Below the pieces are notes generated by a model. It was not told the DNA's origin, ran no database searches, and saw only the letters and a program-made list of their open reading frames with translations. This document shows positions 1 through 43,774 of a DNA stretch of 43,774 bases, in pieces; within the stretch, counting starts at the first letter, position 1, and each line of letters starts with the position of its first letter. The DNA comes from Rhodospirillales bacterium 20-60-12 (GTDB taxonomy: Bacteria; Pseudomonadota; Alphaproteobacteria; Acetobacterales; Acetobacteraceae), in contig NCAP01000006.1 of the NCBI GenBank assembly GCA_002255495.1, positions 1-43,774 on the forward strand, written 5' to 3'. A program made the position numbers and the translations under genes.

Positions 1-89
1 ACGCCTAAACTAAAGAGCAACGCGACCAAGCCTCCCGCAAAGCCATAACGAAAAATGCGTTGGAATAGGTTAATGGTCGGATTACTCAA
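1..89 (-). CDS. Start of a small membrane protein, possibly GtrA-like (cut by window edge)
   Basis: Reading left from the asparagine-synthase stop, a TTG codon at 89-87 opens a frame that stays open to the window edge. It encodes about 29 residues: a short polar head (SNPTINLFQRIFRY) and then a hydrophobic stretch (GFAGGLVALLFSLG). GtrA-family sugar-lipid flippase subunits often begin this way, with a basic/aromatic head ending in RF/RY followed by G-rich membrane helix 1. GtrA genes also commonly sit beside polyprenyl-phosphate GT2 genes like the one at 1948. The TTG overlaps the upstream stop region by 8 bases, which suggests translational coupling. Only the first residues are visible, so the family is inference. 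Confidence 0.4.
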   Translation of the reverse strand, partial: MSNPTINLFQRIFRYGFAGGLVALLFSLG

Positions 90-1941
90 GTGCCCCCCCC
101 ACATATGCAAGACATAAGTATGCCCACAGAAAGATCCGCTCATCTTCACTATTCTCGAACAAGCCCTTCCAACGAGCGGTTGTAAAACTATCTCGAATAC
201 TCAATCCGTCCGGCAATTTCGGTGGTGTATTGATAGTCGAAAGCCACTTCGTTAAGGGCACACCGAATCCTTTTTTCTTGCGTTCCAACACAAAATCTGG
301 AACCAATCCACGCAGTGCTTCTCGTAAGATATATTTACGTTGTCCGTGCCGAATTTTGTATCCACGCGGCAAGGTCTGGCAAAATGCCGCGATATCGCGA
401 TCTAGAAATGGAGAACGACTCTCAAGTGAGGCGTGCATAGTAGCGCGATCAGATTTCGTCAGAATCATCTCGGGCAAATAGAAATTTGTGTAAAATTCAA
501 GAGATCGATCTGTGTCATTTCGAGCGTTACTTTGGTCCCAAGCTGAAATTGCATCTTCAAACAACTCTTCTGTTGATAGTGGACGCTCAAAGCACTGCAC
601 AAAATCTCCAGGTGCCAATGGACCTAGCCACACTGGATTCCATAATGCGGCTCTGTAGGACAGTCCACGAAACGTTCGGCGCAGGCGGAAGTCCAAACTC
701 ATATTCCGTTGGCTACGGGGCAATCCACTAATTATGCTTCCTATTATTGGATGCACTGAAGATGGAACCAAATGACGATAAAGTGCAGCGGCGGTAAGAG
801 CGGCAAATGGATCATAGCCCGCAAACATCTCATCGCCACCGTCGCCCGACAGAGCTACCGTAACGGTCGCCCGAGCAAAGTGCGCTAAAATGGAAGTCGG
901 CACGATCGATGGGTCGGCAAAAGGCTCGTCTAGCTTATTCAAAATACTGCAAGTTTCAACATGTGTATTAGCAAGGTCAATTATACGTTCGTGATGTCGA
1001 CTCCCAATTGCCAATGCCGCAGAACGCGCGAATACCGACTCGTCGTAAGACGGCTCCTTGAAGCCAATCGTAAAACTATCAATCCCATCTGAGCCTCTGC
1101 ATTTCGCAGCTATTGCCAGTATGGCCGTGGAGTCCAGACCGCCAGAGAGAAACACCCCGAGCGGCACATCAGCTTCTAATCTTTGCTTGACAGCAGCTTC
1201 AAGTAAACTTCGCAATTCATCTGCTAACGCCGGAATACGCGCTGCGGGTGCATTATCATCTGCCTGAATTTCAAATTTCCAGTACCGTGATACTTTAGTT
1301 TTGTTGGTATCAAGGTCAAAAATTAAAGTAGAACCAGCTGGTAGCTTGTGGATCGATTGGTAGACTGTGCCTGGCGCAGGTACATATCCGTACGCAAAGA
1401 ATTTCTGTACATTTGAGGGATTGAATTCCCTTGGAATATTGACGTGGGAGTGAAGAGCCGAAATTTCAGATGCAAATGCAAATAGTTTTGGCTGATCGAT
1501 GTAATAGAGCGGTTTTTCGCCAAAATGATCTCGGGCGCAGAAAATTCGTCGGCGCGATTCATCCCATATTGCAAAAGCAAACATGCCATTTAGGTGACTC
1601 GGCAACGAATCACCCCACGCAGCATAGCCATGCAATATAACCTCTGTATCAGAGTTGTTGGTCTGAAACTTATAGCCTTTTAGTTCTAATTCCACTCGTA
1701 ATTCGTGATGATTGTAAATTTCTCCGTTGAAAACTATGATATGCTTCGCTAACCATGACTGCATCGGTTGCGATCCACCAGACAGGTCTAGAATTTTCAG
1801 GCGTCTAAACCCGAGAAATAACCTGTATTTTGGGTCGTCATAAATCCTCTCTTCATCAGGACCACGATGGACGAGAGCAGATGTCATCGCGACAATATCG
1901 TCGTATGAACCAGTTCCAAGGAATCCCGCAAAACCACACAT
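82..1941 (-). CDS. asnB: Asparagine synthase (glutamine-hydrolysing) family amidotransferase
   Basis: A 619-residue AsnB-type enzyme. The start MCGFAGF exposes Cys2, the N-terminal glutaminase nucleophile. The glutaminase domain covers about residues 2-210 and includes the LVHRGPD and FNGEIYNH signatures. The C-terminal synthetase domain carries the ATP-pyrophosphatase loop SGGLDST near residue 265 and ALSGDGGDEMFAGY further on. It moves glutamine-derived ammonia onto an adenylated carboxylate, usually aspartate. In polysaccharide clusters these enzymes often amidate a sugar acid instead, which is plausible here beside GT2, GT87 and GtrA-like genes. Base composition is clearly AT-richer than the genes after 6 kb, a sign of transfer. 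An 8-G tract lies just before the stop (see findings). Confidence 0.93.
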   Translation of the reverse strand: MCGFAGFLGTGSYDDIVAMTSALVHRGPDEERIYDDPKYRLFLGFRRLKILDLSGGSQPMQSWLAKHIIVFNGEIYNHHELRVELELKGYKFQTNNSDTEVILHGYAAWGDSLPSHLNGMFAFAIWDESRRRIFCARDHFGEKPLYYIDQPKLFAFASEISALHSHVNIPREFNPSNVQKFFAYGYVPAPGTVYQSIHKLPAGSTLIFDLDTNKTKVSRYWKFEIQADDNAPAARIPALADELRSLLEAAVKQRLEADVPLGVFLSGGLDSTAILAIAAKCRGSDGIDSFTIGFKEPSYDESVFARSAALAIGSRHHERIIDLANTHVETCSILNKLDEPFADPSIVPTSILAHFARATVTVALSGDGGDEMFAGYDPFAALTAAALYRHLVPSSVHPIIGSIISGLPRSQRNMSLDFRLRRTFRGLSYRAALWNPVWLGPLAPGDFVQCFERPLSTEELFEDAISAWDQSNARNDTDRSLEFYTNFYLPEMILTKSDRATMHASLESRSPFLDRDIAAFCQTLPRGYKIRHGQRKYILREALRGLVPDFVLERKKKGFGVPLTKWLSTINTPPKLPDGLSIRDSFTTARWKGLFENSEDERIFLWAYLCLAYVGGALE

Positions 1942-1947
1942 ATTCGT

Positions 1948-2910
1948 CTATGACCAATCTATATCTATATTTTGGATAGACTGGGCAGCTATTTCTTTCA
2001 CATAATATATTTTTTTTGATTGCGACTCAAAATAAACTCTAACAGCAATTTCTGCCAATAACCCAATTAGTATGCTCATAATTCCCATCATAAATGACAT
2101 TGCAACCAAAAGCGGCAATGGCGTTAAGATCATTGACAAATGTTTAAAGAATTTGAGATATAATACGTCCCCTAAAGTTAGAGCAGATACGAGGAGCCAT
2201 AATATACCGAAGCCACCGAAGACATAAATCGGCTTCCCAATCCAGCGATCCAAAAAACACACCACGATAAGATCAAGTATGACTTTTAGTATTCTTATTG
2301 TACCGTAATTTGATTTCCCGAACGCTCGCGGGTGATGTTTTACTTCGATCTCGGTAATACGGGCTCCGTACCATGACGCGTAGATAGGGATAAACCTGTG
2401 CATCTCACCATAGAGCTTTACGTGAGTAATTACTGATCGGCGATACGCTTTTAGCGAACACCCATAATCATGAAGTGCTACGCCAGAAAGTTTTGAAATA
2501 ATCCAGTTGGCCCGACGACTCAAAAAGTTTCGTCTAATCGGAGAATCGTTCCTATTTCGTCGCCATCCAGAGACAACGTCGAATCCTTCGTTGAGTTTGT
2601 CGAGTAGCCGTGGGATGTCCATTGGGTCATTTTGCAGGTCAGCATCGATCGGAACGATAATTGTGCCAACTGAATTATCAAGGCCCGCCATCATCGGAAC
2701 CGCCTTCAATCGTGTTTCAAAAGCCGCGATTTTCGTTAACACATCAAATGAACGATCTGAACTTCCATCGTCTACTGCGATGATTTCGAATTTTAAAGTA
2801 GTTTGGTCGAGTGTCTCAATGATTTTAGAAATTAAAATCGGGAGCGCCCGCTCCTCGTTGAAGATCGGAACAATAATCGACACTAAATCAAGGTATTTTT
2901 GCTTATGCAC
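1948..2910 (-). CDS. GT2 family polyprenyl-phosphate glycosyltransferase (DPM1/ArnC-like)
   Basis: The protein begins with the GT2 nucleotide-sugar domain: SIIVPIFNEE at the start, VDDGSSD, then the metal-binding IDADLQNDP. Two hydrophobic C-terminal segments (around GGFGILWLLVSALTL and MSFMMGIMSILIGLL) match transferases that load a sugar onto undecaprenyl phosphate at the inner membrane. The start is uncertain. The frame is open to a TTG at 2985 and an ATG at 2949. I prefer GTG at 2910 because GGGAGA lies about 10 bases upstream and the core fold begins ten residues later. It is 6 bases from the asparagine synthase and AT-rich like it, so the two probably travel and are transcribed together. 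Donor sugar unknown. Confidence 0.87.
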   Translation of the reverse strand: MHKQKYLDLVSIIVPIFNEERALPILISKIIETLDQTTLKFEIIAVDDGSSDRSFDVLTKIAAFETRLKAVPMMAGLDNSVGTIIVPIDADLQNDPMDIPRLLDKLNEGFDVVSGWRRNRNDSPIRRNFLSRRANWIISKLSGVALHDYGCSLKAYRRSVITHVKLYGEMHRFIPIYASWYGARITEIEVKHHPRAFGKSNYGTIRILKVILDLIVVCFLDRWIGKPIYVFGGFGILWLLVSALTLGDVLYLKFFKHLSMILTPLPLLVAMSFMMGIMSILIGLLAEIAVRVYFESQSKKIYYVKEIAAQSIQNIDIDWS

Positions 2911-3025
2911 CGCTAATAGTTCTCCCAAATTGATACCCTTGAAAGCCATTAATGACACACATGATATCCCCCATCCAAAATCCAAAAGTCGTATTCGCTA
3001 ACGACGATTCCAAGTTATTCACCAC

Positions 3026-4246
3026 TCAGGCCACCCTTGCATGCGATTCCCTAATCAAATCAACCGGCTGTTGAAGGAGCCGCAACGCCATCACTGCAGC
3101 GCAGAGGAGCAAAATGGGTGTCAGGAGGATGTGGATGAGGCTTGTTGTCAGAAGGCAGAGGCCGGGCCAGGTGAATAGCAGCACGTCGAGAAAGCCGATG
3201 CGCCAGTCGCGTTGTTCAGCCAAGCAAAGGAGAGCGATTGAATAGCCTGCCATGTCATCAACATAGCCGTAAGGTGAGCATAACAGTGTGAGAAACACGG
3301 TGATTGCCATACGGGCGAGCGGGTTGACGCTCTGAGTGCGCCACACGTGCCACACCATGATTGTTGCCAGACCGGCGCTGATGATTTGGGCGGTGTAGGC
3401 GACCGCGAGGTTGCTGCCCAGGCTGCGCGCCATCCAGAATATTGATACGCCAATTGTTTGATAACCTTGCGGGTAGATGTCCTCCAAAATGCCGCGGCTG
3501 TTGGCCGGTGCGTTGGCCCAGAAATTGGACCAAACGGAGGGGCCGAATGACAAGGTCACTAAGGCGGCTAGCACCGCCGTGATGGTGCAGGCCATGGCGA
3601 TGGCGCGGGCGTTGCGCTGTGCCAGCCAGACGATGGGTATCAGCAGGGCAATTTGCGGCTTGAGGATCATGATGGCGGTCAGCCCGCCGCTGAGAGGCGG
3701 CCGGCGCGGTGCGGCGAGCAGTGAGGCCACAAACGCCGCGCCGACGAGGGTGCCGTATTGGCCCAGCATCATGGAATAGATCGACGCCGGCGAGAAAATG
3801 CCGAGCAGAATAACCGGCCATGACAGCCGCACCAGCCGCAGCAAAAATGCGGAACCGAGAACGCTCAACAGCGTCCATACGATGTAGCTGGTTCTGAGGC
3901 CCATCCATGACATAGGCACGGCAAGAAGCAGGTTGAAAGGCGGATAGATCCAATCGGTCGTGATGATGCGCGCGCCGAAATATGCGCGCCGCCACAACTC
4001 GAAGAGATAGGATGAATAAAGCGTATCGGTGCGCCCGGAGGCAGCGAGCTTGCCGGCTGCCCATAAATTGGCGAAATCGCCCTCGGGCATTGTACGGGTG
4101 GTATTGAGTGCAAATCTGATGCCGTGCGCCCAGCGAACCTCGAACGCGATGGCAAACACAAAAACCACCATGGCGCCCAGTAAAAAGGCCATCACCAAAA
4201 CCGCCAGCGGTTTGAGGCGCAGCGAACCCCTGCCCGGCTCAGCCAC
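3026..4246 (-). CDS. GT87/DUF2029-type polytopic glycosyltransferase
   Basis: About 406 residues with roughly ten hydrophobic segments. The first large periplasmic-type loop carries PEGDFANLWAAG, followed by a WIYPPFNLLLAVP block and, later, MILKPQIALLIPIVWL. These are hallmarks of GT87 (DUF2029) proteins, relatives of PimE/AftC-type mannosyl- and arabinosyl-transferases that use polyprenyl-phosphate sugars. The frame runs open for 81 codons more upstream, but that part is proline/arginine-rich and lies inside the preceding gene, so it is a shadow. I chose GTG at 4246, which overlaps the stop of the upstream gene and gives a normal basic head before helix 1. ATG at 4192 is an alternative. Function within a glycan pathway is inferred from family and neighbours. 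Confidence 0.78.
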   Translation of the reverse strand: MAEPGRGSLRLKPLAVLVMAFLLGAMVVFVFAIAFEVRWAHGIRFALNTTRTMPEGDFANLWAAGKLAASGRTDTLYSSYLFELWRRAYFGARIITTDWIYPPFNLLLAVPMSWMGLRTSYIVWTLLSVLGSAFLLRLVRLSWPVILLGIFSPASIYSMMLGQYGTLVGAAFVASLLAAPRRPPLSGGLTAIMILKPQIALLIPIVWLAQRNARAIAMACTITAVLAALVTLSFGPSVWSNFWANAPANSRGILEDIYPQGYQTIGVSIFWMARSLGSNLAVAYTAQIISAGLATIMVWHVWRTQSVNPLARMAITVFLTLLCSPYGYVDDMAGYSIALLCLAEQRDWRIGFLDVLLFTWPGLCLLTTSLIHILLTPILLLCAAVMALRLLQQPVDLIRESHARVA

Positions 4247-5963
4247 CGGCGACGCGGTAGAGGTCGTAGCCGCCTGGCGTTGGGGGTTCAACGCGCTTGA
4301 GCCAAGGTGGGGGATGGCCGGCGAGAATTGAATCGAGCAATGAATCGTCCGGCGCGCCCTGGACCAGCAGCGAATGGCCGGCGGCGGGGCACACCAGGAC
4401 CAGTTGCGCATGCGTGGCGCGGAAGGCGGGCGGGATTTGGGTGCCCGCGGGCGCCCGCCAGGCGGCGCGCAGGCGCAGGAACCCGGCAATGCCGTTTTGA
4501 TAGAGCGAGCCGACGGTGATGATGTTTGTTCGCCATAGGAGTTCCGGTGTGTCGTTCACGTCAGCCAGCACAATATAGCCGGCATAAGGCGCTAAATTCT
4601 TGCTGAATAGATTTAAATCGCACGGGGTGAGATGATTTGCGGGGCTTGGATGGCCGGCGGGCACAAAAACCGCGAGGCGGGGTGCGACGACCATCAAGGC
4701 CACCAGCGCGATGCGGGAGAGCATGGCGCCGAGCGTGTCTTCGCCGAGCGCGCTTGTGATGTCGGTCAGCATGACCGGCAGAAGCCCCGCCGCCATAAGG
4801 GATGAGAACGGCGAGAAACGGGCGAATCGGAGGGCGAGGACGAGCGCAAATATCAGCGCGGCCATGGTGTAGAGCCAAATCCAGTGCTTGCGGCGTTGCC
4901 AGGAGAGGCCCGCATAGATCAACGCCACCACACCGGGGAGCAGAAATTCCACCGCCATGGGCCAGCTCTGGATGGGCTGCATTTCAATGATCGGGCCGAA
5001 AAACCGCTTGGCGTCGGCCGGGCTCATCAATCCGAACGGGCCGAGGGCGACTTTGGGGAATAAAGCGAGCCAGGCCAGAATGCATAAGCCGCCGAGCGGG
5101 ATGGCCGCGATCGGGCGCGGGCCGATCCGCCCGAGCGCCCAGGTGAGCAGGGCGACATCGACCCCGAGGGCGACATAGACGATGGAAAGCCGGTCAATTT
5201 CCGGGGTGAGCCACCCGCCATGGGGCGGATCGAGCAGGCAGGCGGCGAGCAGCATGAGGGCGAAGGCGCGGCCGACCACGCCGATCGGGGCTGCTTGATT
5301 ACCCAGCCAGACCAGGAAAAACCCGCCGAATAGGAGGAGAATGAAGGGCATGGTCTCAGGCGTGATCCAGATGGCGATGCCGCCTGCCGCACCGGCGAGC
5401 CAGGCGGGGTGGCTGGCGCCCGCGCGAGCGCGGACCAGACAGCCGGCGCAAAACGCGATCGGCACGAGTAAAATGACGTGATGGGTGACCACGCCGGGCA
5501 GGGCGTAATTGGCCAAAGCGGGCATCAGCACCGCGGCGATGGGGGCGAGGAGGAGAAATTTCCGTCCAGCGAAGGGGGCGGCGGCGAAGGCGATACTGAG
5601 CCCGAGCAAGCCGACGGCGATGGGCCCGAACGCGACGCCGGCGACGAATAGAGCCGATTTCCAGCCGAGCCAGGGGGCCAGAGGGGCAGCCATGACGAGC
5701 AGGAGGGCATCGAGCAGGCGGGACCATTCGACCAGAACCCCGGCGCCGGAATCGTCGCGGGCGACCATATTGGTCAAATGCCCGGCCTGGATGCCCTGCC
5801 AGATGCGCTCCAGGCGCATATAGCTGTCGGGGTCGCTCAGGGTGCCGTGCAGCACGGCATGCCAGTTCAGAAAGCCGGCCACGATGTTCAGCGCGACGCC
5901 GAGCAGAAAAATCAGCCCCCAGCCGGGTTGTCCGGCTGAGGGCTGGGCGACATTAATGCTCAA
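4239..5963 (-). CDS. STT3/GT-C-like polytopic membrane protein
   Basis: A 574-residue protein with a TTG start and about 12 hydrophobic segments. After helix 1 comes a loop with HGTLSDPDSYMRLERIW. An acidic pair followed by Tyr and Arg is the typical first-loop signature of GT-C oligosaccharyltransferases and related enzymes (STT3, PglB, ArnT-like). A C-terminal part of about 130 residues after the last helix is soluble-looking and ends VAGG. It probably transfers a lipid-linked sugar on the periplasmic face. The next gene (GT87-like) overlaps its end, so the two form a pair. GC is high here, unlike the following GT2-asnB part. Exact substrate and family assignment are not certain. Confidence 0.68.
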   Translation of the reverse strand: MSINVAQPSAGQPGWGLIFLLGVALNIVAGFLNWHAVLHGTLSDPDSYMRLERIWQGIQAGHLTNMVARDDSGAGVLVEWSRLLDALLLVMAAPLAPWLGWKSALFVAGVAFGPIAVGLLGLSIAFAAAPFAGRKFLLLAPIAAVLMPALANYALPGVVTHHVILLVPIAFCAGCLVRARAGASHPAWLAGAAGGIAIWITPETMPFILLLFGGFFLVWLGNQAAPIGVVGRAFALMLLAACLLDPPHGGWLTPEIDRLSIVYVALGVDVALLTWALGRIGPRPIAAIPLGGLCILAWLALFPKVALGPFGLMSPADAKRFFGPIIEMQPIQSWPMAVEFLLPGVVALIYAGLSWQRRKHWIWLYTMAALIFALVLALRFARFSPFSSLMAAGLLPVMLTDITSALGEDTLGAMLSRIALVALMVVAPRLAVFVPAGHPSPANHLTPCDLNLFSKNLAPYAGYIVLADVNDTPELLWRTNIITVGSLYQNGIAGFLRLRAAWRAPAGTQIPPAFRATHAQLVLVCPAAGHSLLVQGAPDDSLLDSILAGHPPPWLKRVEPPTPGGYDLYRVAGG

Positions 5964-6010
5964 GAGGGCGCGCTCAAGACAGGGCGGCCATGACCCCTCA
6001 ATCGCAGGGG

Positions 6011-6676
6011 TTAATCGGCGGCCAGGGCGATTTGCTTACGCGACATTGCCCTTGTGACATATTCCTCGGTGGCTTCGGCGACCTGATCGGCATGATTGGC
6101 AAACACATGGTCCGCCCCCTGATAGACCCGGTAATCGATGGCGACGCCTTTTTGCAGATTCAATTTGTCGACCAGTTTGCGCACCGAGTTTTCCGGCACC
6201 AAATCGTCCGAGTCGCCATGGATCATCAGCCCGCTGCACGGGCATGGGGCGAGGAAGCCGAAATCGTAATGCGCGGCGGGCGGGGCAACACTGACCCAGC
6301 CTGAAACCTCGGGCCGGCGCATCAGCAATTGCATGCCGACAAAGGCGCCGAAGGAGTAGCCCGCGATCCACAAGCCGGCATGGCCGGGATTGAGCGCCTG
6401 CATCCAGTCCAACGCGGCAGCGGCATCGTTGATTTCGCCCATGCCGCCGTCGAACTTGCCCTGGCTGCGGCCGACGCCGCGGAAATTGAACCGCATCACG
6501 GAGAAGCCGAGGCGCTGGAACACCTGATACATCGTGAAAGTTATGCGATTATTCATGGTGCCGCCATGCAGCGGGTGCGGGTGCAGGACCAGGGCCAGCG
6601 GCGCGCCGCGCTCTTTGGCATGGTGATAACGACCCTCAAGCCGGCCATCTGGGCCGGTAAACATCATCTCAGGCAT
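6011..6676 (-). CDS. Alpha/beta hydrolase of the COG2945 type
   Basis: 221 residues, close to the usual size for this short hydrolase family. The nucleophile elbow is GYSFG (Ser near residue 107), after the oxyanion-type segment HPHPLHGG near residue 33. A late GDSDDLVPE carries a likely acid residue, and GADHVF supplies the catalytic His. The family is widespread in proteobacteria and its substrate is unknown, though small esters are usual. It lies upstream of the membrane-protein pair on the same strand with a 47-base gap, so co-transcription is possible but functional linkage is not evident. The start MPEMMFTGPDG fits family members. Confidence 0.85.
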   Translation of the reverse strand: MPEMMFTGPDGRLEGRYHHAKERGAPLALVLHPHPLHGGTMNNRITFTMYQVFQRLGFSVMRFNFRGVGRSQGKFDGGMGEINDAAAALDWMQALNPGHAGLWIAGYSFGAFVGMQLLMRRPEVSGWVSVAPPAAHYDFGFLAPCPCSGLMIHGDSDDLVPENSVRKLVDKLNLQKGVAIDYRVYQGADHVFANHADQVAEATEEYVTRAMSRKQIALAAD

Positions 6677-6825
6677 TTTGTGTTTAATCCGCTTTCCGTC
6701 TAAATCCGTTGTACCCCGCAGCCTGAACCCCTGACGGCGATCCGGGCTGCAATCATGTTTCTGGCCTGTATCGGCCCGATAAGCTTATGAGTTGGCTCCC
6801 GATCTGCCCCTCTTAAAATCGACTA

Positions 6826-6898
6826 CCCCAATCTGACACCCAGCGTGGCGCCGAACCTGGCGCCCAATCTGACCCCCAACTTGACCCCCCAACTTGAC
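6826..6898. repeat. Six-unit 12-bp tandem repeat
   Basis: Six imperfect copies of a 12-base unit (plus-strand consensus CCCCAAYCTGAC) run head to tail, with one extra C between units 5 and 6. They sit in the 351-base gene-free gap between the hydrolase and cysE. The rest of that gap holds only a possible cysE promoter. On the minus strand the units read as a V-R-L-G tetrapeptide repeat, but no convincing gene carries it. Confidence 0.8.
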
Positions 6899-6961
6899 CA
6901 ACGCCCAGCGGATACCCAGTTGCCGTGCAAGCGCAGAGATGGTTGACTAGATGATAAGCAA

Positions 6962-6991
6962 TTGTCGCCCAACCTCTGGCCGACATAGTAT
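6962..6991 (+). promoter_or_regulatory. Possible sigma70 promoter of cysE operon
   Basis: TTGTCG and TAGTAT are separated by 18 bases and end 36 bases before the cysE start. The match is moderate and no operator is evident. Inference from sequence only. Confidence 0.3.
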
Positions 6992-7027
6992 AAGAGCAGT
7001 TCACCAATTTTTCTATGGAATTGTCGC

Positions 7028-7693
7028 ATGGCCTTCATGTTTTTGCGTGAGAGCATCCAGGCTTACCGGCAGCGCGACCCCGCGGCGCGGTCGAATTTGG
7101 AAGTTCTGCTTTGCTATCCGGGGCTTCATGCGGTTGGGGTGCATGCGCTGTCGCATTTCTTCTGGACCCGTCAATTCTACACGCTGGCGCGGTTTATCTC
7201 GCACCTGGGGCGGTTCCTGACGGGCATCGAAATTCACCCCGGGGCGACGCTGGGCCGCCGGTTGATCATCGATCACGGCATGGGTGTGGTGATCGGCGAG
7301 ACGGCGGAACTGGGCGATGATGTTTATATATATCATCAGGTTACGTTGGGCGGCACCAGCAGCGAAATGGGCAAGCGGCACCCGACCATCGGCCATAACG
7401 TGATCATCGGCGCGGGGGCGAAAGTGCTCGGCGCCATTTTGATCGGCGATAATGCGCGGATCGGGGCGAATGCCGTGGTGGTGGCCGAAGTGCCGGCCGG
7501 CACCACGGTGGTGGGGATTCCGGCGCATCCGGTCGAGCGCACCAGCAAGCCGCGTTTCGATGCCTATGGCACGCCATGCGATCCGTGCCTTGACCCGCTC
7601 TTGCAGGAGGTCGCGACCTTGCGGGCCGAATTGAACGATTTGGAAGGCCGGCTGGACCGCGAGGCCCGAGCGACCGCGCCGAGCAAGAACTGA
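7028..7693 (+). CDS. cysE: Serine O-acetyltransferase
   Basis: Acetylates L-serine with acetyl-CoA to O-acetylserine, the carbon skeleton for cysteine. The 221-residue protein has a short helical N-terminal domain, then left-handed beta-helix hexapeptide repeats from about residue 75. The family signatures [18 protein letters not shown] and YHQVTLGG are intact, including the catalytic His of the DHG motif. The short form resembles EpsC/NifP-type enzymes rather than the 270-residue enteric CysE. Start ATG has GGAA about 8 bases upstream. It heads a compact plus-strand run with a cysteine desulfurase 11 bases downstream, a ferredoxin and mnmA, so its product probably feeds cysteine to the sulfur-transfer steps. 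Confidence 0.93.
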
Positions 7694-7704
7694 GTTTCAT
7701 CGAC

Positions 7705-8832
7705 TTGGTCTATTTGGATGCCAATGCCTCCGAGCCGCTGCATCCGGCAGCCCGGGCGGCGATGCTGGCGGCGCTGGAGCAGCCGGGCAACCCGGCTTCC
7801 ATCCATGGCGCGGGGCGGGCGGCGCGGCGGGTGTTGGAATCGGCGCGGGAGTCACTCGCCGCGCGGTTCCATGCGGCACCGGGCGATTTGATTTTCACCT
7901 CCGGGGCGACCGAGGCCGATGCGCTGGCCATTCATGCGCTGGGGGCGGGCCGGCCGGTTCTGATCGGCGCGACCGAGCATGACGCGGTGCGGGCGGCGGC
8001 GCCGGGGGCTGTTATTATTCCCGTGCGGCAGAGCGGCGAGGTTGATCTGCCGACGCTTGAGGCATTGCTGCGCACGCATGAAAACGCCTTGGTGTGCCTG
8101 ATGTCGGCGAATAACGAGACCGGCGTGCTGCATCCGCTGGCGGACGCGGCTTCGTTATGCGCGAGATATCACGCGCTGCTGCATGTCGATGCGGTGCAGA
8201 CCGCCGGGCGGGTGGAGATTGATTATCTGGCCCTGGGGGCTGCGAGCTTCGCCGTTTCGGCGCATAAACTGGGTGGGCCGCTTGGGGCGGGGGCGTTGAT
8301 TTGCGCGGCGGGCCTGGCGGATCATATCAAGCCCTTGATTGCCGGTGGCGGGCAGGAACGCGGGCGGCGCGGCGGCACGCCGGCTTTGCCGGCGCTGGCC
8401 GGCTTTGCCGCCGCCGCCATGGTGGCGCGGCCCGATTTAAGGGCGGCCCGCGAGCGGATTGAACAGGCCGCGCGCGCCTGCGGCGCATTGGTGATGGGCG
8501 AGGCGGCACCAAGGCTGGGCAATACGAGCTGCCTTGCTCTACCCGGGGCTCGGGGGGGGGTTCGGGCGGAGACGCAGGTGATTGCCCTGGATATGGCGGG
8601 CTTTTGCGTCTCAGCGGGATCGGCTTGTTCCTCGGGCAAGGTCGCGCGGAGCCATGTGCTGGCCGCCATGGGGTATGCCGATCACGCGGGCGATGCGATC
8701 CGGGTATCGCTGCCGTGGAATCTGCGCGATGGCGATGTCGATCAATTCATCGTTGCATACCGGGCGATGGCCGAACGCGCCTTGCGCAAACCAGGCGATA
8801 TCTCTAGTTCCCCTCCTGTTCGCGCCGCCTGA
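7705..8832 (+). CDS. Cysteine desulfurase, class V aminotransferase (NifS/IscS-like)
   Basis: A PLP enzyme that takes sulfur from cysteine and holds it as a persulfide. The 375 residues include YLDANASEP at the start, the cofactor segment SANNETG, HVDAVQTAG, and the Schiff-base lysine in SAHKLGGP. The persulfide cysteine sits in SAGSACSSGK. This is the IscS/NifS (group I) loop. The start is TTG, 11 bases after cysE. A run of nine G at 8552-8560 lies inside the gene, but the frame continues correctly into the active-site loop. No IscU or IscA gene is adjacent, so a dedicated Fe-S scaffold partner is not visible. The nearby mnmA suggests supply for tRNA thiolation. Confidence 0.92.
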   Translation: MVYLDANASEPLHPAARAAMLAALEQPGNPASIHGAGRAARRVLESARESLAARFHAAPGDLIFTSGATEADALAIHALGAGRPVLIGATEHDAVRAAAPGAVIIPVRQSGEVDLPTLEALLRTHENALVCLMSANNETGVLHPLADAASLCARYHALLHVDAVQTAGRVEIDYLALGAASFAVSAHKLGGPLGAGALICAAGLADHIKPLIAGGGQERGRRGGTPALPALAGFAAAAMVARPDLRAARERIEQAARACGALVMGEAAPRLGNTSCLALPGARGGVRAETQVIALDMAGFCVSAGSACSSGKVARSHVLAAMGYADHAGDAIRVSLPWNLRDGDVDQFIVAYRAMAERALRKPGDISSSPPVRAA

Positions 8833-8856
8833 GCGGCGCCTGTTCCGGGGATTGCC

Positions 8857-9186
8857 ATGCCGACCATGATTTTCGTTGAACGCGACGGCACTGAACGCGC
8901 GGTGGACGCGCCGATCGGCCTTTCGATATTGGAGGTCGCGCATAAGCACGGCATCGATATCGAGGGCGCGTGCGAGGGCTCGCTGGCCTGTTCGACCTGC
9001 CATGTGATCATCGACCCGACCTGGTATGAGCGGCTCGCCAAAGCGAGCGAGGACGAGGAGGATATGCTCGATCTGGCGTTTGGGCTTGAGAAAACCTCGC
9101 GGCTGGGCTGCCAGATCGTGATGAGCGAGAGCCTGGATGGCTTGCGCGTCAAATTGCCGTCCTCCGTGCGCAATAATATGGCCTGA
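8857..9186 (+). CDS. 2Fe-2S ferredoxin, adrenodoxin/ISC type
   Basis: A 109-residue electron carrier. The cluster cysteines lie in [16 protein letters not shown], with the fourth in RLGCQI near residue 86. The spacing is that of vertebrate-type (ISC, adrenodoxin) ferredoxins rather than plant type. The acidic [10 protein letters not shown] segment matches the partner-binding helix of the family. In ISC operons such ferredoxins give electrons for Fe-S assembly on IscU. Here it sits directly between the desulfurase and mnmA, 24 bases after the former, which supports the same role. Could also serve a P450 or other oxidase, though none is nearby. Confidence 0.93.
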
Positions 9187-9193
9187 TCGGATT

Positions 9194-10267
9194 ATGCGTA
9201 TCGTCGTTGCCATGTCGGGGGGGGTGGATAGTTCGGTTGTGGCCGGGCTGATGCATCAGGCCGGGCATGAGGTGATCGGCGTGACCTTGCAGCTTTACGA
9301 CCAGGGGGCGGCCGCCGGGCGCCGGGGTGCGTGTTGCGCGGGGGCGGATATTCATGACGCCAAACGCGTGGCTGACCGGCTGGGTTTTGCCCATTACGTG
9401 ATCGATGCCGAGCAGATATTCCGCGCCAGCGTGATTGATGAATTCGCCGATTCCTATGCCAATGGCAGCACGCCCGTGCCCTGCGTATCGTGCAACCAGC
9501 ATCTGAAATTCGGCTTTTTGCTCGACATGGCGCGCGACCTTGGTGCCGAGGCGATGGCGACGGGCCATTATGTCAAGCGCGTCGAGGGGCCGGATGGCGC
9601 GCAATTGCATGTCGCGGCGGACCCGGTGCGCGACCAGAGCTGGTTCCTGTTCGCCACGACCCGCGAGCAACTGGAATTCTCCCGCTTTCCACTTGGTGAC
9701 ATGCAGGACAAGGCGCAGGTTCGGGCGATTGCCGCTGAGATGGGTCTGGCGGTGGCCGACAAGCCCGACAGCCAGGATATTTGTTTCGTGCCGAGCGGAT
9801 CTTACGCCGATATCGTTACCAAATTGCGCCCTGAGACGGCGGAGCCCGGCGAGATTGTGACGGCCGCGGGTGAGGTGGTTGGTGCGCATCAGGGCATCGC
9901 CCGCTACACGGTTGGCCAGGGCAAAAGGCTGGGCGAGGCTTCCGAGCGTGACGGCGCGCGGCAGATTGTTACCGCCATTGATGCCGCCACGCGGCGGATT
10001 GTCATCGGCCCGCGCAGCAGCGGTGCGCGCTTGGTGCAGATTGAGCGGGTGAATTGGTTGATCGAGCCGCCGTCATCGGCGCTGCGCGCGCGGGTCAAAT
10101 TGCGCGCCCGTCAGGCGCCGGAGCCTGCCCAGATCATGCGCACGGCACAAGGTGCGGAAATTCATCTCGATGAGCCGGGCCTTGCCGCACCCGGACAGGC
10201 TTGCGTGATTTACGACGGCACCCGCGTTCTGGGCGGCGGGTTTATTGCGGCCCCTGCACGGCCGTAG
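9194..10267 (+). CDS. mnmA: tRNA 2-thiouridine(34) synthase MnmA
   Basis: Puts sulfur on U34 of the Lys, Glu and Gln tRNAs, after activating the base with ATP. The PP-loop SGGVDSSV is at residues 8-15 and the first catalytic cysteine is in PCVSCNQHLKFG near residue 98. The second catalytic cysteine is in DSQDICFVPSGSY near residue 195. Length 357 residues is normal. The frame is open further upstream to 9137 inside the ferredoxin, but the ATG at 9194 starts exactly at the conserved MRIVVAMSGG, so I use it. It follows the ferredoxin stop by 7 bases. The sulfur donor is presumably the desulfurase upstream. The PP-loop is encoded through an 8-G run. Confidence 0.95.
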   Translation: MRIVVAMSGGVDSSVVAGLMHQAGHEVIGVTLQLYDQGAAAGRRGACCAGADIHDAKRVADRLGFAHYVIDAEQIFRASVIDEFADSYANGSTPVPCVSCNQHLKFGFLLDMARDLGAEAMATGHYVKRVEGPDGAQLHVAADPVRDQSWFLFATTREQLEFSRFPLGDMQDKAQVRAIAAEMGLAVADKPDSQDICFVPSGSYADIVTKLRPETAEPGEIVTAAGEVVGAHQGIARYTVGQGKRLGEASERDGARQIVTAIDAATRRIVIGPRSSGARLVQIERVNWLIEPPSSALRARVKLRARQAPEPAQIMRTAQGAEIHLDEPGLAAPGQACVIYDGTRVLGGGFIAAPARP

Positions 10268-10448
10268 AGCGGCCGGCAAAGCATTTCGGATCTGCCCGCG
10301 ATGGATTTATGCCGGGGCCCGATGATAGCGATATCGATATTATTCTGACTTCGATCGAATTTAATTGATTCCGGCGGGATAATTCCGTTACGTATGCGCT
10401 TACAGGTTGCAAGTATGAATGTTTGCAACCGCAGAGGGCAAATTTGTC

Positions 10449-11948
10449 ATGTCGCAGACAATCGGAATTCCCGCCGGCGCCTCTTATGATCTGACGACCG
10501 CTTTGAGCGGCACGATCCTGGCCTTTGCGGGCACTCTGGCGACTTTGACGCTGGAGCCACAGGATATTTTGGGCAGCTTGGGCAGCAACGGCACCATGAG
10601 CGTCAGTCTGGGTGGCGTGGTGGAGAATATGCAGCCCACGGACCGGGTGATTATCAATGATATCGAGCAGGTTTATGCCGGTTTGCTCAGCGGGCCGAGC
10701 GCCATGGCGGAATTGACCGCTTTTGACAGCGCCATCAGTTTTGCGGCCCTGACCCATATTGATTTCGTCATCGATCCGGGCGGGTCGATCAGCGGGGCTT
10801 TGGGTGCATCGGCGGTGTATCTGCCGGCCATCGATGAAGCGATATTCGGTGCGGGGGTTTTGGCCGACACGATCGATATCAAGCCGCTTTTGATCAATGG
10901 CTCTTACGAGGCCATCATCACCTCGCCAGAGCCGGTCAATCCTTGCTTTTTGCGCGGCACGCGGATCAGCACAGCACGCGGTGAAATCCCGGTCGAAGAG
11001 CTGGCCGTGGGCGATTTGGTGCCGACGATTGGCGGGATCATGCGGCCGATCATCTGGGTGGGGCAGCGCCGGGTCGATATCACACGCCACACACGCCCGG
11101 CGACGGTGCGGCCGATCCGGATCAAGAAAGGCGCTTTGGCCGAGGGCATACCGCGGCGGGATTTGCTGCTTTCGCCTGATCATGGGTTGTTGCTCGAAAA
11201 TGTTCTGGCGCAAGCAAAGGATATTGTGGATGGCGATGTCATCGCGCCGGACATGAACGCAAGATCGGCGCATTATTTCCATGTCGAACTTGCTGAGCAT
11301 GACGCTTTGTTCGCCGAAGGGGCGGCGGTTGAGAGCTATCTCGATACCGGGCAGCGCGGCGTGTTCGCGCACGAGACGGCGCCGGTTATTTTGCATCCAG
11401 ATCTGATGAATTTATGCCGCGAAAGCCAGGGTTTTGCGCCGCTCTGCACCAAGGGGGACACGCTCGCGCTGATCCGCACGCGCCTGCATGAGCGCAAACG
11501 CGCGCTGGGGTATGTGATGATCCAGGCGCCGGTATGGTTGAAGGCGGGTCCGGTCATTTTGTCACCTTTCGAAGCTGAGCCTGGTCTTTTGCAATTTGAT
11601 CTGCCCGATTTTGTGAGGCGGCCGCGTTTGATGGCGGGACAATTCGTGCCGGCCTACACTGACCCTGGGGCGAGCGATCATCGCGTGCTTGGCATGTCGA
11701 TCGCGCGGGTGACGTTGGATGATGAAATTCTGAACCTGGACCGGGTGATCGATGCGGGTGACCGCCATCCGCGTGCGCCGGAGGACGTGGCGATTTGGTT
11801 ACGCGGCGATTGCGATTTGCATTTGCCGTGGGCAGGCCGGCAATTAAGCATCCGCTACACGGGGCTGCCGCAGATTTGGCAATCTATGGTTGTTGATGCA
11901 TCGCAATACGCAATAAATTCTGAAAATATGCACAATATATCAGGATAA
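10449..11948 (+). CDS. Hint (hedgehog/intein) domain protein, first of three
   Basis: 499 residues, in three parts. Residues 1-165 are a Gly/Ala/Ser/Thr-rich, beta-prone region without a signal peptide. A Hint_2-type domain starts at Cys166 (CFLRGTRI) and includes LSPDH (His245), the equivalent of the Hint TxxH block. A C-terminal part after about residue 300 is shared with the two paralogues downstream (HPDLM, DHRVLGMSIARVTLD, RHPRAPEDVAIW). In known Hint proteins the first cysteine attacks the preceding peptide bond and can release or modify the N-terminal part. Whether that happens here is not known. Start ATG 10449 is chosen over 10419 because AGAGGG lies 10 bases upstream and the paralogues begin likewise. 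Confidence 0.88.
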   Translation: MSQTIGIPAGASYDLTTALSGTILAFAGTLATLTLEPQDILGSLGSNGTMSVSLGGVVENMQPTDRVIINDIEQVYAGLLSGPSAMAELTAFDSAISFAALTHIDFVIDPGGSISGALGASAVYLPAIDEAIFGAGVLADTIDIKPLLINGSYEAIITSPEPVNPCFLRGTRISTARGEIPVEELAVGDLVPTIGGIMRPIIWVGQRRVDITRHTRPATVRPIRIKKGALAEGIPRRDLLLSPDHGLLLENVLAQAKDIVDGDVIAPDMNARSAHYFHVELAEHDALFAEGAAVESYLDTGQRGVFAHETAPVILHPDLMNLCRESQGFAPLCTKGDTLALIRTRLHERKRALGYVMIQAPVWLKAGPVILSPFEAEPGLLQFDLPDFVRRPRLMAGQFVPAYTDPGASDHRVLGMSIARVTLDDEILNLDRVIDAGDRHPRAPEDVAIWLRGDCDLHLPWAGRQLSIRYTGLPQIWQSMVVDASQYAINSENMHNISG

Positions 11949-12025
11949 AATTGATCGACTCCTGATATTTATGTTGCTGCGCTGACCAGAGGGACGTATT
12001 AAAGCTGCGTCAGGGAGGCGATGCG

Positions 12026-13543
12026 ATGTCGGGCATAATCGTAAGTGACGGAACGCCGGTAACCTTAACGAGCGGCCTCAATGGCGGCAACGTGACCTTT
12101 GCCAATAGCCCGACGCCTGGCGGCACCTTGGTTGTTGAACCGGGGGCGATCGGGGTGAGCACTTCGGTATCGGCCGGCGTGACGTCGGTGATCAGTGCGT
12201 ATCTCGGCGGCAATATCGAGGGGTTCAGGCCCGGCGATACCATCGTCATCAGCAATCTCGAGCAGCTTTATGCCGATCTCGACAAAGCGCCTTCGGCGGC
12301 TGCCAATAATGCGTTATTCAACTCCGATATTTCGATTGCAGCGGCCAATGGCGTCGCGTTTTACGTCAAGCCGGGCGGTTATGTGACCTCGAATAATTTG
12401 TTTATAAATTTTGAGTTATCCACTCTGGAGCCCGTCATAGAGCCGTATTTTGGGCTCATTGACGAAGCCCTGTTCGGCTCCAGCACATTGACCGGCACGT
12501 TGACGATTGCCGCCGTGACCGACATGTCGGGCAGTTTCGTCAACGGGGTCATAACCTCGGCGCAGACCATCAGTGCGGCATGTTTCGCCGCCGGCACCCG
12601 GATTGCCACGGCCACGGGTGGGACAAAGGGCGAGGTAAAGGTTGAGACGCTGCGGGTGGGTGATGTTGTGCGCACGATGAGCGGCAAAATGCGGCCCATC
12701 ACCTGGGTTGGCCATCGGGACATCGATATCACGCGCCATCCTAAACCGGAATCCGTCCGCCCTGTGCGGGTTCGCGCCGGGGCGCTGGCTGAGCAGATTC
12801 CCGCACGCGATTTGATTTTATCGCCCGATCACGCGCTTTACCTCGAGGGGCGGTTGGTGCCGGTGAAAGATCTGATCGATGGCGATTTGATCGCGCCGAT
12901 GACCGGCGCCCAGAAAGTGACTTATTTTCATATCGAACTGGATGGGCATGATATCCTGCTCGCCAATGGCGCCCCTGCCGAGAGTTATCTTGATACCGGC
13001 AATCGTTTCATGTTCGAGGATGCGGGCGCGCCGATGATTTTGCACCCCGATTTGATGGCCGTGTTTCGCGACGTTAAGGGGTGCGCGCCGCTTTGCACGG
13101 ATGGTGCCGATTTGGCGAAGATTCGCAGCGTATTGCATCGACGCAAACAGGCGCTCGGTTTTCGGATGCAGGCCGCGACACCCTGGCTGAAACATCCGCA
13201 GATGATTCTCTCGGCGATTGAACCTGAGCCTGGATTATTGTTGTTTCATCTGCCCGGGCAGGACATTACATTCATGCTGATGACCGGCGCGTTCGTGCCC
13301 GCTTATATCGATCCATCCTCGGCCGACCATCGGCAGCTTGGCATGTGCATCGGCCATGTGACGCTGGATGGTAAGCGGCTGGCTGTTGAAGATGTGATCG
13401 ATCAGGCCGACCGTTACCCGCGCGCCGAACATGATTTGGGTATTTGGACCAAGGGCGATGTCACACTCAGTCTGCCTCATCCAGGGACCGAGCTTGTGAT
13501 TGGCTACACGGCGCTGCCGATCATGTGGCGACGCGCGGCCTGA
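12026..13543 (+). CDS. Hint domain protein, second of three
   Basis: 505 residues with the same order as its neighbours. The N-terminal beta-prone region (1-185) begins SGIIVSDGTPVTLTSGLNGG. The Hint domain starts at Cys186 (CFAAGTRI) with SPDH at 266-269 and YFHIELDGHDILLANG. The conserved C-terminal part contains HPDLM, DHRQLGMCIGHVTLD and RYPRAEHDLGIW. GGAGG sits 8 bases before the ATG. The 77-base gap to the first Hint gene holds no terminator, so the two may share a transcript. No signal peptide, membrane helix or splicing-type C-terminal HN motif was seen, so protein splicing is unlikely. Family recognised, function unknown. Confidence 0.88.
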   Translation: MSGIIVSDGTPVTLTSGLNGGNVTFANSPTPGGTLVVEPGAIGVSTSVSAGVTSVISAYLGGNIEGFRPGDTIVISNLEQLYADLDKAPSAAANNALFNSDISIAAANGVAFYVKPGGYVTSNNLFINFELSTLEPVIEPYFGLIDEALFGSSTLTGTLTIAAVTDMSGSFVNGVITSAQTISAACFAAGTRIATATGGTKGEVKVETLRVGDVVRTMSGKMRPITWVGHRDIDITRHPKPESVRPVRVRAGALAEQIPARDLILSPDHALYLEGRLVPVKDLIDGDLIAPMTGAQKVTYFHIELDGHDILLANGAPAESYLDTGNRFMFEDAGAPMILHPDLMAVFRDVKGCAPLCTDGADLAKIRSVLHRRKQALGFRMQAATPWLKHPQMILSAIEPEPGLLLFHLPGQDITFMLMTGAFVPAYIDPSSADHRQLGMCIGHVTLDGKRLAVEDVIDQADRYPRAEHDLGIWTKGDVTLSLPHPGTELVIGYTALPIMWRRAA

Positions 13544-13555
13544 TTGTTCACTTTG

Positions 13556-13617
13556 TCGATCAATTTCATGCGTTCAGATTGAATGTTGCGGTTAATCTAA
13601 ACGCAGATTGATTTCAT
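13556..13617. repeat. Palindromic intergenic repeat, ATGCGTT type, copy 1
   Basis: TCGATCAATTTCATGCGTT is followed, after about 20 bases, by TCTAAACGCAGATTGAT, so the ends form an imperfect inverted repeat. The same left arm and a matching right arm recur at 42094-42155. It begins 12 bases after the second Hint gene, in the 467-base gap 13544-14010. The remainder of that gap is AT-rich and holds only a promoter candidate. Confidence 0.7.
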
Positions 13618-13913
13618 CGGGCCACGGGTTTCCGCCGGCGACAGCGCCGAATGAGGGTTGTTTATCGCCCTGATGGGACAAAACAAGCCGCTTGAGCCGG
13701 CCATCCGGTGTGTTTTGCCCTCCGCTGGACAGAGGTTTTCAGCCTGAGATTTATGTCATTATAGGCGCCTTAAATTTAATCTAACGCTTACGCGCAAGTT
13801 AATCGATGCCTATTTCGGCCAACACAACCTATACAATTAGAAGTGGTTGATTTGGCTGTATATTAGGATAAACCTGCCAAAACAGGGAGATTTTGAAATA
13901 TTAAGTATCATTT

Positions 13914-13942
13914 TTCAGAGTAGTTTTGATAAATTCTATAAT
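13914..13942 (+). promoter_or_regulatory. Possible promoter of third Hint gene
   Basis: A perfect TATAAT at 13937-13942 is preceded, at a 17-base spacing, by the weak -35 candidate TTCAGA. Transcription would begin about 60 bases before the ATG. The surrounding several hundred bases are the most AT-rich stretch of this part of the window. Activity is inferred. Confidence 0.38.
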
Positions 13943-14010
13943 TTACATATTTGTTGACCAAACGTCGATTTCGTCTCAAATTCGGACGAAATAGCGAGGG
14001 GGAACATATT

Positions 14011-15606
14011 ATGTCCGGTTCAGTTTACGATACGATCACGAATGGCCAGACGTTAACGTTAACGTCTTCACTTAATGGCGGGTCGGTCGATTTCAGCGGC
14101 ACGTCGGGTTCTTTGATCATCGATTCCAGCGCCGTCAGCGGGTCTGCGGCTGCGCCATCAACACTCCTGGTCGATGGCAAAGTGTTCAATTTTGGACCCA
14201 ATGATAATGTTGTGCTCAGTGATATCGTCTCCGACCTGAGCAAAATCGGCTATAATAATATCGCTACTCTTCTTCCTGACTTGTTTCTCGGCGACGCATC
14301 GCCGAGTCTGACCATCACACCGGGCGCCGCAACAGGCGCTGTGGTTAATGGTATCCCGCTTTATGGTTCTCTGACCTCGAATAATAGCCTATTTGGATTT
14401 GTCGCAGCGCCAGGTTCGGCAAATTATAATTCCATTATGGCGTCGCTTGAACTGATCGAGATTCAGTCACTCGGCAAGAATTATTCGAATTCGGCCTTGT
14501 CCAACGCGACCTTCTCGCTTGATTTGTCCAGTGCGGTTGTCAATGGCACGACCATTTACAACGGCACGCTGCACACAACCCAGGACGTCAATATCAATCC
14601 CCACCCCTGTTTTGCCGAGGGCACGCGCATTGCCACGTTGCGCGGCGAGATTGCGGTGGAGGCGTTGAAAATCGGCGATGCGGTTGTCCTCGCCGATGGC
14701 CGGAATTGCCGGATCAGCTGGATTGGTCAGCGGGATTTGGATATTGAGCGCCATGCGCGACCCGAGCAGGTGCGGCCCGTGCGGATCAGCGCCGGCGCCT
14801 TTGCCGCCGGCATTCCCAAACGCGACCTCGTTGTCTCGCCCGATCATGCGTTCCTGATGGAGGGCGTTCTGGTGCAGGCGAAGGACCTGGTTGATGATGT
14901 GACGATCAGGTTTGATCGCTCGATCCGCCAGATCCGCTATTTCCATGTCGAATTGCCGGCCCATGACATTTTACTGGCTGAGGGTGCTGCGGCCGAATCC
15001 TTCCTCGATACCGGCCATCGCGGTGTGTTCGACAATGATGACGCGCCGGTGATTTTGCATCCTGACATGATGCAAAACCGGCGCGAGGCACAAGGATGCG
15101 CGCTGCTCTGCACCGGTGGCGAAACGCTTGCCCTGATTCGCCAGACGCTCAGCGCCCGCAAGGCGGCTTTGGGTTACCAGGTGAGCGAGACGACGCCATG
15201 GCTGAAAGCAGGCGGGATGATTCTGGCCCCCGATATCAGCCAGAGCGGGCAATTGACGTTTCATCTGCCCGATCATGCGGCTGGAGCCTTAATATCCGTG
15301 GAGTTGCTCAGCGGCTGCTTCTCGCCGGCCAGCATTGAACCGACATCAGATGATCATCGCAGCCTTGGCATGGCGATTGCCGGTATCTCGCTCGATGGCG
15401 AGATGCTGGAGCTTGAGAATGTCATCCCGGCATCGCACCGCCACCCGAGGGCGGAGGGCGACAGCGCGATTTGGACCACCGGCAACACGATGCTGATTTT
15501 ACCGCCTGAGGGCACGATATTGACCATTCATTATGCCGGCCTGCCGCGGGATTGGCGCCGCCTGCCGGCCAAGTCATCCAATGCTGCGAGGGCCCAGGCG
15601 GCCTGA
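14011..15606 (+). CDS. Hint domain protein, third of three
   Basis: 531 residues. The N-terminal region (1-199) is the longest of the three and rich in Ser, Thr, Asn and Gly, starting SGSVYDTITNGQTLTLTSSL. Its LNGGSVDF/GTSGSLIID pattern parallels LNGGNVTF in the second paralogue. The Hint domain begins at Cys200 (CFAEGTRI), with SPDH at 276-279 and YFHVELPAHDILLAEG. The C-terminal part matches the others (HPDMM, DHRSLGMAIAGISLD, RHPRAEGDSAIW). Start ATG 14011 has GAGGGGGA 7 bases upstream, so the open codons back to 13951 are not used. Unlike gene 2 it has its own long AT-rich leader, so it may be separately regulated. Confidence 0.88.
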   Translation: MSGSVYDTITNGQTLTLTSSLNGGSVDFSGTSGSLIIDSSAVSGSAAAPSTLLVDGKVFNFGPNDNVVLSDIVSDLSKIGYNNIATLLPDLFLGDASPSLTITPGAATGAVVNGIPLYGSLTSNNSLFGFVAAPGSANYNSIMASLELIEIQSLGKNYSNSALSNATFSLDLSSAVVNGTTIYNGTLHTTQDVNINPHPCFAEGTRIATLRGEIAVEALKIGDAVVLADGRNCRISWIGQRDLDIERHARPEQVRPVRISAGAFAAGIPKRDLVVSPDHAFLMEGVLVQAKDLVDDVTIRFDRSIRQIRYFHVELPAHDILLAEGAAAESFLDTGHRGVFDNDDAPVILHPDMMQNRREAQGCALLCTGGETLALIRQTLSARKAALGYQVSETTPWLKAGGMILAPDISQSGQLTFHLPDHAAGALISVELLSGCFSPASIEPTSDDHRSLGMAIAGISLDGEMLELENVIPASHRHPRAEGDSAIWTTGNTMLILPPEGTILTIHYAGLPRDWRRLPAKSSNAARAQAA

Positions 15607-15671
15607 CCACGCATGATCCATCCGAGGCTCTCTGCGGATAGACGGCCGCCGCAGTCAAGGGCGGCCTGATA

Positions 15672-15707
15672 CAAAACGCCTTCAACGCCCAGGTTGAAGG
15701 CGTTTTG
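15672..15707 (+). terminator. Strong hairpin terminator after Hint genes
   Basis: A perfect 15-base-pair stem (CAAAACGCCTTCAAC paired with GTTGAAGGCGTTTTG) with a short loop. The descending arm carries TTTT. It lies 66 bases after the third Hint stop. A second smaller hairpin of GGCGGCC type lies just before it. This separates the Hint region from the hfq promoter in the 301-base gap 15607-15907. Confidence 0.75.
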
Positions 15708-15750
15708 CATGGCGTGCCGCCGATCACGGCGCCGATCACGCCAATGATGA

Positions 15751-15779
15751 TTGGTTTTCCTGAGCGGCGTCGCTATAGT
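15751..15779 (+). promoter_or_regulatory. Sigma70-like promoter of hfq-hflX
   Basis: TTGGTT and TATAGT are separated by exactly 17 bases. A start near 15786 would give a leader of about 120 bases before the hfq GTG. Sequence match only. Confidence 0.5.
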
Positions 15780-15907
15780 TATGGGGGGTCGCTCTCGTGC
15801 CACGCGAGCGGACCCGGCTTGGCATCCCAAACTTGAGCCGTTCTCGGCTGACTGACATAACAACGCAACTATCGCCGCATGGCGACAACAACAAAAGGAA
15901 CTCAACC

Positions 15908-16231
15908 GTGGCCGCTGAAAAATCCCAGAACGTGCAGGACGTATTTCTCAATCACGTCCGCAAAAGCAAAACCCCGGTCACCGTGTTTTTGGTGAATGGC
16001 GTCAAATTACAGGGCGTGATCACCTGGTTCGATAATTTTTCGGTGCTGTTGCGCCGGGATGGCCACACGCAGCTTGTTTATAAGCATGCGATCAGCACGG
16101 TTATGCCTGGTGCGCCGATCCAGCTTTTTGACGCCACCAAGGCCGAGACCGGTGCCGCGCAAGCCGGGTCCACCGGTTCGACCCTGAGCCTGGGCCAGCG
16201 CAACGACATGCCGCAGGATAGTGACATGTAA
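15908..16231 (+). CDS. hfq: RNA chaperone Hfq
   Basis: The Sm-like hexameric protein that pairs small RNAs with messages. From GTG 15908 it is 107 residues: the Sm1 motif ([19 protein letters not shown]) and Sm2 motif ([11 protein letters not shown]) are intact, with [13 protein letters not shown] as the N-terminal helix. The tail after about residue 75 is low-complexity (Ala, Gly, Thr, Ser) and longer than in many alphaproteobacteria. The frame is open upstream to 15797, but AAAAGGAA sits 8 bases before the GTG and family proteins start there. hflX follows after 30 bases, the classical hfq-hflX order. Confidence 0.96.
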
Positions 16232-16261
16232 TGGCGCGCCAATGTCCCATGACATGTTGAT

Positions 16262-17524
16262 ATGACGATCAGCGGGGCCTCACGGGCGGCGGTTTTGCTG
16301 CCTTGGGAGAAATCGGGCCATGCCGCGCGGGCGGGCGAGGCGAGGCTGGCCGAGGCGGTCGGCCTGGCTGCATCGATCGGGCTGGTGATCACGCATAGCG
16401 CGATCATTCCGCTGCGTGCCCGCAAGCCGGCCACTTTGTTCGGCGAAGGCCAAGTGGCCAGCATAGGTGCCGCCATTGCCGAGCAGGAGGTTGCGGTTGC
16501 CATCGTCGATGCGACACTCACCCCGGTTCAGCAACGCAATCTGGAGCGGGCCTGGGGCTGCAAGGTGATCGACCGGACCGGTTTGATTTTGGATATTTTC
16601 GGCGAGCGCGCCCGAACCAGCGAAGGCGCTTTGCAGGTCGAGCTCGCGCATCTGGATTATCAGCGCTCGCGGCTGGTGCGGTCCTGGACCCATTTGGAGC
16701 GCCAGCGCGGCGGCTTCGGGTTTCTGGGCGGACCGGGGGAAACCCAGATCGAGGCGGATCGGCGTTTGATCGGCAATCGGATTGCCCGGCTGCGGCGCGA
16801 GCTTGAGGAGGTGCGGCGCACAAGGCAACTGCACCGCGCCGCGCGCAAGCGCGTGCCCTACCCGATCGTGGCGCTGGTCGGTTACACCAATGCCGGCAAA
16901 TCGACCTTGTTCAACGCCCTGACCGGGGCTGCGGTGCATGCCGAGGACCAGCTATTCGCGACCCTCGACCCGACGATGCGCGGCATTGTGCTGCCCTCCG
17001 GTCGGCAGATTATCCTCTCGGACACTGTGGGGTTCATCAGCGAACTGCCGACCGAATTGGTGGCGGCGTTTCGGGCGACACTTGAGGAAGTCGCTGAAGC
17101 GGATTTGCTGCTGCATATCCGCGACGCCGCCCACCCCGACACCGCCGCCCAGCGCAGCGATGTCATTGGCGTGCTCGACGGCATGGCCGCCCAGGGGATT
17201 TTGAGTGCGGATTGGGCGCAGCATAGTCTTGAAGTGCTCAATAAATCCGACCTGCTGCCCCACGATGCGACAGCGCCGGCGGGCAATGACATTGTGATTT
17301 CAGCCCTCACCGGCACTGGATTGCCGGGCTTGCTGGCCGCCATTGATCAGCGTCTTTCAGCGTCATTGGAGACCCTGACTTATGATCTGCCGGCCGAGGA
17401 TGGCGCGCGGCTGGCCTGGCTGTATCGCCATGGCGAGGTGATTGCGCGCGACGATCGTGAGGATGGGGTGCATGTCACGGTGCGTCTGGCGCCTGCCGAC
17501 CGCGCGCGCTTCGAGCCGGGATGA
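16262..17524 (+). CDS. hflX: Ribosome-associated GTPase HflX
   Basis: A GTPase that binds and splits stalled 70S ribosomes, mainly under stress. The 420 residues carry the HflX N-terminal domain, with LFGEGQV and the RTGLILDIFGERARTSEG segment. A helical linker (ERQRGGFGFLGGPGETQIE) follows. The G domain has G1 GYTNAGKST, G2 FATLDPT, G3 DTVGF and G4 NKSD. All are intact. It follows hfq closely and overlaps the next gene by 4 bases (ATGA), so the three are probably one transcript from the promoter near 15.75 kb. Confidence 0.96.
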   Translation: MTISGASRAAVLLPWEKSGHAARAGEARLAEAVGLAASIGLVITHSAIIPLRARKPATLFGEGQVASIGAAIAEQEVAVAIVDATLTPVQQRNLERAWGCKVIDRTGLILDIFGERARTSEGALQVELAHLDYQRSRLVRSWTHLERQRGGFGFLGGPGETQIEADRRLIGNRIARLRRELEEVRRTRQLHRAARKRVPYPIVALVGYTNAGKSTLFNALTGAAVHAEDQLFATLDPTMRGIVLPSGRQIILSDTVGFISELPTELVAAFRATLEEVAEADLLLHIRDAAHPDTAAQRSDVIGVLDGMAAQGILSADWAQHSLEVLNKSDLLPHDATAPAGNDIVISALTGTGLPGLLAAIDQRLSASLETLTYDLPAEDGARLAWLYRHGEVIARDDREDGVHVTVRLAPADRARFEPG

Positions 17525-18351
17525 GGCTGGATAGAGCCGATATTTCGGCCATTTTGGAGCTGCTGCGCGAGGTCTCCAGCCGGGACATCATGCCTCGTTT
17601 CCGGCATTTATCGCCGGCGATGATCCGCCAGAAAACCGGCCGGCTTGACCAGGTGACCGAAGCCGACGAGGCCGCGGAAGCAGCCCTGGCGCAGGGGTTG
17701 CGGGCGCTGTTTCCGGGCACCGACATCATCGGCGAGGAGCAGGCTGCGGCTGATCCATCATGTCTGGCGCTGATCGAGGGCGACCGGCCGGTGTTCATCA
17801 TCGATCCGATCGACGGCACTGGCAATTACGCCGCTGACCTGCCTTTATTCGGGGTGATGGTTGCGCTGGTCCATCGCAACAGGACGCTGGCGGGGTTCAT
17901 TCATGACCCGGTGGGCGATGATACCGCCATCGGCCTCGTGGGCGAGCCGGCCTGGATTGAGCAGCGCGATGGCGACAAAGCCTTATTGCAGGTGGCCCCT
18001 CCAGTGCCGGTGGGGCAAATGGCCGGCGCGATTTCCTGGCGGTTTCTGCCCGAGCCTTATCGCACGCGGATCATGAACCGGCTCGATCGGGTTGCCGCGA
18101 GTTGGGATTATCGCTGTGCGGCGCATCAATATCGGATGCTTGCCGGCGGCCATTGCGAAATCCAGCTATTCGGCCGCACCTTGCCGTGGGATCATGCCGC
18201 GGGGGTGTTAATCCATCGCCAGGCCGGCGGTTATGCGGCGAAATTCGATGGCGCGCCCTGGCTGCCCAGCGACCGCGCGGGCGGGCTGATTCTCGCACCG
18301 GATCAGCCAAGTTGGGTGGCGCTGCATGAGGCCCTGATTGGTTTAACTTGA
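17521..18351 (+). CDS. Inositol monophosphatase family phosphatase
   Basis: A 276-residue Mg-dependent sugar-phosphate phosphatase. The metal-binding block IDPIDGTGNYA is near residue 98, an upstream EEQ supplies the first acidic ligand, and the C-terminal WDHAAG motif binds the third metal ligand. Family members act on inositol-1-phosphate, PAP, fructose-1,6-bisphosphate or histidinol phosphate, and the motifs alone do not decide which. No histidine gene is nearby. The ATG overlaps the hflX stop, which suggests coupling, though the functional link is unclear. It converges on bioB with a 5-base gap and no terminator. Confidence 0.88.
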   Translation: MRLDRADISAILELLREVSSRDIMPRFRHLSPAMIRQKTGRLDQVTEADEAAEAALAQGLRALFPGTDIIGEEQAAADPSCLALIEGDRPVFIIDPIDGTGNYAADLPLFGVMVALVHRNRTLAGFIHDPVGDDTAIGLVGEPAWIEQRDGDKALLQVAPPVPVGQMAGAISWRFLPEPYRTRIMNRLDRVAASWDYRCAAHQYRMLAGGHCEIQLFGRTLPWDHAAGVLIHRQAGGYAAKFDGAPWLPSDRAGGLILAPDQPSWVALHEALIGLT

Positions 18352-18356
18352 TCGGG

Positions 18357-19355
18357 TTACAGGGCCGCGCTGTGCAGCTTGACGATGCCGAGTTTGCTGA
18401 ACAGGGCTTCATCGCGCGTGGCTTCGGCGTTTTTCGTGGTCAGCAGGCGCGGGCCGTAAAATATCGAATTGGCACCGGCCATGAAGCACAGAGCTTGTGC
18501 TTCGTCGGAGAACGATTCGCGGCCTGCCGAGAGGCGGATGAACGAGGCGGGCATGGTGATGCGGGCGGCGGCGATGATTCGGACGAAATCGATCGGGTCG
18601 AGTTTTTCGGTGGCGCCGAGCGGCGTGCCTTCGACGGCGACCAAGGCGTTGATCGGCACGCTTTGGGGATGTTCGGGCAGATTGGCCAGGGCAGCGAGCA
18701 ACCCGGCCCGATCGTCAGCACCCTCGCCCATGCCGATAATGCCGCCGCAGCAGACATTGATGCCGGCATTGCGCACGTGATCGAGCGTATCGAGCCGGTC
18801 CTGATAGACCCGCGTGGTGATCACCTGACCGTAAAATTCGGGCGAGGTGTCGAGATTATGATTGTAATAATCAAGCCCCGCCTGCTTGAGCCGTGCGGCC
18901 TGTTCGGCCCGCAACATGCCCAAAGTGACGCAGGTTTCCAGGCCCATCGCTTTGACACCCTCGATCATGGCGCAGACCTGATCCAGATCATGGTCTTTCG
19001 GCGAGCGCCAGGCGGCGCCCATGCAAAAGCGCTGGGCGCCGGTTTCTTTCGCAGCACGGGCTTCGGCCAGAACGGCATCGACCGCCATGAGTTTTGAGGC
19101 ATCGACGCCGGTCTCAAATCCGGCACTTTGCGGACAATAAGCGCAATCTTCCGGGCAGCCGCCGGTTTTGATGGAGAGCAGCGTGGAAATCTGCACTTCC
19201 TGCGGGTTGAAATGCGCGCGGTGGATTGTCTGGGCGCGGAATATCAATTCGGCGAAGGGCAGCGCGATCAGGGCGGCGATGTCCACCCGTGTCCAGTCGT
19301 GACGGACCAGGGCGGGCGGCATGGCGTGTGCCGGCTTGTTGAGCGTGATCGACAT
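18357..19355 (-). CDS. bioB: Biotin synthase
   Basis: A radical-SAM enzyme inserting sulfur into dethiobiotin, the last biotin step. The 4Fe-4S motif is CPEDCAYC near residue 60 and the 2Fe-2S/substrate region contains [13 protein letters not shown] and [12 protein letters not shown]. The protein is 332 residues from ATG 19355. The frame is open 7 codons more, but AGGAG lies 6 bases before this ATG and the extra codons overlap that ribosome site. It is divergent from bioFD across a 136-base gap, where a shared control region would be expected. No clear BirA- or BioR-type palindrome could be recognised by eye. Confidence 0.96.
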
Positions 19356-19491
19356 TAAATGCTCCTGTCTCGTCATCGATGGAGAATTTGTGTAACCTTA
19401 TGTCGGGTTTGAGGAAACCCTGCCGGCGGGCGGTTTTAACCAGCGCCGGCTCAGGGATCATTGAGCGGATCATCTCAGGGGATGCTGGACA

Positions 19492-20610
19492 TTGAACGGG
19501 CTTGACGCATTTGCCGCTGCGAAACTGCGTCAATTGGAGCAAAACGCGCTGCGCCGTGATCTGGCGGAGTGCGAGCGCTCGGGCCAGGGCGGTCTGACGC
19601 GTGGTGGCAAGCAGCTGATTTCGTTCAGCTGCAACGATTATCTGGGCCTGTCCACACATCCCGCGATCATCGAAGCTGCGGTGGCGGCGACCGAGCGCTA
19701 TGGTGTGGGTGCGGGGGCCTCGCGGTTGGTGACGGGGAATCATCCGCTTTATCCGATTCTCGAAGCCCGGCTTGCGCGGATGAAGGGCACGGCTGCGTGC
19801 GCGGTGTTCGGCTCGGGGTATTTGGCGAATATCGGTGTCATTCCGGCCATCGTCGGTGCGGGTGATGAGATATTCGCCGATGAATTATCGCATTCCTGCA
19901 TCTGGGCCGGTGCTCAATTATCGGCCGCCAAACTCAGCGTGTTTCGCCATAACGATGTCGATGATCTGGCGCAGCGCCTCGCGGCGAGTGCGGCGCGGCA
20001 TCGTTTGGTGATTACCGAGACCGTGTTTTCCATGGATGGCGATTGCGCGCCAATTCAAGCGATCCGGCAAATCTGCGATCAATCTGGCGCCTGGCTGATG
20101 ACCGACGACGCGCATGGCCTGGGCGTGTTGCCGGCACAGAAGGCCGATTTGCAAATGGGCACGTTGTCCAAAGCAGTTGGCGGCTATGGCGGATATGTAT
20201 GCGCCTCGGCGGATGTGATTGCCCTGGTGCGCAACCGCGCGCGCAGTTTTGTCTATACCACGGGCTTGCCGCCCGGCACGGTCGCGGCGGCGATCGCGGC
20301 TTTGGATTTCATTGCCGCAAACCCGCAATATACCGAGAAAGCCATGGAAAATGCACGGTTTTTTACAAATGCGCTCGATCTTCCCGAGGCCCAGAGCACG
20401 ATTGTGCCGGTGATTATCGGCGCCGCCGATGCGGCATTGCGTGCGTCGGCACGGCTTGCCGAAGACGGGTTTCTGGTCGCCGCCATCAGGCCGCCCACGG
20501 TGCCGGCGGGCACGGCGCGGCTGCGATTCACCTTTTCGGCAACCCATGACAAAGCGAGCATTACACGGCTTGCCGAGAGCGTGCGTGCGGCTTTATGGGC
20601 ACCGGCATGA
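19492..20610 (+). CDS. bioF: 8-amino-7-oxononanoate synthase
   Basis: A PLP enzyme joining pimeloyl thioester and alanine in biotin synthesis. The 372 residues include SCNDYLGLSTHP, GAGASRLVTGNHPLY, the cofactor-binding DDAHGLGVLP, and the Schiff-base lysine in GTLSKAVGGYGGY. Length is typical. The start is TTG with AGGGGA about 10 bases upstream. It overlaps bioD by 4 bases. bioB is divergent just upstream and bioA lies about 5 kb away, so the pathway genes are split into three transcripts here. Confidence 0.95.
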   Translation: MNGLDAFAAAKLRQLEQNALRRDLAECERSGQGGLTRGGKQLISFSCNDYLGLSTHPAIIEAAVAATERYGVGAGASRLVTGNHPLYPILEARLARMKGTAACAVFGSGYLANIGVIPAIVGAGDEIFADELSHSCIWAGAQLSAAKLSVFRHNDVDDLAQRLAASAARHRLVITETVFSMDGDCAPIQAIRQICDQSGAWLMTDDAHGLGVLPAQKADLQMGTLSKAVGGYGGYVCASADVIALVRNRARSFVYTTGLPPGTVAAAIAALDFIAANPQYTEKAMENARFFTNALDLPEAQSTIVPVIIGAADAALRASARLAEDGFLVAAIRPPTVPAGTARLRFTFSATHDKASITRLAESVRAALWAPA

Positions 20611-21272
20611 GCCATTATTTCGTCACTGCCACGGGCACCGATATCGGCAAAACCTTTCTCACCTGCGGGCTGATCCGCGCTTTCCGCCGGGCCGGTGCGC
20701 GGGCGGCGGCCATCAAGCCGCTGGTCACCGGGTTTGATGCCGCCCGCGCCGATGAAAGCGATTCCGCCTTGTTGCTGGCCGCAATGGATCAACCCGCGAG
20801 CTTGCGCACATTGGCGGCGATTTCGCCCTGGCGCTTCACTGCTCCCTTGTCGCCCGACATGGCCGCCGCCCGCGAAGGACGAGCGGTTTCGCTCGATGCG
20901 TTGACGACATATTGTCGTGCGGCGATGGAGGCGAATCGGGGCCCTTTATTCATCGAAGGGATCGGCGGGGTGATGGTGCCGCTGGCCGCGCGCGCCACGG
21001 TGCGCGACTGGATTGCCGCACTCGATTTGCCTGTGCTGCTGGTCGCCGGCAGCTATCTGGGCACGCTCAGCCACACGCTGACCGCGATCGAGGCGTTGCA
21101 TGCAAAACATATCGGTATCGGCGCGCTCATCCTCAATGAAAGCGAAAATGCGACGGTCCCGGTTGAGGAGACCATCGAGAGCATCAGGCGCTATTTTCCG
21201 GATATCATCACGGGCGCGATCGGCCGGAATGCGACGCCTGCGATGTTCGATGCGATCGCCCGCTTGATCTGA
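20607..21272 (+). CDS. bioD: Dethiobiotin synthase
   Basis: ATP-dependent carboxylase that closes the ureido ring of dethiobiotin. 221 residues, with the P-loop TGTDIGKTF near residue 8, AAIKPLVTG (carbamate/phosphate lysine) and the EGIGGVMVPL loop. ATG 20607 overlaps the bioF stop as ATGA. An ATG 12 bases earlier would add MGTG, but the overlap start fits the family. Its own stop TGA abuts the stop of the convergent lpd gene, the two forming TGATCA, so there is no terminator between them. Confidence 0.95.
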   Translation: MSHYFVTATGTDIGKTFLTCGLIRAFRRAGARAAAIKPLVTGFDAARADESDSALLLAAMDQPASLRTLAAISPWRFTAPLSPDMAAAREGRAVSLDALTTYCRAAMEANRGPLFIEGIGGVMVPLAARATVRDWIAALDLPVLLVAGSYLGTLSHTLTAIEALHAKHIGIGALILNESENATVPVEETIESIRRYFPDIITGAIGRNATPAMFDAIARLI

Positions 21273-22664
21273 TCAGATATGGATCGCCCAGCCTTCGACC
21301 GCCATGGCGGCTTCCTTGACCGCTTCGTTCAGGCTGGGGTGGGCATGACAGGTGCGTGCGACATCTTCCGATGATGCGCCGAACTCCATTGCGGTGGCGA
21401 GCTCGGCGATCAATGTTCCGGCGTCGGGGCCGATGATGTGGGCGCCGAGAACCCGGTCCGTGGTTTTATCGGCGAGGATTTTCACGAAGCCGTCAGTGTC
21501 GCCCATGGCCCGCGCGCGGCCATTGGCGGTGAAAGGGAATTTGCCGATATTATAGGCCACACCAGCGGCTTTGAGTTCCTCCTCGGTCTTGCCGACACTT
21601 GCAACCTCGGGCCAGGTGTAAACCACGCCGGGGATGACATCGTAATTCACGTGCCCGGCCTGGCCGGCGATCAATTCGGCCAACGCCACGCCCTCTTCTT
21701 CGGCTTTGTGGGCCAGCATCGGCCCGGCAATGACATCGCCGATGGCATAGATGCCGGGGACATTGGTGGCAAAATGACCATCGGTCGCGATGCGGCCGCG
21801 ATCGTCGGTGGCGACACCGGCCTGATCGAGGGCAAGGCCCGCGGTATGTGCCTTTCGGCCGATCGAGAGCAGCACGATATCGGCCTTCAGTTCCTCCATC
21901 GCCCCGCCTTTCGCCGGCTCGAGCATCAGGGTGACGCCATCCTTGGCGGTTTTGACACCGGTGACCTTGGTGCCGAGCTTGAATGTGATGCCCTGCTTGC
22001 CGAGGATTTTTTGAAAAGCGCTGGCGATTTCGCCATCCATCGTCGGTACCAGCCGGTCGAGGAATTCGACCACGGTGACTTCGGCTCCCAAACGGCGCCA
22101 GACGCTGCCGAGTTCGAGCCCGATATAGCCGCCACCGATGACCACCAGATGTTTGGGCACGGCATCAAGCTCGAGCGCGCCGGTGGAGGTGACGATACGG
22201 GTCTCGTCGGGCATCACGCCGGGGAGGGAAATGCTCTCGCTGCCGGTCGCGATCACGATATGCTTGGCGCTGTATTCGACATCGGCGACGCTGATCGAAT
22301 GGGGTCCGGTGAAGCGGGCGGCCCCCTTGAGCCAGGTGACCTTGTTCTTTTTGAACAGGAACTCGATGCCTTTGACATTGGCGCCGACCACTTCGCCCTT
22401 GCGCGCCATCATGCGCTTGAGGTCGAGTTTGACGCCTTCGACATGAATGCCGTGATCGGCCAGGCCATGCAGGGTCTCGTGATAATTTTCGGAGGATTGC
22501 AAAAGGGCTTTGCTTGGGATGCAGCCGATATTGAGGCAGGTGCCGCCCAAGGTGGCACGCTTTTCGACGCAGGCGACCTTCAAGCCGAGCTGGGCGGCGC
22601 GAATGGCGCATACATAGCCGCCGGGGCCGGCGCCAATGACTATGACATCGAAATTCTGGTCCAT
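21273..22664 (-). CDS. lpdA: Dihydrolipoyl dehydrogenase
   Basis: The E3 flavoprotein that reoxidises dihydrolipoamide in 2-oxoacid dehydrogenase complexes and the glycine cleavage system. The 463 residues contain the FAD motif IGAGPGGYV, the redox disulfide GGTCLNIGCIPSK, the NAD motif GGGYIGLELG and the C-terminal catalytic HAHPSLNE. The frame is open 100 codons further upstream, but AAGGAG precedes the ATG at 22664 and the core fold starts there. No E1/E2 gene is nearby. The region upstream holds a palindromic repeat and then, on the other strand, a glycine riboswitch. A role with glycine cleavage is possible but not shown. Confidence 0.95.
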   Translation of the reverse strand: MDQNFDVIVIGAGPGGYVCAIRAAQLGLKVACVEKRATLGGTCLNIGCIPSKALLQSSENYHETLHGLADHGIHVEGVKLDLKRMMARKGEVVGANVKGIEFLFKKNKVTWLKGAARFTGPHSISVADVEYSAKHIVIATGSESISLPGVMPDETRIVTSTGALELDAVPKHLVVIGGGYIGLELGSVWRRLGAEVTVVEFLDRLVPTMDGEIASAFQKILGKQGITFKLGTKVTGVKTAKDGVTLMLEPAKGGAMEELKADIVLLSIGRKAHTAGLALDQAGVATDDRGRIATDGHFATNVPGIYAIGDVIAGPMLAHKAEEEGVALAELIAGQAGHVNYDVIPGVVYTWPEVASVGKTEEELKAAGVAYNIGKFPFTANGRARAMGDTDGFVKILADKTTDRVLGAHIIGPDAGTLIAELATAMEFGASSEDVARTCHAHPSLNEAVKEAAMAVEGWAIHI

Positions 22665-22743
22665 CGGATTTCGCTCCTTTTTGCCCTCGTCCCTTACGCC
22701 CGGCTGGTTGGGCTGAAAAGTGCGGTAATGCGGCGCAGGCATG

Positions 22744-22847
22744 CTAGAGCGTGATGCGTTACAACGCATCCGCTCTAGCCATATCTCTCCGATCAATTTC
22801 ATTGGTTTAGCTGGAGTCTGGCGACTCCATCTAAGCCGATATTGATC
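22744..22847. repeat. Two-hairpin palindromic repeat, copy A
   Basis: First hairpin 22744-22778: CTAGAGCGTGATGCGTT pairs almost perfectly with AACGCATCCGCTCTAG. Second palindrome 22791-22847: GATCAATTTCATTGGTTTAG and GGAGTC pair with GACTCC and CTAAGCCGATATTGATC. The same two-part layout occurs at 33273-33369 and, cut by the window end, at 43686. It lies between lpdA and the riboswitch. Confidence 0.82.
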
Positions 22848-22912
22848 TGGCGCGGCTGTTTTGCCCTTGCGGGCAAGCCCGGTTCGTGAGAGGACCCAAT
22901 GGTTCAAATAAT

Positions 22913-23103
22913 CATGCGGGAGAGACCGGTTTGTCTCCTGATGGAACCGGCGCCGACGGAGCAACCCCCCAGGAAACTCTCAGGCACCCAGGACCGCATG
23001 GTTAGAACACTCTGGAGAGAGGCGCTTGAATGCGTCCACCGAAGGGGAAGCCTGAGTTTGCCGTTCAAGGCAGCCGGGTCAAACTCTCAGGTACCGCAAC
23101 AGA
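22913..23103 (+). promoter_or_regulatory. Tandem glycine riboswitch
   Basis: Two glycine aptamers in the standard order. Aptamer I (about 22913-23000) is closed by ATGCGG/CCGCAT, with GGAGAGACC near the 5' end and AAACTCTCAGGCACC near the 3' end. Aptamer II (about 23011-23103) has TCTGGAGAGAGGC, the GCGTCCACCGAAGGGGAA core and AAACTCTCAGGTACCGCAACAGA. The linker is about 10 bases. These conserved blocks are diagnostic of the gcvT/glycine element. It precedes the dadA-like gene by 58 bases. No strong terminator with a U run follows, so control may act at translation. Usual logic is ON with glycine. Confidence 0.95.
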
Positions 23104-23161
23104 TGGGGACTTGGTTCGCGCAGTCGCACGGGCTGTTGGTCTTGGTCTTGCGGAGAAGAAA

Positions 23162-24379
23162 ATGAAACATATCGCTGTTATCGGAGCCGGTATTACCGGC
23201 GTCACTACTGCCTATGCCCTGCTCGATCATGGGCATCGGGTGACGTTGCTCGATCAGAACCGCTATGCCGGCATGGAGACATCCTTTGCCAATGGCGGCC
23301 AGCTCTCGGCCAGCAACGCCGAGGTGTGGAATAGCTGGGGGACGATTCTCAAGGGCCTGAAATGGATGCTGCGCCACGATGCGCCGCTGCTGATGAACCC
23401 CAAGCCGAGTGTGCATAAATATACCTGGATCGGTGAGTTCACGAGCAATATCCGCAATTACAAGGCCAACACCATCGCCACCACCAAGCTCGCGATCGAG
23501 GCGCGGGATTATTTGTTTGCCATCGCCGAACGCGAATCGATCGATTTCAATCTCGAGCGGCGCGGTATTCTGCATATTTATCGCGACAAGAAATCCTTCG
23601 ATGCGGCCGCCAAGGTCAATGAATTATTGCGCCAAGGCGGGTTGGAGCGCCAGGCGGTGACCCCGGATGAAATGCGGACGCTGGAGCCGACTTTGCACGG
23701 CACATATTATGGCGGATTTTTCACGCCTTCGGACTCGACCGGCGATATTCACAAATTCACCCGCGGCCTTGCTGATGCCTGCATCAAGCGCGGTGCCGTG
23801 TTCACCAATGACGCCCATGTCGATGCGATTACCCACACGCCGAACGGGATCGAAATCACCTGGTCGGGGCTGGAGCATCAGGGCGAGCGGCTGCAGGCCG
23901 ATGCGGTGGTGATTTGCGCCGGCATTGCCAGCCGCCGCTTTGCGGCCATGCTCGGCGACCGGCTGAATATCTACCCGGTGAAAGGCTATTCGATCAGCGT
24001 GGCACTCGATGACGAGGCAAGCCAGGCTTCGGCACCCTGGGTCAGCCTGCTCGATGAGCAGACGAAAATCGTCACCAGCCGGCTTGGGCTCAATCGGTTC
24101 CGGGCTGCCGGGACGGCGGAGTTCAATGGCGACAACCGCGATATCAGGGCCGACCGGATCCGCCCGCTGATCGATTGGACGCGCCAGCTTTTTCCGCAAA
24201 TCGACACCTCGCGGGTGGTGCCGTGGGCCGGGTTACGGCCGATGACGCCGGGGATGCTGCCGCGTGTGGGCAAAGGCAGCCAGCCGCATATTTTTTACAA
24301 TACCGGCCATGGTCATCTGGGCTGGACCTTGTCGGCCGCCACCGCCCAGCTTGTCGCCAAGGCGGTGGATGAGGGCTGA
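23162..24379 (+). CDS. dadA: DadA-type FAD-dependent D-amino acid/glycine dehydrogenase
   Basis: 405 residues of the DAO/DadA flavoprotein fold. The N-terminal dinucleotide motif is VIGAGITGVTTAYALL, followed by ETSFANGGQLSASNAE, a DadA hallmark. The C-terminal WAGLRPMTPGMLPRVG and YNTGHGHLGWTLS close the FAD site. It oxidatively deaminates small D-amino acids at the inner membrane. The open frame extends back to 23030 through the riboswitch, but ATG 23162 with GGAG at 7 bases and the motif position fix the start. The glycine riboswitch in its leader suggests the physiological substrate is glycine, or a D-amino acid met together with it. No dadX racemase is adjacent. Confidence 0.9.
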   Translation: MKHIAVIGAGITGVTTAYALLDHGHRVTLLDQNRYAGMETSFANGGQLSASNAEVWNSWGTILKGLKWMLRHDAPLLMNPKPSVHKYTWIGEFTSNIRNYKANTIATTKLAIEARDYLFAIAERESIDFNLERRGILHIYRDKKSFDAAAKVNELLRQGGLERQAVTPDEMRTLEPTLHGTYYGGFFTPSDSTGDIHKFTRGLADACIKRGAVFTNDAHVDAITHTPNGIEITWSGLEHQGERLQADAVVICAGIASRRFAAMLGDRLNIYPVKGYSISVALDDEASQASAPWVSLLDEQTKIVTSRLGLNRFRAAGTAEFNGDNRDIRADRIRPLIDWTRQLFPQIDTSRVVPWAGLRPMTPGMLPRVGKGSQPHIFYNTGHGHLGWTLSAATAQLVAKAVDEG

Positions 24380-24388
24380 GCCAAAGCA

Positions 24389-24419
24389 GAAGCGTGGCAC
24401 GAACACCGTGCCACGCTTC
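24389..24419. terminator. Bidirectional hairpin between dadA and rpsO
   Basis: Perfect stem of 13 pairs (GAAGCGTGGCACG / CGTGCCACGCTTC) with an AACAC loop, centred between two convergent genes. It lacks a long U run on either side, so it may act as a weak terminator or as RNA 3'-end protection. Confidence 0.65.
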
Positions 24420-24440
24420 ATGTCGTCAGAGTTTGACCGA

Positions 24441-24710
24441 TCAGCGACGCAGGCCGAGGCGGCCGATCAGTGATTCATAGCGCTTCTGGTCTTTGCCTTT
24501 GACATATTCGAGCAGCCGGCGACGGCGGCCGACGAGCATCAACAAACCACGGCGCGAGTGGAAATCCTTCGCATGGGTTTTGAGATGTTCGGTCAAGGTT
24601 AAAATCCGTTCGGTCAACAAGGCGACCTGGACTTCGGGGCTGCCGGTATCGTTGGCGGCTTTGGCATAGTCGGTAATCAGCGCGGTGCGGCGCTCTGGGG
24701 TCATCGACAT
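24441..24710 (-). CDS. rpsO: 30S ribosomal protein S15
   Basis: 89 residues, the standard S15 length. Contains [33 protein letters not shown] and [13 protein letters not shown], the conserved 16S-rRNA-binding helices. The open frame continues far upstream into truB, but the ATG at 24710 with GAGGAG 7 bases before it is the normal start. The ribosome site sits right at the truB stop 11 bases away, the usual truB-rpsO pairing. S15 often represses its own message by binding the leader. No such structure was worked out here. Confidence 0.97.
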
Positions 24711-24721
24711 CGGGATACTCC

Positions 24722-25654
24722 TCAGGACAGATGTTGCAATAAACGCTCTGACTTCAGCCAACCATCTTCCAGGCGGGCGATGGCCAGAACGCGCTGTCCT
24801 GCCAGAACGCGCACCAATCCCGAGGGGCTGGTGGTTTCTGGAATCCTGCCCATCAACTGCACCAGACTGATCGGCTGGCCGTTTGATAGAGCGGCGGCCT
24901 CGGGTTCGGTCAGGGCCAGGGCCGGGATGTCGTCCAGCGCGGTCTCGATCGGACGCACAAGGTCCAGGAAAGTAGCGGGCATATGCTCCGGATTGGTCAC
25001 CATGTCCAGCGATACCGCCATATCCTCGGTAAACGGGCCGACCCGCTTGCGGCGCAAGGCGGCGATATGGCCGACACTGCCGCAAGCCAGCGCCAGATCC
25101 CGCGCCAATGCGCGCATGTAGACCCCCTTGCCGGACTGCACTTCGAATATGGCATGATCCGCATCCGGCCGGTCGATCAGGGTGAAGCGGTCGATCTGCG
25201 CGGGCCGGGCGGCCAGAACCGGGGCGGCGCCGCTGCGGGCGAGATCATAAGCCCGCTCGCCGGCGACCTTGATGGCCGAATAGACCGGCGGCACCTGCAT
25301 GATCAGGCCCTGAAACCCGACCAGACCAGCCATGATCGCCGCGTCATCGGGTCGGTGATCGGAGGTCGCAGTGACGATTCCCTCCGCATCATCGGTGTCA
25401 CGCGCTTCGCCGAAGCGCAGCGTGAAATGATAGAGCTTGGTGCTGTCCATGATGTAGGGCACGGTTTTGGTCGCTGCCCCGAAGGCGATCGGCAGGATGC
25501 CGGTGGCCAGCGGGTCCAGCGTGCCGCCATGCCCGGCCTTTTGCGCGTTGAACGCATGCCGGACCCGGTTGACCGCACTGGTGCTGGTGATGCCTTGGGG
25601 CTTGTCGAGAATGATCCAGCCATCGATTTTTTCGCCACGCTTGTGTCGCGCCAT
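24722..25654 (-). CDS. truB: tRNA pseudouridine(55) synthase
   Basis: Makes the T-loop pseudouridine 55 in tRNAs. 310 residues. Contains the substrate-binding [14 protein letters not shown], the catalytic-aspartate block [15 protein letters not shown] (Asp near residue 47), and later [14 protein letters not shown], all standard for TruB. A C-terminal PUA-like part covers roughly residues 240-310. The start ATG has only a weak ribosome site. It is followed by rpsO on the same strand, as in many bacteria, and is preceded by bioA 66 bases upstream on the same strand. Confidence 0.96.
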
Positions 25655-25720
25655 AAGATATTCGTCTTCATGTTCAATTGAGAGCGGGTCATAGGCGCAG
25701 AAACGCTCCGATGAAAACCC

Positions 25721-26974
25721 TCAGTCTTGCAGCGCAGCGGCTACGGCATCGGTCAGGCGGGTCAGGTCCGCCGGCTCGATGGTGAAAGCAGGGGTCAGAT
25801 AGACGATATCGCGGAACGGCCGGACCCATACACCCTGGCCGATGAGCTTCTGGCGCAGGGCCTGGGGGTCGGCGATGCGGTCGAGTTGGACCACGCCGAT
25901 GCCCCCCCTCACCCGCACATCGACGACATGCGGCAGCGCCCGGCAGGGTTCCAGCCCGGCGCGCAACTGCGCCGCGATGGTGCTGACCGCGCCGAGGCGG
26001 TCATTTGTTTCGAATAAATCGAGCGAGGCGTTGGCGGCCGCACAGGCCAGCGCGTTGGCCATGTAAGTCGGCCCGTGCATCAACGCGTCGGCTGGATTAT
26101 CCGACAAAAACGCATCGAATAACTCCCGGCTGGCAATCGTCGCGGCAATCGGCAGGAATCCTCCGGAGAGCGCCTTGGAGAGCGTGATGATATCGGGTGC
26201 TACGCCTGCTTGCTGAAAGGCGAATAGGGAGCCGGTGCGGCCGAAGCCGGTGAAAATCTCATCGAAAATCAGGCTCAGCCCGTAATGATCGGCTGCCTTG
26301 CGGAGCAGCAGGAGGGTCTCCGGCGGGTGGAATTTCATGCCCCCCGCGCCTTGCACCAATGGCTCGACGATGATGCCGGCGAGCGCGCGGTGATGTTGTT
26401 CGAGCGTTGCGTGAAACGCCGCGATGCTCGCCTGATCGACCGGCAATGCGGCGATGACATGGCGTGGCAGGAGGCCCGCGAATAATGAATGCATCCCCTC
26501 CTCGGGGTCGCACACTGCCATCGTGCCGATTGTATCGCCGTGATAGCCGCCCTGGAACGCCAGAAACTGCGTCCGCCCGCCCTGCCCGCGATTGAGCCGC
26601 GCCTGGATGGCGATTTTCATGGCCACCTCGACCGCGACGGACCCGGAATCGGTGAAGAATACGCGCTCCAGACCGGCGGGCATGAGGGCAGCGAGGCGGC
26701 TGGCCAGCCGATAAGCCGGCTCGTGCGCCAGGCCGCCAAACATGACATGGGGCAGCCGGGCAAGCTGAGCGGCGACGGCTTGCTGGATATGCGGGTGATT
26801 ATAGCCGTGGCAGGCGGTCCACCAGGAGGCGATGCCATCGATCAATATGCGGCCATCGGCGAGATGAATCCGGCTGCCTTCGGTGCGCAGCACCGGCAAG
26901 GGCAAAGGGGATGTTTGCATTTGCGCGTAAGGCAGCCAGACATGATCCCACCCTTCGCTTAGCCACGCCGTCAT
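25721..26974 (-). CDS. bioA: Adenosylmethionine-8-amino-7-oxononanoate transaminase
   Basis: Uses S-adenosylmethionine as amino donor to make diaminopelargonic acid, the step between BioF and BioD. The 417 residues include WLPYAQMQ at the start (a BioA hallmark), GIASWWTACHGYNHP, the cofactor segment GGYHGDTIGTMAV, IFDEIFTGFGRTG, and the Schiff-base lysine in LSKALSGGFLPIA. Length is normal. It lies on the minus strand before truB, separated from bioFD by dadA, lpdA and the ribosomal genes. No bioC or bioH was seen in the window, so pimeloyl supply must be elsewhere. Confidence 0.95.
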   Translation of the reverse strand: MTAWLSEGWDHVWLPYAQMQTSPLPLPVLRTEGSRIHLADGRILIDGIASWWTACHGYNHPHIQQAVAAQLARLPHVMFGGLAHEPAYRLASRLAALMPAGLERVFFTDSGSVAVEVAMKIAIQARLNRGQGGRTQFLAFQGGYHGDTIGTMAVCDPEEGMHSLFAGLLPRHVIAALPVDQASIAAFHATLEQHHRALAGIIVEPLVQGAGGMKFHPPETLLLLRKAADHYGLSLIFDEIFTGFGRTGSLFAFQQAGVAPDIITLSKALSGGFLPIAATIASRELFDAFLSDNPADALMHGPTYMANALACAAANASLDLFETNDRLGAVSTIAAQLRAGLEPCRALPHVVDVRVRGGIGVVQLDRIADPQALRQKLIGQGVWVRPFRDIVYLTPAFTIEPADLTRLTDAVAAALQD

Positions 26975-27046
26975 GACCCTGCCTTTCGCGTTTTCCCACG
27001 GCGTTATAGGCGCAAGGCGATGGGTGCGTCCAAGGGGGCGGGCAGA

Positions 27047-28978
27047 TCAGTCGCAGCAGCTATGGCGCGGGGTTGGCGGCGGCAAATCCATGGCCGGGTT
27101 CTGGTTGAAGAATCCGGCCGGCTTGAGGGTGAAACTGCAATGCGCCACCGGCATGACCGGCCAATCTTCCGGTCTTGGAATATGATGCGCGCCGAGCGTG
27201 TACCACAGCACGATATCGGTATTATCGAGGCTATGATCGCGCTTGATCCATTGATCGATGCCGTGGGGGGCCGGGTTTTGATTGATATAATCATCGGCGA
27301 CAAATAACTCCGCCGGCTGATAATGGGTGGCCCATAGCGAGTGGGCGATGAAGCCGGCCCGTTTGATCAGGCTCGACGAGGGATGCGCGAAGGGTTTGAC
27401 CGTGTCGGCGCCGGGGATGAGCTTATAGGCTGTGGGCCTGCCCACCGCGTTCAGGCGGTTCGGATTGACGATCATCCAGGTGCGCCCTGTGTCGGGGTTG
27501 GTATCGCGCGCTGCCTGGGCTTCGGAGGTGAGTTGCGTATAGACCGGCCGGTAGCAGCCGGCGTACGGATTTGCCGCATCTTCGGGATCTGCGATCGTAT
27601 CGACTTCGTAGAGCGAATTGCCCGCGCCATCGATATCCATATCGAGGCGAAAACTGAAAAAATGCTGATGGATGGGCGCGTAAAGCTGGGGTGCCACCAT
27701 AGCGCCGTGCGAAGGTGCGACACCCGGCGGCAAAGCGCCGACCGAGAGGCAGCCGGTGAGCTTGACCTCCATTTGAATGTCGCCGTTTTGATAGAAATAC
27801 CAATAGAACCCGTAATCGTAATTGCCGACCGTCGCGAAGAACGAGACGACAAGCCGGCGCGAGCGACGCACTTCGGTATGGTTGCTGCGCCAATCTGTAT
27901 GTTTCCACATGACACCGGCATCTTCTTCATGCAGGCATATGGCGTTTTTCAGCGTCTCCACCTCGCCTGCCATGGTCAGCATATGGGCGTCGAAATACTG
28001 GATGACGCCGAGACAATCGCAGCCGAGCACAAGGCTGTTGGTCATTCGCCCCATGCCGTATTCACCGACATCGAAGACGTTTTTTTTGTTATGCGTGACG
28101 CTCGGGTCGCCATACGGCACCTGCATTTCGGACAATGAGGCCCGGTGCATGATCGGCCGCAACACGCCGTCCTCCAGATATCCGACTTCATGCAGGACCA
28201 GCCCCTCGCGCGGGGTGAAGCCGATGCGCATCTGCCATTTCTGCCAGCTGACATGATAGCCATCGATCGTAAAACTCGGGCCATCGGACTGGATAATATC
28301 GAGCGGCTTGAGGTCGCTGCGCAACGGCCCCACGGATTGCGCGGTATAATTGCCGGTCAATGGCGGCAGGGGGGTGTCGCCTTCGTCGATCACCTCGACG
28401 ACTTTCATGTCGATCAGATCGACATAGGTGATCAACCCTTCGACCGGCCTGCCATAGCCGACATCATCCGCACTGCCGCGGATCCAGGTGAGGGCCTGGG
28501 CCAGGCGGCATTGGGGGAATTTTTCGTCGCCATAAGCCCCGGCAGACCAGGGGTCGACGATCGCTTTATCGAGGTCAGTAATGCCGCGCCGGGCGAGGGC
28601 GGATTGCCAGCCTGGATCGGCTTTGACCGCGTTTTCGCAAAGGATAAATTCTTCGAGCACGATGCCGGGCTGAATTCCGGGCTTGGGCGTGAGCGACACC
28701 AGCGAGCCGGCATTGAGGCTGATGATGGCCTCGTAGGCCAAGCGTTCGGTAAGGTCGATCAGGATCATGAATATTTCACGCGGCGGGTTGCCTGCCGCGA
28801 GCGCAGCCTTGTTCGGCTCGCGCAAAGCGGCGGAGACGAACCGCAGCAGGCCCGACAAACCCGGCGCTGCGCGCAAAATGGCCACCGCCCGGAGAATTTC
28901 AGCTTTGCTTAACGGATCAAACGGGTGCGGCTGCGCTATCGTCTGGGGCTCGTTGGCCAGCGACACATGATGATCCAT
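27047..28978 (-). CDS. Primary-amine oxidase, copper/TPQ type, cytoplasmic form
   Basis: Oxidises primary amines to aldehyde, ammonia and hydrogen peroxide. 643 residues, the size of the Arthrobacter enzymes rather than the 757-residue periplasmic TynA. The TPQ-forming tyrosine is Tyr387 in VGNYDYGFY. The copper ligands are His437 and His439 in APIHQHFFSF plus a late His in PVAHCSFTLKP. A likely catalytic-base Asp is in DVGEYGMG near 303. The N-terminus MDHHVSLANEPQTIAQ shows no signal peptide, so it should work inside the cell. GGAG is 7 bases before the ATG. Divergent from an amine/amino-acid permease that would supply substrate. Confidence 0.94.
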   Translation of the reverse strand: MDHHVSLANEPQTIAQPHPFDPLSKAEILRAVAILRAAPGLSGLLRFVSAALREPNKAALAAGNPPREIFMILIDLTERLAYEAIISLNAGSLVSLTPKPGIQPGIVLEEFILCENAVKADPGWQSALARRGITDLDKAIVDPWSAGAYGDEKFPQCRLAQALTWIRGSADDVGYGRPVEGLITYVDLIDMKVVEVIDEGDTPLPPLTGNYTAQSVGPLRSDLKPLDIIQSDGPSFTIDGYHVSWQKWQMRIGFTPREGLVLHEVGYLEDGVLRPIMHRASLSEMQVPYGDPSVTHNKKNVFDVGEYGMGRMTNSLVLGCDCLGVIQYFDAHMLTMAGEVETLKNAICLHEEDAGVMWKHTDWRSNHTEVRRSRRLVVSFFATVGNYDYGFYWYFYQNGDIQMEVKLTGCLSVGALPPGVAPSHGAMVAPQLYAPIHQHFFSFRLDMDIDGAGNSLYEVDTIADPEDAANPYAGCYRPVYTQLTSEAQAARDTNPDTGRTWMIVNPNRLNAVGRPTAYKLIPGADTVKPFAHPSSSLIKRAGFIAHSLWATHYQPAELFVADDYINQNPAPHGIDQWIKRDHSLDNTDIVLWYTLGAHHIPRPEDWPVMPVAHCSFTLKPAGFFNQNPAMDLPPPTPRHSCCD

Positions 28979-29179
28979 TTTTTTCTCCGTGATGTTGATT
29001 GGTGATGGCGCACAGGCCCGCGCGGCGGTTCACTTTAATTTGCCTAGATTGGTGTCATTTGAGCAAGCAGATTATTATTTTGCACTAAAAATATCGGAAT
29101 ATGATGAATTTGAATCCATATGATTAAAATTAAATCTCAATAAACGCCCCTGACTCAGCCAGATTCGCCATATTTTCAG

Positions 29180-29196
29180 TTGGCGCGAAATTTGCG
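29180..29196 (+). promoter_or_regulatory. Sigma54 (RpoN) promoter of the amine permease operon
   Basis: TTGGCGCGAAATTTGCG matches the -24/-12 consensus TGGCACG-N4-TTGC with a single difference in the core. The GG and GC doublets are exactly 10 bases apart. The predicted start is about 30 bases before the permease ATG. The 257-base divergent gap upstream is AT-rich and long enough for an activator site, though no clear NtrC palindrome was recognised. Confidence 0.7.
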
Positions 29197-29235
29197 GAGC
29201 AGAGATTTGGTCAATCATCCGCGCAGGAGAATCAC

Positions 29236-30654
29236 ATGAGTGCTTCGTCAGAGCCTATTTCGCTGATCAATGATGATGCCGTCAGCCCCAGCCTGCGCGG
29301 CGGGAGCCTGAGTTTTATTGAAACGCTTGGCCAGTCGATTGCCAATATCTCGCCGACCTTTACGCCCGCTTTGAATATATCCGTCGTCGCCGGACTGGCC
29401 GGTAATGCCTCGTGGCTGGCTTATCTGATCGGCACGATCGGGATGCTGCTGGTTGCCGGCAATATTGGTATTCTGGCTAAACGCCACCCGATGGCGGGCT
29501 CGTATTTTGTGTATATCGGCCGCACGCTCGGGCCATTTGCCGGGCTCATCGCCGGGTGGAGCATGATTGCGGCCTATATCGTCACCGCCATCGCGGTCGT
29601 GTTCGGTGCCGGTATTTTTCTGGATAACATGCTCACCGCGCTGGGATTTGCCGCCTTCGTTCCCAATCGGGCAGCGTTTTATGTGGTGTTCACCCTGCTC
29701 GTCGCCGCGGCAGCTTATAGCGACGTGCGGCTCTCGTCACGCATGGGCCTGATACTCGAGGGCGTCTCGCTGGCGATTATTGCCGCCATTACCGTGCTCG
29801 TGCTGATGCGCCATGGCACCGCGGTCGATCCGCAGCAATTCGTTAATATCAAATTCGGCGGCGTGATGGGCGCGCTGGCGTTTTCGGTGTTCAGCTTCGT
29901 CGGTTTCGAAAGTGCAGCCAGCATGGGCAAGGAGGCCCGCAACCCCACCCAGACCGTGCCGCGCGCCATCATGATGTCAGCTATTCTGGCCGGCGGATTC
30001 TTCGTTGTGATCGCTTATTGCATGGTGCTTGGCGTTGCAGACAAGGCTGATGTCATCGGTAATTCCGCTGCACCGTTCTCGGAAATTACCAAAGCTGCCG
30101 GCCTGACCTGGGCCGGCGGCGTGGTTTACTTCGCCTCCCTGATCAGCGCCTTCGCCTGCACACTCGCCTGCATCAATGCCTCCTCGCGCATGGTGTTCTC
30201 GATGAGCCGCTACCAGTTCCTGCACGCGAGTGCCGGCGCGGTGAGCCAGAAGCACCAAACCCCCCATATCGCCATCGCCGCATCAACAGCGCTTACCATT
30301 TTGGTGACATTGCTGTTCCTGCCCGCCGACCCGCTGAATGCCTTCGGATATACCGGCACATTTGCAACATTCGGCTTCCTGGTTGTGTATATGCTGATGT
30401 GCGTGGTCGCCCCGGTTGAACTTAAACGCGCCGGCGAACTCAAGGCCAAGCATATCATCCTCTCGGCAGCCGGCGTACTCGTCATGGCGTTTGTAATTTT
30501 TGGCAGCCTCTACCCCATCCCCTCGGCACCCTATAATTATATCCCTTATCTGTTCGGCGGCTATCTGCTGATCGGGGCGGTGTGGTACGGCGTCTTGACG
30601 CAGCGGAACAAGAATATCACGCTGAACAACGTAATGCTGCTCGACATGGAGTGA
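29236..30654 (+). CDS. APC-family amino acid/amine permease
   Basis: 472 residues with about 12 membrane helices. The N-terminal FIETLGQSIANISPTFTP and the FVGFESAASMGKEARNPTQTVPRAI block after helix 6 are typical of APC-superfamily proton symporters. The GFESAA glutamate region is a conserved substrate-site loop. Substrate is inferred to be a primary amine or amine-releasing compound, because an amine oxidase is divergent and a cysteine hydrolase is co-transcribed. CAGGAGA is 7 bases before the ATG. Transcription probably comes from the sigma54 site about 40 bases upstream, which would place it under nitrogen control. Confidence 0.88.
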   Translation: MSASSEPISLINDDAVSPSLRGGSLSFIETLGQSIANISPTFTPALNISVVAGLAGNASWLAYLIGTIGMLLVAGNIGILAKRHPMAGSYFVYIGRTLGPFAGLIAGWSMIAAYIVTAIAVVFGAGIFLDNMLTALGFAAFVPNRAAFYVVFTLLVAAAAYSDVRLSSRMGLILEGVSLAIIAAITVLVLMRHGTAVDPQQFVNIKFGGVMGALAFSVFSFVGFESAASMGKEARNPTQTVPRAIMMSAILAGGFFVVIAYCMVLGVADKADVIGNSAAPFSEITKAAGLTWAGGVVYFASLISAFACTLACINASSRMVFSMSRYQFLHASAGAVSQKHQTPHIAIAASTALTILVTLLFLPADPLNAFGYTGTFATFGFLVVYMLMCVVAPVELKRAGELKAKHIILSAAGVLVMAFVIFGSLYPIPSAPYNYIPYLFGGYLLIGAVWYGVLTQRNKNITLNNVMLLDME

Positions 30655-30656
30655 AA

Positions 30657-31349
30657 ATGCCGCCCTGGAAAACCGCCCACCGCTCACTTTATTACCAGGG
30701 CGCGCCCGAACCCGAAGACCCGGTTCTGATCAAAGGCCGGGTCGCCTTGCTCGTCATCGATATGCAAAATACCTATCTCGAACGCCCCGACCCCGCTCAT
30801 CTCGCAGGCGCCGACCGGGAGCGCTATGATGCCTGGACACCGTTCCACAGCCGCATGCACGATACCGTTATTCCGACCATCGCCCACTTGCTCAAAACCT
30901 TCCGCGAGGGCGGCCATGATGTGATTTTTGCCCGCATCGCCTGCCAACTTGCCGACGGACGCGACAGATCGCTCAGCCAGAAAAAACCCGGCTGGAATAA
31001 TCTGCTCCTGCCGAAAGACGAACACGCCTCGCAAATCCTGCCGCAAATCGCCCCGCTGCCCGGTGAGATCGTCATCACCAAAACCACTGATTCCGCCCTC
31101 ACCGGCACCAATTTGCGACTGATCCTCTCGAACATCAGCATTACACATGTCATCTGCACCGGCATCTTTACCGATCAATGCGTCGCCTCAACCGTGCGAT
31201 CACTCGCCGACGAAAGCTTCGATGTCATCGTCGTCGAAGATGGCTGCGCCGCCGGAGACCATGGACTGCACCTGAAAGAACTCGAAATCATCAATATGAT
31301 CTATTGCAACGTCATGACCGCCGCCGAATTGGCGACGTATCTGCCGTGA
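30657..31349 (+). CDS. Cysteine hydrolase, isochorismatase family
   Basis: 230 residues. The catalytic triad is visible as Asp in LLVIDMQNTYL, Lys in ITKTTDSALTGT and Cys in CTGIFTDQCVASTVR. A GT loop with a cis-peptide-type TGI is just before the cysteine. Family members hydrolyse amides or vinyl ethers (nicotinamide, carbamoylsarcosine, biuret, isochorismate). Here, two bases after the permease stop and under the same sigma54 promoter, release of ammonia or an amine from an imported amide or ureide is the best guess. The frame is open back into the permease, but ATG 30657 fits the overlap geometry. Confidence 0.88.
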   Translation: MPPWKTAHRSLYYQGAPEPEDPVLIKGRVALLVIDMQNTYLERPDPAHLAGADRERYDAWTPFHSRMHDTVIPTIAHLLKTFREGGHDVIFARIACQLADGRDRSLSQKKPGWNNLLLPKDEHASQILPQIAPLPGEIVITKTTDSALTGTNLRLILSNISITHVICTGIFTDQCVASTVRSLADESFDVIVVEDGCAAGDHGLHLKELEIINMIYCNVMTAAELATYLP

Positions 31350-31452
31350 AGCCCACCAAAGCGGGTGCGTGGGCAGGATAGTAAGGCCAAGAGGCTCTGC
31401 CTCCTGGACCTCCGCCAAAGGCGATGCCTCTGGAAACCATTGATCTGGCTCT

Positions 31453-31580
31453 CAGTGAAAAGGGGGCCAATTATGGTGTTTCAAACAGCGTGCTAGGCCC
31501 CCTTTTTACTGAGCGCCTTACCAGGGTCCAGGGCATTATGCCCTGGCAGGGGTTCAGGGGACAGCGTCCCCTGATCTTGC
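31453..31580. repeat. Inverted repeats in the gap after the amine operon; terminator-like
   Basis: Arms CTCAGTGAAAAGGGGGCC and GGCCCCCTTTTTACTGAG form a long inverted repeat with a loop of about 25 bases. The descending T run makes it a candidate terminator for the hydrolase. Two further hairpins follow, CCAGGGCATTATGCCCTGG and AGGGGACAGCGTCCCCT. No coding sequence is evident in 31350-31610. Confidence 0.6.
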
Positions 31581-31610
31581 TTTCAACGCCACGCACCTGG
31601 CTTTGGGGTT

Positions 31611-33218
31611 TCAGGGCATATTGCGGTCGGCGAGGATCATGCGGGCGGCTTTTTCGCCGATGACCATGGTGGGGGCGTTGGTATTGCCGCTGATCAGGGT
31701 TGGCATGATGGAGGCATCGACAACTCTGAGCGCTTCGATGCCGTGGACGCGCAGGCGGTCATCGACGACGGCCATGTCATCCTGGCCCATTTTGCAGGTG
31801 CCCACCGGGTGGTAGATGGTTTCGGCGGAATTGCGAATGGTTTCGATAAGTTCGCTATCGGATTGGCGGTTGGGGCCGGGCTCCATTTCCGCGCCGGAGA
31901 TGGCTTGCATGGCGGGGGCGGCCATGATTTTGCGGCCCAGTTTGAGCCCGCCGAGCAGGATTTGCAGGTCATCGGGGTGGCTGAGGTAATTGGCTTCGAT
32001 GCGCGGATCGGCCAGCGGGTCGGCGGAGGTGAGGCCGATATGGCCGCGGCTTTTGGGGTGAAGTTGGCAGCAATGCAGGGTCATGCCGTAGCCGAGTGTG
32101 GGTTTGCGGCCGTGGTCGCGCAGGGCGGTGGGCAGGAAATGGAATTGAATTTCCGGCCGGACCGATTCTGGGGAGAGGCGGGCAAAGCCGCCTGATTCGG
32201 CGGCGTTGCTGGCGAGCATGCCGGAGCCTGATTTGCGGTATTCGTTGAAGGCTTTGATCATGGTCGGCAATGTGCCGAGGCCAACCCCGACGGCGCGTTT
32301 CGTGCGGTCTTTTTGCAGAATCGCGACATCGAGATGGTCCTGCAGATTTTGCCCGACGCCGGGCAGATCATGTTTGAGTTCGATGCCGTGGCGGGAGAGT
32401 TCGGCGCGCGGGCCGATGCCTGAGAGCATGAGCAATTGCGGAGAGTTGATGGCGCCGCCTGCCAGGATGACCTCACGGCGGGCTGTCATGCGTTGCAGGC
32501 CGGTGGCGGTTTTGGCTTCGATGCCGGTGGCGCGTTTGCCGGTGAGCAGGATTTGTGTGGCGTGCGCGCCGGTGATGATGGTCAGGTTGGGGCGGGATTT
32601 GGCGTGGTCGAGGAAGGCGCGCGCGGCCGAGAAGCGTTTGCCGTTTTTTTGCGTGACCTGATAGAAGCCCACACCTTCCTGGTCGGCGCCGTTGAAATCG
32701 CGATTGTCAGGCAGGCCGGCTTCGATGCCGGCTTTGACGAAGATTTCTGCGAGCGGGTTGAAGCCGCGCAGATCGGCGACGTTGAGTTCGCCGCCGGCAC
32801 CGTGAAATTCATCCGCGCCGCGTTCGTTATGTTCGAGCGTCTTGAAGATGGGAAACAGATTATCCCAGCCCCAGCCTGGATTACCCAAGGATTCCCACTC
32901 GTCGTAATCGGCTTTGTTGCCGCGGATATAAACCATGGCGTTGATCGAGGATGAGCCGCCGAGGGTTTTGCCGCGCGGCCAATAAAGCCGGCGGCCATTG
33001 AGGTGAGGTTCGGGCTCGGTGTTGAAATACCAATTATAGGTTTTCGTGCCGAGCAGCCCGACGATGCCGATCGGTGTGTTGATCATGAAGGCCGCACCGC
33101 CGTGATCGGGCTTGCCGGCTTCGAGCAGGCAGACGGTTGTGGCCGGGTCTGCCGACAGACGGTTGGCCAGAACCGAGCCTGCTGAACCCGCGCCCACGAT
33201 GATATAATCATATTCCAT
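31611..33218 (-). CDS. GMC oxidoreductase, choline/alcohol dehydrogenase-like
   Basis: 535 residues of the FAD-dependent glucose-methanol-choline family. The start MEYDYIIVGAGSAGSVLANRLS is the FAD-binding motif. GGSSSINAMVYIRG is GMC signature 1 and GGAINSPQLLMLSGIGP is signature 2. The catalytic HPVGTCKMG carries the active-site His near residue 468. It is in the BetA/AlkJ branch, which oxidises choline or medium-chain and polycyclic alcohols to aldehydes. BetB is not nearby, so choline as substrate is unproved. The frame opens 33 codons earlier, but GGGAGAGGCGGCGAA before ATG 33218 and the motif position fix the start. Confidence 0.92.
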   Translation of the reverse strand: MEYDYIIVGAGSAGSVLANRLSADPATTVCLLEAGKPDHGGAAFMINTPIGIVGLLGTKTYNWYFNTEPEPHLNGRRLYWPRGKTLGGSSSINAMVYIRGNKADYDEWESLGNPGWGWDNLFPIFKTLEHNERGADEFHGAGGELNVADLRGFNPLAEIFVKAGIEAGLPDNRDFNGADQEGVGFYQVTQKNGKRFSAARAFLDHAKSRPNLTIITGAHATQILLTGKRATGIEAKTATGLQRMTARREVILAGGAINSPQLLMLSGIGPRAELSRHGIELKHDLPGVGQNLQDHLDVAILQKDRTKRAVGVGLGTLPTMIKAFNEYRKSGSGMLASNAAESGGFARLSPESVRPEIQFHFLPTALRDHGRKPTLGYGMTLHCCQLHPKSRGHIGLTSADPLADPRIEANYLSHPDDLQILLGGLKLGRKIMAAPAMQAISGAEMEPGPNRQSDSELIETIRNSAETIYHPVGTCKMGQDDMAVVDDRLRVHGIEALRVVDASIMPTLISGNTNAPTMVIGEKAARMILADRNMP

Positions 33219-33272
33219 TTCGCCGCCTCTCCCTTCGTTTGCCCCGACGGCGCCGGTGGTCCGGCGCTCTTG

Positions 33273-33369
33273 GGTGCGATGCGTTATCACGCACCGGCTC
33301 CATCCGTATTTTTCCAATCAATATTGGTTTAGCTGGAGTCAAGTGAGTCCATCCAAACCAATATTGATC
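33273..33369. repeat. Two-hairpin palindromic repeat, copy B
   Basis: First hairpin 33273-33295 (GGTGCGATGCG paired with CACGCACC). Second palindrome 33316-33369: AATCAATATTGGTTTAG and GGAGTC pair with GAGTCC and AAACCAATATTGAT. The order and the central sequence match copy A at 22744-22847. It sits upstream of the GMC gene and at the 3' end of htpG. Confidence 0.82.
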
Positions 33370-33425
33370 TAGCCGTTAACGTAAAGGGTAATCTTACCTC
33401 ATTCCGGCGATTTGGCCAGTCGCAT

Positions 33426-35231
33426 TCAGGTGAGCGAAATGGCGCCGGCGACCAGGCGGGCGAAGCGGGCGGGGTCTTGCGGCAAGTCGCCATCCTGGAT
33501 GCGAGCGAGGTCGAGCAGCAGGCCGGCCCAATCGGTGATCGGTTCGCCGGCCGCCACGCGGTCTTTGAGTTTGCCGATCAGGCTGTGGGCGGGGTTGAGC
33601 TCCAAGGCTGGTTTGGCGGCATAGACCGGCCGGCCCGAGCGGCGCATCAGGCGTTGCATGGCCAGATCGGGCCCGCCGCTGGCGGCGGCGAGGGCGGCGG
33701 CGCTGTCGGTGAGGCGGGAGGTGGCTCTGACCGCGCTGACCTGCTCGCCGAGCGCTTCGGCGATGGCTTTGCAGAGCGCTTCCATCGCATCGTCATGCGC
33801 GGCATCGGTGAATAAATCGCCGGCGGCGGCGATATGTTTGAGTTTTTTATCACGATAGGTATCGAGCCGCTCGGGCCAGAAGAAATCGATCTGGTCGGAG
33901 AGCAGCAGCACCTCGATATTTTTCGCGCGAAACCCTTCAAGCTGCGGCGAGGCGGCCAGCGCATCGGCGTTTTCACCCGTGAGGTAATAGATGGTGTCCT
34001 GCTCGGCTGGCATGCGCTCGATATAGTCATCGAGGCTGGTGTTGGCGTGCAAAGTGGAGCGCACGCGGATGAGGCCCGCGATGTCGCTGCGCTTTTCGGC
34101 ATCTTCGTAGATGCCCTCTTTCATGATGGCGCCGAAATTATCAAAGAAGGTCAGATAATCATCGGCGTCCTTGGCTTTGGTTTTCAACTCGGTCAGCACC
34201 CGGTTGGTCAGTGCTTTGCGGATGCGGGTGAGGACGGGCGTGGATTGCAGCATTTCGCGCGAGACATTGAGCGGCAGATCCTCGGTATCGACGACGCCTT
34301 GCACGAAGCGCAGCCAGTCGGGCAGCATTTTGGCATCGTCGGTGATGAACATGCGCCGCACATGCAGCCGCACCCGGCTTTCGCGGGTTTCCTCGACCGC
34401 CATGAACGGTTTGGCGCCGGGGATGAAGAGCAATGCGGAGAATTCCATATTGCCTTCGGCCCGCCAATGGATTGTGGCCCAAGGCTGGTCGAACATATTG
34501 CCCAGATGGCGGTAGAAGGCGTGATAATCCTGCTCGCTGACATCGGATTTGCTTTTCCGCCACAAGGCGGTGCCTTCATTGGCGGACTGGAATTTACCGT
34601 CCTGTTCGAGGGCGATGGGCACGCTGATATGATCGGCCCATTTGCGAATGATCGTCTCCAAGCGGACCGGTTCGAGATATTCGCCGGCGTCGTCCTTGAT
34701 GTGCAAAATCACGTCGGTGCCCGGCTGCTCGCGGCTTGCATCGGTAATGGTGAAGCCGCTGCGGCCTTCGGATTCCCATGATGCCGCGGCATCGGTGCCG
34801 GCCCTGCGGGAGATGACCTGCACGCGGTCTGCGACCATGAAGGCGGCATAGAAGCCGACGCCGAACTGGCCGATCAGGCTTGGCTTGTCCTCGGCTTTGG
34901 CAGCACCGATGGCGGCCGAGAAAGCGCGTGTGCCCGAGCGGGCGATGGTGCCCAGATGGGCGATCAGATCCTCCCGGCTCATGCCGATGCCATCGTCGCT
35001 GATGGTCAGGGTTTTTGCCTCCTTGTCGGCGCTGATGCGAATGCCGGCATTTTCCGGCAAAGCGAGGGCTTCATCCGACAAGGCTTCGAACCGCCGGCGG
35101 TCGATCGCATCGGCCGCGTTGGCGACGAGCTCACGAAGAAAAATCTCGCGCTCGGAATAGAGCGAATGAACGACCAGATCGAGCAGCCGATCAACCTCGG
35201 CGGCGAAAGGTTGGGTTTGTGTTTCGGTCAT
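33426..35231 (-). CDS. htpG: Molecular chaperone HtpG (Hsp90)
   Basis: 601 residues, somewhat shorter than the 624 of E. coli HtpG. The N-terminal GHKL ATPase domain carries [28 protein letters not shown] and [17 protein letters not shown], the three ATP-site motifs. The middle domain (about 220-490) contains the catalytic-loop segment [11 protein letters not shown]. The C-terminal dimer domain ends [16 protein letters not shown]...[11 protein letters not shown]. Start ATG 35231 follows GGAGG at 4-5 bases and begins [17 protein letters not shown]. The open 37 codons upstream are not expected to be used. A heat-shock promoter was not recognised. Confidence 0.96.
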
Positions 35232-35299
35232 GGTGCCTCCAGAAGAATGTCGTAATCGTTCGGGTGATATAAGGTTTTTTTTGCTGAGTGGAAGCGGCT

Positions 35300-37156
35300 T
35301 TACGCTGTTACTTGCTCTAACTTCGCCTCGGCCTCCATCCATACCGTCTCGGCGGCTGCGATGTCGCGCGTGACGGCGGCGAGCTTGGTATTGAGCTGGG
35401 TGATTTCATGCGGCTTGCCGGACTCGTAGAGTTTGGGGTCGGCCAGGCGCGCTTCAAGTTTGAGTTTATCGGATGTCAGTTTCGCCAGACGATCCTCGGC
35501 GGATTTGGCGGCCTGGCGCAATGGGGCGAGCACCTCGCGCGCATCCGCCCGGTCCCGCCGGCCGGCGCGTTTGCCGCCCGGCTCGTTTTGCGATTTCGTC
35601 TCACCGATACTGTCGGTGTAGGATTCCAGATCGCCGTCGATTGCGGTGACGGTGCCGCGCGCGACCAGCAATAGCCGGTCGGCGATCAATTCCACCAGAT
35701 AGGGATCATGCGAAATCAGCACCACCGCGCCTGCGAAATCGGCCAGCGCCTTGATCAGCGCGTCGCGGGCATCGATGTCCAGATGGTTGGTGGGCTCATC
35801 GAGGATCAATAAATGCGGCGCATCACGCGTGGCCAATGCCAGCAGCAAACGGGCCCGCTCACCACCGGACAGGGCGCCGACCTTGGTGTTGATCCGGTCT
35901 GAATCCAGGCCGAACCGGGCTGCCTGGGCGCGCACCTGGGTTGGTGCGGCTTTCGGCAGCGCGCGCTGGATGTGATCGAAGGGCGTTTGATCGAACTCCA
36001 ATTCGTCGGTCTGGTGCTGCGCGAAATACCCGACCCGCAAATTGGGCGAGCGGGTTTGGTGCCCGGCCATCGGGGCGAGCCGGCCGGCGAGCAATTTGGC
36101 CAAGGTGGATTTGCCGTTGCCGTTGGTACCGAGCAGGGCAATCCGGTCTTCCATGTCGATGCGCAAGGAAATATCGCGCAATATCACCTTGCCGTCATAG
36201 CCGACCGAAACCCGATCCAGACTCAGCATGGGCGGTGCGAGTTTGGCCGGTTCGGGGAAATCGAATTTCGCCGGCCGATCCTCGATCACCGAGGCGATCT
36301 GCGGCATGCGCGCCAGGGCCTTGACCCGCGATTGCGCCTGCTTGGCCTTGCTGGCTTTGGCTTTGAAGCGATCGACGAATGCCTGCATGTGGGCCCGCTC
36401 GGCGGCGATTTTCTCCGCCGCCCGGCCTTGTTGCAAGGCCCGCTCGGTCTTGATGCGGATGAATTCGGCGAAGCCGCCGGGCGTCAATGTCAGTTTACCC
36501 TTGTCCAGATGGGCAATCGCTTCGACCGCCCGATCCAGCAATTGCCGGTCATGGGAGACCAGCAGGACCGCGCCGGGAAATTTACCGAGATAATTTTCCA
36601 GCCAGATGGTGGCTTCCAAATCCAAATGGTTGGTCGGCTCATCGAGCAGCAATAAATCCGGCGCGGAGAACAGCACAGCGGCCAAGGCCACGCGCATGCG
36701 CCAGCCGCCGGAAAAACTGCTCATCGGCCGGCTTTGGGCCTCGGTATCGAAGCCCAGACCCGCCAAAATCGCCGCCGCGCGGGCCGGTGCCGCATCCGCC
36801 CCGATCGCCAATAGACGCTCGTGAATCTCGGCCACCCGCATCGGCTCCGCAGACGGCTCCTCGGATAGCAAGGCCGAGCGCTCGGCATCGGCGGCCAGAA
36901 CCACCTCCAGCGGCGTGGCAGCGCCCCCTGGGGCCTCTTGCGCCACGTATCCGAGCCTGGTGCGCGCTGCCTGGCGGATTTTGCCGCCGTCGGGGCTCAA
37001 TTCGCCGGAGATCAATTTCAGCAGGGTCGATTTGCCGGCGCCATTGCGGCCGATCAGCCCCACCCGGCGGCCGGGATCGATCATCAGGCTCGCATGGTCG
37101 AGCAAATGCCGGCCCGCCAGGCTGAAAGAGACGTCGTCCAGGATCAATACACTCAT
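35300..37156 (-). CDS. ABC-F family ATPase (Uup/YheS-like)
   Basis: A soluble twin-ATPase of 618 residues without membrane helices. First domain: Walker [10 protein letters not shown], signature [14 protein letters not shown], Walker [13 protein letters not shown]. Second domain: Walker [10 protein letters not shown], signature [14 protein letters not shown], Walker [14 protein letters not shown] linker rich in charged residues (around [19 protein letters not shown]) joins them, and a coiled-coil tail ([26 protein letters not shown]) ends the protein, as in YheS/Uup types. These act on the ribosome exit region during translation. [19 protein letters not shown] starts the first domain, so I place the start at 37156. 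It is divergent from ndk. Confidence 0.93.
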
Positions 37157-37253
37157 GCGTCCGCCAATAGCAGGGCTGCCCAGGGCTTGCCCACCCCGAA
37201 CAGGGCGGCTAAGCCCCGCGCGAAACACATCGCACGTTAAACAAAGGCACCCC

Positions 37254-37676
37254 ATGGCAACCGAACGCACACTCTCGATCCTGAAACCCGACGCAACCCG
37301 CCGTAACCTGACCGGCGCGATCAACGCCAAATTCGAGGCAGCGGGTCTGCGCATCGTCGCGCAAAAGCGCCTGCACCTTACCCGCGCCCAGGCCGAAGCC
37401 TTCTACGCCGCCCACAGCGCACGCGGTTTTTTCAATGATCTGGTCAGCTTCATGATTTCCGGGCCGGTTGTTGTGCAAGTGCTGGAAGGCGAAAATGCCG
37501 TCCTGAAAAATCGCGACCTGATGGGTGCGACCGACCCGAAAAAGGCCGAACCAGGTACAATTCGCGCGGAATTCGCCGAATCCATTGAAGCCAATTCGGT
37601 CCATGGCTCCGATGCCCCCGAAGCCGCGGCCACCGAGATCGCCTTTTTCTTCGCCGGCACCGAAATCACCGGCTAA
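37254..37676 (+). CDS. ndk: Nucleoside diphosphate kinase
   Basis: Moves the gamma-phosphate of ATP to other nucleoside diphosphates through a phospho-histidine. 140 residues, the usual length. The start [16 protein letters not shown] is the conserved core strand, and the catalytic His117 is visible in [21 protein letters not shown]. The substrate loop [16 protein letters not shown] is intact. The frame is open far upstream across the divergent ABC-F gene, so the family start at ATG 37254 is used. AAAGGC lies about 10 bases before it. A palindromic repeat cluster begins 38 bases after the stop. Confidence 0.97.
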
Positions 37677-37713
37677 TCACGGCCCACAACGGTGGTCTGG
37701 GGGCCGTCTCGTT

Positions 37714-37902
37714 AGAGCGTTTTCCGATCAATCGGAAACGCTCTGGCTTATATTTTGGTGAGCAACTTTATCCGATCAGGTTGACTCTACGATGCAACCT
37801 GATCGGATGTTGCTCTGGATGGAATTGCTTGATTCCGGCTAAACCAATGAATTTGCTCGCTAAAATGAAGTTGGAGTGTTTTTTATCAGATGAAAAACAC
37901 TC
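37714..37902. repeat. Cluster of three intergenic hairpins
   Basis: Hairpin A 37714-37744 (AGAGCGTTT and CCGAT paired with ATCGGAAACGCTCT, one bulged T). Hairpin B 37760-37815 (GAGCAAC and ATCCGATCAGGTTG paired with CAACCTGATCGGAT and GTTGCTC). Hairpin C 37874-37902 (GAGTGTTTTT paired with AAAAACACTC). CTAAACCAATGAATTTG between B and C resembles one arm of the 22.8/33.3 kb repeats. It fills the gap between convergent ndk and the HNH-like gene. Confidence 0.8.
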
Positions 37903-38402
37903 TAGGGGACGCTGTCCTCATGCCACCGCCGCTGAGGTTGATTGTCGGGATCGGGGCCGATGAGGCGCTGGTAGGTTGTGATCCAGTTCGCGGCGACCAT
38001 GGATTGGGCTTGGGCGAGGCTGATCTGGTGGCGGCAGACCAGCTGGCCGAGGCGCTTTTCCAGCCGGTCTTTGGCGTAGGAGCCCCATTGGTTGGGGCCG
38101 AGATGCGGTTGCGGCCAGAGATTTTGCGGGCTGGTGGGTGAGCCGCCGATATCGAGGGGGATCAGGTGGTCTTCCTCATAGAGCCAGGGCCGGCGGTCTT
38201 GATCGTTATATTGCCGGATTTGGCGCTTTTTTAGCGGCTCGGTATAGCTGACGGGCGGGCGGACGCTCCTGGTATAGCCGCGCTGGCAGATGGTTTGCGC
38301 GATATTGGCCTGAGTGATTCCAGGGTCGATGGCGCCGGGCGTCAGGCTCGGGTTGGGCAGAGTGCCGGCGAGCAGGAAGCCGGTGAGGATCAGCAGGTTC
38401 AT
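37902..38402 (-). CDS. Secreted HNH-like (beta-beta-alpha metal) protein
   Basis: 166 residues. A short hydrophobic leader (MNLLILTGFLLAG) suggests export, possibly with cleavage soon after. The core is YEEDHLIPLDIGGSPTSPQN followed by LWPQ. D-H-L-x-P-L then N-L-W is the HNH-nuclease pattern, with Cys residues in TICQRGYTRS and QLVCRHQIS that could form a disulfide. Proteins of this layout are common in soil and plant-associated alphaproteobacteria and are mostly uncharacterised. It overlaps the upstream gene by 4 bases (ATGA), so it is the third gene of the ScpR-like operon. DNase activity is inferred, not shown. Confidence 0.75.
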   Translation of the reverse strand: MNLLILTGFLLAGTLPNPSLTPGAIDPGITQANIAQTICQRGYTRSVRPPVSYTEPLKKRQIRQYNDQDRRPWLYEEDHLIPLDIGGSPTSPQNLWPQPHLGPNQWGSYAKDRLEKRLGQLVCRHQISLAQAQSMVAANWITTYQRLIGPDPDNQPQRRWHEDSVP

Positions 38403-39073
38403 CGGCGGAAAATCCTTGAGAACAGGCCCGGTTTGGCGGCTGCCTGTTTGTGGCTGACATGGGGTGTGCGGGCCGGCGGGCGCAGGGCGCTGCTGAGCTG
38501 ATAGCGGTCGGTATCGGAGGCTTCGATGCGGCCATGTTGAAAGCGCAGGATTTGGCGCGACATGTCATCCATATTGCCCGCATTGAACCCGCGCAGAATT
38601 TCAGCCGCCTGCTCGAAATCGCCGGCACGGCGCAGGATGTCGATCAGCCGGATGCGGATTTGCGGGTCATCAGTGCCGTTCCATAGAGCGGCGGTTTGGC
38701 GGCGATAGCGGGTCGCGTCATCGCGTTCATTGGCGTCGTCGGCCAGCCAGGCGAGGCGGATGAGCAATGCGCCGGCGGCGATGGGATTGCCGGCCTCGTT
38801 CTCGATCATGGCGGCCTGGGTGATGCCGCGCAGCAGAGGCGGCAGCCCAGCCAGGGCCTGATAAGCGGGGCTTGCGACGGTGGCGGCGGCACTGGGCGGC
38901 AATTGGGCGAGATCTTCACCGGCGGCAGCGCATGACCGGCAGATTTGCACCCATTTGCCCATGGTCGAGCGGGTCGGCTCGCCCGGCCGCATGTCCAGGT
39001 CGGGGGCGAGTTCGGCGGGCGGCGGGCGGAAAGGCGGCGGCGCGGGGGCGTGGCAGTTGGCGCACAGGCTCAT
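38399..39073 (-). CDS. Uncharacterised protein with N-terminal Cys pairs and helical repeats
   Basis: 224 residues. The N-terminus has MSLCANCHAP and, about 45 residues later, QICRSCAAAGED: two CxxC pairs that could hold zinc. The rest is helical and TPR-like (GITQAAMIENEAGNPIAAGA, IRLIDILRRAGDFEQAAEIL), somewhat like DUF2225 proteins, and the C-terminus is basic (LFSRIFRR). The open frame goes on 122 codons upstream into the regulator gene, but ATG 39073 overlaps the regulator stop as ATGA and begins exactly at the Cys motif. It sits between the regulator and the secreted HNH-like gene in one operon. Function unknown. Confidence 0.7.
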   Translation of the reverse strand: MSLCANCHAPAPPPFRPPPAELAPDLDMRPGEPTRSTMGKWVQICRSCAAAGEDLAQLPPSAAATVASPAYQALAGLPPLLRGITQAAMIENEAGNPIAAGALLIRLAWLADDANERDDATRYRRQTAALWNGTDDPQIRIRLIDILRRAGDFEQAAEILRGFNAGNMDDMSRQILRFQHGRIEASDTDRYQLSSALRPPARTPHVSHKQAAAKPGLFSRIFRR

Positions 39074-40482
39074 TTTTTCGGCACTTCGAAACGATAGGGG
39101 CTGGCGGAGGTGGTTTTCATGTCGAGTGCGAGGCGATGAGCCAAAGGCGGGAAGGCGCGCGAGCGGCATTCGGGCCGGTCGCAGAGCCGGCAGGACAAGC
39201 CGATGCCGACGGCGGCGCGCGCCAGATCGAGCCCTTCGGCGTAGACGATTTCGCTGGCCCGTTCGATTTCGCAGCCCATGGCGACGACGCGCACGGCGGG
39301 TGGTTCGCCCCAATGCGAGGCGGCGGCGGTGATAGTGCGGGCAAAGCAGAGAAAAGTGGCGCCATCGGGCAGCTGCGCGACCTGGACGCGCACGGTGCCG
39401 GGGGTGGCGAATGCGGCATGGATGATCCAGCGCGGGCAATTGCCGCCGAAGCGGGCGAAGGGAAAGCGGGCGGCGGAAAAACGCTTTGATACATTGCCTG
39501 CCGGATCGATACGCAGGAAGAAGAACGGCACCCCGCGGGCATTGCTGCGTTGCAAAGTCGATAGGCGGTGGCAGGCTTGTTCATAACTCACACCAAAGCG
39601 AGCGGCCAGCGATTCGGCATCGTAGCGCAATTCCTGGGCGGCGGCGAGATAGGGTGCGTAGGGCATCAAGACCGCACCGGCGAGATAATTCAACAGGCCG
39701 ATGCGCAATAGTTCCTTGGAATCGCGGGAGGACATATCGGCGGCCTTGACGATCTCCTCGACGAGGTCGCGGGCTTCGAGCAAAGCGAGTTGGAAGGCCA
39801 TTTGAAAGCCCCGGCTTTCGCGGGGGAGCATGTCCGAGAGGATGAGATGGCGTGCCGCGGGATCGAAAATACGCAGCGCGCCGGGCAAGGGCTTCACCGC
39901 GACCACAAGGCCATGGCGATGGCGCAGCCGCTCGGCGAGCGCGTGATTCATGCCCAAAGTGGCGGCGGGCAATTCGCCGCCGAGCGCTTCGGCGAGGTCT
40001 TCCAATTGTGGGAAATGGTTGGCGTGATCGTGGAAGAAATCGCGCACTTCCTCATTCGGCAGCAGGATTTTACGGCCCGATGGCAAGGTTATACCGCCTT
40101 GGTCGTCATGGGCGGCTTCGTCGCGGGCGACCCGCCAGGCGCGGTACAAGGAGGTGACGGCGCGGGCGGCAAGCGGGGCGGAGGCGGCCAGGGTCTGTGT
40201 CTCGGAATCGGGCACGGGCTCGGCGTTCAATAGCGGATCGGCGAAGGCTTCGCGCAGATCCGACTCCAATTGCCGCTCGGGGATGCCGGACAGCGACGCG
40301 ATATCGACATGGAGGATTTCGGTGAGCTTGATCAGCAAAGCCGCGGTGACCGCGCGCTGGTCATGCTCGATGAGATTGAGATAGCTGGTCGATATGCCCA
40401 ATTTGGAGGCCAGACCTTGCTGGGTCTGGCCTTGCTCCAGGCGCAGGCGGCGCACCGTGCGGCCGATCATGGGTTTGGACAT
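39070..40482 (-). CDS. XRE-family regulator with ImmA/IrrE-like and DUF2083 domains (ScpR/RamB type)
   Basis: 470 residues. An N-terminal helix-turn-helix (about 10-65) shows QTQQGLASKLGISTSYLNLIEHD. The middle region (about 150-300) matches the M78/IrrE-like fold but without an HExxH metal motif (RGFQMAFQLALLEARDL), so it is unlikely to be a peptidase. The C-terminal DUF2083-type part has LSCRLCDRPECRSRAFPP, four clustered cysteines that could bind a metal or cluster. Relatives control acetate, propionate and short-chain acyl metabolism. Upstream of its ATG is a TTTACA palindrome that looks like its own operator. It heads an operon with two overlapping downstream genes. Confidence 0.88.
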   Translation of the reverse strand: MSKPMIGRTVRRLRLEQGQTQQGLASKLGISTSYLNLIEHDQRAVTAALLIKLTEILHVDIASLSGIPERQLESDLREAFADPLLNAEPVPDSETQTLAASAPLAARAVTSLYRAWRVARDEAAHDDQGGITLPSGRKILLPNEEVRDFFHDHANHFPQLEDLAEALGGELPAATLGMNHALAERLRHRHGLVVAVKPLPGALRIFDPAARHLILSDMLPRESRGFQMAFQLALLEARDLVEEIVKAADMSSRDSKELLRIGLLNYLAGAVLMPYAPYLAAAQELRYDAESLAARFGVSYEQACHRLSTLQRSNARGVPFFFLRIDPAGNVSKRFSAARFPFARFGGNCPRWIIHAAFATPGTVRVQVAQLPDGATFLCFARTITAAASHWGEPPAVRVVAMGCEIERASEIVYAEGLDLARAAVGIGLSCRLCDRPECRSRAFPPLAHRLALDMKTTSASPYRFEVPKK

Positions 40483-40499
40483 CAGGCAATCCTTCGATT

Positions 40500-40531
40500 T
40501 TTACAGAGTTTACACCATGTAAAATTTTACA
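40500..40531. promoter_or_regulatory. TTTACA palindrome, probable operator of the ScpR-like regulator
   Basis: TTTACACCATGTAAA (40509-40523) is a perfect inverted repeat with a 3-base centre. Two more TTTACA half-sites flank it at 40500-40505 and 40526-40531, the first exactly 9 bases from its neighbour. It sits 18 bases from the regulator's ATG and 120 bases from the small-protein gene on the other side, so it could govern both directions. Confidence 0.65.
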
Positions 40532-40649
40532 GTCAATATTGCGACTGGTTTCGCGTGTTTGACGCAATTTATGGGATGACTTTCGCAGCCGCAGCGTAAA
40601 TAATTAACTTAACGACAACGCATCACACGGCAGATCAGGAGATAAGACG

Positions 40650-40871
40650 ATGACCAAAACAAGCCCGAATTTCGCCCCCGACGGCATGGCTCGCTCTTCG
40701 CATCAGCAACAGCCGGAGATTGCGACCATGCCCGGCAGCAAAACATCCAACGCGCAGGCTTCGAGCCACAGCTCGCCCGCGCACAACGAGCGTATGACCG
40801 ACCATGATCATTTTTATGATGACGGCCTGGTTCACAGCCATAGCTGGGCGGTGAGTTCACCCGACCGCTAA
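40650..40871 (+). CDS. Small His/Ser-rich hypothetical protein
   Basis: 73 residues. CAGGAGATAAGACG directly before the ATG is a very good ribosome site at 8-9 bases, and a terminator follows the stop by about 60 bases, so this looks like a genuine single gene. The protein has no membrane helix or signal. The middle is Ser/Gln/His-rich and low-complexity, and the C-terminus is distinctive: TDHDHFYDDGLVHSHSWAVS, with several His and Asp that could bind metal. I do not recognise the family. It is divergent from the ScpR-like operon and the TTTACA operator lies between them, so it may be regulated by that protein. Confidence 0.68.
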   Translation: MTKTSPNFAPDGMARSSHQQQPEIATMPGSKTSNAQASSHSSPAHNERMTDHDHFYDDGLVHSHSWAVSSPDR

Positions 40872-40929
40872 ACCTGACTACCCCGTGGTGAGGGTGGACA
40901 TTCCGTTCGCCCCACCCGTCCTGTCAACT

Positions 40930-40964
40930 TGTCCTGGAAGCGCCCGCTTTCAGGACATTTTTTT
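40930..40964 (+). terminator. Rho-independent terminator after the small His-rich gene
   Basis: TGTCCTG and GAAGCG pair with CGCTTT and CAGGACA, followed by a run of seven T. A textbook intrinsic terminator in the 220-base gap 40872-41091. Confidence 0.88.
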
Positions 40965-41091
40965 GTGATCGCGCATCGGGCTCTATCGGCAATCGAGAAA
41001 AACTCATTTAGATCGGATTGATATCAGAGCGTGTTGCGGCAAAGCAATCACGGTCTGCGGCTTTATAAGAACAACATGGTGGGAGAAATTG

Positions 41092-41496
41092 ATGACTGGG
41101 ATGAGTGCTGTCATTATCTATGCGGGCTGGATGCTGGTGCTGACATTCATATATGTCGGGTATCGGGTTGGGCTGGTTTTGATCGGCCGCAAGAAGGCCA
41201 ATGCCTGGACCCGCGGGCAGGCGACGGATGATCCTGGATTTATCACACGGGCGCAGCATGCGCATATGAATTGTGTTGAAAATTTCCCGATCTTTGCCGC
41301 TTTGGTGTTTGCCGCGGCGTTTCTCAGCAAAAGTGCGGTCGTCAATGACGTGGCATTATATGTGATTATTCTGCGGCTGGCGCAGAGCATCGTGCATCTG
41401 ATCGGCACGTCTCATTGGCTGGTGTTTATTCGCGCTAATTTATTCGTGCTGCAATTGCTGATTTATGTCTGCATTATTTATCGACTCGTTGCCTGA
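41092..41496 (+). CDS. MAPEG family membrane protein
   Basis: 134 residues with four hydrophobic helices. The loop after helix 1 has WTRGQATDDPGFITRAQHAHMNCVENFPIF, shown here split: RAQHAHMN then CVENFPIF. R-x-x-x-A-x-x-N-x-x-E-x-x-P is the MAPEG signature (microsomal glutathione transferase, leukotriene synthase and bacterial relatives). Bacterial members often have glutathione-dependent or no known activity. ATG 41092 has GGGAGA 6 bases upstream. A TTG just before it adds one Met and is less likely. It stands alone, convergent to the next gene. Confidence 0.85.
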   Translation: MTGMSAVIIYAGWMLVLTFIYVGYRVGLVLIGRKKANAWTRGQATDDPGFITRAQHAHMNCVENFPIFAALVFAAAFLSKSAVVNDVALYVIILRLAQSIVHLIGTSHWLVFIRANLFVLQLLIYVCIIYRLVA

Positions 41497-41531
41497 TTTG
41501 AGTTTCATCTCGAAATGATGGCTATGCGCGG

Positions 41532-41984
41532 TCAAAATTGCAGCACGATACCGGCCGCATTGACCGCGCGAACGATGATGGGGCCGAGCAAATAAAGCAT
41601 TGGCCCGGCGGCTACTGCGCCGAGTGCCACGGCATATTTCAGAATCTTGGCCGGGTCGTCTTGCTGCCAATTGAAGCGGAGGCCCCATTTTGAGCGCCGC
41701 ATGACGATGTCGCGCCGCGGGGCGATCAGGGCACCGAGAAAGGCCAATGGCAGAGAGGTGGAAAATAATAAGGCGCATGCAGTGGCCTGGAAGGCCGAGA
41801 AATAACTGATCCAGCCATGATCATCATGCTGCCAGATCAGACCTGCGGGATAATTGGGCTTGGCGGGTGCGTGCGCCGCAAAATGATGCTCCAGAACAAA
41901 AAATATGATCGTCCCGGCCACGCCATATCCGATGAGTAGGCCGCCCAAGATATTCTGTGCAGTATTTCTGCCATTGCCCCGCAT
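41532..41984 (-). CDS. Uncharacterised membrane protein with four helices
   Basis: 150 residues. Hydrophobic segments are at about 12-32, 60-85 and 115-145, the last probably two helices. Between helices 1 and 2 lies a His-rich loop (EHHFAAHAPAKPNYPAG, WQHDDHGW) and between 2 and 3 a basic, Trp-containing loop (RRDIVMRRSKWGLRFNWQQ). The start ATG at 41984 begins MRGNGRNTAQNILGGLL, positively charged as expected for a membrane protein. I do not recognise the family. It converges with the MAPEG gene and is divergent from the 42166 gene. Confidence 0.62.
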   Translation of the reverse strand: MRGNGRNTAQNILGGLLIGYGVAGTIIFFVLEHHFAAHAPAKPNYPAGLIWQHDDHGWISYFSAFQATACALLFSTSLPLAFLGALIAPRRDIVMRRSKWGLRFNWQQDDPAKILKYAVALGAVAAGPMLYLLGPIIVRAVNAAGIVLQF

Positions 41985-42093
41985 GGACGGCAGTTTAGAA
42001 CATTATGCGAGAGATATCATCAAAATTCTCCGGGCGGCGCGCGAATCGGTGGCGCCATGCGGTGCGGGCGATGGCATAATTCTGCTTTATCAA

Positions 42094-42155
42094 TCGATCA
42101 ATTTCATGCGTTTATGTTGAAGCACCTGGTTCTGTCTAAACGCGTATCAATCTAG
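42094..42155. repeat. Palindromic intergenic repeat, ATGCGTT type, copy 2
   Basis: TCGATCAATTTCATGCGTT, identical to the left arm at 13556, is followed by TCTAAACGCGTATCAATCTAG, the matching right arm. It ends 10 bases before the ATG of the next gene, so it may overlap its promoter or leader. Confidence 0.7.
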
Positions 42156-42165
42156 AAAAGCAATC

Positions 42166-42849
42166 ATGCCCGACATTGTCATGCCAACGAAGCCGACACG
42201 GACCCATCGCGACCCGGCACGGGTGCGGCGGCTATTTTATGTCGCCATCGCGCTGCTCATGTTGGCGGCCGTCACTTACGGGTTCAGCCATACGATTGGA
42301 CCCGGCCTGTTGCATGCGCAGCGTCCGACACGAACACTCATTCTGCTCGGTATCCATGGCGCTGTCTTTTACGGTTGGATGTTGCTTGTGATTGTGCAGG
42401 CCGCTCTGATCCGCGCGCGTCACATTCGTCTGCACCGGATACTCGGCTGGGTTGGCGCGGCCGATGGTGCATTGGTGATCATGATGGGGCTGTGGGCGAT
42501 CTTTCATCAGCCAGCGCCCTTCGCGCTCGAAATGGTGGGTGTTGTGAGTATGGCGGGTTTCGCGATACCGGTTGCCTTGGCGATTTTCTGGCGCAAGCGT
42601 CCTGACTATCATCGGCGGCTTATTCTGATCGGCACCGCGATGCTCACCAACGCCGCGTTTGCCCGTTTCCCCGGAACATATTGGCCAGATCATTTCTTTT
42701 ATGCCGGCACTGATGCCTTCATCGCCATCGGGATCGGCCATGATATTTGGCGGGCGAAAACCATACATCTGGTTTATCGCTATGCCGCGCCGCTGATGTT
42801 GGCGGCACAGATTGCGGTGCTCATTCCAGCCTGGCACTATCTTGGTTAG
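42166..42849 (+). CDS. Uncharacterised polytopic membrane protein (DUF2306-like)
   Basis: 227 residues with about six to seven helices. The conserved block is HGAVFYGWMLLVIVQAALIR then RHIRLHRILGWVGA, with histidines at helix ends. A later DYHRRLILIGTAMLTNAAFARFP repeats a similar pattern. Small bacterial membrane proteins with H-x3-LG motifs like this are usually annotated DUF2306 or hypothetical, and a cytochrome-like heme role has not been shown for them. The ATG at 42166 is used, and an ATG five codons later is an alternative start. No partner gene is apparent. Confidence 0.68.
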   Translation: MPDIVMPTKPTRTHRDPARVRRLFYVAIALLMLAAVTYGFSHTIGPGLLHAQRPTRTLILLGIHGAVFYGWMLLVIVQAALIRARHIRLHRILGWVGAADGALVIMMGLWAIFHQPAPFALEMVGVVSMAGFAIPVALAIFWRKRPDYHRRLILIGTAMLTNAAFARFPGTYWPDHFFYAGTDAFIAIGIGHDIWRAKTIHLVYRYAAPLMLAAQIAVLIPAWHYLG

Positions 42850-42882
42850 AGCATGTTCGTTTTGTGGATCAATGTGATTGGT

Positions 42883-43584
42883 TTACACAACGGTACCGAA
42901 CACGGCGCCTATCCCGGCTGTGGATGCCAGCGCCAGCGCGCCCCAGAATGTGACGCGAATGGTCGCCTGAAGCATTTTCGCACCCCCCGCTTTTGCGCCG
43001 ACAGCACCCAGCAACGCCAGAAACAACAAGGCGGCCACCGAGACGATCAGGCCCAGTAAATGGGAGGGTGAAATCAGCACCATCAATAATGGCAGGGCGG
43101 CACCGGTGGCGAATGTGACCGCCGAGGCCATGGCGGCCTGGATCGGCCGGGCGGTGGTGAATTCGGAAATGCCCAGCTCATCGCGGGCGTGGGCGCCCAG
43201 CGCGTCTTTGGCCATTAATTGCCGGGCGACCTGCTGCGCCAATTCAGGGTCCAGCCCGCGCCCGACATAGATCCCGGCGAGTTCATTCTCCTCATGCACG
43301 GGATCGGCCTGCAGCTCCGCCCGCTCGCGGCCCAGTTCCGCCTGTTCGGTGTCGCGTTGCGAGCTGACCGATACATATTCACCGGTGGCCATGGCCATGG
43401 AGCCGGCGACCAGACCGGCAATGCCGGCCACCAGGATTTCATGGGTGGAGGCCGCCGAGGCGGCGACGCCGACGATCAGGCTGGCGGTTGAAATGATCCC
43501 GTCATTGGCGCCCAGCACGGCCGCGCGCAGCCAGCCGATGCGCTCGACGACATGGGTTTCGGGGTGTGCTGACAAAACAACCAT
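42883..43584 (-). CDS. VIT1/CCC1 family metal transporter
   Basis: 233 residues. The N-terminal helix block GWLRAAVLGANDGIISTASLIVGVAA is the VIT/CCC1 signature with its conserved Asp, and GSMAMATGEYVSVSSQRDTE carries the metal-site Glu and Met residues. The cytoplasmic Glu-rich loop (QAELGRERAELQADPVHEENELAGIY) matches the metal-binding domain of plant VIT1, and further helices make about five in all. These export Fe2+ or Mn2+ from the cytosol. The frame can start at a TTG two codons earlier, but ATG 43584 with GAGG 8 bases upstream is preferred. No Fur box was clearly seen. Confidence 0.9.
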   Translation of the reverse strand: MVVLSAHPETHVVERIGWLRAAVLGANDGIISTASLIVGVAASAASTHEILVAGIAGLVAGSMAMATGEYVSVSSQRDTEQAELGRERAELQADPVHEENELAGIYVGRGLDPELAQQVARQLMAKDALGAHARDELGISEFTTARPIQAAMASAVTFATGAALPLLMVLISPSHLLGLIVSVAALLFLALLGAVGAKAGGAKMLQATIRVTFWGALALASTAGIGAVFGTVV

Positions 43585-43685
43585 GATCAAACCTCGATGT
43601 TCGACCCGGTGATATCACAAGCCAACAGGATTGGCTTTGCGATAGATCATGAATTTATCAGTGCGCTGCTCGCCGCAGCGCACTG

Positions 43686-43774
43686 ATAGAGCGCGATCGT
43701 TTATCAACGACACGCTTTATGTTTGTTTGGTCGATCAATTTTATTGGTTCAGCTGGAGTCAAGTGACTCCAGCT
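43686..43774. repeat. Two-hairpin palindromic repeat, copy C (cut by window end)
   Basis: First hairpin AGAGCGCGATCGTT / AACGACACGCT near 43688-43715. GATCAATTTTATTGGTTCAG and GGAGTC then start the second palindrome at 43732. Same order as copies A and B. The right arm lies outside the window. Confidence 0.75.

Follow-up and report, generated by a model that had tools for sequence, protein, structure and literature searches.

Three consecutive genes with a Hint domain behind a variable cargo

The window, by which we mean the whole stretch of 43,774 nucleotides analyzed here, carries three consecutive open reading frames on the forward strand, at 10449-11948, 12026-13543, and 14011-15606. For the first of them we used the start at 10449, picked to fit the MSxxI starts of the paralogues, and its Cys166 is numbered from there. 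The features of the three genes are as follows.

10449..11948, + strand: CDS 1, 499 aa from the start used; N-terminal cargo, Hint_2, and C-terminal domain
10449..10943, + strand: protein 1, variable N-terminal part, beta-rich, no Sec-type signal peptide seen
10944..11348, + strand: protein 1, Hint_2 (Cys codon 10944-10946, SPDH 11172-11183)
11331-11336, + strand: protein 1, Glu-Ser replacing the intein His-Asn
11382..11945, + strand: protein 1, C-terminal domain, two helices and a beta-sandwich
12026..13543, + strand: CDS 2, 505 aa; N-terminal cargo, Hint_2, and C-terminal domain (AlphaFold model made)
12026..12580, + strand: protein 2, variable N-terminal part
12581..12997, + strand: protein 2, Hint_2 (Cys186 codon 12581-12583, SPDH 12821-12832, Glu319-Ser320 12980-12985)
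13031..13540, + strand: protein 2, C-terminal domain (own AlphaFold model, mean pLDDT 94.6)
14011..15606, + strand: CDS 3, 531 aa; N-terminal cargo, Hint_2, and C-terminal domain
14011..14607, + strand: protein 3, variable N-terminal part
14608..15012, + strand: protein 3, Hint_2 (Cys200 codon 14608-14610, SPDH 14836-14847, Glu-Ser 14995-15000)
15046..15603, + strand: protein 3, C-terminal domain

The Pfam profile Hint_2 (PF13403) matched the trio with E values of 1e-44, 7.7e-45, and 1.6e-45 (152.9 to 155.5 bits against a curated cut-off of 28.4). This confirmed the three neighboring Hint proteins that the initial annotation had recognized by Cys166, Cys186, Cys200, and an SPDH block, and in each of them the domain begins at the cysteine named. 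In local alignments, the trio shares ca. 57 to 61% identity in the Hint domain, 49 to 53% in the C-terminal part, and 34 to 36% in the N-terminal part, the last from partial alignments. The N-terminal parts are variable, as had been described, although they are distantly related to each other. Similarly, the C-terminal part reported as common to the three proteins is so within the trio but is not universal among relatives, where three C-terminal forms were found: a short one of ca. 190 residues counted from the Cys, a middle one of ca. 320 to 345 residues (that of the window trio), and a long one with a second beta-type region. The ca. 470 bases 5' of the third gene (13544-14010) are without an assigned gene and are AT-rich near their end.

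Predicted fold and active site

An AlphaFold model of protein 2, obtained with an input of 107 sequences, had a mean pLDDT of 86, with most of the Hint and C-terminal parts above 90. Residues 183 to 323 of this model were aligned to known structures with VIA-align, and the best match among inteins reached a Z score of 13.2 (2.7 Å over 124 residues), followed by the Clostridium bacterial intein-like (BIL) domain 2lwy (Z 12.8, 2.3 Å, 117 residues) and hedgehog 1at0 (Z 11.1, 2.6 Å, 116 residues). The comparison with hedgehog and BIL domains proposed earlier as a check thus came out in favor of both, and protein 2, as modeled, carries a Hint fold. For the C-terminal domain, Foldseek and VIA-align retrieved no chain above Z 4.2; most of its weak matches (Z ≤4.2) were fucosidase C-terminal domains, which we considered uninterpretable.

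The catalytic cysteine (Cys1) and the block-B His of the SPDH motif were present in 44/44 proteins from loci found by the HMM profile search, which used no Cys pattern (here called the unbiased set), and in 107/107 of a larger alignment partly biased by the search pattern. Judging from these residues, the N-terminal, acyl-shift half of the active site appears intact. At the other end, Cys186 fell in many VIA-align rows on residue 1 of the intein and Ser320 on its final residue (145 in 6rix, 440 in 2imz, 454 in 1dfa, 198 in 1am2, and 125 in 6qaz); both pairs are alignment end-points, so that the register rests on the agreement among rows. In this register, the penultimate His of inteins corresponds to Glu319 and the terminal Asn to Ser320, a position held by Ser or Thr across the family. 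The Glu was found in 107/107 sequences of the larger alignment, followed by Ser (89) or Thr (18) and then by Tyr, Phe, or Trp, and the Glu-[ST]-aromatic motif was present in all 44 proteins of the unbiased set. The lack of a C-terminal His-Asn noted in the initial annotation is therefore real, its structural equivalent being Glu-Ser. Because this replacement would make Asn cyclization impossible, canonical splicing, already thought unlikely, is excluded by the predicted active site, and Asn-driven C-terminal cleavage would be ruled out with it.

Class 1 inteins thus share with the trio the fold, Cys1, and the block-B His, but their penultimate His, terminal Asn, and +1 Cys/Ser/Thr are replaced here by Glu, Ser/Thr, and an aromatic residue, respectively. 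The hedgehog-like layout that had been put forward is supported. The Hint fold matches that of hedgehog, Cys1 and the SPDH His are intact, and the splicing residues are lost; both have the cargo-then-Hint order, with the N-terminal thioester side kept and the splicing side gone. Sequence comparison with hedgehog gave nothing significant past the first motif (motif A), and the general-base Asp could not be placed. No hedge-type domain appeared among the Pfam matches of the trio and of 91 N-terminal parts of the family, nor was a sterol-recognition region identified, the C-terminal domain having no confident fold match. Among BIL domains, type A is defined by a C-terminal His-Asn, whereas type B is described as lacking intein block G and as cleaving independently of splicing (PMC4031507). 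With Glu-Ser in place of His-Asn, the trio differs from type A and resembles type B in the Hint fold, Cys1, the absence of block G, and the bacterial host proteins, a likeness drawn from the published description; the names Hint_2 and type B BIL may denote the same domains.

The junction before the catalytic cysteine

The residue preceding the Cys (position -1) is Pro in protein 1 (10941-10943), Ala in protein 2 (12578-12580), and Pro in protein 3 (14605-14607), and Pro occupies this position in 12 of 15 proteins of the same genome. In the unbiased set (n = 44), the counts were Pro 22, Ala 6, Val 6, Leu 4, Thr 4, Ser 1, and Ile 1, with Gly in none; we report the HMM-found set, as one retrieved with a [PA]CF pattern would bias these figures. 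Compared with a background of 3.3% Pro in the stretch before the Cys, the 22/44 at -1 correspond to a naive binomial P of 4e-21, which overstates the enrichment because the proteins counted are kin. Hedgehog has a Gly-Cys junction, while the Hint_2 family has mainly Pro, Ala, or Val before the Cys. That the same junction is found on unrelated cargoes points to processing at that site. Nevertheless, in ordinary inteins Pro at -1 is unfavorable to the acyl shift, which it slows, and the family preference for it is a puzzle against that chemistry.

Cargoes and putative export route

A Pfam search of the 91 N-terminal parts gave no match for most of them. The remainder included RTX (nine), AIDA-type adhesin repeats (six), right-handed beta-helix (three), M10 matrixin-type metalloproteases (two), and, among some other singles, a trypsin-like protease and a nuclease-like fold. 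Most other Hint_2 copies of the trio's own genome carry cargoes unlike those of the trio, whose N-terminal domain was found in none of the other genomes (60 searched). Distant relatives of this domain occur in Acidocella loci, joined to Hint without the C-terminal domain. The original work on BIL domains reportedly dealt with RTX-flanked domains and included type B examples from Rhodobacter.

By a crude test, a Sec-like hydrophobic stretch was seen in only 3/101 N-termini. RTX and serralysin-like proteins are classic type I substrates, and the genome holds one pair of type I ABC transporter and HlyD, followed by glycosyltransferases. From the absence of Sec-type signals, the RTX/serralysin-type cargoes, and this single type I locus, we infer a type I system as the likeliest way out for Hint_2 cargoes. 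HlyD was over the cut-off in 31/32 genomes with Hint_2 and in 17/28 without it (Fisher P 7e-4, with shared ancestry as a confounder), and its presence in those 17 means that the association may merely reflect the family; a single Hint_2 genome (G004) was without HlyD. The Hint_2 genes themselves adjoin housekeeping genes, not the exporter. Two long copies of the same genome end in a group 1 glycosyltransferase (L050, 7432-10266; L055, 7912-10728) and would be an odd type I cargo.

The type I locus (L142, G000:C5:22000-41000, 6660-17441) is a single same-strand run of the ABC transporter, HlyD, a Sel1-like repeat protein (recognized by eye), a 1,012-aa double glycosyltransferase, and another glycosyltransferase.

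Distribution of the Hint_2 family

The trio belongs to a genome assembly of 2.97 Mb (94% complete) in which the profile search detected 16 Hint_2 genes. A further copy, truncated where contig C74 ends (L160, 1489-2112), was seen via its C-terminal domain and had been missed by the profile, which brings this unusually large set to at least 17 loci, scattered among housekeeping genes. One of the 16 (L058, G000:C78:2000-18000, ca. 6479-8950) is split over two frames, either as a pseudogene or through a sequencing or assembly error.

Hint_2 matches were found in 32 of 60 genomes (this one included), nearly all of the same family, with 1 to 22 matches in each of the Acetobacteraceae relatives. According to record titles, related loci come from Acidocella, Acidiphilium, Acidisoma, Roseomonas, and other Acetobacteraceae, and Hint_2 is also present on plasmids of Rhodobacterales, Rhizobiales, and Acetobacteraceae. 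In a wider draw from the class the domain was sparse (over the cut-off in 5/143 genomes). A phage origin was discarded, there being no match in phage records.

These are the domain and the taxa (Acetobacteraceae, Rhodobacterales, and Rhizobiales) of the Pfam alphaproteobacterial "Hint domain-containing protein," so that the trio represents new members of a known but functionally uncharacterized family, a large, poorly studied branch rather than a wholly new one. Its modules are numerous in Acetobacteraceae and Rhodobacterales. The domain is mentioned without an assigned function in a marine-bloom enrichment study (PMC12487129) and in a study of a cellulose-producing mutant (PMC11999647), and the literature searched contained no functional study of it.

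A probable self-cleaving module and the fate of its putative thioester

The residues and the fold lead us to favor, as the probable explanation, a Hint module that sits C-terminal to an exported cargo, cleaves itself without splicing, and is close to type B BIL domains. Each gene would encode a cargo followed by an autoprocessing Hint-superfamily module that acts for a single turnover; Cys1 of this module would attack the peptide bond on its N-terminal side, usually Pro-Cys in this genome, and form a thioester. Water or an outside nucleophile would then resolve the thioester, releasing the cargo with a free or modified C-terminus, while the Hint and C-terminal domains would be shed. The proteins would leave the cell, less surely, via the type I system, and the module would act at the cell surface or outside the cell, like type B BIL domains. 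FrpC-type self-processing modules and type IX secretion tags also place one C-terminal module on varied exported cargo, with unrelated catalytic domains.

Water, an amine, or a glycan are the candidate acceptors, and we take hydrolysis by water as the default. If this holds, the family would provide a common maturation step of exported proteins. Hint_2 offers a bacterial, sterol-independent test case for the fate of a hedgehog-type thioester unable to splice, with a chemistry that is directly testable.

Ligation to a surface nucleophile is suggested by the glycosyltransferase fusions and by some glycan-gene neighbors. Here, with the order and the chemistry side of hedgehog, a cell-surface sugar hydroxyl or amine would resolve the thioester and Hint_2 would anchor its cargo to the envelope, in the manner of type IX or sortase tags but by other chemistry. 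Apart from the two fused copies, the type I locus of the same genome is next to glycosyltransferases; a plasmid of Neokomagataea tanensis carries two Hint_2 genes followed by an annotated autotransporter strand-loop-strand O-heptosyltransferase (L145, 4022-10582); and Hint_2 genes are located within polysaccharide/capsule clusters in Phyllobacterium and near mannose-nucleotide genes in Microvirga. However, most neighborhoods are without glycan genes, and the neighbors cited were picked from few regions, with no background count. Around the own-genome Hint_2 genes, the 25 commonest of 100 neighbor Pfam families included no glycosyltransferase, and most neighbors were housekeeping genes. Moreover, the C-terminal domain, with a best Z of 4.2, is absent in the short relatives. 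We therefore hold this ligation to be a tentative and rather unlikely outcome. Slightly less credence still goes to its more specific form, a self-contained sorting tag that, after type I export, would move the cargo C-terminus off Cys1 and onto a glycan or amine at the surface, that is, sortase-like anchoring by hedgehog-type chemistry with the invariant Glu-Ser/Thr replacing the splicing residues. A surface acceptor, if true, would amount to a new protein-anchoring route.

The Hint part might instead be non-catalytic and serve as a stable fold or an export determinant. The rewriting of the C-terminal half of the active site to Glu-Ser/Thr would be in keeping with this, as would the Pro at -1, which would slow the acyl shift, but the invariance of Cys1 and the block-B His in the unbiased set, in so diverse a family, is hard to explain for a mere scaffold and makes a loss of catalysis improbable.

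Returning to the self-cleaving module, the initial annotation had proposed that the N-terminal part receives a lipid or other nucleophile, possibly a hopanoid. In one own-genome locus (L049, G000:C56:12000-25000, 31-8261), hpnD (a partial ORF call), hpnE, and shc lie directly upstream of a 1,458-aa Hint_2 gene on the same strand, the single such arrangement in this genome, which speaks for the proposal. Among the Hint_2 matches listed for relatives, this order was absent, the nearest to a cyclase lying at ca. 21 kb (G001). Squalene-hopene cyclase was more frequent in Hint_2 genomes (27/32) than in the others (11/28), a difference confounded by family, but it was absent from G057, G160, and G027, each at least 99% complete and with 17, 13, and 8 Hint_2 matches, respectively, while five relatives had the cyclase and lacked Hint_2. 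As a general adduct the hopanoid is thus unsupported, given these three genomes and a gene order that does not recur in the relatives listed, and we regard a lipid or hopanoid on the N-terminal part as very improbable, though a lipid other than a hopanoid may still be the adduct.

Finally, a polymorphic-toxin or contact-dependent effector delivery module, a kind of protein in which Hint domains are known, is scarcely credible here, given that the trio has no toxin domain C-terminal to Hint, that the C-terminal end is conserved, and that the diversity, including enzymes and beta-repeats, lies on the N-terminal side, the reverse of the polymorphic-toxin layout, just as had been observed from the trio at the outset.
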